A model generated the notes under the pieces. It was not told the DNA's origin. It did no database searches and saw only the letters and a list, made by a program, of their open reading frames with translations. A DNA stretch of 64,000 nt, from positions 1 through 64,000 of the forward strand of contig JACPOZ010000048.1 of assembly GCA_016191235.1 (NCBI GenBank), in the 5' to 3' direction. A program made the position numbers and the translations under genes. This DNA comes from Gammaproteobacteria bacterium. Its GTDB lineage: Bacteria > Pseudomonadota > Gammaproteobacteria > Ga0077554 > Ga007554. How positions within the stretch are numbered: position 1 is the stretch's first letter; the number at the start of each line of letters is the position of its first letter. Positions 1 through 64,000 of this stretch are shown here, in pieces.

Positions 1-343
1 CCCTCCTGTCTCTCGCTGATGGTTGTTTCGCAACTCCATCTTCTCAGAGATTGGGCGGGATGCCCTGCTTTTATGACTATTATCGCGCTTACGCCCGCAA
101 AATCTGGCTCAATTTACCCACAGATTTTGCTGAGGAGCCAACATTGGGAGCAAGGTTTTTCTAGCCGTCTTTCTCTCGGACAAGTCGCGCCCTTTTATTT
201 CCCTTCTCTTTTGGCTGATACCCCATAAATTTTTCAGCCGCTTCACGTAATCAGATTGTCATATTGCCAGACTATTATTGCCTTCAGGTTACATAACATT
301 CAAATGGCGTCACCACATTTTTAATAGTGGTCGCTGAATTTTA

Positions 344-1129
344 ATGGAGATTTTCTTGATAAAATTATTATGTATCATGGCATGTGTGATTCTTTCTGCG
401 TGCTCCGTAAATCCGTCGACACGTGCCGACAATGAAGAAATTCTCAATAAACTTGGGGAGATGAGCAAGCAGATCAACACCCTGAGCGACGATGTGGACG
501 TGATCAAGCAAGGGTTGTCCACTGTGCTACGCGGCGCACCTGAGGCGCATAAACCTCCCGTTATTACAGAGATTGAACTCGATGACGCCTCCCCTGTGCG
601 GGGTGATGGAAATGCCATGGTGGCAATTGTTGAGTTTTCGGATTATCAATGCCCGTTTTGTGGCCGGTTCCATGCCCAGGTTCTGCCCAGCGTGAAGAAA
701 TCATATATAGATACCGGAAAGATTCGGCATATTTTTCGTGATTTTCCGTTGGATTTTCACCCTCAAGCAAAGAGTGCGGCCATTGCTGCAAATTGTGCGG
801 GTGAGCAGAAGGCCTACTGGCAGATGCACGATAGTTTGTTTTCAAATCAGAACCGCCTTGGCACCGCTTTATATGAAGAGCTTGCTAAAAAGATGAATAT
901 TAATATGGCCTCTTTTCAGGCTTGCCTGAAAGATGCCAAGCAGGCGGAGAAAGTAGAGAAAGACCTATCTTATGGGCAAAGCCTTGGGATAGACGGAACC
1001 CCCAATTTTTTCGTTGGGCGGATTGAAGGCAAGAAGCTTGTGGATGTTAAGCAGATAGTAGGTGCGCAGCCTCCGGCAGTGTTTTACCAAGCGATTGAGG
1101 CTGTTCTGGGAGGCGCGCCCCAAAATTGA
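344..1129 (+). CDS. DsbA-like thioredoxin-fold lipoprotein (CPFC motif)
   Basis: Lipobox (ILSAC) at N-terminus; FSDYQCPFCGRFH thioredoxin/DsbA motif; GTPNFFVG cis-Pro region. Confidence 0.85.
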   Translation: MEIFLIKLLCIMACVILSACSVNPSTRADNEEILNKLGEMSKQINTLSDDVDVIKQGLSTVLRGAPEAHKPPVITEIELDDASPVRGDGNAMVAIVEFSDYQCPFCGRFHAQVLPSVKKSYIDTGKIRHIFRDFPLDFHPQAKSAAIAANCAGEQKAYWQMHDSLFSNQNRLGTALYEELAKKMNINMASFQACLKDAKQAEKVEKDLSYGQSLGIDGTPNFFVGRIEGKKLVDVKQIVGAQPPAVFYQAIEAVLGGAPQN

Positions 1130-1181
1130 TGGCTGTTTTATTTGCAAGATGAGCCGGCAGATTAAGTGATATTCGATTTGT

Positions 1182-2378
1182 ATGCCCATTTATCTTTATA
1201 GCGCCTTGACAGAAAACGGTGTTTTAGCCACAGGCGAGGGGGTTGCCACCTCAAACGAGGCTTTACGCCACGAGTTGGTGGCCAAGGGTCTGTTGGTACA
1301 AGACATCCGTCAAAAGAACGCTGGCTTGGGCTTACGCCGGAAGCGCATCAAGGCGGAGGAGTTTCTGCTATTCAATCAGGAGTTCGTGGCACTCATTCGC
1401 GCTGGTTTGACAATACCAGATGCCTTGAAAATAGCGGCAGATCGTCCTGATAGCCCGATGTTGGCCAGTCTCCTGCGGCACGTGGATGAAGAGGTGCATG
1501 GCGGTGCGCTACTTTCCGAAGCCTGTTCCAGGCATCCCGAGGTGTTCGACGGTCTTTACGTCTCTGCGATAAAGGCTGGCGAAAAGACAGGGGTGCTGGC
1601 GGCGGTTCTGGAGAAATACCAGGCCTATCTCAAGCGCCGGGTTGGTCTGCAGAAAACCATTTCACATGCGATGACCTATCCTGTGTTTTTGTTGCTGGTG
1701 TTAGGTACGGTGCTGGGTGTGCTGTTTTTGTTTGTCATGCCGCGTTTTGTGGCGATGTATACCGATTTTGGCGCTGAACTGCCGCTGCCCACACAAATTC
1801 TCGTTACGTTGGTAAATAATTTGCCTTTTTATTTGCCGGTAGTGTTATTGCTGGGCACGCTCGGATGGTTTGCCATCCAGGCTTGGGTAAAGACTGAGGC
1901 CGGGCGTCTGCGGGCAGATCACTTGAAGGGACGGCTGCCGATTCTGGGGAAGATCTATCAGGATATCGCCATCGTGCAACTGGTGAGGACGCTTGCCACC
2001 CTGCTCTCCGGCGGTACACCCTTGGTCGAGGCCATGCGCATCACGCAGGATGCGCTTACCAATCGCGCCAAGGCGCGTGCGTTGGCGCAGGCCGAAACCC
2101 TGGTGATGGGAGGTCAAAGCCTGGCGTCTGCCATGCACAGTACACAACTCATGCCGGGAACGGCAATAAAGATGGTCGAGGTGGGCGAGGCTTCGGGTGG
2201 TCTTGACGCCATGCTGGAGGAAATAGCCCAGTTCTATGAGGAAATATTGACTAATAAACTTACACGCATGACGGCATTGATCGAGCCTTTATTGATGCTG
2301 ATCATGGGTGTCATGATTGGTGGCACGATCATCGTGATGTATTTGCCGATTTTTCAGATCGCGGACATCGTCAAATGA
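1182..2378 (+). CDS. GspF/PilC-like inner membrane platform protein
   Basis: 398 aa; typical GspF motifs and C-terminal hydrophobic helix IGGTIIVMYLPIFQIADIV. Confidence 0.92.
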   Translation: MPIYLYSALTENGVLATGEGVATSNEALRHELVAKGLLVQDIRQKNAGLGLRRKRIKAEEFLLFNQEFVALIRAGLTIPDALKIAADRPDSPMLASLLRHVDEEVHGGALLSEACSRHPEVFDGLYVSAIKAGEKTGVLAAVLEKYQAYLKRRVGLQKTISHAMTYPVFLLLVLGTVLGVLFLFVMPRFVAMYTDFGAELPLPTQILVTLVNNLPFYLPVVLLLGTLGWFAIQAWVKTEAGRLRADHLKGRLPILGKIYQDIAIVQLVRTLATLLSGGTPLVEAMRITQDALTNRAKARALAQAETLVMGGQSLASAMHSTQLMPGTAIKMVEVGEASGGLDAMLEEIAQFYEEILTNKLTRMTALIEPLLMLIMGVMIGGTIIVMYLPIFQIADIVK

Positions 2379-4093
2379 GCCATCCCTTCAGCTACCGGAA
2401 GTTAGGGGAAATCCTGCTGGACAAGCAGTATGTCAGCCAGCATCAGATAGATGCCGCCCTGACTGGCAAAAATGGCCGGCTCGGCGAGGCGTTGCTTGAT
2501 GAAAGCCGCATTACGCCGGCACAATTGTCCGAGGCTCTGGCCGAACAGTGCGGCTTGCCCTATGTTGATCTGGAGGGATTTGTTATCTCGCCAGATCTGT
2601 ATAATTTGATATCCGCAACGCACGCCTATCAGCATGGGGTTGTTCCCTACCAGAGAGACGGCGAGGTGTTGATCGTTGTTGTTTCTCCCCCCTGCGATAT
2701 TACTTTGGCAGACCACCTGGAGCGTTTGAGCGGCATGCAGGTGCGCTTATTCGCTAGCAGTCCGCAGGCGATTGCAGCGGTGTTGAAGCGCAGCGAAGGC
2801 AATTCCGAGGTACTCAAAGGCGTTTCCGAGGACTTCAAGCTTGCCATCGTCAAGGAGAATGACGATGGCAAGGAGCAATACGTATCACTTGACGCGGCCA
2901 ATGATGATGCCGCAAGCCCGGTTATAAAGCTCATTAACAGCATGCTGTCGGCGGCCATTCAAAAGCGCGTCAGTGACGTGCATATAGAGACCTACGAAAA
3001 GGGCATCTCGGTCAATTACCGTATCGACGGTGTTTTATACCCCGCGACCGATACGCTCGACCGGCGCCATCAGAGCGCGTTGGTGTCGCGCCTCAAAGTG
3101 ATGGCGGAGTTGGATATCGCCGAAAAAAGGGTGCCTCAGGATGGACGCTTCAAGTTGCGTTTTGGTTCGCGTGACATAGATTTTAGGGTATCCATTCTGC
3201 CCAGCGTGTTCGGCGAGGATGTGGTTATCCGAATTCTGGACAAATCATCCATCACCGATGGGATGAAGAATCTACGTCTGGAAAGCCTGGGAATGGTGCC
3301 TGAGATCCTGAAAAAATTTCGCAAGAGTATCCATGAACCCTATGGCATGGTGCTGATTACCGGCCCCACGGGCAGCGGGAAAACGACTACGCTGTATGCG
3401 GCGCTCAGCGAATTGAACACCGGTGATGAGAAGATCATTACTATCGAAGATCCGGTCGAGTATCAATTGCACGGCATCGTGCAGATCGCGGTAAACGAGA
3501 AAAAAAATCTTACCTTTGCCAAGGGGCTGCGTTCCATTCTGCGGCATGATCCTGACAAAATCATGGTAGGTGAAATACGTGATGGAGAAACAGCGCAGAT
3601 TGCCGTGCAATCGGCGCTGACGGGTCATCTGGTATTCACAACGGTACACGCTAATAGTGCCTTCGATGTGCTCGGGCGCTTCAACCACATGGGGGTGGAT
3701 ACGTATAACTTCGTGTCGGCGCTCAATTGTGTCATGGCGCAGCGCCTGGTTCGAATCATTTGTCCGAAATGCAAGCGTCAAACCACGGTTGATGATGGCC
3801 TTCTGGAACTGTCTGGACTCGATCCTGCGCAATATCAAAATCAGGCATGGTACGAAGGTGCCGGCTGCGATTACTGCCACGGTACAGGTTATCGCGGCCG
3901 CGCCGCTGTTACCGAGTTCCTCGCTTTGTCGCCATCCATCCGCCAGATGATCATAGAGCGACGCCCGATCAATGAGATGCAGGCGGCGGCGGTGCAGAAT
4001 GGCATGGTCACATTACGTCAATCCGCGCTGGCGCTGGTGTTTTCAGGTCAAGCGACGTTGAAAGAGATTAATCGTGTCACTTTCGTTGAATAA
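2375..4093 (+). CDS. GspE/PilB-like secretion ATPase
   Basis: Walker A GPTGSGKTTTLYAAL, VGEIRDGETAQIA, tetracysteine CPKC...CDYC zinc motif. Confidence 0.95.
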   Translation: MSHPFSYRKLGEILLDKQYVSQHQIDAALTGKNGRLGEALLDESRITPAQLSEALAEQCGLPYVDLEGFVISPDLYNLISATHAYQHGVVPYQRDGEVLIVVVSPPCDITLADHLERLSGMQVRLFASSPQAIAAVLKRSEGNSEVLKGVSEDFKLAIVKENDDGKEQYVSLDAANDDAASPVIKLINSMLSAAIQKRVSDVHIETYEKGISVNYRIDGVLYPATDTLDRRHQSALVSRLKVMAELDIAEKRVPQDGRFKLRFGSRDIDFRVSILPSVFGEDVVIRILDKSSITDGMKNLRLESLGMVPEILKKFRKSIHEPYGMVLITGPTGSGKTTTLYAALSELNTGDEKIITIEDPVEYQLHGIVQIAVNEKKNLTFAKGLRSILRHDPDKIMVGEIRDGETAQIAVQSALTGHLVFTTVHANSAFDVLGRFNHMGVDTYNFVSALNCVMAQRLVRIICPKCKRQTTVDDGLLELSGLDPAQYQNQAWYEGAGCDYCHGTGYRGRAAVTEFLALSPSIRQMIIERRPINEMQAAAVQNGMVTLRQSALALVFSGQATLKEINRVTFVE

Positions 4094-5030
4094 TCTGTTT
4101 GACAGGATTACGCCACGCTCTAAAACCGTGTTTGGGATCGGCATCGGCAGGGATCGTCTTTCTGCCGCGCATGTTGTTACTACAAAACAGGCACGCCATA
4201 TCGAACGGATCAAGCAGATAAATCTGCCTTTCACGCTATTCAGCGGCACCCCTACGCCCGAGATAGGCCATGCGCTTTCATCCTTATTGGGCGAGTTATG
4301 TGGTGAAGTCAAGCGGTCGCACATCCCCATCCAGATTGCATTGCCTGACCCGGTGGTGAGCTTGCGTGTCTTCGAGTTGGATGCCATTCCTAAAACCAGA
4401 AAAGAGCAACTGGCGCTTGTCCACTGGCGGTTCAACAAGGAGTTGAATTTGGCGGGGCGCGCCATTGAATGCAGTTGCCAGCCTTTGGGCGTGAATAACG
4501 ACAAACATCTCTTGTTGGCGATGGCTATCGATCAGGCTTGGTTGCTGTGCCTGAAGGAGGCGTGCCGGGACGCTGGTGTGATCAGTACGGTTATAGACAT
4601 GGCGGCGTGTTATCGCTCTAACCGTTTTTACGAACGCTTCTCTTGCGATGGCGCCGATGTGGTTGTTATTTCTTTGGATGACGACGTCTGGACACTATCC
4701 ATTTCGGACGCGCAAGGTCGGTTGCGTTTTGTCCGCTCGCGTTGGCGTGAAGCTATGCCGGAGCGGACGAGGGAATATCATGAAATAGCCGCCGAGTCAG
4801 AAAGGATGGTTCGCATATATACGCATGCCGCCCCGGGGAGAATCATAAAAAATCTACACACGGTAGGTAATGCCCAGGATATCTCTGGAGTCGCGGATTT
4901 GCTGGACCAGCACATGGCAGGGAAATGTATCAGGGTGGCCGGAGGAGTCGAGTTCATGTCTAAGCAAGGCATTTCCGGAAATACTGTAGACAGCATGGTG
5001 TCAACCCTGTCGGCGGCGATGTTGCGATGA
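4074..5030 (+). CDS. PilM/GspL-like actin-fold assembly protein
   Basis: Position between GspE and PilN/PilO-like genes; FGIGIGRDRLSAAHV N-terminal actin-like start. Confidence 0.65.
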   Translation: MSLSLNNLFDRITPRSKTVFGIGIGRDRLSAAHVVTTKQARHIERIKQINLPFTLFSGTPTPEIGHALSSLLGELCGEVKRSHIPIQIALPDPVVSLRVFELDAIPKTRKEQLALVHWRFNKELNLAGRAIECSCQPLGVNNDKHLLLAMAIDQAWLLCLKEACRDAGVISTVIDMAACYRSNRFYERFSCDGADVVVISLDDDVWTLSISDAQGRLRFVRSRWREAMPERTREYHEIAAESERMVRIYTHAAPGRIIKNLHTVGNAQDISGVADLLDQHMAGKCIRVAGGVEFMSKQGISGNTVDSMVSTLSAAMLR

Positions 5031-5569
5031 AAATCAGAACAAATTTTTCGACGTCATCCGCCGGTATGGTGCCGCGGATCATGATGATTTTATGGGTGGC
5101 CGCGCTTCTAGCCGCGCTGCTAATCGCTTGGATGGCTATGCAAACATCCCAATTGAAACAGACGAAACTGGATTTGGAGCATCAGTTGTCCAAACTCCAA
5201 AACAGGCACGTCGCTGGGATACCGAAAGTATTTCCCCGCCAGGAAGAGCTTGCCACGTTAAAAGGGCGTATAGCCGCCATTTCATCCATATCAAATAATC
5301 GGGAAGGGTCGCTATCTGCATTCCTGAGAAAAATAGAGTTGTTACTCCCTGACGAAGCCTATCTTGTGACTCTTCATTACAAGGGCGACACCAGGGAGGC
5401 TCAGATCACGGCTGAGGCTGGCAGCGCAAAAATACTTACTGGGTTTTTACGTGATCTTGAAAAAGAGAAGGAATTCCTTGAAGTACTGTTGACAAAACAG
5501 TCGCAGCGCACATTGAACGATAAACAGATTGTTCAGTTCGATCTGCGTATAAAGGAGCGTCTTTCATGA
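5027..5569 (+). CDS. PilN-like bitopic assembly protein
   Basis: 180 aa, single N-terminal TM helix plus coiled coil; ATGA overlaps with neighbours. Confidence 0.7.
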   Translation: MKIRTNFSTSSAGMVPRIMMILWVAALLAALLIAWMAMQTSQLKQTKLDLEHQLSKLQNRHVAGIPKVFPRQEELATLKGRIAAISSISNNREGSLSAFLRKIELLLPDEAYLVTLHYKGDTREAQITAEAGSAKILTGFLRDLEKEKEFLEVLLTKQSQRTLNDKQIVQFDLRIKERLS

Positions 5570-6135
5570 TGGCGACGCATCCTTTTTCGGAAAACATATT
5601 GTATTCACTACGCCATCCCCTGATCAAGGCGGGGATGGTGGCTAGTGGCTGCGCCATAACCCTGGCCATTGTGGTTTGTTTTGGATATTGGATGCCCGTA
5701 CGTAGCGACATCAATAGTCTCGCGGAATCGGTTAATTACGAACGTAAGCGGATTATTGATGATACGCGATCCGTACAAATCTATAGCGCATATTTGAGCG
5801 CTACAAAACAACTTACGGCCATTGATAAAAAAATTAACAGCCCCGCCGGGCATGCTGATCTTGTTAATAACATTGATAATCTCGCAATACACAGAAAAGT
5901 AGCTATTATTTCTGAATCCTACGATGAGGGTAAGGAAAGGAATGGTTATACACCGCTTTATATGGAGTTGGCATTACAGGGAGACTATCAGGGGCTGAGG
6001 GAGTTTCTTGTTGATATTCGTAGCCTGCCAACCTGGACTGTTGTTGGAGAGGGTTCGATAAGCCGCTTGGCAGGACAGCGGGATTTGGTTAAGGCGCAAT
6101 TGCGCTTAATAACTTATCACAAGACGGGCAGATGA
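5566..6135 (+). CDS. PilO/GspM-like bitopic assembly protein
   Basis: 189 aa, single N-terminal TM, coiled coil, ferredoxin-like C-terminus; operon context. Confidence 0.6.
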   Translation: MMATHPFSENILYSLRHPLIKAGMVASGCAITLAIVVCFGYWMPVRSDINSLAESVNYERKRIIDDTRSVQIYSAYLSATKQLTAIDKKINSPAGHADLVNNIDNLAIHRKVAIISESYDEGKERNGYTPLYMELALQGDYQGLREFLVDIRSLPTWTVVGEGSISRLAGQRDLVKAQLRLITYHKTGR

Positions 6136-6764
6136 AACGTTACAAGGAAATTGCCATCAGGCATCGCAATGCAATATTGCTAGTGCTGGCATTTATCTTA
6201 ATGGTCGTAAACGTATTGAATTGGGGGGGCTGGAGTCAGGCCAATTCACAGGAAGGGCCTGAAAGGGGAACGATGGCAGGGGAATTTCAGGTTTCTGATT
6301 TTCAGATAAAAGATCTGAATTTTCCTGCGGAACAAGATGGGGAAATTGGCCGTGACTTGTTCTATCCAGTTTTTGAGGAAGAGTCAGAACCTGTTAATGA
6401 GATGGCGTCCATTGCGGTGGATAATGAAAATATTAAACAAATAACTAATGCCGATATACCCCCCCCGATTTCGCAAAAAACTCCTGAACAACTTGAAGAG
6501 GAGATCGTGCGGTCTGACTTGGCTAATTTTAAATATGTTGGTTCTATTTGGCGCGGAGGACAAGGCCAGGCGCTTTTATTGAACACGGACAAGCGTTATT
6601 TTGTCTTTTCTGGAGACAAGGCCGGTAGCCGCTTTGTCGTTGAAAGGATAACGACCGACGCGGTCTCTCTAAGAGACCCTGCCACAAATGTGACGGCTCA
6701 AATACTAATATCCGGAGGGGCCTCGATAAACGCGGCTCAAGAAATAAGTGATGTTGAAAGATAG
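6132..6764 (+). CDS. PilP/GspC-like bitopic periplasmic protein
   Basis: N-terminal TM, then KYVGSIWRGGQGQALLLNTDKRYFVFSGD, reminiscent of the HR/PilP beta-fold; precedes secretin. Confidence 0.5.
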   Translation: MKRYKEIAIRHRNAILLVLAFILMVVNVLNWGGWSQANSQEGPERGTMAGEFQVSDFQIKDLNFPAEQDGEIGRDLFYPVFEEESEPVNEMASIAVDNENIKQITNADIPPPISQKTPEQLEEEIVRSDLANFKYVGSIWRGGQGQALLLNTDKRYFVFSGDKAGSRFVVERITTDAVSLRDPATNVTAQILISGGASINAAQEISDVER

Positions 6765-6770
6765 CGTCGG

Positions 6771-9053
6771 ATGAAACCGATGAAAAGAAGAATATGGTGT
6801 TTCATGGTTGTCGCGTTGTGCCTCTTGGTCGCGGCTTGTGCCGGTCCAATTCGCAAAGCGGAGATTTATGAAGATAAACAGGAATGGATAAGCGCTGTCA
6901 TTGAATACCGAAAGGCCTATAACGATGACCCAAGGAATGTGGAGTATAAGGCACGCCTAAAGCATGCTGAATTCAAGGCGGCTGATTATTATTACCGTCA
7001 AGGGATGCTGCTTTTAGAGCGGGAAAAGATCGATGAATCCATTGTTCAGTTTCAGCAGGGTTTGACGGCAATGCCGGGTGATGAGCGGTTAATGCAGGCA
7101 ATGAACAAGGCGCTTGCAAAAAGAGAGGCCAATAACCTTTATCAAGAGGGAGTTCTGATAAACGGCGCGGGTAATGTCGGCGAGGCGAAGCGTATATTTC
7201 AGAGGGCCATAAATGTCTATCCTGATCACAAAGCGGCATTAGAGGCCCTTGCCAATATTGAAAATAAAACCCCTGAGGAGCGTGATGGTGAGAAGTTTTC
7301 GTTGACTTCAACATCTCCCATATCGCTGAATTTCCGTCAAACCGATATGCGCTCTGTTTTTGAGTTCGTTGCCAAGTCTTTTGGCATAAATATTATATTT
7401 GATGAGGGTATCAAGACCATATCCCCTGTCACAGTATTTGCCAAAGATGTTTCTTTCGAGCAAGCTTTGGCCCTTATTAATGTGGCTACCAAGACTTTCT
7501 ATAAAAAAATCAGCAAAAATACCATCATTGTTGTGCCGGATTCGAAGGACAAGCGTGGTCAATATGAGGATCATGTGATGCGCACTTTTTATTTGAGCAC
7601 TATCCGGGCCAAGGAGGTGGCGGATATCCTGAGGGGTGTGATGACAATCAGGAAAATCATCGTCAACGAACAGTTAAATACACTGGTTGTCCGTGATACC
7701 GATGAGGTTATCAGGCAGGTGGCAAAGATTATTGATATCAACGACAGAAAGCCCGCTGAAATAGTTTTGGAAGTTGAAATTCTGGAGATGAATCGCACCA
7801 AGGCCGAGCGTCTTGGCCTTGATCTTGGGTCATATCAAATCAGCGCTACGGTTCCGTCAGCCATCGCTCTGAGTGGATCCATTAGCGGCGCGATTGAGAA
7901 AGCCTCCTTACTTACACTTCCTTCAGCGACCTTCCGTTTTTTTAAGCAGGATGTAGATGCCAGGACGCTTGCCAATCCCAAAGTAAGGGTTGTGAACGGA
8001 AAATCCGCAAAAATCCATATCGGTGACCGTGTTCCATTGCGTGTTTCCACTATCATCAATACGACGGGGCAGGTGAACACAACCTATGACTACAAAGACA
8101 TCGGCATAAAGCTTAACGTTGAGCCAACCATAAATCTGGATAACTCATCACTAGTAAAGCTTAGTTTGGAAGTGAGCTCCCTGGGGGCGAATCTGGGAAC
8201 GGCGACAGAGCCGGCATACCGTATTGGCACCCGGAATGCTGAGACACTTATGCTGTTGCGTGATGGTGAAACGGCGATTCTAGGTGGTCTTATTCGTGAT
8301 GAGGATCGCAAAACGGTAGTAAGGATTCCATTGCTGGGAGACATTCCTGCCGCAGGTTCTCTATTTAGTTCCTACGATATGTCAAAAGAGCGCACCGACG
8401 TATTGCTGACGATCACTCCTCGTGTTGTGCGAGGCTGGGATCTGCCCGCCAAGGAAGCTCGCCAATTTTATTCTGGAACGGAAGATAAATATCTTGATCA
8501 AGCCCCCTTTCAGAGCCTGGCTTCTCCATCATCGGCTGCGGCAAAGGAGAATGCCGGGATTCAGGAATCCCCGCAGGTGCCGGTTAATGAAAATCCGGCT
8601 GTACCCCCATCGTCGGGTCAGTCGATTGCGCCAGGTATTGGGGGGAATGTTATCCAGTCTCCCGCTCTCGTCTTTTCTAAGCCAGCTTATATGGCGATCA
8701 ATCAAGACGAGGTGGATGTTCAGCTTCTTTTTGACAACCCCTCAAAAAACAGGGAGATCGCGACGGAAATACAATTCAATCCAAAGGTTCTGCAATTTGT
8801 CGGGAGTGATGCGGGTGAATTCAATTTTGGGTTTTTCCAAGCCGACAAAAATGAGGCGGGAGATGTTGTACGTCTAAGCGCCGGGTTTGCAAATGATGCT
8901 CTCTCAAAAGAGAAAGGTATCCTGGCAACCCTCCGGTTCCGTGCGTTAAAGCCAGGTGTTTCCGCCCTGACGTATGGTGTCTCATCGGTCAAAAATGCAG
9001 CGGGTGACATCATTAGTCCGCAGTCAAATATCTCTCGTGTCATTGTACGGTAG
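6771..9053 (+). CDS. Secretin lipoprotein: TPR + N-domains + secretin + C-terminal cohesin-like domain
   Basis: Lipobox LVAAC; TPR-like repeats; secretin signature VVRIPLLGDIPAAGSLFSS...RTDVLLTITPRVV; cohesin-like C-terminus VDVQLLFDNPSKNREIATEIQFNPKVLQFVG...ILATLRFRALKPG. Confidence 0.88.
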   Translation: MKPMKRRIWCFMVVALCLLVAACAGPIRKAEIYEDKQEWISAVIEYRKAYNDDPRNVEYKARLKHAEFKAADYYYRQGMLLLEREKIDESIVQFQQGLTAMPGDERLMQAMNKALAKREANNLYQEGVLINGAGNVGEAKRIFQRAINVYPDHKAALEALANIENKTPEERDGEKFSLTSTSPISLNFRQTDMRSVFEFVAKSFGINIIFDEGIKTISPVTVFAKDVSFEQALALINVATKTFYKKISKNTIIVVPDSKDKRGQYEDHVMRTFYLSTIRAKEVADILRGVMTIRKIIVNEQLNTLVVRDTDEVIRQVAKIIDINDRKPAEIVLEVEILEMNRTKAERLGLDLGSYQISATVPSAIALSGSISGAIEKASLLTLPSATFRFFKQDVDARTLANPKVRVVNGKSAKIHIGDRVPLRVSTIINTTGQVNTTYDYKDIGIKLNVEPTINLDNSSLVKLSLEVSSLGANLGTATEPAYRIGTRNAETLMLLRDGETAILGGLIRDEDRKTVVRIPLLGDIPAAGSLFSSYDMSKERTDVLLTITPRVVRGWDLPAKEARQFYSGTEDKYLDQAPFQSLASPSSAAAKENAGIQESPQVPVNENPAVPPSSGQSIAPGIGGNVIQSPALVFSKPAYMAINQDEVDVQLLFDNPSKNREIATEIQFNPKVLQFVGSDAGEFNFGFFQADKNEAGDVVRLSAGFANDALSKEKGILATLRFRALKPGVSALTYGVSSVKNAAGDIISPQSNISRVIVR

Positions 9054-9534
9054 GAAATACAAAGTCCGGGGAGTCACCTTCGTCGAGTTGCTGGTGACGT
9101 TGGTGATTCTTTCGATTCTCGCTGCGGTTGCATTGCCTTATGCGGAAATTACGGTGCGCCGCAACAAGGAGATAGAGTTGCGCCAGGCGCTGCGTGACAT
9201 GCGTGGTGCCATCGATCGTTTTCATCTTGATTGGGAAACTGCAAAAATATCGAAGCTGAATAATGCCGTTAGCGAAGATGGTTACCCAAAAACCTTGCAA
9301 GTATTGGTTGAAGGCGTGGGTGCTGATCAGGCCAAAGGGGGGAAGATTAAATACTTGCGCCGTATTCCTGCCGACCCGTTCTCCGACCCAGGTAAGCCAT
9401 CACTGGAGCATTGGGTGCTGCGCGGCTATCAGGATGCGCCCGATGCCACCTCGTGGGGAGGAACAGATGTTTACGATGTACGGTCAGCAAGCCGTCGCAA
9501 GGCGATTGATGGCAGCTTCTACAAGGATTGGTGA
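8974..9534 (+). CDS. Type II pseudopilin (true start probably downstream of 8974)
   Basis: Prepilin motif RG|VTFVELLVTLVILSILAAVALP. Confidence 0.8.
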   Translation: MVSHRSKMQRVTSLVRSQISLVSLYGRKYKVRGVTFVELLVTLVILSILAAVALPYAEITVRRNKEIELRQALRDMRGAIDRFHLDWETAKISKLNNAVSEDGYPKTLQVLVEGVGADQAKGGKIKYLRRIPADPFSDPGKPSLEHWVLRGYQDAPDATSWGGTDVYDVRSASRRKAIDGSFYKDW

Positions 9535-9535
9535 C

Positions 9536-9913
9536 ATGCGCCGCGATATTGTCCACAGCGCGCGCGGCTTTACCTTGGTGGAGCTGATGGTAGTGCTGGT
9601 TTTGATTGTCATTCTCGCCAGTCTTGCAGCACCCTTGGTAACAAGTTCAATACAGCGCGGCCGTGAGGCTGTGCTCAGGGAAGATTTGTTGGTGATGCGA
9701 AAAGCGATTGATAATTATTATGCGGATACGGGAAGTTATCCCGAGGATATGAAGCAACTGATGGAAAAACGTTATCTGAGGCAAATCCCGGTGGATCCTT
9801 TAACCGAACGAAGTGATACGTGGCGTGAGGTTCGTGATGATGCGGGGATTATTGATATAAAAAGCGGAGCGGATGGGAAATCCGCCAATGATGTGTCATA
9901 CAGCGAGTGGTAG
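9536..9913 (+). CDS. Type II pseudopilin, GspG-like
   Basis: In-frame ATG at 9536; prepilin motif RG|FTLVELMVVLVLIVILASLAAP; DPLTERSDTW loop. Confidence 0.85.
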   Translation: MRRDIVHSARGFTLVELMVVLVLIVILASLAAPLVTSSIQRGREAVLREDLLVMRKAIDNYYADTGSYPEDMKQLMEKRYLRQIPVDPLTERSDTWREVRDDAGIIDIKSGADGKSANDVSYSEW

Positions 9914-9953
9914 TTTTTTTATTCTAATCTGGTTTGATGTGAGGGGCTGATCT

Positions 9954-10388
9954 ATGAAAAAGAGCATGAGATGGTCTTTGGGTTTTACCATGATGGAGTT
10001 GCTGATTGTTCTGGTTATTATCGGATTGTTAGCGGCTTTGGTAGGCCCTGCGTTGTTCCAGCGCATCAATCCGGCAAAACAATCGGCGGCGCGCAGCCAG
10101 ATTGAAAATTTCATGACAGCTCTCGATACCTATTTTGTCGACAACGGACACTTTCCAACGACGCAACAGGGTTTTTTGGCGCTGCGTGTAAAGCCGGAAG
10201 GCGATGAAAAGTGGGCGGGGCCTTATCTTAAAAAAGACGTACCAAATGATCCATGGGGAAATCCATACCAATACCGTGCTCCTGGACACAATGGTGGCTA
10301 TGATATTTTATCTCTGGGCGCGGATGGTAAAGAGGGTGGCGAAAATGAAAATAAGGATATCAATAGCTGGGAGATCGACAAGAAATAG
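9954..10388 (+). CDS. Major pseudopilin GspG
   Basis: LG|FTMMELLIVLVIIGLLAALVGP; DPWGNPYQYRAPGHNGGYDILSLGADGKEGG calcium-loop signature. Confidence 0.95.
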   Translation: MKKSMRWSLGFTMMELLIVLVIIGLLAALVGPALFQRINPAKQSAARSQIENFMTALDTYFVDNGHFPTTQQGFLALRVKPEGDEKWAGPYLKKDVPNDPWGNPYQYRAPGHNGGYDILSLGADGKEGGENENKDINSWEIDKK

Positions 10389-10893
10389 CCAGGCTGGATT
10401 TACCTATGTAATGGTGCTGGTCGCGGTTGTAATAACCGGCCTGATGGCCGGGGTTGCAGCCACCATCACATCGCGGGTTATGCAGGCCGAGAGAGAGACG
10501 GAATTGCTTTTCCGTGGCCTGGCGTATCAGAATGCGATAAAAAGCTATTATCAGGCCGGCAAGCAACTTAATACGTTTACCTTTCCGCGCTCGCTAAACG
10601 ATCTACTGAAAGACCCGCGCTTTCCTGGCAAGCGTCACATTCGTGCCCTGTATGCGGACCCGATGGGTAGTGGTGAGCGGGAGTGGCGTGTAATCCGCGC
10701 AATTGATGGCGGTATCACCGGTGTTGTCAGCTCAAGCAAACAAAAATCTTTAAAGACCGCCAACTTTCCCGTCGGTCTGGAATCGTTGGCGGGCAAGAAA
10801 TCCTATGCGGAATGGATTTTCCTGTATAACGCCCCCGCAGCAATCCAAACCCCACGTCCCGTCATGCCACGTATACCTGTGCAGCGGAAATAG
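10345..10893 (+). CDS. Minor pseudopilin lacking Glu+5
   Basis: In-frame ATG at 10345; AG|FTYVMVLVAVVITGLMAGVAATI prepilin-like helix. Confidence 0.75.
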   Translation: MKIRISIAGRSTRNSQAGFTYVMVLVAVVITGLMAGVAATITSRVMQAERETELLFRGLAYQNAIKSYYQAGKQLNTFTFPRSLNDLLKDPRFPGKRHIRALYADPMGSGEREWRVIRAIDGGITGVVSSSKQKSLKTANFPVGLESLAGKKSYAEWIFLYNAPAAIQTPRPVMPRIPVQRK

Positions 10894-10942
10894 ATGATTT
10901 GGGTATCCCCTTTGCCCCGTAAAAACCCCTGATATTTTTGTA

Positions 10943-11056
10943 ATGGTGAAGGGCATCCTCAAAAAGCATGGCTTCCCGCCGGACTTGCAGGACGAAGCGA
11001 CCAAGACGGTGCTGGCGCAGGCGGAGCTGCTATCGGCCATGTGGGCGGTGGCATAA
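10943..11056 (+). pseudogene. C-terminal remnant of type I restriction subunit HsdR (DUF3387-like)
   Basis: Translation [37 protein letters not shown] resembles HsdR C-termini; no upstream HsdR body. Confidence 0.7.
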
Positions 11057-11210
11057 GGATAGATAGACAGCGTTTGCCGATCCACGGGAGCAGCCTTTCA
11101 GAATCCTATGAACAAGGCGTTGTCACAGACGGCGCGAAATTCGGCTACTACTGCTACGCTGCTTAGACGGTACTGTGCAAGCTACTGAGCGACTGTCATT
11201 GAGAAATAAT

Positions 11211-11430
11211 CCTAAAAACGGCAGTTGACCGCTTCTCTGGACGGCTAGCAATATGTTTTGTGAGACTTTATCGCGCCCTGCGGGTTCACCTGTTTGGTGA
11301 AGCCCGCTACGGGGCGGATTGCACGATTTTCAGTGCGCATGGCAGCGTTGCAACTCCTTGGAATGGAACAACCATTCCGCGTCGTCGCCGAAAACCGCAC
11401 ACTCCACCCCGTCCAACTGCCGTTTTTAGG
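11211..11430 (-). mobile_element. MITE-like element, copy 1 (220 bp)
   Basis: 17-bp TIR CCTAAAAACGGCAGTTG...CAACTGCCGTTTTTAGG; second copy at 52777-53012; flanks ATAAT/ATGAT. Confidence 0.85.
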
Positions 11431-11440
11431 ATGATGCCAG

Positions 11441-12208
11441 TCATGATCCCCCGCCAAAATACCCCAGCCGTGCGGAGAGCCGCTTGCCGGCGGTAATCGT
11501 CACCGCTATCCATTCGTCACTGCGCCGTGCAATGGGTGCGGAGACTGATAGGCCTGCGACCATTTTGCCGCTGGCATCCAGCACCGGCACGCCGATACAG
11601 CCGACGCCGGTTTCGGCCTCTTCGTTATCCAGGGCGTAGCCTCGTTCCAATGAGCGTTTTGCTTCATCCCATAATTGCTCGGGCTGGGTAAGGGTGGTGG
11701 GGGTGTAGGCGGGTAGGCGGGTGCGCCGGGCGTAGGCGAGGCAGTCTGCTTTTCCGTCAAATGCAAGAAACAGCTTGCCCACCGCGGTCACGTGCAGCGG
11801 TGCATGGCCGCCGATGACTTGCTCGACGCGGATCATTTTGTGGCTGGAGACCCGTTCCACGTAGACCACTTCATCGCCGTCGCGCACAGTGAGGTTGACG
11901 GTTTCGCCCAGTTCGCTGCGCAGCCATTCCATGATCGGCAAGGCCTCGCGTTTAAGGTCCACCCGCTGCTCCACCCGACTGGCAAGGCCAAGCAATTTGA
12001 TGCCCAGCCGGTAGTGACTGGCCTCGGTGCGCTCTACCAGCCCATGCTCGCCTAATGCCGCCAGAATACGGTGGGCTGTGGAGGGATGTAGCCCGGTTTC
12101 GGCGGAGAGAATCTTCAGGCTGACGGGGCCGTGCGCTTGGGCGATGGCGTCCAGCAGTTGGGCCATGCGGTCTATAACTTGTATGGAGCTGGTAGCTTTT
12201 TCTTTCAT
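11441..12208 (-). CDS. IclR-family transcriptional regulator
   Basis: N-terminal wHTH LKILSAETGLHPSTAHRILAALGEHGLVER and IclR effector domain. Confidence 0.93.
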   Translation of the reverse strand: MKEKATSSIQVIDRMAQLLDAIAQAHGPVSLKILSAETGLHPSTAHRILAALGEHGLVERTEASHYRLGIKLLGLASRVEQRVDLKREALPIMEWLRSELGETVNLTVRDGDEVVYVERVSSHKMIRVEQVIGGHAPLHVTAVGKLFLAFDGKADCLAYARRTRLPAYTPTTLTQPEQLWDEAKRSLERGYALDNEEAETGVGCIGVPVLDASGKMVAGLSVSAPIARRSDEWIAVTITAGKRLSARLGYFGGGS

Positions 12209-12300
12209 TTCACATTATGAAAACTATTACATATTGCGAGATAATATACGGGAGGATACTATATTTTCAACATTCTTTTGCATAACTTAGGAGCGTCGCC

Positions 12301-14508
12301 ATGGGTACCCCAACCGCAACCAGCATCCCGGCTTTCTGTGAAGGCATTCAATACTTCGCGGAAGCCCTGCCCGGCTTTGAGGAATATGCCGCACATCCGG
12401 TCATCGCCGCAGGGCAGAACGCCGTGGCTGATCCCAGCGATTCGCGCGCGGTATTCCAAACCCTGCTGGGGGCGGATGCGCTACGCTATCTCACCCTGCA
12501 AATGACGGGCTCCAAGGCCTCCGGCCATCCGGGTGGATTTGCCAGCAGCGCCGAGGCCTACACCTCGCTGGTGATGCTGGGACACACCAATATCGTCACA
12601 GAGGTGGGACACCATGCCCCCGGTTTTTACAGCGCCATGTTCATGGATTCCTCGCTGGAGGAGATGGGCATCAATACGGTGCAAGACCTGCGTGCGCGCT
12701 TCCGCGAGAAGCACGGTTTGCTGGGTCACCTCTCTGGCGCCATCCCCGGCATTCTCGCGCCTGCGGGGCCACTGGGGCAGGGCCAGCATTTCGCCATGGC
12801 GGGGGCTATGCTGCACCCCGGCACGCTGTTCCCCTTCACACTCGGTGATGGCGGCATGGGCGAGCCGTACATCCTGAATGCCATGATGCACTTCCACGTT
12901 GCTTTTCCCACTATCACTAACTTCCTGCCGGTGCTGATCTGGAATGGCTACAGCCAGGAGCATCACGCAATGGTCTCGTTGTTCACCGACGAGGAGATGA
13001 TTGCCTACTGGAAGGGGCACGGCTTTGAGTCCGTGTATCTGGTGGATGCCAAGAATTTTGATGACGCGGGCCAAAGCGGTGCGTTTGTGGATAGTACCCG
13101 CTTCTCGATGGGCAATCGCCTGGCGTTCACCCGTGCCATGCTGGAAACCATGAATGAGGCGGCACAGTCCGCGCTGGGCGGCAAGCTCACGGCCTTTATT
13201 GTCAAGCAGCTCAAGGGCTCGGGGGTGCATGCGCTGGGCGCGAAATCACACAACCTTTATCCCCAGCACACACTTGAAAACGTCGATGTCGTGGAAGGAC
13301 TCAAGCGCCGCGCACTTGCCCCGCAAGCGTGGCAGATTGTGCGTGACAACTTCAGCCGCGCTGGTGGCGGTCCTGCCGCGCGCACCGCAGTGACAGAATC
13401 CGTGCTGGCGCTGACGCCGATCACCCATTTGCCCTTGCAGGAGTTTGCGCTGGGCGAGAACAAGCCGCCGACCACGGCGATGGGTGCGATGGTGGGTGCG
13501 GTAGGCAAGCAGGACGCGCGCTTTCTGGTGACCAATGCCGACGGCAACGAGGCTTCCGGTATCGGCAACATCAATGAGGCATTGAAGATTCGTCATCCCA
13601 CGGAAGATGCCCTGTATCACCAGACGCCTAACGGCCAGGTCTACGAGCCGCTCAACGAAGACGCCTGCGCGGGGCTGGCGGTGGGGTTGGCGCTGTTCGG
13701 CAGTCGCAGCCTGTGGTGCTCCTATGAGAGCTTTGCCATCAACGGCCTGCCGATTCTTCAGACCGTGACCCAGGCCATGGCCGAACTGCGCCGCAAGACA
13801 CCCAGCGTTGTCACGCTGTTTACCGCTGGCGCATTGGAGCAGGGCCGTAACGGCTGGACGCATCAGCGCCCGGAGATCGAGGCCTACTTCGCCGCCATGA
13901 TGCGCAACGGCAACCTGTTCCCGGTGTTCCCGGTGGACGCCAACATGATTCAGGCTGCCTATGCCTGGGCGCTGGACAGCTATAACAAGGGCATCATCAT
14001 CACGGCATCAAAGAGCCCGTTGCCGGTCCGCACCACGCTCGAACAGAGCCGCCGTGCGCTGGCGGACGGTGCCATCACGCTGTTTGAGCATTCCGGTGTG
14101 AAGACAGTGGTGTTCGCGGTGGTGGGTGACATGATCCTGCTGCCCGTGTTCGAGGCGGCGGAAAAATTGAAGGCTGCGGGCTTTGGCGTGAAGATCGTCG
14201 CCGTGGTCAACCCGCGCCGCCTCTATCGCCCCACCGATGTGGCCTGGGACACCTGTTCGGAGCCGGACAATCTGTTCCTCGACGACGACCATTTCAACGC
14301 ATTGTTCGATGGCGATGTTCTGTTGGGCGTGAGCGGCGGACCCAGTGGCACGCTGGAACCGGTCATGTTGCGTACCCGCGCGCCGAAGCGTGATGTGTTC
14401 GCCTGGAAGCGCGGCGAGACCACCGCCTCGCCCGCCGAGATCATGAGCTTTAACGGTCTGTCGGGAGATAATCTGGCGCAACGGGCACGGGATCTGGCAG
14501 GGGTTTGA
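12301..14508 (+). CDS. Phosphoketolase/transketolase-like thiamine-diphosphate enzyme
   Basis: 735 aa; GDG...NG ThDP motif (LGDGGMGEPYILNA...LIWNGYS); phosphoketolase-like CSYESFAINGLP and NGWTHQRPEIEAY. Confidence 0.75.
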   Translation: MGTPTATSIPAFCEGIQYFAEALPGFEEYAAHPVIAAGQNAVADPSDSRAVFQTLLGADALRYLTLQMTGSKASGHPGGFASSAEAYTSLVMLGHTNIVTEVGHHAPGFYSAMFMDSSLEEMGINTVQDLRARFREKHGLLGHLSGAIPGILAPAGPLGQGQHFAMAGAMLHPGTLFPFTLGDGGMGEPYILNAMMHFHVAFPTITNFLPVLIWNGYSQEHHAMVSLFTDEEMIAYWKGHGFESVYLVDAKNFDDAGQSGAFVDSTRFSMGNRLAFTRAMLETMNEAAQSALGGKLTAFIVKQLKGSGVHALGAKSHNLYPQHTLENVDVVEGLKRRALAPQAWQIVRDNFSRAGGGPAARTAVTESVLALTPITHLPLQEFALGENKPPTTAMGAMVGAVGKQDARFLVTNADGNEASGIGNINEALKIRHPTEDALYHQTPNGQVYEPLNEDACAGLAVGLALFGSRSLWCSYESFAINGLPILQTVTQAMAELRRKTPSVVTLFTAGALEQGRNGWTHQRPEIEAYFAAMMRNGNLFPVFPVDANMIQAAYAWALDSYNKGIIITASKSPLPVRTTLEQSRRALADGAITLFEHSGVKTVVFAVVGDMILLPVFEAAEKLKAAGFGVKIVAVVNPRRLYRPTDVAWDTCSEPDNLFLDDDHFNALFDGDVLLGVSGGPSGTLEPVMLRTRAPKRDVFAWKRGETTASPAEIMSFNGLSGDNLAQRARDLAGV

Positions 14509-14592
14509 AGTAAGGTGTATAAAGTGTCAGACGCAGGCCCGGTGTGCTGCGCCTGATACATCGCTCCATCGACGTCTACGAAAGGAAATCAG

Positions 14593-14874
14593 ATGAAAAA
14601 ATTGTTCTCCGCAATTGTGTTCTCTGCGCTGGCCGTCCTCAGCATTAACGTTTCTGTTGCCGCGCCCGCTCCCGCCCAGGCAACCACCACGGAAAAGCTC
14701 GACATCAACACAGCCACCGAACAGCAGTTGACCACCTTGTCCGGCGTGGGTGAAGCCAGGGCCAAAGACCTTATTAAGGGGCGCCCTTACAAGGCCAAGG
14801 ATGATCTGGTGAAAAATAAAATCATTCCCCAGTCGGTCTATGACAAGATCAAAGACAAGATTATTGCCAAGTAG
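14593..14874 (+). CDS. ComEA-like helix-hairpin-helix protein, exported
   Basis: Signal peptide; LDINTATEQQLTTLSGVGEARAKDLIKGRPY HhH motif. Confidence 0.88.
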   Translation: MKKLFSAIVFSALAVLSINVSVAAPAPAQATTTEKLDINTATEQQLTTLSGVGEARAKDLIKGRPYKAKDDLVKNKIIPQSVYDKIKDKIIAK

Positions 14875-14902
14875 AAGTGATTCGGCAATAAAGTAGCCAA
14901 AG

Positions 14903-14957
14903 GTAGGGTGGGTTCGCGCTTTTTGCGCAACCCACCCAGCGTTGCGTAGCAACACAA
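14903..14957 (+). repeat. Dispersed repeat with internal inverted repeat (GGGTGGGTT...AACCCACC), copy 1
   Basis: Reverse complement of 49303-49358 is near-identical (GGGTGGGTTnGCG...GCGnAACCCACC...AGCGTTGnGTAGCAACACAA). Confidence 0.75.
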
Positions 14958-14983
14958 TAGCTTGAGTTTCCTAAGGCCGCGCA

Positions 14984-16291
14984 ATGACCACAACCAAAAT
15001 CATCGTCCTTGACGACGACCCCACCGGTTCACAGACCGTTCACGGTTGCCTGTTGCTGACGCGCTGGGATGTCGATGCCCTCAAAGAGGCATTGGCCGAT
15101 GCCGCGCCGCTGTTCTTCGTGCTTACCAACACGCGAGGCATGAGTGCCGAGCGTGCTGCGGAAGTGACGCGTGAAGTGTGCCGCAATCTGAAAATAGCGC
15201 TGACTGGGACAGGTATCAACCCGATGCTGGTGAGCCGCTCCGATTCAACGCTGCGCGGTCACTACCCGGTCGAAACCGATGTGATCGCCGCAGAGCTAGG
15301 GCCGTTCGATGCGCATTTTCTTGTCCCTGCTTTCTTCGAGGGCGGGCGCGTTACCCGTGACAGCATCCATTACCTCAAAGTGAATGGCGTGGATGTCCCC
15401 GTGCATGAAACCGAGTTTGCACGCGACTCGGTGTTTGGCTACCGTTACAGCTACCTCCCCGACTATGTGGAAGAAAAGACGGGCGATCGTACTTCAGCAG
15501 ATGAGGTCGAGCGCTTTCTGTTGGCGGATATCCGTCATGGCGTGCTTGACAGGTTGCTGGCCCTGGAAGGCAATCGTTGTGGCGTAGTGGATGCTGAGAA
15601 TTACGACGACCTGGCGCGCTTCACGGCGGATGTGCGTGTGGCGGCAGGTCAAGGCAAGCGCTTCCTGTTCCGTAGCGCGGCGAGCCTGGTGAAGGCATTG
15701 GCTGATTTGCCACCCCAGCCGGTGGCTGCCGAGGCAATGAGCCGTTTCACGCGCAATCACCGTCCCGGTGCCGTGGTTGTTGGTTCTCACGTAGACAAGA
15801 GCAGCCGCCAGTTGGCACGGCTGTTGGAGGAGGCCGGCGTTACAGGTGTTGAAGTCAATGTGCGGCGGATTCCGGCGGAGCGCGACATCGTGTTGAAAGA
15901 CACGTTAAAGCACATCAGTGCAGCGTATGAAGCTGGCAAAACAGCGGTGGTGTATACAAGTCGCGGCGAGGTGCAACTCCCCGATCAGGAATCACGCCTG
16001 GCCTTTGGCGAGGCCGTATCTGCCCTGTTAATGGACGTGATACGCAACCTGCCACAAGAACTGGGTTTCCTGATCGGCAAGGGCGGCATCACCTCCAACG
16101 ACATGCTGAGTTCTGGCCTTGCATTACGCGCCGCTCGCGTGCTCGGCCAGGTCGCGCCCGGTGTTTCGGTGGTGCGCTGCCCTGCCGATCATCCGCGCTT
16201 TCCGGATATGCCGGTGGTGATTTTTCCGGGGAATGTGGGGGATGACGATACGCTGGCGCTGGTATGCCGACGGTTTATGTTGCCCGGTTGA
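14984..16291 (+). CDS. Four-carbon acid sugar kinase family protein (DUF1537)
   Basis: VLDDDPTGSQTVHG N-terminus, SRSDSTLRGHYP, C-terminal GKGGITSND and FPGNVGDDDTL. Confidence 0.92.
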   Translation: MTTTKIIVLDDDPTGSQTVHGCLLLTRWDVDALKEALADAAPLFFVLTNTRGMSAERAAEVTREVCRNLKIALTGTGINPMLVSRSDSTLRGHYPVETDVIAAELGPFDAHFLVPAFFEGGRVTRDSIHYLKVNGVDVPVHETEFARDSVFGYRYSYLPDYVEEKTGDRTSADEVERFLLADIRHGVLDRLLALEGNRCGVVDAENYDDLARFTADVRVAAGQGKRFLFRSAASLVKALADLPPQPVAAEAMSRFTRNHRPGAVVVGSHVDKSSRQLARLLEEAGVTGVEVNVRRIPAERDIVLKDTLKHISAAYEAGKTAVVYTSRGEVQLPDQESRLAFGEAVSALLMDVIRNLPQELGFLIGKGGITSNDMLSSGLALRAARVLGQVAPGVSVVRCPADHPRFPDMPVVIFPGNVGDDDTLALVCRRFMLPG

Positions 16292-17760
16292 TGAAAACAT
16301 TGGCGTTCGATACTCAGGCATTAATCACTGCCCTGCACCGCATCCTGCCCTCCAGTGCCGTCTTGTCCGACGCGGAGGATCTGCGCCCTTACGAGTGTGA
16401 CGGTCTATCCGCTTACCGTGAACTGCCGCTGGCGGTGTGCCTGCCGGAGACGGTGGAGCAGGTGCGCGCGGTGTTGCGTGTGTGTCATGACACGAACGTG
16501 CCTGTGGTGGCGCGCGGTGCGGGCACGGGTTTATCGGGCGGGGCGCTGCCGTTGGCCAACGGCGTGGTGTTGAGCCTGGCCAAATTCATGCGCATTCTTG
16601 AAGTTGATCCTGCAAACCGCATTGCCCGTGTACAGCCGGGAGTGAGAAATCTAGCCATTTCGCAGGCCGCCGCGCCCTATGGATTGTATTACGCCCCCGA
16701 CCCTTCTTCGCAAATCGCCTGTACCATCGGTGGCAATGTGGCGGAAAACTCCGGCGGGGTGCATTGCCTGAAATACGGCCTCACGGTGAATAACGTGTTG
16801 GGGTTGAAGGTGCTGACCATGGATGGCGAGTTGCTGGAGATAGGAGGGGCCGCGCTGGATGCTCCAGGCTACGATCTGCTCGCGCTGATGACCGGCTCGG
16901 AGGGTCTGCTGGGAGTGATCGTGGAGGTCACCGTGAAGCTGTTGCCCAAGCCCGAGCGCGCCCAAGTGGTGCTGGCAGCCTTCGACGATGTGGTGAAGGC
17001 GGGCGAGGCGGTTGGCAGCATCATTGGCGCGGGCATCGTGCCCGGCGGCCTGGAGATGATGGACAACTTGGCGATCCGCGCCGCTGAAGATTTCATACAC
17101 GCGGGCTATCCGGTGGACGCTGCCGCGATTCTGTTGTGCGAGGTGGACGGCGCGAACGAAGAAGTGTCCGATCAGATACTCAAGGTGCGTGAGATAGTGA
17201 AGCAGGCAGGCGCGACCGAGGTGCGTACCGCGCGCGACGAGGCCGAGCGCCTCAAGTTCTGGGCAGGGCGCAAGGCCGCGTTTCCGGCGGTGGGGCGCAT
17301 CTCGCCTGATTATTACTGCATGGATGGCACTATCCCGCGCAAGCGTCTTTCTGAAGTGCTATCGCGCATCGCTGAGCTGTCGCAAGAATACGGCCTGCCG
17401 GTTGCCAATGTCTTTCACGCTGGAGACGGCAATCTGCACCCGTTGATCCTGTATGACGCCAACAAGCCCGGCGAGCTGGAGCGCACCGAAGAATTCGGCG
17501 GCAAGATCCTCGACCTGTGCGTCGCGGTGGGCGGCACCATTACCGGTGAACATGGCGTGGGCATGGAAAAGATCGGTCAGATGTGCCATCAATTCGCGCC
17601 CGCCGAGCTAACCCAGTTTCACGCGGTTAAACATGCGTTTGACCCGCAAGGCTTGCTCAACCCCGGCAAGGCTGTACCCACACTGCACCGCTGTGCCGAG
17701 TTCGGCGCCATGCATGTGCATGGCGGCAAGCTGTCTCATCCAGAACTGGAGCGGTTTTGA
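16291..17760 (+). CDS. glcD: Glycolate oxidase FAD subunit
   Basis: FAD-binding PCMH motif VPVVARGAGTGLSGGALP; GEHGVGMEKIGQM; followed by GlcE-like ORF. Confidence 0.92.
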   Translation: MKTLAFDTQALITALHRILPSSAVLSDAEDLRPYECDGLSAYRELPLAVCLPETVEQVRAVLRVCHDTNVPVVARGAGTGLSGGALPLANGVVLSLAKFMRILEVDPANRIARVQPGVRNLAISQAAAPYGLYYAPDPSSQIACTIGGNVAENSGGVHCLKYGLTVNNVLGLKVLTMDGELLEIGGAALDAPGYDLLALMTGSEGLLGVIVEVTVKLLPKPERAQVVLAAFDDVVKAGEAVGSIIGAGIVPGGLEMMDNLAIRAAEDFIHAGYPVDAAAILLCEVDGANEEVSDQILKVREIVKQAGATEVRTARDEAERLKFWAGRKAAFPAVGRISPDYYCMDGTIPRKRLSEVLSRIAELSQEYGLPVANVFHAGDGNLHPLILYDANKPGELERTEEFGGKILDLCVAVGGTITGEHGVGMEKIGQMCHQFAPAELTQFHAVKHAFDPQGLLNPGKAVPTLHRCAEFGAMHVHGGKLSHPELERF

Positions 17761-17761
17761 A

Positions 17762-18829
17762 ATGACACCTGATGCCGACATCAGTGCCGCGCTCCAGGCC
17801 AGCGTGCTTGATGCCATTGCACAAAACAGATCCTTGCAGATTGTAGGCGGCGGCAGCAAGACTTTTTATGGCCGCGCGCCACAGGGTGAACCCCTGTCTG
17901 TGACAGGGCACCGAGGCGTGATTAGTTATGAGCCGACCGAGTTGGTCATCACCGCCCGTGCGGGCACCACACTTGCCGATGTCGAGGCCTTGCTCGCCAA
18001 GCACAACCAGATGCTGCCCTTCGATCCGCCCCATTTTTCAGGTGCCGCCACCATGGGCGGCGCCATTGCCACTGGCCTGTCCGGCCCACGTCGTCCCTAT
18101 GCAGGCAGTGCGCGCGACTTCGTGCTGGGCGTCAAGGTGCTGACCGGCAAGGGTGAGATTCTGGGTTTCGGTGGACAAGTGATGAAAAATGTCGCGGGTT
18201 TTGATGTGTCGCGGTTTATGGCGGGTAGCCTGGGCACGCTGGGCATTTTGCTGGAGGTCTCGCTCAAGGTATTGCCACGTCCTGAGTCTGAACAGACCCT
18301 GCTATTCGAATGCTCAGCCCTTGACGCTATCCGACGTATGAACGCCTGGGCAGGCCAGCCGCTGCCGCTCTCCGGCGCGGCATTTGATGGTGGGAGGCTG
18401 TATTTGCGCCTTTCAGGAAGCACGGCGGCGCTGAATGCCGCGCGTGAAAAGCTGGGTGGAGAATTAGCTGCCGATGGCGCTGCCTTTTGGCGTGGAGTGC
18501 GAGACCACGCGTGTATCTTCTTTCAAGGCGATGCCCCGTTGTGGCGCGTATCGGTGCCCGCCGCGACACCGCCCCTCGACCTGCCTGGAGAATGGCTGCT
18601 AGACTGGGGCGGCGCGCAGCGCTGGCTCAAGACGAGCTGCGCACCCGCGACGATCCGTGAGCTCACCGCCAAGGCAGGCGGCCATGCCACCCTGTTTCGT
18701 GGCGGTGACCGCCAGGGGGCGGTGTTTCATCCCTTATCACCGGCTTTAATGGCCCTGCACCTGCGGCTCAAGGCGGCGTTCGATCCTCACGGGATACTCA
18801 ATCCGGGGCGGATGTATTCGGAGGGGTGA
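17762..18829 (+). CDS. glcE: Glycolate oxidase FAD-binding subunit
   Basis: In-frame ATG at 17762; AATMGGAIATGLSGPRRPYAGSARDFVLGVKVLTG. Confidence 0.92.
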   Translation: MTPDADISAALQASVLDAIAQNRSLQIVGGGSKTFYGRAPQGEPLSVTGHRGVISYEPTELVITARAGTTLADVEALLAKHNQMLPFDPPHFSGAATMGGAIATGLSGPRRPYAGSARDFVLGVKVLTGKGEILGFGGQVMKNVAGFDVSRFMAGSLGTLGILLEVSLKVLPRPESEQTLLFECSALDAIRRMNAWAGQPLPLSGAAFDGGRLYLRLSGSTAALNAAREKLGGELAADGAAFWRGVRDHACIFFQGDAPLWRVSVPAATPPLDLPGEWLLDWGGAQRWLKTSCAPATIRELTAKAGGHATLFRGGDRQGAVFHPLSPALMALHLRLKAAFDPHGILNPGRMYSEG

Positions 18830-18856
18830 TCCGGTCATCAACGGTAAGCAAGGAGA

Positions 18857-19516
18857 TTGCGTATGAGCGAATTAACTCTTGTCATCGGCAACAAAAATTA
18901 CTCTTCCTGGTCATTGCGTCCCTGGTTGCTGCTGAAGCACGCCGGCATTCCGTTTAAGGAAATGCGAATCCCTTTGTATGTCGGGGACTGGCAAGCGGAA
19001 ATGCTCAAATATTCGCCATCGGGCAAGGTGCCCGCCTTGCGAGATGGCGGTCTGACGGTATGGGATTCGCTGGCGATCTGTGAATACATTGCAGAACAGT
19101 TTCCCGAGCACCTGCTCTGGCCAAAAGACATGGAAGCGCGCGCAGTGGCACGTTCGGTGAGTGCGGAGATGCACTCCGGCTTTGCCAATCTGCGGCAGAA
19201 TATGACCATGAATTGCCGGAAACACTATCCTGGCAAGGGCCGTGCGCCCGGCGTGCAGGAAGACATCGACCGCATCACGGCCATCTGGAATGACTGCCGC
19301 GCACGTTTCGGCCGTGACGGAGATTTTCTGTTCGGGCAGTTCAGTATCGCCGACGCCATGTTCGCGCCAGTGACCACGCGCTTTATTACCTACGACGTGC
19401 CGCTCGCTCCGGTCAGCGCCGCGTATGTCAATGCCGTGCAAGCCTTGCCCGCCATGCAGGAGTGGTATGCTTCGGCACGCGATGAAGCTGAAGTGATTGA
19501 GCAATACGAACACTAA
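18857..19516 (+). CDS. Glutathione S-transferase family protein
   Basis: LVIGNKNYSSWSLRPWLLLKHAGIPF thioredoxin-like N-terminus; GQFSIADAMFAPV. Confidence 0.9.
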   Translation: MRMSELTLVIGNKNYSSWSLRPWLLLKHAGIPFKEMRIPLYVGDWQAEMLKYSPSGKVPALRDGGLTVWDSLAICEYIAEQFPEHLLWPKDMEARAVARSVSAEMHSGFANLRQNMTMNCRKHYPGKGRAPGVQEDIDRITAIWNDCRARFGRDGDFLFGQFSIADAMFAPVTTRFITYDVPLAPVSAAYVNAVQALPAMQEWYASARDEAEVIEQYEH

Positions 19517-19581
19517 CACCCTACATCTGACCCCCGCCCCTCTTTATCCAAAGAGGAAAACGCGCATTTTGTGAAACATCC

Positions 19582-20805
19582 ATGAAAACCCAGCTTAGCG
19601 ATTCCATCAAAAACACCCCGCAAGGCCAGGAGGCAGACAGCATCCTGCGCGCCTGCGTGCATTGCGGTTTCTGCACGGCCACTTGCCCCACCTATCAATT
19701 GCTGGGCGATGAGCTGGATGGCCCGCGCGGCCGTATCTACCTCATCAAGGAGATGCTGGAAGGCGAGACAGTCAGCCGCAAGACCCAGCTCCACCTTGAC
19801 CGCTGCCTGACGTGTCGCGCCTGCGAGACCACGTGCCCTTCCGGTGTGCAGTATGGCCGGTTAGTGGATATAGGACGCGCCGTGGCGGAAGAGCGCGTGA
19901 CACGCCCATGGCAGGAGCGCGTCACGCGTCGTGTGCTGCGCGCGGTGATTCCTTATTCCAGCCGTTTCACGCCGCTGCTCAGGTTGGGTCAGATGGTGCG
20001 TCCATTGTTGCCGGCGGCGATGCGCGCCTCCATACCGTCGCGTCATCCCTCCACGTTCTGGCCCGCGCCACGCCACACCCGGCAAATGGTGGTGCTGGAC
20101 GGCTGCGCGCAACCTGCCATCGCCCCCAACATCAACGCCGCCACAGCGCGCGTGCTCGACCGTCTGGGCATCTCACTGCTACGCGCCGATAGGGCAGGCT
20201 GCTGTGGAGCGGTGAGTCATCATCTCAATGCTCACGAAGAAGGCATGGATTTCATGCGCCACAACATCGACGCCTGGTGGCCGCATATCGAAGCGGGTGC
20301 GGAGGCCATAGTCATGACTGCCAGCGGCTGTGGCGCCCTGGTGAAGGAATATGGCCACATCCTGCGTGATGATCCGGCCTATGCCGAAAAAGCCACGCGT
20401 GTTTCTGCGCTTACCCGGGATATTTCCGAAGTGCTGCTGGCTGAAAAGGACGGCCTGGCAAAACACTTCAGCAACGCTAAAGGCCCAAAACTCGCTTTTC
20501 ATTCGCCATGCACCTTGCAGCATGGCCAAAAACTGCCCGGCGTTGTGGAAAATATCCTGCAAACCTGCGGCTACGAGCTAACCCCCGTGCCTGACGCGCA
20601 TCTGTGCTGTGGTTCGGCGGGTACCTACTCCATCTTGCAAAAAGAGCTTTCCCAGCAACTGCTGCAAAACAAACTCGCCGCGTTGCAGTCCGGCGCGCCT
20701 GCTGTCATCGCCACTGCCAACATCGGTTGTCTGACCCATTTGCAAAGCCGGTCGGATGTGCCGGTCAGGCATTGGGTTGAGCTACTGGACGATATTTCTT
20801 TTTGA
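19582..20805 (+). CDS. glcF: Glycolate oxidase iron-sulfur subunit
   Basis: Two 4Fe-4S motifs (CVHCGFCTATCPTY, CLTCRACETTCPSG) and two CCG domains. Confidence 0.93.
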   Translation: MKTQLSDSIKNTPQGQEADSILRACVHCGFCTATCPTYQLLGDELDGPRGRIYLIKEMLEGETVSRKTQLHLDRCLTCRACETTCPSGVQYGRLVDIGRAVAEERVTRPWQERVTRRVLRAVIPYSSRFTPLLRLGQMVRPLLPAAMRASIPSRHPSTFWPAPRHTRQMVVLDGCAQPAIAPNINAATARVLDRLGISLLRADRAGCCGAVSHHLNAHEEGMDFMRHNIDAWWPHIEAGAEAIVMTASGCGALVKEYGHILRDDPAYAEKATRVSALTRDISEVLLAEKDGLAKHFSNAKGPKLAFHSPCTLQHGQKLPGVVENILQTCGYELTPVPDAHLCCGSAGTYSILQKELSQQLLQNKLAALQSGAPAVIATANIGCLTHLQSRSDVPVRHWVELLDDISF

Positions 20806-20815
20806 GGCGTTCTCC

Positions 20816-20833
20816 ATTCAGCTTCGGTTCAGC
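20816..20833 (+). promoter_or_regulatory. Direct repeat TTCAGC-N5-TTCAGC upstream of cytochrome c gene (candidate response-regulator site)
   Basis: TTCAGCTTCGGTTCAGC, 11-bp start-to-start spacing. Confidence 0.4.
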
Positions 20834-20976
20834 TTGGCCGATGTAATCTGTGCCCAAGCTGGAGAGAAAACTTCAGCCAGCGGAAGGAACAACGAGAGCA
20901 GGCCATGCTCTCTATATGGTCGGTGAATACGTTGGGTCGCCGGTAAATTATTCGGTAATTTGATTAGGAGAAGATA

Positions 20977-21309
20977 ATGAAAGTTCAAGCGCTTGTTCTG
21001 GGTGCCGCTCTGTCGGTTGCTGCATTGCCGTCTTTTGCTTCTGAAGGCCTGGATCTGGCCAAGGCCAGTGGTTGCCTCGCTTGCCACAGCGTAGAGAAGA
21101 AGGTTGTTGGTCCTGCCTGGCAGGATGTTGCCAATAAGTACAAGGGTGATGCAGGCGCCAAGGCTGCCCTGATCGCCAAGGTCAAGGCTGGCGGCAAGGG
21201 CAACTGGACTGCCGTAACCGGCGGCGTCCCGATGCCTCCCTACTCCCCCCGCGTTGCCGATGCGGATATCGAGAAGCTGGTGACCTTCGTATTGGGTCTG
21301 GCCAAGTAA
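20977..21309 (+). CDS. Class I c-type cytochrome (c551/c552-like)
   Basis: Signal peptide; CLACH haem motif; GVPMPPYSPRV axial Met region. Confidence 0.93.
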   Translation: MKVQALVLGAALSVAALPSFASEGLDLAKASGCLACHSVEKKVVGPAWQDVANKYKGDAGAKAALIAKVKAGGKGNWTAVTGGVPMPPYSPRVADADIEKLVTFVLGLAK

Positions 21310-21349
21310 TAGCCGGATAACATCCCCCCTTACGGGGAAGGATGTCACC

Positions 21350-21403
21350 CCGCCTCCCTCATGCAGCGTCTTTTCGGGCGCCGCGTGAGGGGGGTTTTTT
21401 ATG
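21350..21403 (+). terminator. Probable Rho-independent terminator after cytochrome c
   Basis: GC-rich inverted repeat CCCTCAtGC...GCGTGAGGG followed by TTTTTT. Confidence 0.55.
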
Positions 21404-21452
21404 GTCGACAAAAAGGATATTTATTTATATTTTTCAATATATTAAGATATAT

Positions 21453-21492
21453 TTCAGCCTCCTTTTTGGTTTCATTCAGCCCCTGTTCATCC
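21453..21492 (+). promoter_or_regulatory. Phased TTCA half-sites upstream of two-component operon (candidate autoregulatory box)
   Basis: TTCA at 21453, 21475 and 21486 (22- and 11-bp spacing). Confidence 0.4.
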
Positions 21493-21556
21493 TCGATAGG
21501 ATAGTCTGTAATCGCCTGCAATGATCAGGCGTTCCAACTTACCGGAGGAGACAACA

Positions 21557-22171
21557 ATGAAGTCCTCAATGCTTGTTTTGGGTCTTGCCTTATCATCCCT
21601 TGCCGCTTCGTTTAATGCCGTCGCCGATAATGACAAGAATCGCTATGATCGCCATGACCGCTCCTATGACAGGGGCTATTACGATGGTGGTTATGGCCGT
21701 CATGAGCGTCACGGCCATGAGCGTCGTTATGATGATTTTGCCAGGGTTATCGATGTCGACCCCATCATCGAAATTTCACGCACGCCCTACGCCCGGCAGC
21801 AATGCTGGGATGAGCAAGTGGCTTATTCCGGGCGCGGTCACAATGATGCTGCAGGCGCGATGATTCTTGGCGGTATAGTGGGTGGCGTGGTCGGCAATCA
21901 GGTGGGTGAAGGGCGCGGCAGAGATGCCGCAACGCTGCTTGGGACGCTGGTGGGCGCGTCCATCGGCCATGAGATGAACGGCAGAAATGGGCGCCCCGCT
22001 CCCGTGGTGAATCAGCGCTGCCGCACCATCACCCAGTATGATGAAAGCGAGCGCGTCGCCGGTTACCGCGTCACGTACCGCTACAGAGGGCAAACCTATG
22101 TAACCCGTACCGATCGTCATCCCGGATCGACGATCAGGGTCGGCTCGATGATGGTGTCATATGATGATTGA
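21557..22171 (+). CDS. Exported glycine-zipper 2TM domain protein
   Basis: Signal peptide; AMILGGIVGGVVGNQVGEGRGRDAATLLGTLVGASIGHE glycine zipper. Confidence 0.85.
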   Translation: MKSSMLVLGLALSSLAASFNAVADNDKNRYDRHDRSYDRGYYDGGYGRHERHGHERRYDDFARVIDVDPIIEISRTPYARQQCWDEQVAYSGRGHNDAAGAMILGGIVGGVVGNQVGEGRGRDAATLLGTLVGASIGHEMNGRNGRPAPVVNQRCRTITQYDESERVAGYRVTYRYRGQTYVTRTDRHPGSTIRVGSMMVSYDD

Positions 22172-22481
22172 TATACCGGAGTGGATCGCGCGTACATTAA
22201 AATGTGGCGGGCTGGCGGCGCTATTGGTAGTGTGGGTGATGCCCGTCCACGCCGCGCCATCCACAGCGGGTATGGACGCACATGGATCGGAACATCAACG
22301 GCGGCAATTGACGCTCGATGACGCTGCCGCCGAGGTGCGTCAGGCAACGGCGGGGCGGGTGGTGTCGGCAGATGCGGCGGAGATGCAAGGCCGAGCGATG
22401 TTCCGCATCAAGGTGCTCACCGCCTCCGGGCAGGTGCGCATCTTCATGGTCGAGCCAGAGGGCGGTAAACGGTTTGAATAA
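22161..22481 (+). CDS. PepSY-like exported protein
   Basis: LDDAAAEVRQATAGRVVSADAAEMQGRAMFRIKVLTASGQVRIFMVE; precedes RR/HK pair. Confidence 0.65.
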   Translation: MMIDIPEWIARTLKCGGLAALLVVWVMPVHAAPSTAGMDAHGSEHQRRQLTLDDAAAEVRQATAGRVVSADAAEMQGRAMFRIKVLTASGQVRIFMVEPEGGKRFE

Positions 22482-22498
22482 AGAGCGAATGGTGGGCG

Positions 22499-23191
22499 AT
22501 GCGAATATTGGTCATTGAAGACGAAGCCTCGCTGCGCGAGCAGTTGCTGACACGGTTCCGCGAGGATGGCTATGCCGTGGATGCGGCATCAGACGGGGAG
22601 GAAGGCCTGTATCTGGGGTCGGAATTCCCCTTCGATGTTGCTGTGGTGGATCTGGGCTTGCCCAAGCTGTCAGGTATCGAAGTTATCCAGCGTTTGCGCG
22701 CTGCGGGAAAAACCTTCCCTATCCTGATTCTGACCGCGCGCGGGCGGTGGCAGGAGAAGGTTGAAGGGCTGGAGGCCGGCGGCGATGATTATCTGGTCAA
22801 GCCGTTTCACATGGAGGAACTGCTGGCGCGCATCAAGGTGCTGCTGCGCCGTGCGGCGGGCTGGTCGCAGCCGGTGCTGCGTTGTGGGCCGGTGGCATTG
22901 GATACCGTCTCCCAGCAGGTCAGCGCGTATGGCCAGGCTGTGGATCTGACAGCGTATGAATATAACCTGCTTGAATACCTGATGTTGCATAACGGTGAAG
23001 TCGTGTCCAAGGCCGAACTTACCGAACACCTCTACGATCAGGACTTCGACCGCGACAGCAATGTCCTCGAAGTGCTGGTGGGGCGCTTGCGGCGCAAGCT
23101 TGACCCGGAAGGGGTGCTCCAACCCATCGAAACCCTGCGCGGACGGGGCTATCGTTTTACCCTGGCGCGTAATTCCAATGTTCTCCCTTAA
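22499..23191 (+). CDS. OmpR/PhoP-family response regulator
   Basis: Receiver domain MRILVIEDEASLREQL...VVDLGLPKLSG; C-terminal winged helix LEVLVGRLRRKL. Confidence 0.95.
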   Translation: MRILVIEDEASLREQLLTRFREDGYAVDAASDGEEGLYLGSEFPFDVAVVDLGLPKLSGIEVIQRLRAAGKTFPILILTARGRWQEKVEGLEAGGDDYLVKPFHMEELLARIKVLLRRAAGWSQPVLRCGPVALDTVSQQVSAYGQAVDLTAYEYNLLEYLMLHNGEVVSKAELTEHLYDQDFDRDSNVLEVLVGRLRRKLDPEGVLQPIETLRGRGYRFTLARNSNVLP

Positions 23192-24536
23192 CGCCCGTTT
23201 GTTGATCGCGGGGAGCCTGGTGCTGGCGGCGTTCCTTGGACTCACCGGCTTTACGCTCGACAAGGCGTTTCGTACCAGCGCCGAAGCCGCCATGCGCGAC
23301 CGTCTGCAAGGCCATATCTATGCGCTGCTCGCCGCCTCCGAGCTGGACAAAAATGGTGTGATGAGCGTATCGAAGGAGATGCCCGACGCCGGATTTGCCA
23401 CGCCAGGGTCGGGTATTTACGGGCAGATAGCCTCGCATGATGGCAAGCAGGCGCTGCGTTCGCCTTCCATGGTGGGATTGACGATACCCTTCACTCTCGG
23501 CCTGGAGATGGGAACCAATCGCTTTGAACGCGTCATTGCCTCGGATGGCACACCCCTGTATGCGCTGGGTTTTGGCTTGTCCTGGAAAGTGAAGGGCAAG
23601 CAGCGTGGTTTTACCTTTAGTGTTGCCGAGAACATGAACAGCTTTTATGTGCAGGTCAACAGCTTCCGGCGCAGCCTGTGGGGCTGGCTGGGCGGTGTGG
23701 CGCTGCTGCTGCTGGCGGTGCAAGGCAGCATTCTGCGTTGGAGTCTTGCGCCGTTACGCCGCGTGTCCACCGATCTGGCGGCCATCGAGGCCGGGCAGGC
23801 TACCCAGCTGGGAGGCCGTTATCCGCAAGAACTGCGCGGCCTGACCGACAACCTCAATATTCTGATACGCGCCAGTCATGCGCAGTTGGACCGTTATCGC
23901 CATACACTGGGTGATCTTGCCCACAGCCTGAAGACCCCGCTCGCCGTCGTGCGCGGCTCCGTGGAAAGCGAAAGCTCCATCGAGGAGTTGCGCCGCACTG
24001 TGCAGGAACAGGTAGACCGCATGACACAGATCGTCGAATACCAGCTCCAGCGCGCCGCAGCGTCGGGCCGCACCGCACTCGCAGCGCCGGTGAACGTCAG
24101 CACGGTAGTGGAAAGGATCGCTGCTTCGCTGGGCAAGGTTTATGCCGACAAGGGCATTCACTTTTCCATCCAGATAGCGGAGGGCGCGGTGTTTTATGGC
24201 GACGAAGGTGATCTGATGGAGCTTTTGGGCAACCTGATGGATAACGCCTGCAAATGGTGCAATCACCGCGTTGTAATAACCGCCCGCCCCCTTGCCGACG
24301 CCTTTCACCGGCACTCCGGGCTGGAACTGCGGGTGGAAGACGACGGGCAGGGTATCCCCCTAGAAAATGCCGATCGGGTGTTGCAACGCGGTGTACGCGC
24401 CGACGAGACCATCAACGGCCATGGTATTGGCCTTGCGGTGGTGCAGGACATCCTGCGCGTGTACGATGGAAAGCTGGAAGTCGGCAAAAGTGAAATGGGC
24501 GGCGCGGGCTTTATAGTGCACATGCCAGGGACATGA
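23178..24536 (+). CDS. PhoQ-like sensor histidine kinase
   Basis: In-frame ATG at 23178; H-box LGDLAHSLKTPLAVV; N-box LMDNACKWC; GHGIGLAVVQDI. Confidence 0.93.
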   Translation: MFSLNARLLIAGSLVLAAFLGLTGFTLDKAFRTSAEAAMRDRLQGHIYALLAASELDKNGVMSVSKEMPDAGFATPGSGIYGQIASHDGKQALRSPSMVGLTIPFTLGLEMGTNRFERVIASDGTPLYALGFGLSWKVKGKQRGFTFSVAENMNSFYVQVNSFRRSLWGWLGGVALLLLAVQGSILRWSLAPLRRVSTDLAAIEAGQATQLGGRYPQELRGLTDNLNILIRASHAQLDRYRHTLGDLAHSLKTPLAVVRGSVESESSIEELRRTVQEQVDRMTQIVEYQLQRAAASGRTALAAPVNVSTVVERIAASLGKVYADKGIHFSIQIAEGAVFYGDEGDLMELLGNLMDNACKWCNHRVVITARPLADAFHRHSGLELRVEDDGQGIPLENADRVLQRGVRADETINGHGIGLAVVQDILRVYDGKLEVGKSEMGGAGFIVHMPGT

Positions 24537-24549
24537 TGGGTGGCGAGAT

Positions 24550-25449
24550 TTATTTTTGCCCGGCTGTCACGTGCGTGAAGCGGCTTAAAACGCTATGAAT
24601 CCACTCCGCGTAGCTGGACACCAACATCCCCCCGCCGCCTGAGCCGAACTTCGGCGCGGTCGCGCCGAGCTGAAAGGTATTGATGCCCGCAAGCATCCAG
24701 CGTCCACCTGATTCGACGAAGGCCGGGCTGCCCGAATCGCCGCCGCCCACCGTGGTTTCGATGCTGTTGCCCAAGGTGGAACCGCCACCCCGATTGGATG
24801 TTCCCTCCGGACCGTCAAAATCATATATATAGGCCTCCAGGCGCTTACTGCCCTCATCGTCTGGCACCACCCCGTCCACATTATTCTTGCCAGTCCTTTT
24901 TACGGTGGGATTACCGCCCATGGTGATGCCCTCCACGCCGTTTCCGCTGGCGCCGTATCCCACCAGTGTCAGCGTCATACCGGGCGCGGGAGGCGATGTA
25001 TTGAGGCCATAAATGGCCACACCCTCCGGTACCGCCTCACCGAGCTGCACCACGGCTATATCATCCCGGGTGATGTCATTTTTGTTGTAGCCGGTGTAAT
25101 CCGTGTGTACAAATACCGCCTTGGCCTGGATGCGGTGCGACAGATCGGCGCCGTAGTTGAGGTTAAACACAATTTTATCGGGCGCCACGCCATTCACCAC
25201 ATGGGCAGCGGTGAGTACATGGCGAGGGCCGATCACCACCGCGCTGAAGGTCCCGCCATTGACCGACAGGCTTCCGACACCTGACCAAGGCGAAGAAATG
25301 GTGTTGGGGTCAACACGTTGCGCCGGAGAGTCTGGCGCAGCCCCGGCCAGCAGGGCATGGGCGGGCAGGCTATGCGCAAACAAGAGCGCCATACCGAGCG
25401 CAAGGCGCAACACTATGAGATTGGGAAGCATCGGCGTGGGTAAGCGCAT
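24550..25449 (-). CDS. Exported trypsin-like serine protease (S1 family)
   Basis: VLTAAHVV His motif; DDIAVVQLGE Asp; GGGDSGSPAFV Ser; signal-peptide-like N-terminus from the internal Met at 25449. Confidence 0.85.
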   Translation of the reverse strand: MRLPTPMLPNLIVLRLALGMALLFAHSLPAHALLAGAAPDSPAQRVDPNTISSPWSGVGSLSVNGGTFSAVVIGPRHVLTAAHVVNGVAPDKIVFNLNYGADLSHRIQAKAVFVHTDYTGYNKNDITRDDIAVVQLGEAVPEGVAIYGLNTSPPAPGMTLTLVGYGASGNGVEGITMGGNPTVKRTGKNNVDGVVPDDEGSKRLEAYIYDFDGPEGTSNRGGGSTLGNSIETTVGGGDSGSPAFVESGGRWMLAGINTFQLGATAPKFGSGGGGMLVSSYAEWIHSVLSRFTHVTAGQK

Positions 25450-25530
25450 GTCGCTATTGTCCGCCAGTGGCGTTGTGGGCGCAATCAGGGGGACGGAAAG
25501 TATCCCCGGGTTACGCCGCAAAGCATCCAA

Positions 25531-25580
25531 CGCCAGTTAATTGGCGATAATTGACAAAAAATGTCAATAACATATATAAA
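25531..25580 (+). promoter_or_regulatory. Predicted promoter/operator of rloAB: CGCCAgttaatTGGCG dyad and TTGACA-AAAAA-TGTCAA dyad with TATATA/TATAAA -10
   Basis: TTGACA at 25551 within a perfect 6-bp-arm dyad; TATA-like -10 at 16-18 bp spacing. Confidence 0.5.
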
Positions 25581-25643
25581 ATTAATGTAATATTGCTTGA
25601 TGGCTGTAATTGTGGCGTTTTTATGAATTTAAAGGAGGTGATC

Positions 25644-26924
25644 ATGTTGATTGAGTTCAGCGTGACGAATTTCAGGTCTATCCAATCGCGGCAAACATTA
25701 AGTTTGGCCAAATCCAAGCTTAAGGAATCCAAGGGGTTAGATCAGAACACCTTTACGCCAAGTGAGTTGCCTGGTTTGGGTTTGCTCAGATCGGCCGCTA
25801 TCTACGGCCCTAATGCGGCGGGTAAATCCAATCTGCTACTGGCGTTGCGCACTATGAAGGATATCGTCGTGGAGTCGGCCACCGAATGGCAGCGGGGCGA
25901 TGAAGTGCCAGTGAGTCCCTTCAGGCTTGATCCTCAATCTGCAATGGCGCCCACGGAGTTCGAGGTGATCTTTATCGCGGAGGGGGTGCGCTATCAATAT
26001 GGTTTTTCCGCGACACGGGTGCAGATTATCGAGGAGTGGCTGATCGCCTATCCCAAAGTGCGAGCCCAGCACTGGTTCGCCCGACGTTGGAATGAAAAGA
26101 AGGGGGGGTATGACTGGGATATGGGCAGCGCCCTGCAAGGACAAAAGCAGCTATGGGAGGATTCTACTCGTAGTAATGCGCTGTTCTTGTCTACAGCTGT
26201 TCAGTTAAACAGCCAGCAGCTACAGCCCGTTTATGATTGGTTCAAGAAAACATTGCGCACAACAAGCATTGCAGGTTGGGGGCCAGGTTTTACTGCGTCA
26301 TTGTGTGGTGAGTCTGTAAACAAGGCCAAAGTGTTGGCGTTTCTTAGAGCGGCGGATATTGATATTCAGGATGTGTTAATTGAGAGAAAAGTGTTCGATG
26401 CCAGCGATCTGCCCAAGGGTATGTCGGATGAGATCAAGGCAATGATTGTCAAAAAGATGGAAGGGAAGGAGGTGCTTGCTGAATTGAATACGGTGCATCA
26501 GGATTCCACCGGCAAGCCCATCGCTTTTGATTTTGAGGAGGAGTCCGATGGCACCCAAAAGCTCTTTTCGTTTGCAGGGCCGTGGCTGGATACGCTGAAA
26601 AATGGCTATGTGCTTTTCATTGATGAGTTGCACGACAACCTGCACCCCAAACTGGTGCAGTTTCTGGTGGAGCTGTTCCACAGTGACGAAACCAATCCCA
26701 AGAATGCCCAATTGGTGTTTACTACTCATGAAACCTCCATCCTGAATCAGGAGGTGTTTCGCCGAGATCAAGTGTGGTTCTGCGAGAAGAGCGATCATCG
26801 TTCCACGACCCTTTTCCCGCTGACGGACTTTAGTCCTCGCAAGGGTAGGGAAAATCTTGAGATGACCTATCTTGCCGGGCGTTATGGCGCTTTGCCTTAT
26901 GTACGCAAGTTAAAAGCAGGCTAA
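25644..26924 (+). CDS. RloA-like AAA15 ATPase (AbiL/PARIS-type defence ATPase)
   Basis: MLIEFSVTNFRSI N-terminus, Walker A YGPNAAGKSNLL, GYVLFIDELHDNLHP Walker B, FTTHE; extended SD AAGGAGGTGATC next to ATG. Confidence 0.88.
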   Translation: MLIEFSVTNFRSIQSRQTLSLAKSKLKESKGLDQNTFTPSELPGLGLLRSAAIYGPNAAGKSNLLLALRTMKDIVVESATEWQRGDEVPVSPFRLDPQSAMAPTEFEVIFIAEGVRYQYGFSATRVQIIEEWLIAYPKVRAQHWFARRWNEKKGGYDWDMGSALQGQKQLWEDSTRSNALFLSTAVQLNSQQLQPVYDWFKKTLRTTSIAGWGPGFTASLCGESVNKAKVLAFLRAADIDIQDVLIERKVFDASDLPKGMSDEIKAMIVKKMEGKEVLAELNTVHQDSTGKPIAFDFEEESDGTQKLFSFAGPWLDTLKNGYVLFIDELHDNLHPKLVQFLVELFHSDETNPKNAQLVFTTHETSILNQEVFRRDQVWFCEKSDHRSTTLFPLTDFSPRKGRENLEMTYLAGRYGALPYVRKLKAG

Positions 26925-26928
26925 CACC

Positions 26929-27600
26929 ATGGGTACGGATAATCTTCACCATAAACGCAAAGCCAGACAGGGCAGCGACCTTGCCCGTAAAAAAGCCAAG
27001 CGCGCATCCTATGCCAAAGTGTTGATCGTGTGTGAAGGCGAGAAAACAGAACCCAATTATTTCGAGGCGCTGAAAGACCATCTGGCGTTAAACAGCGCCA
27101 ATATTTATGTAACTGGCGAGTGTGGCTCCAGCCCCCTTTCTATTGTCGAATATGCCATGCAGCGTTATCGGGATGAGCAGCATGCGGGCGACCCATTTGA
27201 CAAAGTGTTTTGTGTTTTTGATAGGGATGCACACGACACCTATCAGCAAGCCCTGGATAAGATAGCCGCAGCCAAACCTAAAGATATCTTTGTGGCCATC
27301 ACTTCCGTCCCCTGTTTTGAATACTGGCTGTTACTGCACTTTGATTACACCACCGCGCCCTTTCGTGCTGCTGGAACAAAGAGTACAGGGGATAGGGTGG
27401 CAGATAAATTGCGGAAATATATTCCGGACTATCAAAAGGGCGACGGCTCTGTTTTCGACCGGCTAGTTGATCAATTGCCACGGGCCAAGGCGCACGCCTC
27501 CAAAGCGCTGATATATGCGAAGGCCAATAATTCAGATAACCCGAGCACCCATGTTCATGAGCTTGTTGAGTATCTGCAGAACATAAGGGCGGATCTATAG
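26929..27600 (+). CDS. RloB-like TOPRIM-fold protein (AbiLii)
   Basis: VLIVCEGEKTEPNYFEAL; VFCVFDRDAHDTYQQAL; FEYWLLLHFDYTT typical of the RloB family. Confidence 0.88.
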   Translation: MGTDNLHHKRKARQGSDLARKKAKRASYAKVLIVCEGEKTEPNYFEALKDHLALNSANIYVTGECGSSPLSIVEYAMQRYRDEQHAGDPFDKVFCVFDRDAHDTYQQALDKIAAAKPKDIFVAITSVPCFEYWLLLHFDYTTAPFRAAGTKSTGDRVADKLRKYIPDYQKGDGSVFDRLVDQLPRAKAHASKALIYAKANNSDNPSTHVHELVEYLQNIRADL

Positions 27601-27652
27601 GATAGAGGAGGTCTGAAACAACGCTTATCACATGGATAAGACAATATCGAAG

Positions 27653-27699
27653 ATGGTGCCGGCGGAGGGAATCGAACCCCCGACCTACTGATTACAAAT
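27653..27699 (-). repeat. 47-bp truncated tRNA-Thr 3' end (att-like direct repeat, distal)
   Basis: ATGGTGCCGGCGGAGGGAATCGAACCCCCGACCTACTGATTACAAAT identical to 33171-33217. Confidence 0.9.
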
Positions 27700-27763
27700 T
27701 TTACAACCGCCCCTGTCGGGGCTGTAGTTACTTGGAGTTCTGTCAATAACTGTACGCAACGCA

Positions 27764-30418
27764 CTATCCAATAACAGCATCAAGCTGCTGGTAAACATTT
27801 CTGCCCTTTTGGTCGGATTCTTCCGCCATGAGGAAGAGGCACTTGCCACCGCTCTTCTCTGCCCAGATATTGCCCACGGCCTTTTTCTCGCGTGAGTCGT
27901 CATTGGTCTTGTAAGGTTCGCCCTTGTACTCGATCACGAACAGGCGGCCATCCTCCAGCTCTGCCACAAAGTCAGGATAGAACCAGCCATTGGCCAGCGG
28001 CAGACGGAAAGAAGCCTGTTGCCGGTCAACCAGATTCCTGGCCCAATGTTTAACCTTGGGGCTGGCATCCATCGCCTGGGCGCACAGAAACTCCTCACCC
28101 TCCACCTTCAAATCTTCAATGATGGGGTAATAGTGCTTCTTAAATTTGTAGCGCCCGCTATAAAAGGGGCTGCGGGCCGGATAAAGTCCCGGTTTGAATT
28201 CAAAGCTGTAACGGAAGCTGGACTCAAGCGGTACAACATTATCAAACATTGTTTGCTGAAACCCATTAGCCGCTGCTTTGCTTTGCAGTAACACCAGCCG
28301 CTGGCGCAAGGCACGTACTAACAGAAATTTACTACGAATCAATGCAGTTAATGTATAGCCCTTGTCTCGAATCAAATGAGATATTGTCGATATTAAAAAA
28401 CGATTAAGAATGCTCTGATTCAGAGTGGCGTTGCGGAGTTGCCGATCCAACCAACGTACCAAATCGTTTTCGGTAATCTCTGTTTCGACCAAGTCGAGGT
28501 TGTAAACCTCCTTTTCTTCGGCAATATGGTATGTGACCTTCTGCCCCTCCATATCCACCTCAAAGGTGGTATCGCTCTGTTTGAGCGAGAAGTTGGGCAG
28601 CTCAACGGCAAACTCCAGCGGCGACCAGTCACCATTCAAAAACAGAAAGGTCTCCGGCTCCAGCAGCTCAAGTTCACCCTGCTGTCCGGCGCACAGACGC
28701 GGCAACGGCGCAAAGGGGATGCCACGCTCAGAGGGTGAGAGTGTCGCCTCAACGCGGGCATTGTGTTGCTCTATCTGCCCCAGAAGCTCTTTTTTATCAC
28801 CGCCCTTGAATGGCTTCAGAATCTCATCATGCAAGGCGTCATCGAGCTTGCCCTTCACCTCCAGCCTGAAGCCACTCTCTGTTTCAATGATGGAGACATT
28901 GCTCAATAACGGTTCATGCTCTGGTTTGAATTCCGGTTTGCTGGGCAGATCAAGGGTAAGAGGTGGTTCAGGCGGCATAGCAACAGAATCACCACCGCCA
29001 AACAGATCATCGGGAACGCCATGACGAATATGAGCCGGAACCTCCATCGTCTCAAAGCCCATATCCACCAACTTATCAGCCAGCGTTTTCGCCACTTCCG
29101 AAAACTTTGGCGATGCCAGATGGGCATAGGCCCGGTTCAATGCCTCCACCTTGCGGCGGCGGGCAAAGGGCATGCGCAATACCCGCCCTAACAACTGCTC
29201 CGCATCCTTGCTGGAACGTACATCACGCACCGAACAAAAGACGTAGGCAAAAGAGCAGTCCCACCCCTCTTTCAGCGCCTCAATGGTAATGATGTATTCA
29301 ATCTTGCATTCGGGCGAAAAGAGGTTGATGCCGTCCAGCTCCCGCTGTGTGCCCGTCACCACGGCAATCCGTTCATCCTCAATCTTCAGCTCATCCATGA
29401 GATAAGCCTTCAATTTTTCCCACGGCACTTCGCCGTTCTTCTTGTCGGCCTGTAGCAGCACAATCGGGCGGATGTAGTCGCTATCCTTCTGCGCCTCCAG
29501 CGCCAGTTTGTTGCGCGTCAGCATCGCATCGCGCACAGCGGCCTGCCAGTCGTTATGCTCCGTCAGCATGATCGGCAGCTTGATCATATCCTCCGCCTTC
29601 AACTCAGAGGCGGAGACGTGATAGAGCATATTGGAGGCAGAGGTTGCCGATTGATCCGGCGTGGCGGTGAACTCGATCACCGCTGCCGGATGTACACGCT
29701 TCAACGTTTCAAAGGTCAGCGGCGTGCGGGCGTTGTGCGCCTCGTCCATGATCACCAGCGGATGTTTTAACGCCAGCAGATTGGCGAATGAATATTTGAT
29801 CTTGCCCAGCTGCGAAGGGCCAAGGCCATTCTCTTTCAGGTCAGCCTCCGTCACGCGCTCCAGCCGTTCATCTTTTGGATTCACACCGACAAAGTGCGGC
29901 TCAAAATCTTCGTGATAGGCATAGACCTTACGGGCACTGGTATCAGTCACGCGCAGATTGGCCAGGGTGCTCACCACCACAATCAACTGCGAACCAAGAT
30001 CGTGGTGGCGAATCTGTGTCACCTCATCCGCATCCAGCACCCGCACCCGCTGATCAAAGGCGCGGTCCAGCTCTGCGCGGTAGGGGTGGCCCGGCTGCTT
30101 CAACGCCTCCAGCGTCTGCTGCTGAATAGTGTTGGTCGGCACCAACCACAACACAATCGGGTAATCCTGTTCCAGATAGGCGCGTGTCGCCACCTTGATG
30201 GCGTGTGAAGCCAGCACGGTTTTACCACCGCCCGTCGGCAGGCGCAGGCAGACATAAGGCACTTCACCAAAACCATAACCACGATAGGTGTAGCTGCCCT
30301 TGCCTTGTGCCGCCAGGCTCTTGGAAAACGCCTGCTCGACGGGCATCAAACGGGCATCGGCCAAAAACTGTTCCAACGCTTTGATGGTCTGCTGTTGATA
30401 GTGTTTGAGGTTGAACAT
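27764..30418 (-). CDS. Type III restriction endonuclease Res subunit (SF2 helicase + C-terminal nuclease)
   Basis: LPTGGGKTVLASHA, MDEAHNART, EFTATPDQ; C-terminal FYPDFVAELEDGRLFVIEYKGE PD-(D/E)xK-like. Confidence 0.92.
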   Translation of the reverse strand: MFNLKHYQQQTIKALEQFLADARLMPVEQAFSKSLAAQGKGSYTYRGYGFGEVPYVCLRLPTGGGKTVLASHAIKVATRAYLEQDYPIVLWLVPTNTIQQQTLEALKQPGHPYRAELDRAFDQRVRVLDADEVTQIRHHDLGSQLIVVVSTLANLRVTDTSARKVYAYHEDFEPHFVGVNPKDERLERVTEADLKENGLGPSQLGKIKYSFANLLALKHPLVIMDEAHNARTPLTFETLKRVHPAAVIEFTATPDQSATSASNMLYHVSASELKAEDMIKLPIMLTEHNDWQAAVRDAMLTRNKLALEAQKDSDYIRPIVLLQADKKNGEVPWEKLKAYLMDELKIEDERIAVVTGTQRELDGINLFSPECKIEYIITIEALKEGWDCSFAYVFCSVRDVRSSKDAEQLLGRVLRMPFARRRKVEALNRAYAHLASPKFSEVAKTLADKLVDMGFETMEVPAHIRHGVPDDLFGGGDSVAMPPEPPLTLDLPSKPEFKPEHEPLLSNVSIIETESGFRLEVKGKLDDALHDEILKPFKGGDKKELLGQIEQHNARVEATLSPSERGIPFAPLPRLCAGQQGELELLEPETFLFLNGDWSPLEFAVELPNFSLKQSDTTFEVDMEGQKVTYHIAEEKEVYNLDLVETEITENDLVRWLDRQLRNATLNQSILNRFLISTISHLIRDKGYTLTALIRSKFLLVRALRQRLVLLQSKAAANGFQQTMFDNVVPLESSFRYSFEFKPGLYPARSPFYSGRYKFKKHYYPIIEDLKVEGEEFLCAQAMDASPKVKHWARNLVDRQQASFRLPLANGWFYPDFVAELEDGRLFVIEYKGEPYKTNDDSREKKAVGNIWAEKSGGKCLFLMAEESDQKGRNVYQQLDAVIG

Positions 30419-31948
30419 CTAGCGTGTCCTCACGTCGTAGGGAATCTGTTTGAAGGTGATGCTCTCGCTCTGCAAACGCGCCGTACCCAAGCGGCTGCTC
30501 TCGCCATAGATCACCTTGGGGCCATCGTGCTCCGGCAACTCTGCCAGAACCGGGCCAGTCAGCACGTTGCCCCCTTGCGGGCGGCGATCACCGAGTACGC
30601 CGTTATAGAGCAGGTAATAGGCCGTGCCATTGTGTACACCCAGCAGCGGCGACTTGCTGCGCTTGCTCCATGGTGTGTGCGTCTCCAGATACCAGACATG
30701 GGCCGCCAATTCAGCAAAGCGAATGTCGGGACGAATCGCGCCAAACTCATCAAACACCGTTGGCCCCAGACGATAGAAATGGAAACCGCCACCGCCTTGC
30801 CACTCGACTGATTTGGATATGCCGCCTTGTTCGCCGTCCACCACCTTTTTCAAGCGTGGCTGGCAGTGGGTCTCCGCATGTTCACCCATCTCGATACCGA
30901 TGTAACGGCGGTTCATTTTGTGGGCGACAGCGGCGGTGGTGCCGGAGCCAAGAAAAGAATCCAACACTAATTCATTGGTGTTTGTTGCAATAGCGATTAT
31001 TTGCTCAATTAGCTTTTCCGGTTTTGGTGTCCCAAATGGCTCGGAGTTAACAAGAGTAAGTTGCTCCTTTCTACCATCCTGAGTGTGACCAACATCACCC
31101 CATAGCCAAATTGTTTGCGAGACAACGCCATCATCAGCAACAGTGGATAAGTGTCGTTTGAAAGCAGGGACTTTGCTTTTTCCATTTGTTCCCCACCAGA
31201 GTAGATCTTTTGCTTTATGTTCTTCGTAGGCATCTTTGCTATAAGCCCAAACGCGCGTGCGTTTAGGCCAGATTTCTTCACCAGTGACAGGATGAATAAT
31301 TGGATAATAGAGGTTTGGCCGTTCATCGGCGCTTTTTGCGCACGTGTAATCACCGGATTTCCATGGCCCTCTTGAATCATCGTCTGGGTTTTTGTAAGCA
31401 GAATTTGATTTTTCTGATCTTGATAGTTTGTTTGGTCTCCAGACAGTCTTGTTTTTTGCGTATATATGAATGTGGTCGTGGTTATCACTAAACCAAATAG
31501 CATCATTTGCCGGTGCATATTTCTTTTGCCACACTACATTTGCTATGAAGTTTCTCCGCCCAAACACCTCATCCATCATCACCTTCAGATAATGGGCCTC
31601 GTTGTCATCAATCGACACCCAGATGCTGCCATCCTCTGACAGCAGCTCCCGCAACAGCTCCAGCCGTGGGTACATCATGCAGAGCCACTGGCTATGCTCC
31701 AGGTTGTCGTCGTAATGTTCAAAGGCCGATTTGGTGTTGTAAGGCGGGTCGATGTAGATGCACTTCACTTTGCCCGCATAGAGCGGTAGCAGCGCCTTGA
31801 GCGCCTCCAGGTTGTCGCCCTGAATCAGCATGTTCTCGGTGTCGGCATCACCATAAGAAAGGTTCTTCACCCCTTGCAGCAGGCGGTAAGGTACGTGCCT
31901 GGCAGTTTTAACCGCCTCGCCTTTATTCAACCAATCAAGAATAGGCAT
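30419..31948 (-). CDS. Type III restriction-modification adenine methyltransferase (Mod)
   Basis: DPPYNTKSAFEHYDD and FLGSGTT motifs, beta-class order; stop abuts Res start codon (TAGATG). Confidence 0.93.
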   Translation of the reverse strand: MPILDWLNKGEAVKTARHVPYRLLQGVKNLSYGDADTENMLIQGDNLEALKALLPLYAGKVKCIYIDPPYNTKSAFEHYDDNLEHSQWLCMMYPRLELLRELLSEDGSIWVSIDDNEAHYLKVMMDEVFGRRNFIANVVWQKKYAPANDAIWFSDNHDHIHIYAKNKTVWRPNKLSRSEKSNSAYKNPDDDSRGPWKSGDYTCAKSADERPNLYYPIIHPVTGEEIWPKRTRVWAYSKDAYEEHKAKDLLWWGTNGKSKVPAFKRHLSTVADDGVVSQTIWLWGDVGHTQDGRKEQLTLVNSEPFGTPKPEKLIEQIIAIATNTNELVLDSFLGSGTTAAVAHKMNRRYIGIEMGEHAETHCQPRLKKVVDGEQGGISKSVEWQGGGGFHFYRLGPTVFDEFGAIRPDIRFAELAAHVWYLETHTPWSKRSKSPLLGVHNGTAYYLLYNGVLGDRRPQGGNVLTGPVLAELPEHDGPKVIYGESSRLGTARLQSESITFKQIPYDVRTR

Positions 31949-31972
31949 GAATCTGCTTCAACTTCCTTCTGT

Positions 31973-32866
31973 TTACTGTTGCCAGATCGGCAGGGCTTGC
32001 CAGCTAATTGGAAAGCCCATGGCTTTTGTGTCGATGGCGTGGTTGCCGATCAACGCCTTGAGGCGTGTTTTCCAATGGTGATTGGGGCTGATGGTGTCCA
32101 TGAAAAAGGCAACCATCACCAGTGTGTTATAGAGTTTTCTGTCCTGCTCTGGATTGAAATTTTGATGCAGCCCTTGGGGCTTGGTGCGCGGCAGTTCCAT
32201 GGTCTTGGTCATGCGCCGGTTCCACAAGCGGCTATGGTGGGCGCAGACGTTGCGGATGTAGGCCAGGTGCTCAATGAAACTTTCCAGCACCTTGTCGGAG
32301 AGTTGGTAAGTCCGGGCAATGGCGGCCCGGGTGTCCGCCGGTTTCAGGCTCTTGATCCAGCGGGATAGCTGCCCCAGTGACATGACTTCGCACACTGCCC
32401 AGACAGGCGGGGTGTCGGGATGGGTATAGGTGTTGTTGTAGTGGCCAACAAATACCTCATCCGATCTTTCCAGCTCTTTGTTTAGGGAGGCAAGGTTGCT
32501 CTCATGCCAATGGTTGTTTTTGCTCAATGCGGGTTCAAGGTAGGCGTGCGCGCCATGCTGATGGGCGAGGTGGTATGCCCATTGGGTGCGCAGTGAAACT
32601 TCAATCCGTTCTAGCGCATCAATCAGCAATAGGCGTAACTCCCGGTCGAAGATGTAAAGATTCAGCGCATCTTCAAAGGTGATGCCCGGCTTGAACTGGT
32701 GGCTTTGAAGATCAGCCTCCAGCGGCAACCAGTAGCCGCGCAGGCGGTAGTAATTGAGATGCTTCAGGTAGTGAATGGCGCTTTCATGGTCGGCGATCAC
32801 CATGCCACGCGTTTCTAAAAGGTCGAGCTGTTCCTGGAAGGTCTTGGGGAGTTTGGTGAAGTGCAT
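31973..32866 (-). CDS. Abi_2/AbiF-AbiD family HEPN-type abortive infection protein
   Basis: HLNYYRLRGYWLPLE, IFDRELRLLLIDALERIEVSLRTQWAY, and YIRNVCAHHSRLWNR carrying RNxxxH HEPN catalytic motif. Confidence 0.92.
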   Translation of the reverse strand: MHFTKLPKTFQEQLDLLETRGMVIADHESAIHYLKHLNYYRLRGYWLPLEADLQSHQFKPGITFEDALNLYIFDRELRLLLIDALERIEVSLRTQWAYHLAHQHGAHAYLEPALSKNNHWHESNLASLNKELERSDEVFVGHYNNTYTHPDTPPVWAVCEVMSLGQLSRWIKSLKPADTRAAIARTYQLSDKVLESFIEHLAYIRNVCAHHSRLWNRRMTKTMELPRTKPQGLHQNFNPEQDRKLYNTLVMVAFFMDTISPNHHWKTRLKALIGNHAIDTKAMGFPISWQALPIWQQ

Positions 32867-32877
32867 CACTACCCCAG

Positions 32878-32937
32878 AAAAAAGTAACCCGCCGGTTTGA
32901 GCGTGCCCCGAAGGGTATAGGCTTGGCGGGTTTTGTT
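32878..32937 (-). ncRNA. abiF-RNA-like structured non-coding RNA upstream of the Abi_2 gene
   Basis: AACCCGCC...CCCTTCGGGG...GGCGGGTT stem followed by T6; preceded by TTGAGA-N17-GATAAT promoter. Confidence 0.75.
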
Positions 32938-32943
32938 AAAAAT

Positions 32944-32972
32944 ATTATCGGCCACTTTTCCCTGCATCTCAA
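32944..32972 (-). promoter_or_regulatory. Sigma70-like promoter for the ncRNA
   Basis: Minus strand TTGAGA (32972-32967), 17 nt, GATAAT (32949-32944). Confidence 0.6.
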
Positions 32973-33171
32973 GTTAAATTTTTCACTAAATGAATACTAC
33001 TGATTACATCGGGGCACGTCTACTTTGATGATATATCCGGGATAAGGTGAGTTGCGAAGAATCTGCGCGGGGAATTTTGAGGGTTTAGAAGCTTGCGAAA
33101 ACACCACAAACCGTCTACATATTGTCTACATGTAAAAATCAAAATCGGATTTTTCAACCTATTGATTTTAA

Positions 33172-33247
33172 TGGTGCCGGCGGAGGGAATCGAACCCCCG
33201 ACCTACTGATTACAAATCAGTTGCTCTACCAACTGTGCTACGCCGGC
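33172..33247 (-). tRNA. tRNA-Thr(TGT)
   Basis: Cloverleaf GCCGGCGTAGCACAGTTGGTAGAGCAACTGATTTGTAATCAGTAGGTCGGGGGTTCGATTCCCTCCGCCGGCACCA. Confidence 0.96.
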
Positions 33248-33396
33248 ATAATGACATTAAAAATATAAAAAACACGCTTCCGCATGATAGTAGCGGCACA
33301 TTCTATGGCACATGCCTCCTAAAGGCAATCTTCGCCAACAAGGTCCGCGCAAACCGGCGATGGGGAAAGCCAAGGTCGGAGGCTTCGCGGCCTTGC

Positions 33397-34533
33397 CTAT
33401 GTGTTTCTATTCGCAATTTGCCCTTTGATTTCTAGTGCCACGGCCAATGCTCTATCGACGGAGGCGTCCACGCAGGTGTAGTGCCCCATTTTGCGCCCAG
33501 GGCGGGCTTCGCGTTTGCCGTAGAGATGGAGTTTGGTTTGGGGGTGGTTAAGGAGGCGCCCCCACTGCGGCGCGCCCTCGCCCCACAGGTCGCCGAGGAG
33601 ATTGACCATCACGGAAGGGGTGAGCAGGCGGGTGTCGCCGAGCGGCAGGCCGCACAGAGTGCGTACCTGTTGCTCGAATTGATTGGTAACGCAGGCGTCT
33701 AGCGTGTAGTGGCCGCTGTTGTGGGGGCGCGGGGCCATTTCGTTGATGAGCAGGCGCGCGCCTTGCAAAACAAAAAACTCCACGGCCAGCACGCCGCAAT
33801 AATCGAGACGCTCCGCCAGTGCAACGGCAGTCTGCGTGGCCTTGAGTGCCAGGTCATCGGAGATGCGCGCGGGGGCGATACTCACGTCGAGGATGCCATC
33901 ACAGTGCTGGTTTTCGGCCACGGGATAGGCGGCGGTCTGGCCATCCGCGCCGCGCGCCAGCACTACGGAGACTTCCCGTTCCAGTGGCAGCAGCTCCTCC
34001 AGCACGCAGGGCGCGGCGCCCATTTCCTCAAAGGCTGCCCATGCCTCTTCAACACTGTTCACCCGCGCCTGGCCCTTGCCGTCGTAACCAAACTGGCTGA
34101 CCTTGAGCAGGGCGGGTACGCCGATCTGCTGCATCGCCTGGACTATATCTTGCCGTGAGTGGATCACCGCGAAGCGGGCACAGGGGAAACCGTTCGCCGC
34201 CAGGTAGCTCTTTTCCGTGATGCGATTCTGGGCTACCGCCACAGGCTCCGCCGCTGGGCGTACAGTGCAGAATTGGGCAAGAAAGCGCAGGGTATCTGCG
34301 GGAACATTTTCGAATTCAGTGCTGATGGCGGCACAGGTTTTACCTAGCTGCTCCAGCGCGCTCCTGTCAGAAAAGCCGGCAACAATATGGACATCGGCAA
34401 AGTGCGCCGCCGGACTGTCAGGGTCGGGGTCCAGCACGGTGACCTGATAGCCCATGGTACGCGCCGCGACGGTAAACATGCGGCCCAACTGGCCACCGCC
34501 AAGGATGCCTAACATCGCACCCGGCAGTATCAT
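33397..34533 (-). CDS. purK: N5-carboxyaminoimidazole ribonucleotide synthase
   Basis: [12 protein letters not shown]-terminus; [20 protein letters not shown]-grasp motif. Confidence 0.95.
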
Positions 34534-35024
34534 TGCGGTGCGGGTAGTTCCATCGCCAAAACAGTTTCTTTCTGGCGGGCGCGAAAGGCGTTGAGGCGTT
34601 GCGCAAGATCGGGGTTGGTACGCGCCAGCAAGGCAACGGCAAACAAGCCGGCATTGACGGCACCCGCCTCGCCGATGGCGAAGGTAGCGACAGGAATGCC
34701 CTTAGGCATCTGCACGATGGAAAGTAAGGAATCCATGCCGTTGAGGTGTTTGGAAGGTACTGGCACGCCGAGCACCGGCACGATAGTTTTAGCGGCCAGC
34801 ATCCCCGGCAGATGCGCTGCGCCACCCGCGCCCGCGATGATGCAGGCGAGGCCGCGCGCCTCGGCAGTCTCGGCATAGTGGAAAAGGAGATCGGGCGTGC
34901 GGTGTGCCGACACCACTTTGGCTTCATACGGAATACCAAAGGCGTCCAACTGCCTGACGGCATGCTGCATGACATCCCAGTCACTGTTGCTGCCCATTAC
35001 CACGCCGACCAGGGGGTTGCTCAT
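34530..35024 (-). CDS. purE: N5-carboxyaminoimidazole ribonucleotide mutase
   Basis: [28 protein letters not shown]; overlaps purK. Confidence 0.96.
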
Positions 35025-35059
35025 GTCTTCGATCTTTAATGTGTGCAGGATTTCTGTTG

Positions 35060-35136
<77 letters not shown>

Positions 35137-35366
35137 GGAATCGCATAGAATAACTTATTATTGGGGGCAACGTCCAGATACACCCCCACTCCCACGAGCG
35201 GGCACAGCGGGAGAAGAGCAATGATTCCGTGGGCGTGAATGGCGGCGTTCACCCCTCAAGGGGGTACCGAGGAGAATCGGGCTCATACCCAAGGGCACCA
35301 CGAAATGCTCATTTACATCGTGTAAACCCCGCTTTTTCGTCCGATTTTGTCTCATTGTCCCCTTGA

Positions 35367-35694
35367 ATGCTAGCGACAATTGAGGTGGTCAGTCCCAGTA
35401 TCAGATTGATCCCGATGATGCGGCGGATTTGCCCCGGATGTTTACCCGCTGCAGCGAGCTCGCCTCGCGCAATTGCTGCGTTCAATCTCCGGTAGGGTAA
35501 GAAGAACACGTGCAAGAACAGGTAGAATCATCACTGTGCCCAGCGTCAGCATCAGGTGTATGTGTCCGCCGCTGTTTTTCATCCCGCCGAATTCCATAAA
35601 AATCATCCATAACCCTGTCGCAGGCAGTAGTACGATGGCTGCCCACACCCAGGGAAAGAAGTGGCCGAAGGTTTGTGTAGGGCGATGAGCATGG
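35367..35694 (-). pseudogene. CopD/DUF2269-like membrane protein, 5'-truncated and frameshifted
   Basis: GHFFPWVWAAIVLLPATGLWMIFMEFGG... in one frame continues as LFLHVFFLPYRRLNAAIARGELAAAGKHPGQIRRIIGINLILGLTTSIVAS in another; no N-terminal helix. Confidence 0.75.
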
Positions 35695-35701
35695 CTATTC
35701 C

Positions 35702-36541
35702 TTAGGGTTTTGTGGGTGCGGGCTGTGGTGATGATTGAGCCGTGGCGGCGTATTTTTTCAGCCAGCCGGTGATGCGTTTGGCCAGGATGGCATCGGAAGC
35801 GGTAAAAAGGTGGTCCGTGCCGGGAATTTCAATTTGGCGGTAGCGTAAGGTGTTTTCGGGGCGTTTGGCGGGGATATTTTCGCTGGCTCTGACGGCAGCG
35901 TTGCGGCGCTCGGCCCTGGCGCGGCTGCTGTCCTCATCTCTGCTGCCGTAGATGTCGAGGATCGGGAGTGAGATCTTTTCCAGTGCTGCGAGAAGCTGTA
36001 GCCGTGGCTCCTGGGCTTTTTCGATGCTCATGCCTATGCCTATCAGTGCTCCGATGCCGGATTGAGTGTCGTTGGCGAGGAAGGTTGCGCCCAGCGTGGC
36101 GCCCTGGCCATGGCCGATCAGTACGATCCGCGTTATATCTTTGGTGTGCAGAAATGCGACTGCCGCTTTGATCCGCGCCGGGGCTTGGTCAAGCAGCGCG
36201 CTATTATCTGCCTTAGCCTCGCCAGGCAGCGGCAATTGCACTGCAAGCGTGGACCAGCCGTGTTTGGGGAGTTCGCGGCGCAGTGGCGCGATGACGGCCG
36301 GCCAATCGGGGTGCATCCCCGCATCGTGCAGGATGATGGCGCCGCCTTGCGGTGTTCTGGTGGTTTGCCCGGTATACAGGCCGAGGAATTTGTCCGCCCC
36401 GGCGTCCAGCCAGACCGCCTCTCCTGTCAGGGTCGCGCTGGTGCTGAGCATGTCGCCCAGGCGCTTTTCCCTGTCGCTGTCTGCGGCAAATGCCAGCCCG
36501 GCAGAGAGGGTGAGAATCAGCGCCGCAAGGGTTTTTACCAT
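35702..36541 (-). CDS. DUF3530-like exported alpha/beta hydrolase
   Basis: Internal ATG gives signal peptide MVKTLAALILTLSAGLAFA; IVLIGHGQGATLGATF nucleophile elbow. Confidence 0.75.
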   Translation of the reverse strand: MVKTLAALILTLSAGLAFAADSDREKRLGDMLSTSATLTGEAVWLDAGADKFLGLYTGQTTRTPQGGAIILHDAGMHPDWPAVIAPLRRELPKHGWSTLAVQLPLPGEAKADNSALLDQAPARIKAAVAFLHTKDITRIVLIGHGQGATLGATFLANDTQSGIGALIGIGMSIEKAQEPRLQLLAALEKISLPILDIYGSRDEDSSRARAERRNAAVRASENIPAKRPENTLRYRQIEIPGTDHLFTASDAILAKRITGWLKKYAATAQSSPQPAPTKP

Positions 36542-36670
36542 CAGTTTGGCCTCGATGATCCGGCTGAAAGTGAAAATATTTCCATATTCAGGTAAAGTTA
36601 GCCGTTCGAATCCCGGAAGCGGGGCGGTGTTGGCCGCCACTGCATTGCACTTACTTTGATGAGGCCTCCT

Positions 36671-37345
36671 ATGCCAGATTATAAAATAGCCCCCTCCATC
36701 CTGTCGGCGGATTTTGCGCGCCTGGGGGAGGAAGTCAACAACGTGCTGGATGCCGGCGCGGATATCGTGCATTTCGACGTGATGGACAACCACTATGTCC
36801 CCAATCTGACCATCGGCCCGCTGTTGTGCGAGGCACTGCGCAAGCATGGCATTACCGCCCCCATTGATGTGCATCTGATGGTCAAGCCGGTGGATCGCAT
36901 TATCCCCGATTTCGCCAAGGCGGGCGCTACTTATATTACCTTTCACCCCGAAGCCAGCGAACATATCGACCGTTCGCTCGCCCTGGTGCGCGATTGCGGC
37001 TGCAAGTCCGGCCTGGTGTTCAATCCGGCCACGCCGCTGGATTATCTGAAATATGTGATGGACAAGGTGGATATGGTGCTGCTGATGTCGGTCAATCCGG
37101 GTTTTGGTGGCCAGAAGTTCATCCCCGCTACGCTGGATAAGCTGCGCGAGGCGCGCCGCCTGATCGACGAGAGCGGCTACGATATTCGCCTGGAGATCGA
37201 CGGTGGTGTGAATGTAAGCAATATCCGCGCGATTGCCGAGGCGGGCGCGGATACCTTCGTGGCCGGTTCGGCGATTTTCAACACCCCCGATTACAAGGCT
37301 ACCGTCGCAGCGATGCGCGCCGAGCTGGCCAAGGCCGGCAAATAA
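36671..37345 (+). CDS. rpe: Ribulose-phosphate 3-epimerase
   Basis: [42 protein letters not shown]. Confidence 0.96.
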
Positions 37346-37415
37346 AATACAGAGCTGATGTTGGGTGACGGTGCTGCGCACCTGACTCAACCTGCATGAA
37401 CCGTGGGCTTTTCGA

Positions 37416-38093
37416 ATGCTTAAAAAACCGCAGATGGTATTGGTCGATCTTGACGGCACGCTGGTGGACAGCGTGCCGGACCTGGCGTTTTGTGTGGATG
37501 CCATGATGCAACGCCTGGATATGCCGCTGCGCGGCGAGGCGCGGGTGCGTGAGTGGGTGGGCAACGGTGTCGAGCGTTTGGTGCGCCGCGCCCTCATCAA
37601 TCAACTGGACGGTGAGCCGGATGAGACTTTATATGAGAAGGCGCTGCCAGTTTTTATGGGACTCTATGCCGAGAACACCAGCAAGCGCAGCCATCTCTAT
37701 CCGGGCGTCCGTGAAGGGTTGGATTACCTGACGGGGGCGGGCTACAAACTTGGCTGCGTGACCAACAAGGCCGCGGCGTTCACCGAGCCGTTGCTCAAGG
37801 ATATGGGTATTTACGATTGTTTTTCGATTGTGGTCAGTGGTGATACCGTGCCGAAAAAGAAGCCTGATCCCATGCCGTTATTGCACGCGTGTGCGTTCTT
37901 TGGCGTGGACCCGCAGGATGCGCTGATGGTGGGCGATTCCATGAGCGATGTGAAGGCCGCGCGTGCCGCAGGATTCCAGATTGTGTGCCTGACCTATGGA
38001 TACAATCACGGCATTGATATCCGCGAGTCCCGGCCCGATGCGGTGATTGATTCCATGGCGGAGCTGCGGGGTTTGTTGGAACAGGCAGCCTAA
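37416..38093 (+). CDS. gph: Phosphoglycolate phosphatase (HAD)
   Basis: VLVDLDGTLVDSVPDLA; KPDPMPLLHAC; MVGDSMSDVKAARAAG. Confidence 0.93.
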   Translation: MLKKPQMVLVDLDGTLVDSVPDLAFCVDAMMQRLDMPLRGEARVREWVGNGVERLVRRALINQLDGEPDETLYEKALPVFMGLYAENTSKRSHLYPGVREGLDYLTGAGYKLGCVTNKAAAFTEPLLKDMGIYDCFSIVVSGDTVPKKKPDPMPLLHACAFFGVDPQDALMVGDSMSDVKAARAAGFQIVCLTYGYNHGIDIRESRPDAVIDSMAELRGLLEQAA

Positions 38094-38108
38094 GGAATAT
38101 CTCTGGCC

Positions 38109-39596
38109 ATGCTGCACGACGAATTTCAAACGCTCGCCGCCCAGGGCTACAACCGCATCCCCTTGATGCGCGAGGTGCTGGCGGATCTCGATACGCCGCT
38201 CAGCGCTTATCTCAAGCTGGCCGACGGCCCCTATTCCTATTTGTTCGAGTCGGTGCAGGGTGGCGAGAAGTGGGGGCGGTATTCCATCATCGGCCTGCCG
38301 TGCCGGACTATCCTGCGGGTTGCAGGGCATGACATTACTGTGGAGAAGGACGGTGCGGTGGTGGAAACCCTGCGCGTCACTGATCCCCTGGCCTGGATCG
38401 AGGATTTCCGCACCCGTTACCGGGTGCCGGAGGTCGCCGGTCTGCCGCGTTTCACCGGCGGCATGGTGGGCTATTTCGGTTATGACACGGTGCGCTATGT
38501 CGAGACTCGCTTGGCGAAGTGCGCCAAGCCTGATCCGCTCGGCACGCCCGATATCCTGCTGATGGTCTCCGATGAAGTGTTGGTGTTCGATAACTTGCGC
38601 GGCAAGCTGTATGTGGTGATCCACGTCAATCCCGACATCGACCAGGCATGGAACAAAGCGCAGCAGCGTCTCGATACGCTGGTGCAAACCTTGCGCGAGA
38701 CCACGCCCCGCCCGCCCGCGCCGCGCCGCACATTGCAGGTGAGCGAGGAAGATTTCGTTTCAGGGTTCACCCGGCAGGGTTTCGAGTCCGCCGTGGAGCG
38801 TGCCAAGGAGTACATCCTGGAGGGCGATATCATGCAGGTGGTGCTGTCGCAGCGCCTCTCCATCCCCTATCAGGCCGCGCCGCTCGATCTGTACCGCGCC
38901 CTGCGCAGCCTCAATCCCTCACCGTACATGTTTTATATGGATCTGGGTGGTTTCCATGTCGTCGGCTCCTCGCCGGAGATCCTGGTGCGCCTGGATGACG
39001 GCATGATCACGGTGCGCCCCATTGCGGGCACCCGTCGGCGCGGTGCCAGCGAGGCCGAGGATCGCACGCTGGAGCAGGACTTGTTGGCCGATCCCAAGGA
39101 GCGCGCCGAACACCTCATGCTCATCGACCTGGGGCGCAACGATGTGGGCAGGGTGAGCGAGACGGGCAGCGTAAAATTGACCGAAAAGATGGTCGTCGAG
39201 CGCTACTCTCATGTTATGCACATCGTTTCGAATGTCACAGGAAGGCTCACGCCGGGCATGACTGCCATCGACGTGTTGCGCGCCACCTTCCCGGCGGGCA
39301 CCGTGAGCGGTGCGGCCAAGGTGCGCGCCATGGAAATTATCGACGAACTGGAGCCGGTCAAGCGTGGCATCTATGCGGGCGCGGTGGGCTACATCGGCTG
39401 GAATGGCAACATGGACACCGCCATCGCCATCCGCACCGCCGTAATCAAGGATGGCATGCTGCACATCCAGGCCGGCGCGGGCATCGTCGCCGACTCCGTG
39501 CCGGCCATGGAGTGGGAAGAGACGATGAACAAGGGGCGGGCGATTTTCAGGGCGGTGGCCATGGCTGAGGCGGGGTTGGATGGCGTGCATCGCTGA
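38109..39596 (+). CDS. trpE: Anthranilate synthase component I
   Basis: [46 protein letters not shown]. Confidence 0.96.
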
Positions 39597-39617
39597 CCTA
39601 CTATTTGGAATGCTCAC

Positions 39618-40193
39618 ATGCTCTTAATGATCGACAACTACGACTCCTTCACCTACAACCTGGTGCAATATCTGGGTGAGCTGGGTGCGGATGTGCGCGT
39701 GTATCGCAATGACCAGATCACGGTGGATGAGATTGCGCGTCTGGCGCCGGATCATATTGTGATCTCGCCGGGGCCTTGCACGCCCAATGAGGCGGGCGTT
39801 TCGGTTGCAACCATCAAGGCCTTTGCCGGCAAGATTCCGCTCCTGGGTGTATGTCTGGGGCATCAGAGTATCGGCCAGGCATTCGGCGGGCGCATCATTC
39901 ATGCCAGGCAGATCATGCATGGCAAGACCTCCATGATTCATCACTGTGATGCCGGCGTATTCCATGGTCTGCCCAATCCCTTCGAAGCGACGCGATATCA
40001 TTCGCTGGTGATCGAAAGAGAGACGCTGCCGGATTGCCTGGAGATCACCGCCTGGACCGAAACACCCAACGGCGAGATGGACGAGATTATGGGCGTGCGC
40101 CATAAAGAGCACGACGTCGAGGGGGTGCAGTTCCATCCGGAATCCATCCTTACTCAGCACGGCCATGCGCTGTTGAAGAATTTTTTAGGTTAA
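39618..40193 (+). CDS. trpG: Anthranilate synthase component II
   Basis: [42 protein letters not shown]. Confidence 0.96.
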
Positions 40194-40218
40194 ATTTTGT
40201 GTTGGGGTTTTAAGACAA

Positions 40219-41238
40219 ATGGACATGCCATCCGCCATCCGCGCCGTTACCGAGCGCCGTGATCTGACTTCCGTAGAAATGACAGACGTCATGAGCATGA
40301 TCATGAGCGGCGGGGCAACGCCTGCGCAGATCGGTGGATTTCTGATCGGTTTGCGCATGAAGGGCGAGACGGTGGACGAGATAGCCGCCGCCGCCCAAGT
40401 GATGCGCGAGCTGGCGGTCAAGGTGGAAATAAGCGGCCCGCATCTGGTGGATACCTGTGGAACGGGCGGCGATACCGCGCACACGTTTAATATCTCCACC
40501 GCCAGCGCCTTTGTGGCCGCCGCTGCTGGGGCGAGAGTGGCCAAGCATGGCAACCGCTCCGTGTCCAGCAAGTCCGGCAGCGCTGACGTGCTGGAGGCGG
40601 CGGGTGTGCGGCTTGATCTGACACCTCATGAAGTGGCGCGCTGTGTAAATGAGGTGGGTGTGGGGTTCATGTTCGCGCCTGCTCACCACGGCGCGATGAA
40701 GCATGCTATTGGCCCGCGCCGCGAGATGGGCGTGCGCACCCTGTTTAACGTGCTTGGCCCGCTTACCAATCCGGCGGGTGCGCCTAATCAGGTGATAGGC
40801 GTGTTCGACGATGCCTGGCTGGTTCCGCTGGCGCAGGTGTTGGCGCGGCTGGGCAGCGAGCACGTGCTGGTGGTGCACTCTGAAGATGGTATGGACGAAA
40901 TCAGTATCGGCGCCGTGACCAAGGTTGCTGAGCTAAAAGAGGGGAAGGTGTGTACCTATGTTGTAGCGCCGGAACAGTTCGGGATGCAACGTGCCGCTAT
41001 CGACGCGCTGAAGGTGAGCGACGCGCAGCACAGCCTCACCATGATACGCACGGCGCTGGACAATGCACCGGGTCCGGCGCGGGATATCGTAGCGCTGAAC
41101 GCCGGGGCGGCGATCTATGCGGCAGGCTTGGCCGAGACTCTGGAGCAGGGTGTGCGCAAGGCCCGCGATGCCATTGCCAGTGGCGCGGCGCGCGCCAAGC
41201 TGGAAGCGCTGATTAAATTCACTAACAGTTTTGTGTGA
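40219..41238 (+). CDS. trpD: Anthranilate phosphoribosyltransferase
   Basis: [46 protein letters not shown]. Confidence 0.96.
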
Positions 41239-41258
41239 TCCTAACCCGAAGAAAGACA

Positions 41259-42053
41259 ATGACCCAAACCCCCGACATCCTCAAAAAAATACTCAAGCGC
41301 AAGGCCGAGGAGATCACCGAGCGCAGTGCCGCACTTTCGATGCGCGAGCTGAGTAAACAGGTGGTCGCCGCGCCCGTGCCGCGCGATTTTGTGGGCGCGA
41401 TCGAGGCCAAGCTGGCAGCGCGTCTTCCTGCGGTTATCGCCGAGATCAAGAAGGCCTCTCCCAGCAAGGGCGTGTTGCGCGCGGATTTTCATCCCGGTGA
41501 GATCGCGGCCAGTTATGAGCGTGGTGGGGCGGCGTGCCTGTCGGTGTTGACTGATGCGGATTTTTTCCAGGGTTCCGAGGCCTATCTGCAACAGGCGCGC
41601 GCCGCCTGCTCATTGCCGGTGCTGCGCAAGGATTTCACCATTGATCCCTATCAGGTCTACGAGGCGCGGGTGATTGGCGCGGACTGCATTTTGCTGATCG
41701 TCGCCGCGCTGGGTGATGCTACCATGCTGGAGCTGGCACAACTGGCGGATCATCTGGGTATGGCTGTGCTGGTCGAGGTGCATGATGCGCACGAGTTGGA
41801 GCGGGCGCTGATGCTCGATACCCCGTTGATCGGCATCAATAACCGCGACCTGCGTACCTTCGATACAGATCTTCAAATTACGCTGGATTTGCTGGGCAAA
41901 ATCCCGCCGGATCGTATCGTGATCACCGAGAGCGGCATCCACACCGCGCAAGATGTCGCACTGATGCGGAGCCACAACGTTCATGCCTTTCTGATAGGCG
42001 AGGCGTTCATGAGGGCTCCGGATCCAGGCGAGGCATTGCGCAGCCTGTTTTAA
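41259..42053 (+). CDS. trpC: Indole-3-glycerol phosphate synthase
   Basis: [46 protein letters not shown]. Confidence 0.96.
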
Positions 42054-42257
42054 ACGCCGTTCACTTCCCCTCACCCCAACCCTCCCCCTCGGGGAGAGGG
42101 GGTGATCAGCAGCAATTGCGCCACACTATACTGGCAATCCCAAGCGCATTTTCGTGAACATCAGCTCTAAAGATATGTTATTGGGCGTCGATAAGTTAAA
42201 CGCGGACGGAGGCTTTGCGTCTCCTGGTAATGTTTAATCTTGTCGACGGGGTGTTTG

Positions 42258-42917
42258 ATGAAAAAAATCTATGTTGCAGGCATGGCGGCTGCGGCGCTGT
42301 TGTGTTCCTCGCTGGCTCATGCCGAGGGTGTCGGTGTGACGGCCAAGGCTGGCACGCTGGGTCTTGGGTTGCAACTCACGGCGGGGTTTTCGCCGGTATT
42401 TAACGGCAGGCTGGGCTTTAATAATTACACCTACAATTACAGCACCATCAAAGACAATATCAATTACGATGTCGCTTTGGGGTTGAAGTCCGGTGAGCTA
42501 TTGCTGGATTGGCATCCGTTTGCGGGCGGTTTCCGCGTTACGGGAGGCGCGATGTATAACAAGAATGCGCTGAACCTGACCGCCACGCCGGCGGGCACCT
42601 ACTCTGTTGGTAATAACACCTATACTGCCGCGCAAGTGGGTACGCTCACCGGTGTCGTCGACTTCAACAAGGTCGCCCCCTACTTTGGTATAGGCTGGGG
42701 CAATGCGGTGGAGAAGGGGGATCGCTTCAGCTTTGCTATGGATCTTGGTGTGATGCTCCAGGGATCGCCCAAGGCTGTCCTCAGTGCAAACGGTCCGGTG
42801 ACATCGTTGCCGACGTTTAAGGATGACTTGGCGCGCGAAGAGGCGAACCTGAATGCTTCATTGAAGGAGTTTAAATACTACCCGGTGGCGTCGGTGGGTA
42901 TAGGGTATCATTTTTGA
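42258..42917 (+). CDS. Exported outer-membrane beta-barrel-like protein
   Basis: Signal peptide MKKIYVAGMAAAALLCSSLAHA; amphipathic strands, C-terminal YYPVASVGIGYHF aromatic end. Confidence 0.7.
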   Translation: MKKIYVAGMAAAALLCSSLAHAEGVGVTAKAGTLGLGLQLTAGFSPVFNGRLGFNNYTYNYSTIKDNINYDVALGLKSGELLLDWHPFAGGFRVTGGAMYNKNALNLTATPAGTYSVGNNTYTAAQVGTLTGVVDFNKVAPYFGIGWGNAVEKGDRFSFAMDLGVMLQGSPKAVLSANGPVTSLPTFKDDLAREEANLNASLKEFKYYPVASVGIGYHF

Positions 42918-43038
42918 GGGGTAGGGATAAAAACTCACGCGTCATACGTTAACGCATGGCGCGTGAGCCCCCTCCCACCGATACAGAAGCCGCTGAGAAA
43001 CAGCGGCTTCCTGGTTTGTACATTGTGGCAATGTACAA

Positions 43039-43671
43039 TTATCGAGCTCCATTCACCACGATGGTCTTTCCCGTCGCGGTGATGAGATTCTGATCTTCCA
43101 GGCTTTTCAGCACCCTTCCCACCATCTCCCGCGAGCAGCCGACGATGCGGCCCAGCTCTTGACGCGTGATGCGTATCTGCATCCCGTCGGGGTGTGTCAT
43201 GGCGTCGGGTTCCTTGCACAGATCAAGCAAGGTGCGGGCTACGCGCCCTGCGACATCCATGAAAGCCAGTCGGCCAACCATACCACTGGTTCGGCGCAGA
43301 CGCAATGCCATCTGCGTGGCGAGTTCGAACAAAATATCGGGATCTTCCTTGGCCAGTTGGCGAAACCGGGGATAACCGATTTCCGCGACCTCGCATTGGC
43401 CACGGGCGCGCACCCAGGCGCTGCGTTTTTTCTGTTCGTCGAACAAGCCCATTTCGCCAAAGAAATCACCGGCATTCAGGTAGGAAAGCACAATCTCACG
43501 GCCGTCCTCATCCTCGATGAGCACCGTTACCGAACCATCGACAATATAGTAAAGAACATCGGGCGCATCCCCAGCATAGATCAGCACGCTCTTGGGGGGG
43601 TAGCGGCGCCGGTTGCAATGGGTGATAAAGCGTTCTATCGCGGGGCTTTTGAGAGGTTTCTTGATAATCAT
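43039..43671 (-). CDS. CRP/FNR-family regulator (Crp/Vfr-like)
   Basis: [12 protein letters not shown] cNMP-binding; [33 protein letters not shown]. Confidence 0.93.
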
Positions 43672-43784
43672 GGATTATCTCCTAAGGGTAAACGTAGTCC
43701 TGTCAGTATTAGCGGCCAATGGTCAATGTCCCTGAAGTATCTTGTGATAAGCTTTGTGTTATTGAGTAATCAACGGGGGCTGCA

Positions 43785-44204
43785 ATGAAGGCGCGTATCA
43801 AATGGGTGCAGGATGTGATGTTTGTCGGCGAGTCAGAGACGGGGCATGCGATGGTGCTCGACGGCGCGCCGGAGATTGGCGGGCGCAATCTGGGTATGCG
43901 GCCCATGGAGATGCTTTTGCTGGGCATGGGCGGCTGTACGGCGATAGATGTCATGCTCATCCTCAAAAAATCGCGTGAACAGGTCAAGGATTGCGTGATT
44001 GAATTGCAGGCGCAGCGGGCCGACACCGATCCCAAGGTGTTTACCGCTATCCATGTGCATTTCATCGTTATTGGAAAGGGCCTGAAAGAGGCGACCGTCA
44101 AGCGCGCTATCGATCTTTCGGCAGAGAAATACTGCTCGGCGTCGATCATGCTCGGCAAGACGGCGAACATCACCCATGACTATGAGATCCGCGAGGAGGC
44201 GTAG
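43785..44204 (+). CDS. OsmC family protein
   Basis: RPMEMLLLGMGGCTAIDVMLILKK; SAEKYCSASIMLGKTANI. Confidence 0.9.
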   Translation: MKARIKWVQDVMFVGESETGHAMVLDGAPEIGGRNLGMRPMEMLLLGMGGCTAIDVMLILKKSREQVKDCVIELQAQRADTDPKVFTAIHVHFIVIGKGLKEATVKRAIDLSAEKYCSASIMLGKTANITHDYEIREEA

Positions 44205-44208
44205 TGCG

Positions 44209-44613
44209 ATGCTCAAGCCTAAACCCACCGCCGGTATGCGCCATGTCGCCCTGTTTGTGAAAGACCTGGAGGCCTGCGAACATTTTTATGTGGACTTGCT
44301 GGGCATGACGGTGGAATGGCGTCCCGACCCGGACAATATTTACCTCACCTCGGGCAACGACAACCTTGCGTTACACCGCGCCCCGGCGGGATTCGCGCCG
44401 GATGGCCCGCAACGCCTCGATCATATCGGGTTTATTATTGAGTCCCCGCAAGAGGTGGATGTCTGGTATGACTTTCTTCGCGCCCATGACGTGCCGATGA
44501 AAACCGCGCCGCGTACCCACCGCGATGGCGCGCGCAGCTTTTATTGTCTGGACCCGGATGGAAATACGGTGCAGATGATTTATCACCCGCCAATAGCGGG
44601 TTCACGGCCGTAA
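44209..44613 (+). CDS. VOC/glyoxalase superfamily protein
   Basis: GMRHVALFVKDLEACEHFYVDLLGMTVEWRPDPDNIYL; FYCLDPDGNTVQMIY. Confidence 0.9.
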   Translation: MLKPKPTAGMRHVALFVKDLEACEHFYVDLLGMTVEWRPDPDNIYLTSGNDNLALHRAPAGFAPDGPQRLDHIGFIIESPQEVDVWYDFLRAHDVPMKTAPRTHRDGARSFYCLDPDGNTVQMIYHPPIAGSRP

Positions 44614-44619
44614 AAAAAT

Positions 44620-44645
44620 ACGGCGAGCCTTCCATGGCTCGCCGT
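44620..44645. terminator. Perfect 10-bp-stem hairpin between convergent genes
   Basis: ACGGCGAGCC-TTCCAT-GGCTCGCCGT; second hairpin GCAGGGTGCGC-CGT-GCGCACCCTGC at 44662-44686. Confidence 0.5.
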
Positions 44646-44690
44646 AGTTGCTGCTCGTTATGCAGGGTGCGCCGTGCGCACCCTGCGTCC

Positions 44691-45953
44691 TTACACCGAA
44701 TCTTCCAATTTGATGCGGATAGCGATGCGCTTGCCTTCTTGTTCACGGTAATAGACTTTAACGCCTTGTCCTGTGCCAAGATTGCTCAGGTTGAGCTTGA
44801 TGCCGTCTTCAAGGATGGTTGAGCTGTTGACGGTTATGCTTATCGTGCCGGCGCTATTCGTGATCGTAACCGTGCCGTTCGACGGGGTGACACTTACCCG
44901 GCCCTTGGTCTCCTTGTAAGGGCTGGATGAATCATCGTCTCCCTTGCTGTGATCGTCGCTACCCAGCTTGAAAGACACCTTTTTCGCCACCAGTACGCCG
45001 TCGCTGCCGATGAAACCTTCGGCTTCGACGCGGACATCGTTCTTGAGCATGCTCACGTCGGCGAACTGGTCTCCCATTTTATAGCGGGTGGCGCTGGTCG
45101 CGCGTACCGCCTGACCGTTGACTTTGAAATCGCTGCCGTTAAGGTCGCTGATATAGCCTTCGACCTCGACCTCCGAATCCGCGCTGATGCCGCCGCCGCT
45201 CAATGAGCAACTGTCTTCCAGTTTGACCAGGGTGGCATTCAGGGTGGTGCCAGTGATCGCCGATGTCTTGACCTCCACGCATGTGTTGCTGCCCCATGTG
45301 CCGCCGGGTACAGAGATGGCACTGCCATAGTTCACGGTGATCGCGCCGATGGTGAATGTCTTGGCCACGGGGTCGAAGTTGCTGATCACGCCTTTTAGTT
45401 CATACTCCGATGATGCCGACGTTCCTGTCTTGACTTCGATGCGCGTGGCGCGGATGGCGCCGCTGGCGTCCCTTAGTCCGCTGACTTCGACGACCTTGCC
45501 AGGCAGTGTTGCGTCGTTCAGGCCAGTGGTGTGCTCAAACATCGTCAGTCGATCGACGATGACGGTTTGTCCCAGTACAGTGAGCGTGCCAGCTGTTGGG
45601 TTAATGTTCTGTGCTGGCCCCTGCACATCATCGGCATACTTGATGCTCTTCGCCGCCGCTCTGCCGCTGGTGTCCTTCTCCCATTCGATCTTCACCACCA
45701 TGCCGATGCGCAGATCTTTCTCGGTTTTGCTTTCGCCCTCTACTTCGATGCGGGTTCCACTCGGGATCTCGATCTCGACGCCGTTGACGAACACGCTGCC
45801 GAAGCCGGTGATCGGCCCCTGGCTGAGGCCTCTGCTGGCGGTGGGGCTGCCCCCGGTGCCTGGCGCCGGGTCTCCCCCGCCTCCGCCGCACGCGACGATA
45901 GCGGGTACCGCCAAAGCGGCGGTGACTGCTCTAACCAGGGTTTTGATGTTCAT
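44691..45953 (-). CDS. DUF5666-domain exported lipoprotein
   Basis: Lipobox-like VPAIVACGGGGG; repeated GFGSVFVNGVEIEIPSGTRIEVEG / DFKVNGQAVRAT modules. Confidence 0.8.
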   Translation of the reverse strand: MNIKTLVRAVTAALAVPAIVACGGGGGDPAPGTGGSPTASRGLSQGPITGFGSVFVNGVEIEIPSGTRIEVEGESKTEKDLRIGMVVKIEWEKDTSGRAAAKSIKYADDVQGPAQNINPTAGTLTVLGQTVIVDRLTMFEHTTGLNDATLPGKVVEVSGLRDASGAIRATRIEVKTGTSASSEYELKGVISNFDPVAKTFTIGAITVNYGSAISVPGGTWGSNTCVEVKTSAITGTTLNATLVKLEDSCSLSGGGISADSEVEVEGYISDLNGSDFKVNGQAVRATSATRYKMGDQFADVSMLKNDVRVEAEGFIGSDGVLVAKKVSFKLGSDDHSKGDDDSSSPYKETKGRVSVTPSNGTVTITNSAGTISITVNSSTILEDGIKLNLSNLGTGQGVKVYYREQEGKRIAIRIKLEDSV

Positions 45954-46005
45954 GGTGATCTCCTTCTGTATCTGTTCGGTGGGTCGGTCGCCGTCTTCGG
46001 CTTGA

Positions 46006-46023
46006 TTGGGAATTTATTCCCAA
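46006..46023. promoter_or_regulatory. Perfect dyad TTGGGAA-TTTA-TTCCCAA upstream of DUF5666 gene
   Basis: 7-bp perfect arms, 4-nt spacer. Confidence 0.4.
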
Positions 46024-46248
46024 TTTATCGGGATGTCAAGCCTCTTGCCGGAAATTTTTCACATGATTGCAACAGCAGGAGGAGGGATGGGTAAGTTCAG
46101 CGGCAATGAGGGGGTGGGTTGCTGATGCCGGGCGCGAGGAAACAGTTGTTCACAAGAGGGAGTAAAAATAGTGCATAATACGCCGTTTTAGGATTGGCTG
46201 GCGCAGACGGGATGCTCCCGCGCGATGTGTGCTGGCCGGCTATTTTAT

Positions 46249-46275
46249 TTTAGGGGTCTTTGTCGGACTCCTAAA
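46249..46275 (+). promoter_or_regulatory. Stable leader hairpin adjacent to speD RBS
   Basis: TTTAGGGGTC-TTTGTCG-GACTCCTAAA, 10-bp stem with one G-U pair, directly upstream of GGGAGG. Confidence 0.5.
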
Positions 46276-46292
46276 TCGCGGGAGGACGTGAC

Positions 46293-47108
46293 GTGGTCAA
46301 GCCACTCAAAAAGCTCAAGCTGCAAGGCTTTAACAATCTTACCAAGTCGTTGAGCTTCAATATCTACGACATTTGCTACGCCAAGACGCCCAAACAGCGC
46401 GGCGAATATATTGAATATATTGACGAGGCCTACAACGCCGAGCGGCTAACGCAAATCCTGACCGATGTTTCCAATATCATCGGCGCCAACATCCTCAATG
46501 TCGCACACCAGGATTATGATCCGCAGGGGGCAAGCGTCACCATGCTCATCTCCGAGGAACCCGTGGTTGCGCAGGATTTGTCCAATACCGAAGCGCCGGG
46601 CCCACTGCCTGAGTCCGTTGTTGCGCATCTGGATAAAAGCCATATCACGGTGCATACCTACCCGGAGAGCCACCCTGTCAGCGGTATCAGCACCTTTCGC
46701 GCCGATATCGACGTTTCCACCTGTGGGCGTATTTCGCCGCTCAAGGCGCTGAACTACCTCATTCATCGCTTTGAGTCCGACATTGTTATCATGGATTACC
46801 GGGTGCGCGGTTTTACCCGTGACATTAACGGCAAAAAGCTCTACATTGACCACAAGATCAATTCGATCCAGAACTATTTGTCCGAAGATAGCCGGGATCG
46901 CTACCAGATGATCGACGTTAACGTCTATCAGGAAAACATCTTTCACACCAAGATGATCCTGAAAGAGTTTGATCTGGATAACTACCTGTTCGGCACGGGG
47001 CAGAAAGACCTGTTGCCAAGCGAGAGCAAAAAGATTAAAAAAATGCTGCGCCGTGAAATGGCTGAGATCTTTTACGGGCGGAACTTGAAGAAGGGGTTGA
47101 GGGTGTAA
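46293..47108 (+). CDS. speD: S-adenosylmethionine decarboxylase proenzyme (E. coli-type)
   Basis: GTG start; [41 protein letters not shown]. Confidence 0.95.
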
Positions 47109-47125
47109 GACTCTTGAGTTTTATA

Positions 47126-47141
47126 GCGGGGGTACCCCCGC
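47126..47141. repeat. 16-bp perfect palindrome GCGGGGGTACCCCCGC between convergent genes
   Basis: Direct reading; 17 bp after the speD stop. Confidence 0.7.
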
Positions 47142-47164
47142 CTATTTCTATCCATGATGATAGC

Positions 47165-49186
47165 CTAAGGCAGCACTACGACACGCTGGAGTAGTGTCTC
47201 AAATTTACGCTCGAAGGCCTCTTTGTTTTGATCCCCGCTCTGGCTATAGCCTGCAACGTAACAGCCTTCCTCGCCGACTTTATCTTTAGGGCACCCAATA
47301 TTCTTGTTGATGGAGGTGCGTCCATTGCCAATGATCGGCCGTCCATCGAAAGGGGTGTTGCCATTTGTGACATCCAGCCAGCGTTTCCGGAACTCTTCAC
47401 CCAGATCCTCCGGTGGATGGAGTACCCGCGACATAATTAATGTCTTATCCGCGCTGACGGACTCGAACAGGCCAACCGCTCCGATATTCAGCGAGGGTTT
47501 GTTGTCGTTGACGGCGAAGTTGAACCCAACGTCCAGGCGCGACCGCGCGCTGATGGACATGCAGTCAGTGGTGCATTCGAACGTGAATTGATTTGTACGT
47601 ACTGACAGCGAGCCATTGTTATCATAGTTGATCTTTAACGTGTTCAGCGGATCCGGCATCAGCTTGGGGAGTTTCAAGAACGTATTCCAATCGCTGATAG
47701 AGCCGCCATACATGAAGTACACGAAATTTACCAAGGCCTCGGTGTCTTTTTCGTAATCGGGTACGGCCTCAACTGGCGGAATGGATAGCAGGATCACGCA
47801 GCCCTCAGGGGTGGGTGAGATGTATGCAAGTAGTTTTCGATTGAGAAATGGGAGATCCCAGCTTTGCGCCTGCCAGGCGCGTCCGTAGTGATCGCGGAAC
47901 CACCGGCTTTGTTGCGCCTGGCCCAGTGATATTGCCCGCCTCGTTTCATATCCTGTGTCCCTTTTGATGGGGAATGTTTTCAGGAACAGGTCCATGAATT
48001 GTTTTGAATCGCCGATTAAATCCTGCAAGTCCATGTTGTCCGGTTTGCGTAGGCGAAACAGATAATAAGATGGGCTTATGTTTCCGCCAATCACAAATCC
48101 ATTCGCGCCCAAATCATTTCTGTAAAGTTGCCCTGCCTGGCTCGGTTCCCAGTCTCCATCCGGGCGTCTTGCGATCAGGGTGGGTTCCTTGACGGTCAAG
48201 GTTGTGGCGAGGAGTTTTCGTGCATTCGATCCCCGGGGAAAGATGTCGCCGCCATGACGATTGAAAATAGCCGCCAGTTGGGTGGCGGAGAATTGTGCCA
48301 AGCCGGGTTGCAATTTCTGCTGGAGATCCTGGGGAGACAAGGGGAGATCAACTTTTATATCGAGTGTATTCGTATCTGAAAAGTCCATATTAGGCAGCTT
48401 GTAACTCTGTAGCCGCTTTACTACGGCTTTATTGTCCGGCGCATCGAAGACTTCTTTCAGGGGTAACGCATAATTCAGGTTTTCATTGGGTGATTTGGCG
48501 ACGACAATGCCGAGTACGTTGCCGTTTTTATCCAGCAAGGGTCCGCCACTGTTGCCGGGTGAGGCTGCGGCGGAAAAGCGTATCCACTTCCATTCACCAT
48601 TACGATCCTCCGGCGTGTCGGAAGTATACGTTCCGTCACGAATCACGATGCCATCCCCCAAAGCATTGCCTACTGCGAACACGGGCTCGTTAATGGGTGA
48701 TGTCTGGGCGGGCGTTAAGGATTTGATTGGTTTGAAATCTTTTAAGGTAAATACAACGAAGTCACGCTGGTAGGAGTATTTAACGATTTTGTCGATCTCA
48801 TATATCGTCCCTTTGGTGTCGCGGAGCATTGGGACTCCATAGAGTGTTGGCGAATGCAGGCTGAGCACATGTGCTGCGGTTACCACGCGCCCATTGGGGA
48901 GCACAAAGGCGGTCCCGATGGAAACGTACTTGTCTTTCCGGTATGAAAAAGGCAGGAGATCAAAATTAATGGGTTGGTCATAAGTGATCTTTGTTTCGTC
49001 AGGCTTGGGTACGACCACCTCAAAAATGGTCTCCTTGATAAGGGCGACCTGCTCAGGCGGTAGAGTCAATGCGTTCGCCAGTCTGGGCATGAACATGCCG
49101 GCAAGAAGGTTTAGGGTTAGCAGGCTTGCCAGTATATATCCGGTGTGAGGGCAGTTTTTTATCGGCGTTTCGGGTGCAATGCTCAT
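47165..49186 (-). CDS. Trypsin-like/HtrA-fold serine protease with long uncharacterised C-terminal region
   Basis: Signal/TM N-terminus; VVTAAHVLSLH, QRDFVVFTL, AASPGNSGGPLLD triad; about 430 aa C-terminal extension. Confidence 0.8.
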   Translation of the reverse strand: MSIAPETPIKNCPHTGYILASLLTLNLLAGMFMPRLANALTLPPEQVALIKETIFEVVVPKPDETKITYDQPINFDLLPFSYRKDKYVSIGTAFVLPNGRVVTAAHVLSLHSPTLYGVPMLRDTKGTIYEIDKIVKYSYQRDFVVFTLKDFKPIKSLTPAQTSPINEPVFAVGNALGDGIVIRDGTYTSDTPEDRNGEWKWIRFSAAASPGNSGGPLLDKNGNVLGIVVAKSPNENLNYALPLKEVFDAPDNKAVVKRLQSYKLPNMDFSDTNTLDIKVDLPLSPQDLQQKLQPGLAQFSATQLAAIFNRHGGDIFPRGSNARKLLATTLTVKEPTLIARRPDGDWEPSQAGQLYRNDLGANGFVIGGNISPSYYLFRLRKPDNMDLQDLIGDSKQFMDLFLKTFPIKRDTGYETRRAISLGQAQQSRWFRDHYGRAWQAQSWDLPFLNRKLLAYISPTPEGCVILLSIPPVEAVPDYEKDTEALVNFVYFMYGGSISDWNTFLKLPKLMPDPLNTLKINYDNNGSLSVRTNQFTFECTTDCMSISARSRLDVGFNFAVNDNKPSLNIGAVGLFESVSADKTLIMSRVLHPPEDLGEEFRKRWLDVTNGNTPFDGRPIIGNGRTSINKNIGCPKDKVGEEGCYVAGYSQSGDQNKEAFERKFETLLQRVVVLP

Positions 49187-49302
49187 GATTTTCTCTTGCT
49201 GGGAAGCGGGTGGCGTATGGGTGAGGGGATTGCTGGACAAGCTTGCTCTTGATGTTTTACATCTCGCTACGCACCACGTGGAGGGCATAATCCTATAATG
49301 CG

Positions 49303-49358
49303 TTGTGTTGCTACTCAACGCTTGGTGGGTTACGCAGAAAACGCTAACCCACCCTGCA
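49303..49358 (-). repeat. Dispersed repeat, copy 2 (inverted relative to 14903-14957)
   Basis: TTGTGTTGCTACTCAACGCTTGGTGGGTTACGC...GCTAACCCACCCTGC. Confidence 0.75.
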
Positions 49359-49369
49359 TTTGGATTAAC

Positions 49370-50008
49370 TTATACCCAAGACGCCGTTTTTGTCATCACG
49401 CGCGAAGTAAGCGCCATCAGTTTTTTGACCGGCCATGGCAACGCCGCGCCGCCTGCTTCGAGGGCGACGGTTGCATGGTGGGTTTCATCCTCTTTCATCT
49501 GCTCAAGTATCGCCCGGCTTTTCATGTCCTGGGGCGGCAGGTGCTGCAGGTGATCTTCCAGGTGTTTCACCACCTGATGCTCGGTCTCCGCCACGAATCC
49601 CAGGCTCCATTTGTCGCCTGCTGCACCTGCCAGTGCGCCGATGGCGAACGAGCCTGCATACCACGCCGGGTTCAGTACGCTGGTGTGGCTGCCCAGTTCC
49701 TTGATGCGTCCCTCGCACCAGTCGAGATGATCGTTTTCCTCCAGCGCCGCGCGTTCCATTTTTTCGCGTACCTCGGGCAATTTCGCGGTGAGAGCCTGTC
49801 CCTGGTAGAGCGCCTGAGCCGAGACCTCGCCCGCGTGATTGACACGCATCAGGCGCGCTGCGCGACGCCGTTCTTCCTCTGAAAGCTCGGAGTCCTCAAG
49901 AGTGTTGGCGGGATTGGGGCGTTCGGTGACCTGCGGTTTGCCGAACACGGTGCGTACCGCCTGGTCGAGATTGATGAGCAGGTGGTCAATGGGGGAGTAG
50001 TGGCGCAT
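49370..50008 (-). CDS. coq7: Demethoxyubiquinone hydroxylase (Coq7 family)
   Basis: [44 protein letters not shown] di-iron motifs. Confidence 0.95.
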
Positions 50009-50067
50009 TTGATAAAGATACAAGAGTCACATGACAAGTAGCAAGTTGTGACAACGCTGACATGGCC

Positions 50068-51303
50068 TTATTTTATTACCCGCATCTGTCTTTCAAGCAA
50101 TGTCACAGGGTGGATCACTTCGACATCTGTGCCGGACTCGCGCAGCCCCGCCGCCAAATGTAAGGCGCAGCCTAGGTTGGAGCTAACCAGTATTTCTGCG
50201 CCCGCAGCCTTTAGCGCCTCCAGTTTGTCGTTACGCAAGCTGTCGGCAAGTGCAGGCTGGGTGATCATGTAGGCGCCCGCCGCGCCACAACACTGGGCGT
50301 TTCCCGGCAGGGGGATCAGCTCGATGCCGGGGATATGGCGCAGCAGTGTATACGGGTGAGCCTGCTGGTGCAGTACATGGCGCAGACTGCACGGGTCATG
50401 CACTGCGACCCGTTTGAGGAGCGGCGAGAATGTGATGTCCTCTGGCCAGGCGATGCCCGCCAGGAATTGGCTGATGTCCTGCACCGAGTGCGCGAAGGAT
50501 CGAGTCCGTTGATCGTCGGCGATGAGCTGATCATATTCGGCAAGCTGCGCGCCGCAGCCGCTGGCGGCTGAAATCACGGCGTCCACCTTCAGTGCCGCGA
50601 ATGCAGCAAGGTTTTTTTCTGCCAGTTGCCGCGCCTGTGCAGGTTGCCCATTGTGCAGGTGCAGCGCCCCGCAGCACGCCTGGGTGCGCGGCACGTGAAC
50701 TCCGTAGCCGCAGGTGGTCAGCAGGCGGATTGCCGCGCTCAGAGTGGCAGTGTCCATCACCTCGGCGACGCACCCGGTAAATAGCGCCACCGTGCCGCGT
50801 TTCTCGCCGCGTGGCGGATAATAGTCCTGCCAGGCAGGGGCTGGCGGGAGAGGCGGCAGCAGCGCGTCCAGCCGCCCGGTGCCCGCGAGCCGCGCCAAGC
50901 CGCTCACGCGTGCCAACCGCTGGAGCCCGGAGCGCTGGTAGAAGCGCAGCAGCCTGGCGGCGAATCGCAGCAGCGGCTTGCGGGAGATCAACCCGTACAT
51001 GGCTGCTTCGCGCGTCGACTGTTCCCGCTGGCTTTTTATGAGCGCACGCCCCGCGTCGATGATCGTCCCATAGTGCACGCCGGAGGGGCACACATCCTCG
51101 CAGGCGCGGCAGGTGAGGCAGCTTGCCAGATGCGCCTCCAGACGTGGCGTCAGCGCCAGCCGCCCGCCCGCCAGCCCCTCGATCAGGGCGATGCGCCCGC
51201 GCGGCGATTCACCCTCGTTGCGCGTCTTGGTGTACGTGGGGCAGTGCGGCAGACACAGCCCGCACTTCACGCAGAGGTCGGTTTGTTTTAACAAATCAGT
51301 CAC
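50068..51303 (-). CDS. GlcF-like (Fe-S)-binding oxidoreductase subunit, second paralog
   Basis: CVKCGLCLPHCPTYTKTRNEGESPRGR; CLTCRACEDVCPSGVHYG; CCG-domain motifs. Confidence 0.9.
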   Translation of the reverse strand: MTDLLKQTDLCVKCGLCLPHCPTYTKTRNEGESPRGRIALIEGLAGGRLALTPRLEAHLASCLTCRACEDVCPSGVHYGTIIDAGRALIKSQREQSTREAAMYGLISRKPLLRFAARLLRFYQRSGLQRLARVSGLARLAGTGRLDALLPPLPPAPAWQDYYPPRGEKRGTVALFTGCVAEVMDTATLSAAIRLLTTCGYGVHVPRTQACCGALHLHNGQPAQARQLAEKNLAAFAALKVDAVISAASGCGAQLAEYDQLIADDQRTRSFAHSVQDISQFLAGIAWPEDITFSPLLKRVAVHDPCSLRHVLHQQAHPYTLLRHIPGIELIPLPGNAQCCGAAGAYMITQPALADSLRNDKLEALKAAGAEILVSSNLGCALHLAAGLRESGTDVEVIHPVTLLERQMRVIK

Positions 51304-51492
51304 AAGTCAAAAATTCTTTGTAAAACCAACATTATACGCGATCATTGCACGAATTTATGAAATATCCAGGCTAAATTATTATGGAGCAGCGCTGATTTCT
51401 CATGCGGTTGCTCTTTATCCATGGCTGGTTAAGGGGTATCATTTCCGCCCTTATACTTCGCGATTATTAGGGCATCATGCCCACAAAAAACT

Positions 51493-52479
51493 ATGCAGAT
51501 CGGTCCGTACAAGCTCATCAATAACCTGGTGCTCGCCCCTATGGCGGGCGTGACAGACCGCCCGTTCCGGCAGTTATGCAAGGAGCAGGGCGCAGGCATG
51601 GCGGTGTCCGAAATGGTGTCATCCAACTCGTTGCTGTGGGGCAGTGCCAAGACCTTGCGCCGTTCCAACCACGAGGGTGAGACCGAGCCCACATCGGTAC
51701 AGCTCGCCGGGGCCGATCCTGCCATGATGGCCGAGGCGGCACGCTATAACGTGGACAATGGCGCGCAGATCATCGATCTCAACATGGGCTGCCCGGCGAA
51801 GAAGGTGTGCAATGTCATGGCCGGTTCGGCGCTGCTGCAGGATGAGCTGTTGGTGGGACGGATTCTCGATGCCGTGGTGGCTGCCGTGAATGTGCCGGTA
51901 ACGCTCAAAATCCGCACCGGCTGGGACAAGAACCACCGCAACGGCGTGGCCATCGCGCGCATCGCCGAGCAGGCCGGCATCCAGGCGCTGGCGGTGCATG
52001 GCCGCACCCGCGCCTGCGGTTACACGGGGGATGCGGAATATGACAGCATTGCCGCCATCAAGGCCGCCATCAACATTCCAGTGATCGCCAACGGCGACAT
52101 CACCACGCCTGAAAAAGCCAAATTCGTGCTCGACTATACGCGCGCCGATGCCGTTATGATTGGCCGTGCCGCGCAGGGGCGGCCGTGGTTGTTCCGCATT
52201 ATTGATCATTATCTGAAAACCGGCCAAGTGCTTCCCGATCCCTCGGTGCCGGAGATACGCCACATCATGATGAATCACCTGCACAGGCTCTACGAATTCT
52301 ATGGCGAGCGCACCGGCGTGCATATGGCGCGCAAGCATATCTCCTGGTACAGCAAGGGCCAGCCGGGCGGTGGCGCGTTCCGACATGAGGTCAATAAGCT
52401 GGAAACCATCGAACAACAACTCGCCGTGACGCGCGACTTTTTCGATCGCCTGGAGATGGGCCTGGAACTGGCCGCATGA
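51493..52479 (+). CDS. dusB: tRNA-dihydrouridine synthase B
   Basis: NNLVLAPMAGVTDRPFRQLCKEQGAGM; IIDLNMGCPAKKVCN; upstream of fis. Confidence 0.96.
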   Translation: MQIGPYKLINNLVLAPMAGVTDRPFRQLCKEQGAGMAVSEMVSSNSLLWGSAKTLRRSNHEGETEPTSVQLAGADPAMMAEAARYNVDNGAQIIDLNMGCPAKKVCNVMAGSALLQDELLVGRILDAVVAAVNVPVTLKIRTGWDKNHRNGVAIARIAEQAGIQALAVHGRTRACGYTGDAEYDSIAAIKAAINIPVIANGDITTPEKAKFVLDYTRADAVMIGRAAQGRPWLFRIIDHYLKTGQVLPDPSVPEIRHIMMNHLHRLYEFYGERTGVHMARKHISWYSKGQPGGGAFRHEVNKLETIEQQLAVTRDFFDRLEMGLELAA

Positions 52480-52757
52480 GCATGTCTCCAACAGAAATGT
52501 CGTCATCCGTTGTACGTGAACGCCGCAAAAAACCGCTGTCTGGTTGTGTCGAAGCCGCCCTGGTGCGTTATTTCAAAGACCTGGACGGGCATGCGCCTGC
52601 CGGTGACCTTTATCAGATGGTGATCAGCGAGGTGGAGCGCCCCTTGCTGGCCGCAGTGATGCAGCATGCGCGCGGCAACCAGAGTCTGGCCGCAGAAATA
52701 CTCGGCATTAATCGCGGCACCCTGCGTAAGAAGCTACAACAATACGGTCTGGAATGA
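52476..52757 (+). CDS. fis: Fis family DNA-binding protein
   Basis: VERPLLAAVMQHARGNQSLAAEILGINRGTLRKKLQQYGLE. Confidence 0.96.
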   Translation: MSMSPTEMSSSVVRERRKKPLSGCVEAALVRYFKDLDGHAPAGDLYQMVISEVERPLLAAVMQHARGNQSLAAEILGINRGTLRKKLQQYGLE

Positions 52758-52776
52758 TGCCTTACTCCATTTTCAA

Positions 52777-53012
52777 CCTAAAAACGGCAGTTGGACGGGG
52801 TGGAGTGTGCGGTTTTCGGGGTGCAGGGCAAGGCGCGACGATGCGGAATGGTTGTTCCATTCCAAGGAGTTGCAACGCTGCCATGCGCACTGAAAACCGC
52901 GCAATCCGGCCCCGTAGTGGGCTTCACCAAACAGGTGAACCCGCAGGGCGCGTAAAGTCTCACAAAACATATTTCTAGCCGTCCAGAGAAGCGGTCAACT
53001 GCCGTTTTTAGG
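52777..53012 (+). mobile_element. MITE-like element, copy 2 (236 bp)
   Basis: 17-bp TIRs identical to copy 1; flanked by perfect 5-bp TTCAA direct repeat (52772-52776 / 53013-53017). Confidence 0.88.
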
Positions 53013-53130
53013 TTCAATCCAATGGTGTATTTTATACCCTCCCCCGCCCGGTGATGACGGGGACGCAGAATCCCTGCCGTCTCTGTGAGTTCTGCGGTTT
53101 TTAGGATCACCGGGGCAATAAGGAAATCTC

Positions 53131-53679
53131 ATGCAGCGACGCGCCATTTTCATTGACCGTGACGGCACCATCAACGTCGAGAAAAATTACCTCTTCAAGT
53201 TCGAGGACTGGGAGTGGATTCCCGGCGCTGTTGACGCGATTCGCATGTTTAATGAGGCGGGGTTTCTCGTGATCGTCATCTCCAATCAGGCCGGGGTTGC
53301 GCGGGGTTATTACGGCGCTGACGATATCGAAAAACTGCATGCATCGGTGACGCGCGTATTGGAAAGCCAAAATGCAAAGGTCGACGGTTATTATTATTGC
53401 CCCCATCACCCGGAATTTGGTGATAACCGGGAATGCGACTGCCGCAAACCCGCCCCTGGAATGATCCTGGAGGCCCAGCGGGATTGGGACATAGACCTCG
53501 CTCATTCTTATATGATCGGCGATAAAGCCAGCGACATCGAGGCTGCTCTTGCTGCGGGTGTCCATCCTGTCATGGTCGCTACAGGCTATGGCTCCGCTGA
53601 ACGTAACTCGATTGATAGCAGGGTACCCTATGTTGCGGATTTGCTGGCGGCGGCAAGGTTTATATTGAGCGAAAAATAA
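53131..53679 (+). CDS. gmhB: D-glycero-beta-D-manno-heptose 1,7-bisphosphate 7-phosphatase
   Basis: RRAIFIDRDGTINVEKNYLFKFEDWEWIPGA; YYCPHHPEFG...CDCRKPAPGM; MIGDKASDIEAALAAG. Confidence 0.94.
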   Translation: MQRRAIFIDRDGTINVEKNYLFKFEDWEWIPGAVDAIRMFNEAGFLVIVISNQAGVARGYYGADDIEKLHASVTRVLESQNAKVDGYYYCPHHPEFGDNRECDCRKPAPGMILEAQRDWDIDLAHSYMIGDKASDIEAALAAGVHPVMVATGYGSAERNSIDSRVPYVADLLAAARFILSEK

Positions 53680-53699
53680 CCCCCAGCGGCTGCTTGTAA

Positions 53700-54722
53700 T
53701 CAGGCCGCGCTATCCCCTGCCGTGGCCGCCTGTTTGGTCAGCCACGGGTGGAGGCGCAGCATGATACTGTCCTCCGTCAGGTCACCCTGTTGCAAAGAAA
53801 GATTGCATGCCAAGGCCCCACTTTCTCCCGCCAACACGCCGGTCAAACCGGGGGCCGTGGTCAAATACAGGGCCACCGTGGGCCGGCCCAGCGCTGCCGC
53901 TAGGTGGACCAGGCCGGTATCCACTCCTATCACCGTTTGCGCCCCGCTCAGCACCTGCGCCATTTGATTCAGCCCCAGGCGCGGCAATACCAAGGCGTGA
54001 TCAAGACCTGCGGCAATCGCCTCGGCATTGGCATGCTCGCGTTCGCTGCCCCAGGGCAGCAGCACGTGCATGCCCAGCGCGTTCATCCGGTGGCCCAGCG
54101 CGATCCAGCGCTGAATCCCCCATTCCTTGTCGCGGCGGGATGTGGCGTGCAGGAAGAGCGTATAACGTGTGGGCAGTACCACCGGCACCACCGGCGTCAG
54201 CCTGCCCGCCCGGCTCACCAAGCCCCCCAGACCATAGTCCAGCGGCAAGGTTGTGTTGTCGTAGCCAAGTGCTTGGGCCAGTAGATGACGGTTGCGCGCG
54301 ATGGCGTGAGCGTCCCTCGCCACGGAGATTCGGTGGTCATAGAACAGCGATGCCAAGGGCTCGCGGACACTGCTTTGGTCGTAACCCGCTTTGAGCCCGC
54401 GCGCCCAGGATGCCAGCCAGGCGCTTTTCAGCAGGCCTTGGCTATCCACCACCCAATCGTAATACTCTTCGCACAGGCGCGCGTGCGCCTGTGCGATCTC
54501 GCGCCACGTGTCTTTTTGCAAGGGCCGCTTGCGCCAGCGGCGGATCGCTACCGGGATCACTTGCCGCACCGCAGGATGCCAGGCCGGGATGGCGGCGAAC
54601 GGCTCTTCCACCACCCAATCGAGCACCAAGCCGGGGCAGGCTCTGTGCGCGTCGGTCACGGCGGGCAACATGTGGATCACATCGCCCATGGAGGAAGTCT
54701 TGACGATCAGCACTTTGGTCAT
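53700..54722 (-). CDS. waaC: Lipopolysaccharide heptosyltransferase I
   Basis: VLIVKTSSMGDVIHMLPAVTDA; GVDTGLVHLAAALGRPTVALY (GT9). Confidence 0.93.
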   Translation of the reverse strand: MTKVLIVKTSSMGDVIHMLPAVTDAHRACPGLVLDWVVEEPFAAIPAWHPAVRQVIPVAIRRWRKRPLQKDTWREIAQAHARLCEEYYDWVVDSQGLLKSAWLASWARGLKAGYDQSSVREPLASLFYDHRISVARDAHAIARNRHLLAQALGYDNTTLPLDYGLGGLVSRAGRLTPVVPVVLPTRYTLFLHATSRRDKEWGIQRWIALGHRMNALGMHVLLPWGSEREHANAEAIAAGLDHALVLPRLGLNQMAQVLSGAQTVIGVDTGLVHLAAALGRPTVALYLTTAPGLTGVLAGESGALACNLSLQQGDLTEDSIMLRLHPWLTKQAATAGDSAA

Positions 54723-54725
54723 GGG

Positions 54726-55577
54726 CTAGGTGCCGGAGGGCAGATATTGGTCCACGCCGCGCACGGCGCGGATCTCGGTACCGGCGAGCACTTGATTCAA
54801 GCGCGCGATATTCTCCGGAGTTAGACTACGGTCGTGCTCAGCATGCCACAGGTGCAGCACGGGAGCGCCAAACCGGCCGTCCTTGCGCCGGATGCCGGCA
54901 CGGATCAGGCGCACTGCCAGATCGGCATCCTCATGGCCCCACCCCTCGTAGCGCTCGTCCAAGCCGTTGACCCGCAGCAGATCCTCTCGCCAGGCGCCGA
55001 GGTTGCAGGTTTTGGCGCCGCGCCACTCCGTAGGCCGGGCGCAGCGGAACCGGTTGTCGGGCAGGGTAAACAACGGGGCAAAGCGGTTGATCCAACCGCG
55101 TGCGCGGGCGTACAGCCAGAAGGTCCGGGGTTTTACATGCACCGCGATCCGCTGTTCGAGCACGCGCTGGGAGAACTTGCGGCTTAGCAGCAGGCGATTG
55201 CCCGCCACGAACCAGCCGCTTTGGGCCAGACGCAGGTGGGCGCTGACGAATCCCGGAAGCGGCACGCAGTCGCCATCCACGAAAATGACATAATCGCCTT
55301 GGGCGCGGGCCAGGGCGCGGTTGCGTGCTTGCGCGGCGCGAAAGCCCCGGTCCTCCTGCCAGACGTGGATGAGGGGAAACGGCAACTGTGGGCGCAGGTC
55401 TGCGAGCAACTGTGCCGTCTCCTGCGTGGAGCCGTCGTCCGCGATCAGTACCTCGAAGCATGCGCAGTCTTGGGCGCTGAAACCCTGCAACACCACGCGC
55501 AGCGTATCGGGACGGTTGTAAGTGGTAATGATGACGGAGGCGGTGATCATGGGGCTGTCAGGGTCTGTCCGCGCCAT
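54726..55577 (-). CDS. Family 2 glycosyltransferase
   Basis: SVIITTYNRPDTLRVVLQGFSAQ; VIFVDGDCVPLPGFV; WGHEDADLAVRL. Confidence 0.88.
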   Translation of the reverse strand: MARTDPDSPMITASVIITTYNRPDTLRVVLQGFSAQDCACFEVLIADDGSTQETAQLLADLRPQLPFPLIHVWQEDRGFRAAQARNRALARAQGDYVIFVDGDCVPLPGFVSAHLRLAQSGWFVAGNRLLLSRKFSQRVLEQRIAVHVKPRTFWLYARARGWINRFAPLFTLPDNRFRCARPTEWRGAKTCNLGAWREDLLRVNGLDERYEGWGHEDADLAVRLIRAGIRRKDGRFGAPVLHLWHAEHDRSLTPENIARLNQVLAGTEIRAVRGVDQYLPSGT

Positions 55578-56322
55578 TGCCGGATTGCAGATAGAGCAGT
55601 TTCAGATAGCGGTAATACGTTCCTTCGGCATTGGAGACCGCCAACATGAAGCCTTCCCGGCCGTCCAGAAAGCCGGCTTTCAAAAAATAGGTGCGGAAAA
55701 AGGCCCATAACCCGCTGGCCACGGCGCGGGACAGCGAGCCGCGGCGGCCACGCGCCTGCTGCATCGCTGCTGTAGCGCTAGAATAGCGGTTTACCTTGTC
55801 CAGCACCTCCTCAAGGTTCTTGAAGCTGTGATGCAGCAAGGGCGCCCGCAAGCGCCCCGCTATGCCGTCAAACAGCAGCCTTTCATGTACCAGATCGTCG
55901 CTGAAGCGCGCCCGCCCGCGCTGGAACAGCCGCGGCACATGATCTGGCCACCAGCCGCTATGGCGGATAAAGCGTCCGCAATAGCTCGACAGGCGCGGCA
56001 GACTGTACACCGCGTGGTCGGCGCGCTGCATCGCTTGTGTCATTTCCGCGCGCAGTTCGGGAGTGACACGTTCATCGGCATCAAGGGCGAGCACCCACTC
56101 GCCCGTGGCCTGCGCCAGGGCAAAGTTTTTCTGCGGCCCGAAACCCGGCCAATGCGCCGTCACATGTACCTTGCCGGTAAACTGACGGCAGAGCGCCACT
56201 GTGTCATCCTCGCTGCCGGCATCCACTATCACGATCTCGTCGGCCCATGCCACCGACTCGAGACAGGCGCGGATATCCTCCGCTTCGTTTTTGGTGATGA
56301 TAATAACGCTCAGATGCGGCAT
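55558..56322 (-). CDS. Family 2 glycosyltransferase (WaaE/KdtX-like)
   Basis: In-frame ATG at 56322; LSVIIITKNEAEDIRACLESVAWADEIVIVDAGSEDDT; LALDADERVTPELR. Confidence 0.88.
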   Translation of the reverse strand: MPHLSVIIITKNEAEDIRACLESVAWADEIVIVDAGSEDDTVALCRQFTGKVHVTAHWPGFGPQKNFALAQATGEWVLALDADERVTPELRAEMTQAMQRADHAVYSLPRLSSYCGRFIRHSGWWPDHVPRLFQRGRARFSDDLVHERLLFDGIAGRLRAPLLHHSFKNLEEVLDKVNRYSSATAAMQQARGRRGSLSRAVASGLWAFFRTYFLKAGFLDGREGFMLAVSNAEGTYYRYLKLLYLQSGNGADRP

Positions 56323-56330
56323 GGCAAGTT

Positions 56331-57578
56331 TCAAGAATGCACGCCTCGCGCCGCCCTGCCTGGTTCCGGAGTAGACACGACCAGGCCTGGTGCAGCCGCT
56401 GGCCGCGCCAGGCCCGCATACAGCAGGGCGCAGAAGTACACGAAGAAATGGCCCTCCGAGAAATCCATCAGCAGCGAATTGAACAGGCTGCCGACACCCA
56501 TTGTCACCAGCAGCCCCTGCGCCGCGTGGCGATAGTGCGGCGCGAGGTGCCGGCTGTGTACCCATAGCTTATAACCCAGCGCCAACAGCAGCGCTAACCC
56601 TGCCAAGCCCAGCTGGGTGGTTACCATGAAATACTCATTGTGCGGGTTGTTGGTGGGATGCAGGTGCTGCGCCTCGACTAGTTGGGCATACTCGGGCACG
56701 AAGCTGCCAGTGCCGCCCCCCAGGAAGGGGTGCGTGGCGATCAGGCGCAGGGTGTTTTGATAAAATTGCAGCCGCATTCCCACGGACGTGCCCGTCTTGT
56801 CGACCCCGGACTGTTGGAGGTTGTCGGCCACCGCCGTTATGCGTGTTTTAAACACGGGGGAGGCCAAAAAGGCGCCGCCGCCCAGCAGCGCCGCCGCCAC
56901 GACCGCGATAACCAGTCCGCGCCAGCGCCAGAGCTGACAGGCAAACAACAGCAGCAGGCCGAAAAATGCTGCGTAGCCGGTGCGGCCCTCGTTCATGAAC
57001 AGCAGATTATAAAGCGCCAGCCCCAGCAGCAACGCCCACAGCCAGCGCAGACGGGGCTGGGTGCGCAGGTGATGCGCCAGCAGGTAGACGGTGAATGCCA
57101 GGAACAGCCCGAAGGCGATTCGGCCCTTGAACAGGGTGTAATCCTGTCCCGGCGGCCCGAGCGGCACCCAGTCGAGGAGTTGCCCGTAGGACAGCAGGAG
57201 CATGACGATCATTATCGCCAGGAAAGCGTAATAAGCGCGCCGCTGCCAGGCGGACTCGTAAAACACCGAGAACAGCAATGGGATGTAGAGCAGCTTGGCG
57301 TACTTGCCGAAGATCTCCAGGGCCAGTTCCCGGCTGGCGCTGGTGTAGGTGAGGCCGACGGTAAACAGGGCAAACAGGGCCAGCACCCAAGGGGTGAGGG
57401 GATTGGCGCGCACTCGGGCAAGTTTCTCCCGCCAGTTCCCGCCCGCTATCCAAAAGAGCAGGAACAGCGCCAGTGAGATATTGACCCAGGCGGCTGGCAG
57501 CAGCAGTGCCACGGCGGTAAACACTGCCATCGTCTTGGCGGCGTTGTCCATAGTGCGAGCGAAGGTTGGTCCCGTCAT
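56331..57578 (-). CDS. O-antigen ligase family membrane protein
   Basis: Multi-TM; FLGGGTGSFVPEYAQ...HPTNNPHNEYFMVTTQLGLAGL Wzy_C-like motif. Confidence 0.88.
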   Translation of the reverse strand: MTGPTFARTMDNAAKTMAVFTAVALLLPAAWVNISLALFLLFWIAGGNWREKLARVRANPLTPWVLALFALFTVGLTYTSASRELALEIFGKYAKLLYIPLLFSVFYESAWQRRAYYAFLAIMIVMLLLSYGQLLDWVPLGPPGQDYTLFKGRIAFGLFLAFTVYLLAHHLRTQPRLRWLWALLLGLALYNLLFMNEGRTGYAAFFGLLLLFACQLWRWRGLVIAVVAAALLGGGAFLASPVFKTRITAVADNLQQSGVDKTGTSVGMRLQFYQNTLRLIATHPFLGGGTGSFVPEYAQLVEAQHLHPTNNPHNEYFMVTTQLGLAGLALLLALGYKLWVHSRHLAPHYRHAAQGLLVTMGVGSLFNSLLMDFSEGHFFVYFCALLYAGLARPAAAPGLVVSTPEPGRAARGVHS

Positions 57579-57583
57579 GATTT

Positions 57584-58450
57584 TTATTTTCTCACTAGGT
57601 GGAAATGTTTCTTGCTGAAATCCAGCCCAAACCAGCGTTCTAGGTGCATTAGCACACGGTGGCGGCGGTCACGCCGGGTCGGCCGGTACTGCAGGGGCGG
57701 CGTAAATTCACGTTCGGCCTCGTTGGTCAGCCAGTCGGCCATGATCGCCGGATGGTTGCCCGCAAAGCGGCGAACGGCCAGGGGATCAATCGCATAGGCA
57801 TCAAACGCGGGCGGTTGATGGCCCCAGTAACGGCTCACCTGGCGCAATTTCTCCTGCATGCGCTGATGCGGGCGCACGTGGCCGTAGTGGTAGATGGTCG
57901 CGCCGGCAAGCGCGGCGCGTGGGTAGCGGCCGCGCTTGTTCTTATCCATCACCACGAAGAACAGGCCGTCGGGTGAATAATTGCGCACACTGTTGCGGAT
58001 GATGCGCGGTGCGCGACGGTACCAGCCGGGGCTGACGGCTACCCACTGCGGACTGCCGTAAAAGTGGTGATAGTCGAATACCAGTGACTCTACCTCGGGA
58101 TCGTTGCGCAACTGCAAAAGACGCTCGCGCAGCGCGGGGAGATCGGCTTCATGCAGCACCTCGTCGCCTTCGAGATAGAAGGCCCAGTCGCCCCGGCAAT
58201 TGAACTGCGCGATCATCTTCTGCTGGGCGTATACGTAGCCGCGGTCGGCCATCTTTTCATTCCAGGTTGTTTCTATGATGCGCAGCCTGGGATCGCCGAT
58301 GGCGCGCAGGCGTTCGAGCGTGTCGTCATCGCTCTTGCCGACTGCAATGACAAATTCATCACACAAGGCAAGAGCCGAACGGATGCTTTCCTCGTAAGGA
58401 TAGCCGAGCATGGTGCCGTTGCGGACAAAGGTAAAACCGCTCACTAACAT
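57584..58450 (-). CDS. Glycosyltransferase (GT2-like)
   Basis: VSGFTFVRNGTMLGYPYEESIRSALALCDEFVIAVG; WAFYLEGDEVLHEADL; overlaps waaF by a few nt. Confidence 0.8.
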   Translation of the reverse strand: MLVSGFTFVRNGTMLGYPYEESIRSALALCDEFVIAVGKSDDDTLERLRAIGDPRLRIIETTWNEKMADRGYVYAQQKMIAQFNCRGDWAFYLEGDEVLHEADLPALRERLLQLRNDPEVESLVFDYHHFYGSPQWVAVSPGWYRRAPRIIRNSVRNYSPDGLFFVVMDKNKRGRYPRAALAGATIYHYGHVRPHQRMQEKLRQVSRYWGHQPPAFDAYAIDPLAVRRFAGNHPAIMADWLTNEAEREFTPPLQYRPTRRDRRHRVLMHLERWFGLDFSKKHFHLVRK

Positions 58451-59475
58451 GGGGATGCCTCTTGCCAAGGAATTTCTTGCAGCACCTGAAGTACCCGCTC
58501 GGGCGGCAGCTCCCGCAGGCATTTCAGATGTCCCAACGGACACTCGCGCTGGAAGCATGGGCTGCATTCCAGGCCCAAGCGCAAGATGCGCGCCGTGTCG
58601 CTCAGCGGTGGGGTGAAGCCGGGGTCGGATGAACCATAGATCGCAATCAGCTTGCGCCCCAGCGCCGCAGCCACGTGCATCAGGCCGGAATCGTTGGTCA
58701 CCACCAACGTGGCCAGAGACAGCAAATCCACCGCTTCTGCCAGTGTGGTGCGGCCCGCCAGGTCGATGCAGGCTGCGCCCGTCTCACGATTAATCGTAGT
58801 GGTAATGGCAATATCTTTGTCGGAGCCGAACAACCACACCTGCCAGCCGCGCGCTATCAAGGATTTCGCAACTTCGGCGTAATGCTCCTCAGGCCAGCGC
58901 TTGGCCGCGCCAAACTCAGCGCCTGGGCAGAGGGCCAGAATCGGCCGCGAATCGAGTTCGAGTTGCAGGCGCTGAGCAGCCTGAGTCACGGATGATTGAG
59001 TCACGGAAAGTGCAGGAAGCGGTTGCGGTTCGGCCAAGTGTTGCCCTGGCTCAAGGCCCAGGGCAACAAAACGCTGCACAGTCATTGGCAAGGCCAATTT
59101 ATCAAGGCGTCGGGCATCGTTGAGCAATCCCCAGCGCGCTTCGCCCAGATAACCGGTGCGGCGCGGAATGCCAGCGAAAAAAGGAATCAACGCGGACTTC
59201 CAGGAGTTGGGCAGCACAATGGCTTGTCCATAGCCCGCCGCTCGCAGGTCGCGTCCAAGTCGATACCTCTCACGCAACTGCAACTGGCCATGCCCCAGTG
59301 GCATCACGATGGAGCGCCGCACCTCGGGCATGCGTGTAGTCAGTGCCTCGCTCCAGGCCGGTGCCAGCACATCGATGGGCGCTTCCGGGGAACGTTGCTT
59401 CAGCGTTTTGAATAAACTCTGCGCCATCACCATATCGCCTACCCAAGAAGGGCCGACGACTAATATGGGCGACAT
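58444..59475 (-). CDS. waaF: Lipopolysaccharide heptosyltransferase II
   Basis: ILVVGPSWVGDMVMAQSLFKTL; CPGAEFGAAKRWPEEHYAEVA; VTNDSGLMHVAAALGRKLIAIYGSSDPGFTPP. Confidence 0.95.
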   Translation of the reverse strand: MSPILVVGPSWVGDMVMAQSLFKTLKQRSPEAPIDVLAPAWSEALTTRMPEVRRSIVMPLGHGQLQLRERYRLGRDLRAAGYGQAIVLPNSWKSALIPFFAGIPRRTGYLGEARWGLLNDARRLDKLALPMTVQRFVALGLEPGQHLAEPQPLPALSVTQSSVTQAAQRLQLELDSRPILALCPGAEFGAAKRWPEEHYAEVAKSLIARGWQVWLFGSDKDIAITTTINRETGAACIDLAGRTTLAEAVDLLSLATLVVTNDSGLMHVAAALGRKLIAIYGSSDPGFTPPLSDTARILRLGLECSPCFQRECPLGHLKCLRELPPERVLQVLQEIPWQEASPC

Positions 59476-59496
59476 CGCGCACGCGGCATAGGCCGG

Positions 59497-59712
59497 TTAG
59501 TCTTTGAGTGCATACTCCGCCCCGCAATACGGACACTTCGCTTTGCCCGTCGCCTCAATCGGCAGGGACACGCGCGGGTGGGAGTTCCACAGACTCATGC
59601 TGTCCATCGGGCAATGCAGGGGCAGGTCGGCGCGCGTTACCTCGTAGTGGTTCTGTGCGTTGGGTTCGATGCGCTTGGTCTGACTGGAAGCGGCGGTATT
59701 GTGCTGTGACAC
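59497..59712 (-). CDS. Zinc-finger CHCC-domain protein
   Basis: 71 aa; LPLHCPMDSMSLWNSHPRVSLPIEATGKAKCPYCGAEYAL. Confidence 0.85.
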   Translation of the reverse strand: MSQHNTAASSQTKRIEPNAQNHYEVTRADLPLHCPMDSMSLWNSHPRVSLPIEATGKAKCPYCGAEYALKD

Positions 59713-59724
59713 TCGGTTCTCCTT

Positions 59725-60645
59725 TTACACCAATGTTAGCCATTCGGGGTGATCTTCCCGGCGCCCATGCACCTGATCGAAATAGAGCGTCTGCAAACGC
59801 TCGGTGATGGGTCCGCGGCTGCCGTTGCCAATGGCGCGCCCGTCCACTTCGCGGATCGGTGTTACCTCGGCGGCGGTGCCGGTGAAGAACGCCTCGTCAG
59901 CAATATACACTTCATCACGGGTGATGCGTTTTTCATGCACTGGCAGGCCGATCTCGGCAGCCAGGGTAAAGAGAGTGTCGCGGGTGATGCCGTCCAGTGC
60001 CGAGGTCAGTTCCGGCGTGTAGAGCATGCCGTCGCGTATGATGAAGATGTTTTCACTGCTGCCTTCGGACACATAACCCTCGGCGTCGAGCAGCAGGGCC
60101 TCGTCGCAACCGCATGACAGCGCCTCGCGCAGGGCCAGCATCGAGTTGATGTAGTTGCCATTGGCCTTGGCCTTGCACATGGTGATGTTGACATGGTGGC
60201 GAGTGAAAGATGAGGTCTTCACGCGCAGGCCCTTCTCCATGTTTTCCGCGCCCAGGTAGGCGCCCCACGGCCAGGCCGCGATCATGACATGTACCTTCAG
60301 ATTGTCGGCGCGCAATCCCATGCCCTCGGCGCCATAAAAGCACATGGGCCGGATGTAGCCCGAATCCAGGCCATTCTCATGCACCACGGCGCGGGTGGCC
60401 TCGTTCAGCGTGGCCTTGTCGTAGGGCATCGCCATGCCCATGATATGCGCGGAGCGGAACAGCCGGTTGGTATGGGCGTCAAGCCGGAAAATCGCCGCGC
60501 CCTGGCTGGTCTGATAGGCACGCACGCCCTCGAATACCCCCATGCCATAGTGTAGCGTATGCGTCAGCACATGTACCTTCGCCTCGCGCCAGGGGACCAT
60601 TTGCCCGTCCAGCCAGATCACGCCGTCGCGGTCAGCCATTGTCAT
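59725..60645 (-). CDS. ilvE: Branched-chain amino-acid aminotransferase
   Basis: VHVLTHTLHYGMGVFEGVRAYQT; EGYVSEGSSENIFI; EAFFTGTAAEVTPI. Confidence 0.95.
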   Translation of the reverse strand: MTMADRDGVIWLDGQMVPWREAKVHVLTHTLHYGMGVFEGVRAYQTSQGAAIFRLDAHTNRLFRSAHIMGMAMPYDKATLNEATRAVVHENGLDSGYIRPMCFYGAEGMGLRADNLKVHVMIAAWPWGAYLGAENMEKGLRVKTSSFTRHHVNITMCKAKANGNYINSMLALREALSCGCDEALLLDAEGYVSEGSSENIFIIRDGMLYTPELTSALDGITRDTLFTLAAEIGLPVHEKRITRDEVYIADEAFFTGTAAEVTPIREVDGRAIGNGSRGPITERLQTLYFDQVHGRREDHPEWLTLV

Positions 60646-60678
60646 TATGCAGGTGCTCCTCAATGCTACGTGATAACT

Positions 60679-63564
60679 TCACTCTTCCATCACCCTGCGC
60701 CAGATTCCTTCAACTCCATCCCGGTATTCCCGAAACTCGCTATCGGCTACCACTGCCGGTTCGTCCTGCAAGGTGAGGCGGTGCATGGCCGCGCGGTAGG
60801 CGCGGTAGGCATCGCTCAGCAGCCGCACATCCGCCTCCGGCATCAATCCGGCGTCAAGAAAGCCCTGTAACTGGCGGATATTATCGGTAAAACGCAGTAG
60901 CGCGGGGTGATCGCAGGCCCAAGCCAAAACCCCATATTGGACCATAAATTCGATGTCCGCGATACCTCCCGGGTGCTGTTTGAGGTCAAAACAACCGGGA
61001 TTGCGGCTGGCGAGTTCGCGGCGCATGCGTTCGCGCATCTCGCGCACTTCGCGCCGCAGCGTGGCGGCATCGCGGTGGCGCGAGAGGATTTCATGGCGCA
61101 AGGTGGTAAAACGTTCGTTAATCTCGCTATTCCCGGCCACTATCCGCGCCCGCACCAGCGCCTGGTGTTCCCAGGTCCAGGCCTGGCTGCGTTGATAAGC
61201 ACTGTAAGCCTCCATATCGCTTACCAGAAGACCGGAGGCGCCGCTCGGGCGTAGCCGCGTATCCACTTCGTAGAGCACGCCTGCCGGTGTCTGGGTATTG
61301 AGGATGTGGATGATGCGCTGGCCGAGGCGGGCGAAAAATACCGCGTTGTCGATGACTTTGGGGCCGGTCGTGTATTGCTCTTCACCCGCGCTGTCGTGCA
61401 GGAACACCAGGTCCAGATCGGAACCGTAGCTCAGTTCGATGCCGCCCAGCTTGCCATAGCCAACAATGGCAAAGCCAGGCGCGCGGATTTGTCCGTCGCT
61501 TTTGTACCGAGGTTGGCCATGGCGCTCTGTGAGGTGATGCCAGGCCAGCGCCAATACCTGCGCCAGCACCACTTCGGCGATCTCGGTGAGGTGGTCGCTG
61601 ACCACCATCAGCGGCATCGCGCCCGCCACATCCGCCGCTGCCACGTGCAGCACGGCGGCCTGCTTGATCTGGCGCAACGCCTCCATCTGTTGCTCCAGAT
61701 CCCCGGGCGGGATGGCGTGCAGGCGCACACTCAGATCGTGCTCCAGCTCTGTCCGGCCCAGCGGTGTGTAAAGGGTGCGTGGGTCAAGCAATTCATCAAG
61801 CAGTAGCGGATGGCGGGTCAGCAGGCTGGCAAGCCAGGGGCTCGCGGCGCATAGCTTGACCAGTTGCGATAGCGCCAGCGGATTTTCCACCAGCAGCGCC
61901 AGGTAAGCAGTGCGCCGGGCGACGGCCTCCAGCAGGCCGGTCAGGCGCAGCAGCGTGGCAGTGGGCTGGAGCGTCATAGCTACCGCGCCGAGCAGCAACG
62001 GCATCAAGCGATCCATACGCTCGCGGCCCTGGGCGCTCAGGGCGCGGTAGGTATGGCCTTCGCGCAGGCGTGCGCACAGGCGCAGCACCTCTTCAGTGTC
62101 GGTAAATCCCGTGGCCTGGAGCGCGGCGCGTGCCTGGGATTCATCCAAGGCGCCGCGCCAGACGGCGGCGAGATCCGGCACCCCGGTCTCGGTGCGTGTC
62201 TCGACCGTTTGAGGGGCGGCGAAGACTTGTTCGAAATGCTCATGCACCACACGTGTATGCTTCTCAAGAGCACGCGAAAAAGCCGCCCAATCATCATGTC
62301 CCATTGCAGCCGCCAGACGCAGGCGGCCTGCGTCATCAGTTGGCAACGAGTGGGTCTGTTGATCGGCGAACTCCTGCAAACGGTTTTCGGTGCGGCGCAA
62401 GAATACATAGGCCTCAGTTAATGCGCGCGTGACATACTCCGGCAGGTCACTGCGGCTGGCGAGCAGTTTCAACACGCGCAGGATCTGCCGCTCCTGTAGT
62501 TCCGGTTCGCGCCCGCCGCGTATCAACTGGAAGGCCTGGCCGATGAATTCGATCTCGCGGATGCCGCCCGAACCGAGCTTGATGTTGCCGTGTAGCCCTT
62601 TGCGCTCGATCTCGCGGCGGATCATTTCCTTCATCTCGCGCAATGCCTCGAAGGTGCCGAAATCCAGGTAACGGCGATAGACAAACGGGCGCAGGCGCTG
62701 CATAAGCTGTTCCCCGGCTGCTATATCACCGGCCACGGCGCGCGCCTTGATCATCGCGTAGCGCTCCCATTCGCGCCCATGGGTCTGGTAATACTCCTCC
62801 AACGCGTCAAAACTCATGGCGAGCGGCCCACTCTCGCCATAAGGGCGCAGGCGCATATCGACGCGGAACACGAACCCTTCGGCGGTGAAATCACTGATGG
62901 CGCTGATCAGGCGCCGGCCAAGGCGAGTGAAATATTCCTGATTGCTCAAGGTGCGCGGCCCATTGGTCTGGCCTTCTTCGGGGTAGGCGAAAATGAGATC
63001 GATATCCGAAGAAAAATTCAGCTCCTGTCCGCCGAGCTTGCCCATGCCCAAGACGACGAGCACTTGCGGGCTACCGTCCTCTGCCAGCGGGTTGCCCCAC
63101 TCTGTGCGCTGCCAGTCATGCAGATGTTGCAAGGCAGCATCCAGGCAGGCCTCCGCCAGCCACGATTGTTCACGCAGGGTTTCCTCCAGCTCCGCCCAGC
63201 CCGCCAGGTCACGGCAGGCAATACGCACCATCTCGCGCCGCCGCAGGATGCGCAGCACAGCGCTGAGACGTTTTTCATCGTGGACGTCATCAAGTGCAAT
63301 CTGGAGCTTGAGCCGGTATTCCTCTGGCGGATAGGCCCTGAGCAGGTCGCCGCCGTCCAGAAGATCACCGAGCATCTGCGGATGGCGCACGCAGTTTTGC
63401 GCCACAAAGTCGCTGTAGGCCCAGGCCTCATGGATCTTCGGCAACAGTTCTGCATGGCCGGAGATATGAACGCCTGCACTGTTCGCAGCCTCTGCAAAAG
63501 CCTCCAGGTAGCCATCAATGCGTGCCTGCAATGCCGCGGGCAGGGGTTTAATGTTGTCCGTCAT
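60679..63564 (-). CDS. glnE: Glutamine-synthetase adenylyltransferase/deadenylyltransferase
   Basis: VLGMGKLGGQELNFSSDIDLIF and IVGYGKLGGIELSYGSDLDLVFLHD duplicated NTase motifs. Confidence 0.96.
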   Translation of the reverse strand: MTDNIKPLPAALQARIDGYLEAFAEAANSAGVHISGHAELLPKIHEAWAYSDFVAQNCVRHPQMLGDLLDGGDLLRAYPPEEYRLKLQIALDDVHDEKRLSAVLRILRRREMVRIACRDLAGWAELEETLREQSWLAEACLDAALQHLHDWQRTEWGNPLAEDGSPQVLVVLGMGKLGGQELNFSSDIDLIFAYPEEGQTNGPRTLSNQEYFTRLGRRLISAISDFTAEGFVFRVDMRLRPYGESGPLAMSFDALEEYYQTHGREWERYAMIKARAVAGDIAAGEQLMQRLRPFVYRRYLDFGTFEALREMKEMIRREIERKGLHGNIKLGSGGIREIEFIGQAFQLIRGGREPELQERQILRVLKLLASRSDLPEYVTRALTEAYVFLRRTENRLQEFADQQTHSLPTDDAGRLRLAAAMGHDDWAAFSRALEKHTRVVHEHFEQVFAAPQTVETRTETGVPDLAAVWRGALDESQARAALQATGFTDTEEVLRLCARLREGHTYRALSAQGRERMDRLMPLLLGAVAMTLQPTATLLRLTGLLEAVARRTAYLALLVENPLALSQLVKLCAASPWLASLLTRHPLLLDELLDPRTLYTPLGRTELEHDLSVRLHAIPPGDLEQQMEALRQIKQAAVLHVAAADVAGAMPLMVVSDHLTEIAEVVLAQVLALAWHHLTERHGQPRYKSDGQIRAPGFAIVGYGKLGGIELSYGSDLDLVFLHDSAGEEQYTTGPKVIDNAVFFARLGQRIIHILNTQTPAGVLYEVDTRLRPSGASGLLVSDMEAYSAYQRSQAWTWEHQALVRARIVAGNSEINERFTTLRHEILSRHRDAATLRREVREMRERMRRELASRNPGCFDLKQHPGGIADIEFMVQYGVLAWACDHPALLRFTDNIRQLQGFLDAGLMPEADVRLLSDAYRAYRAAMHRLTLQDEPAVVADSEFREYRDGVEGIWRRVMEE

Positions 63565-63708
63565 CGTGTGTCTCGTTTCTCTCATGGGCCATGCGGGTCG
63601 GGTGGCGTGAGCTTTTTTGCCGTCGCTTAAGCTGTACCTGCTCAACGCCGATAGTACTTATTGAACTATAACCCAACAGGCCATCAGAATGCTTTTGGAG
63701 AAGGACGT

Positions 63709-64000
63709 ATGGAATTCAAAGATTACCTGAAAATCATGGTCATGAAAGACGCTTCGGATCTTTATCTGACTACCGGCGCGCCGCCCAGCGCCAAAATCCA
63801 GGGCGTACTTACTCCTCTTGAGCCTGCCACGATGCGTCCCAACGCGGTCAAGGAAATCGCATATAGGGTGATGGATCAGGAACAGATTATGGCCTTCGAG
63901 AAAAAACCGGAAATGAATCTTGCTATCTCCGAGCCGGGCGTGGGCCGTTTCCGCGTCAATATTTTCAAGCAGCGCAATCAAGTGGCGATGGTGATTCGCA
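63709..64000 (+). CDS. PilT/PilU-type twitching ATPase, N-terminus (runs off window)
   Basis: MEFKDYLKIMVMKDASDLYLTTGAPPSAKIQGVLTPLEP...; not in ORF track because it is open at the window end. Confidence 0.85.
   Translation, partial: MEFKDYLKIMVMKDASDLYLTTGAPPSAKIQGVLTPLEPATMRPNAVKEIAYRVMDQEQIMAFEKKPEMNLAISEPGVGRFRVNIFKQRNQVAMVIR

Follow-up and report, generated by a model that had tools for sequence, protein, structure and literature searches.

The Pul (OxpG) system of Geobacter and Pelobacter is an atypical type II secretion system (T2SS), which comprises pulGPQF, pulE and the pseudopilins PulG, OxpG and TklG (PMC3543383, PMC10599522, PMC6013743). Geobacter needs this system to secrete the multicopper protein OmpB (PMC3543383, PMC10599522). 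The C-termini of the secretins studied so far are periplasmic and are bound there by pilotins, which are periplasmic lipoproteins (PMC9239104, PMC10499894). Secretins with fused accessory domains are already known; LspD of Legionella, for example, carries a SPOR domain, which binds to the cell envelope (PMC9239104). Cohesins are docking modules familiar from bacteria that digest cellulose. They are also known outside cellulosomes (Peer 2009, as cited in PMC10066038 and PMC8542988). No cohesin on a secretin is described in the literature searched; a mention in Peer 2009, which reviews cohesins outside cellulosomes, is possible.

The operon and its predicted secretin lipoprotein

We analysed a stretch of 64,000 nucleotides of gammaproteobacterial DNA (the window), which contains a T2SS-like operon on the forward strand. 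The first gene encodes a DsbA/thioredoxin-like lipoprotein (344..1129; Pfam Thioredoxin_4, E 1e-32) and is followed by genes coding for a GspF/PilC-type inner-membrane platform protein (1182..2378; Pfam T2SSF, E 2e-52; TIGR02120, 296 bits), a GspE/PilB-type assembly ATPase (2375..4093; T2SSE, E 5e-130), a PilM-type protein (4074..5030), whose family profile matches the PilM structures 3jc8 and 2ych (E 8e-7 and 1e-4, respectively), PilN (5027..5569; Pfam PilN, E 4e-8) and a PilO/GspM-type protein (5566..6135; Pfam PilO, E 0.001, below its cut-off). The next gene (6132..6764) codes for a protein with one transmembrane segment, a linker and a small C-terminal domain, which we regard as a putative GspC/PilP protein by its position and weak profile matches of family members. 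The secretin gene (6771..9053) is followed by two pseudopilin genes, one with an N_methyl motif and GspG-like (9064..9534), the other matching N_methyl and TIGR01710 (9545..9913; E 2e-14). The GspG-type major pseudopilin (9954..10388; GFTMMELLIVLVIIGLLAA) and a minor pseudopilin-like protein (10354..10893) were assigned by operon comparison, and the start codons of all pseudopilin genes except that of the major pseudopilin are uncertain. Since an ATPase, a platform protein, PilM/N/O-type proteins and pseudopilins are encoded together, the operon has the composition of a T2SS/type IV pilus-like machine, and the product of 6771..9053 is its predicted outer-membrane channel, the machine being of the kind described as "atypical type II secretion". 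Its gene composition resembles the published description of the Geobacter Pul/OxpG system, and multicopper oxidase genes are found beside the operons of nine relatives of the window's locus.

The N-terminal part of the ATPase matches the MshEN domain (E 8e-17) and the c-di-GMP-binding NCBIfam model NF053729 above its cut-off, and the machine may thus be controlled by c-di-GMP. The DsbA-like lipoprotein is close to the Rcas_1661 (seleno)lipoprotein family, with a score below the family cut-off; in one related locus (L047:14367), its counterpart is located downstream on the opposite strand. The core operon occurs a second time, again complete, on another contig of the same genome (C72; L038, positions 1-16000), and the secretin of this paralogous operon is 67% identical over its full length and also possesses the cohesin domain. 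Elsewhere in the window, an AbiL-like gene pair (25551-27600 and 27764-30418; AbiLi, 336 bits; AbiLii, 108 bits) adjoins a type III restriction enzyme, and together they form a small anti-phage defence island.

The secretin gene starts with ATG and encodes a protein of 760 amino acids. Full-length conservation, with 86-87% identity within the genus and 67% to the paralogue, argues that 6771..9053 is not a chance open reading frame. Its product begins with a lipoprotein signal (6771..6839), whose lipobox LVAAC contains Cys23; this cysteine is nearly invariant (at least 90% of the homologues in an alignment of 54 sequences), and the secretin is thus predicted to be a lipoprotein. The signal is followed by a TPR domain of helical repeats (residues 27-166; 6849..7268), which was recognised by Pfam TPR_2 and TPR_14 and by helices in the AlphaFold model, and by an N0 domain (residues 184-256; 7320..7538), which has weak to moderate matches to FecR_C, GspD N0 and STN and is seen in the model. 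The sole N1-type domain (Secretin_N; residues 269-324; 7575..7742) matches PF03958 with an E-value of 4e-9 and is also present in the model. The secretin core (residues 330-553; 7758..8429) matches PF00263 (E 4e-38), and its Foldseek matches are GspD and PilQ structures (best E 2e-17); together with the N-domains, this places the protein in the secretin superfamily. The Pfam ranges are 71-103 for TPR_2, 186-254 for the FecR_C/STN-type N0 domain, 270-329 for Secretin_N and 392-554 for Secretin. A disordered linker rich in proline, serine and alanine (residues 576-627; 8496..8651; pLDDT below 50) leads to the C-terminal domain (residues 630-760; 8658..9050), which forms a beta sandwich with a pLDDT mostly above 85 in the full-length model. 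Pfam and AlphaFold concur on this order, which agrees with the succession of lipobox, TPR, N-domains, secretin, linker and cohesin proposed in the initial annotation. The TPR-secretin-cohesin architecture is presumably listed in domain databases.

Like the classical GspD/PulD secretins, which are the best Foldseek matches, the protein possesses N0, N1 and the secretin core; in contrast to them, it is predicted to be lipidated, carries an N-terminal TPR domain and a C-terminal cohesin, and has one N1-type domain instead of N1-N3. Its scores lie well below the thresholds of the models for both classical families, with 169.8 bits for GspD (TIGR02517; equivalog cut-off 351) and 150.3 bits for PilQ (TIGR02515; subfamily cut-off 284). 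The combination of a lipid anchor and TPRs resembles the TPR pilotins PilF/PilW and TadD, which are lipidated proteins that assist secretins; here, however, the TPR domain is fused to the secretin itself, and the match to TIGR02521 is weak (E 0.0016). LspD also has an extra domain fused to a secretin, but its SPOR domain is N-terminal and binds peptidoglycan, whereas the cohesin of the window's secretin is C-terminal (PMC9239104).

Identity and distribution of the C-terminal cohesin domain

By family sequence profile and predicted fold, the C-terminal tail of the secretin is a genuine cohesin. Taken alone, the tail of the window's protein scores 21.9-22.6 bits against Pfam Cohesin, just below the cut-off of 24.1, and a phmmer search of the PDB with this single sequence returned noise only, so that a family profile was required. 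The doubt arising from this score was removed by three observations: PF00963 is matched by 38 of 45 homologous tails (best E 7e-12); a profile of the tail family retrieves cohesins from the PDB, both cellulosomal and non-cellulosomal (best E 3e-11), and no other fold at E < 0.01; and a Foldseek search with the predicted model of the tail places cohesins on all of ranks 1-50 in the PDB. Most of this tail-only model has a pLDDT above 90 from tail residue 81 onward. The cohesin-like nature of the tail, as initially annotated, is thereby borne out, and the structure prediction that had been chosen in advance as a check gave a cohesin fold and no different one. An S-domain or a generic Ig fold was ruled out by the structure search. 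In fold and core sequence, the domain resembles the cohesins of known structure from cellulosomal and non-cellulosomal proteins (2xdh, 1aoh and NagJ, 2jh2), but in contrast to these it is located on a secretion channel, occurs in one copy per chain and lacks a dockerin counterpart.

A scan of GTDB species genomes yielded 98 relatives of the secretin, 80 of which were kept; they belong to the Burkholderiales, other Pseudomonadota and the Acidobacteriota. The order of the operon is preserved in nearly all loci of sufficient length, many of which have a GspG-like gene in front of the GspF gene. A cohesin tail is present in 56 of the 80 relatives and absent from 24, including five that are truncated at contig ends. 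Cultured carriers include Methyloversatilis universalis FAM5 (L095), whose divergent tail matches the family cohesin model with 84 bits, and Duganella sp. Root1480D1 (L064). Among 143 genomes sampled across the class, only three carry a cohesin-tailed secretin, two of which belong to the genus of the window. On a quick tree built from the secretin core without the tail, cohesin-bearing sequences are found in both deep halves, Acidobacteriota included, and the presence of the domain requires around five changes, at least three of which are forced by branches starred in the tree. The simplest reading of this pattern is that the cohesin tail is an old part of the protein that was lost several times, with gains being possible as well. 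As only about five changes accompany its retention across a range that extends from Acidobacteriota to Betaproteobacteria, the domain is probably under long-term selection. It is dispensable for the machine, because several lineages have lost it or never acquired it, as seen in 19 untruncated loci.

The distribution also bears on a role in assembly, in which the cohesin would bind the TPR domain or a neighbouring subunit, thereby aiding multimerisation of the secretin and replacing the pair of S-domain and pilotin. Such a role is suggested by the finding that the last residues of the secretin RcpA bind in a groove of the TPR pilotin TadD (PMC10499894), and one chain carries both the TPR domain and the C-terminal module here. 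However, the two occur without each other, which weakens the idea: the 19 untruncated loci have the TPR domain and no cohesin, and Acinetobacter apis (L119) has a TPR-less secretin whose tail is weakly cohesin-like. A cohesin was also found on a protein of the GspC slot (see below), and we consider an assembly aid to have little probability.

Dockerins, glycans and the compartment of the cohesin domain

The initial annotation suggested that the cohesin could anchor a substrate, a pseudopilin tip or a surface protein, and a search for dockerin partners had been set beforehand as a check. In the dockerin form of this reading, the channel would display the cohesin on the outside of the cell, where secreted or surface proteins with a dockerin would be captured. 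In favour of this, the domain is a true cohesin and a few carrier genomes do encode dockerin proteins: the Holophagales and related Acidobacteriota genomes L124, L125 and L128 have one each, which in L124 (Holophagales) sits on an SGNH-type hydrolase, and L131, in the genome of another carrier of a cohesin-tailed secretin (L051), encodes a beta-helix-like protein whose C-terminus resembles a dockerin. A real cohesin-dockerin pair is possible in the Holophagales and related Acidobacteriota; in the genomes of this lineage with detected cohesins (G058 and G063), the secretin bears the only one. On the other hand, no dockerin above the cut-off was detected in the window's own genome, the assembly of which is 78.6% complete. 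Dockerins were searched for in 30 cohesin-positive and 24 cohesin-negative genomes, and five of the latter were dropped because the secretin is truncated at a contig end. At E <= 0.01, dockerins were found in 9 of the 30 genomes with a cohesin-tailed secretin and in 5 of the 19 with an untruncated cohesin-less homologue (Fisher p = 1); the outcome is unchanged by two of the 19 that carry another, cohesin-bearing secretin. The 21 carrier genomes without a dockerin at this threshold include the closest relatives of the window. A dockerin-based partner was thus rejected, dockerins being equally common with and without the cohesin tail. Surface anchoring likewise found no support, since the C-termini of known secretins are periplasmic (PMC9239104, PMC10499894) and the tail would have to traverse the outer membrane; we therefore regard dockerin anchoring as very improbable.

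A search for cohesins in 31 genomes (27 with cohesin-tailed and 4 with short-tailed loci) gave matches above the Pfam cut-off in 21 genomes and 24 matches at E <= 0.001, 23 of which are in secretin reading frames; no cohesin was found on any non-secretin reading frame in the operon loci fetched. The 24th match is located in a reading frame of 349 amino acids (L175:3487-4533; contig C407 of G038, the genome of L045), in which a linker rich in proline and alanine connects a GspC-slot protein (E 6e-15 against the family HMM) to a C-terminal cohesin (E 6e-25; 48.9 bits against Pfam). This is a single case in one metagenome-assembled genome, without other secretion genes nearby, and no further fusion of this kind was found in 369 genomes of the class and the 31 carrier genomes. 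As the genes for the GspC-slot protein and the secretin are neighbours, the fusion may be what a deletion between them left behind. The N-terminal transmembrane segment together with the C-terminal cohesin would place the module in the periplasm, which is the compartment common to the secretin and the GspC/PilP-slot protein. The fusion is a strong hint, although not proof, and we infer by analogy to known secretins that the cohesin is located in the periplasm. Some members of the slot protein family weakly match the T2SSC (E 0.001), PilP (E 9e-4) and GspC models, with a best E of about 1e-3. The slot proteins lack a PDZ domain and mostly have 150-210 amino acids; a search of the PDB with their profile gave only chance matches to CsgF.

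Cohesins are related to carbohydrate-binding beta sandwiches, and the domain could instead tether the channel to peptidoglycan or another glycan, fixing it in the cell wall like the SPOR domain of LspD or GspA/GspB. The attachment of T2SS secretins to peptidoglycan varies among bacteria and can rely on a domain carried by the secretin (PMC9239104), a protein partner for the cohesin is not visible, and 15 loci have a gene for a lytic transglycosylase (SLT) upstream of the operon (e.g., L107:3250-3990). Characterised cohesins, however, bind proteins. Column conservation, a crude measure taken without coordinates, showed that the conserved positions are mostly those of the core and revealed no exposed patch conserved across the family. 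A tether seems quite unlikely, though somewhat less so than an assembly aid.

A possible role in client recruitment

We tentatively favour, with a little less than even confidence, that the cohesin acts as a dockerin-independent recruitment module in the periplasm, which holds a client near the secretin channel. According to this model, the N-terminal lipid and the TPR domain would together act as an integral pilotin and anchor the protein in the membrane, as suggested by the lipobox and by the TPR pilotins PilF and TadD. On the periplasmic face of the outer membrane, the cohesin would sit on a flexible linker of around 50-70 residues, and, judging from the topology and stoichiometry of known secretins, 12-15 copies might encircle the channel. 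They would retain a periplasmic client close to the channel without the involvement of a dockerin, and the likeliest client would be a folded secretion substrate or a pseudopilus loaded with substrate. The model thus comes near to the wider suggestion of the initial annotation, in which the module may hold a substrate or a pseudopilin. That the cohesin surface has no positions conserved throughout the family fits, but does not prove, clients that are specific to each lineage.

Genes beside the operons point to possible cargo. Next to the operon of nine relatives, which cluster within one part of the tree, between one and three genes that run in the same direction encode secreted multicopper oxidases (L052:13821-22220, L091:14577-21632, L115, L122, L086, L110, L113, L077 and L073); most of them are in tandem and some of the proteins exceed 1000 amino acids. 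These oxidases are plausible candidate cargo, in keeping with the multicopper protein OmpB that the Geobacter Pul system secretes. In contrast to the Geobacter Pul/OmpB system, the window's genome yielded no multicopper oxidase of this family as far as it is assembled (78.6% complete). The paralogous operon is adjoined by two convergent genes for secreted FGE-sulfatase-like proteins (L038:3716-4858 and 4879-5808), which are cargo candidates only.

In the classical T2SS, the PDZ domain of GspC has been credited with substrate recruitment. A broader proposal, which we consider doubtful, is that the cohesin is an interchangeable, dockerin-independent periplasmic receptor of the type II-like machine, which is carried by the secretin or, in a single lineage, by the GspC/PilP-slot protein and recruits substrates as the GspC PDZ domain does in classical systems.

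How a T2SS recognizes folded cargo is a long-standing question. A module that is tethered to the channel and is present or absent among close relatives amounts to a natural experiment and could readily serve as bait in pull-down assays. If the recruitment model is true, the roles of cohesins would extend beyond the binding of dockerins and beyond the exterior of the cell.
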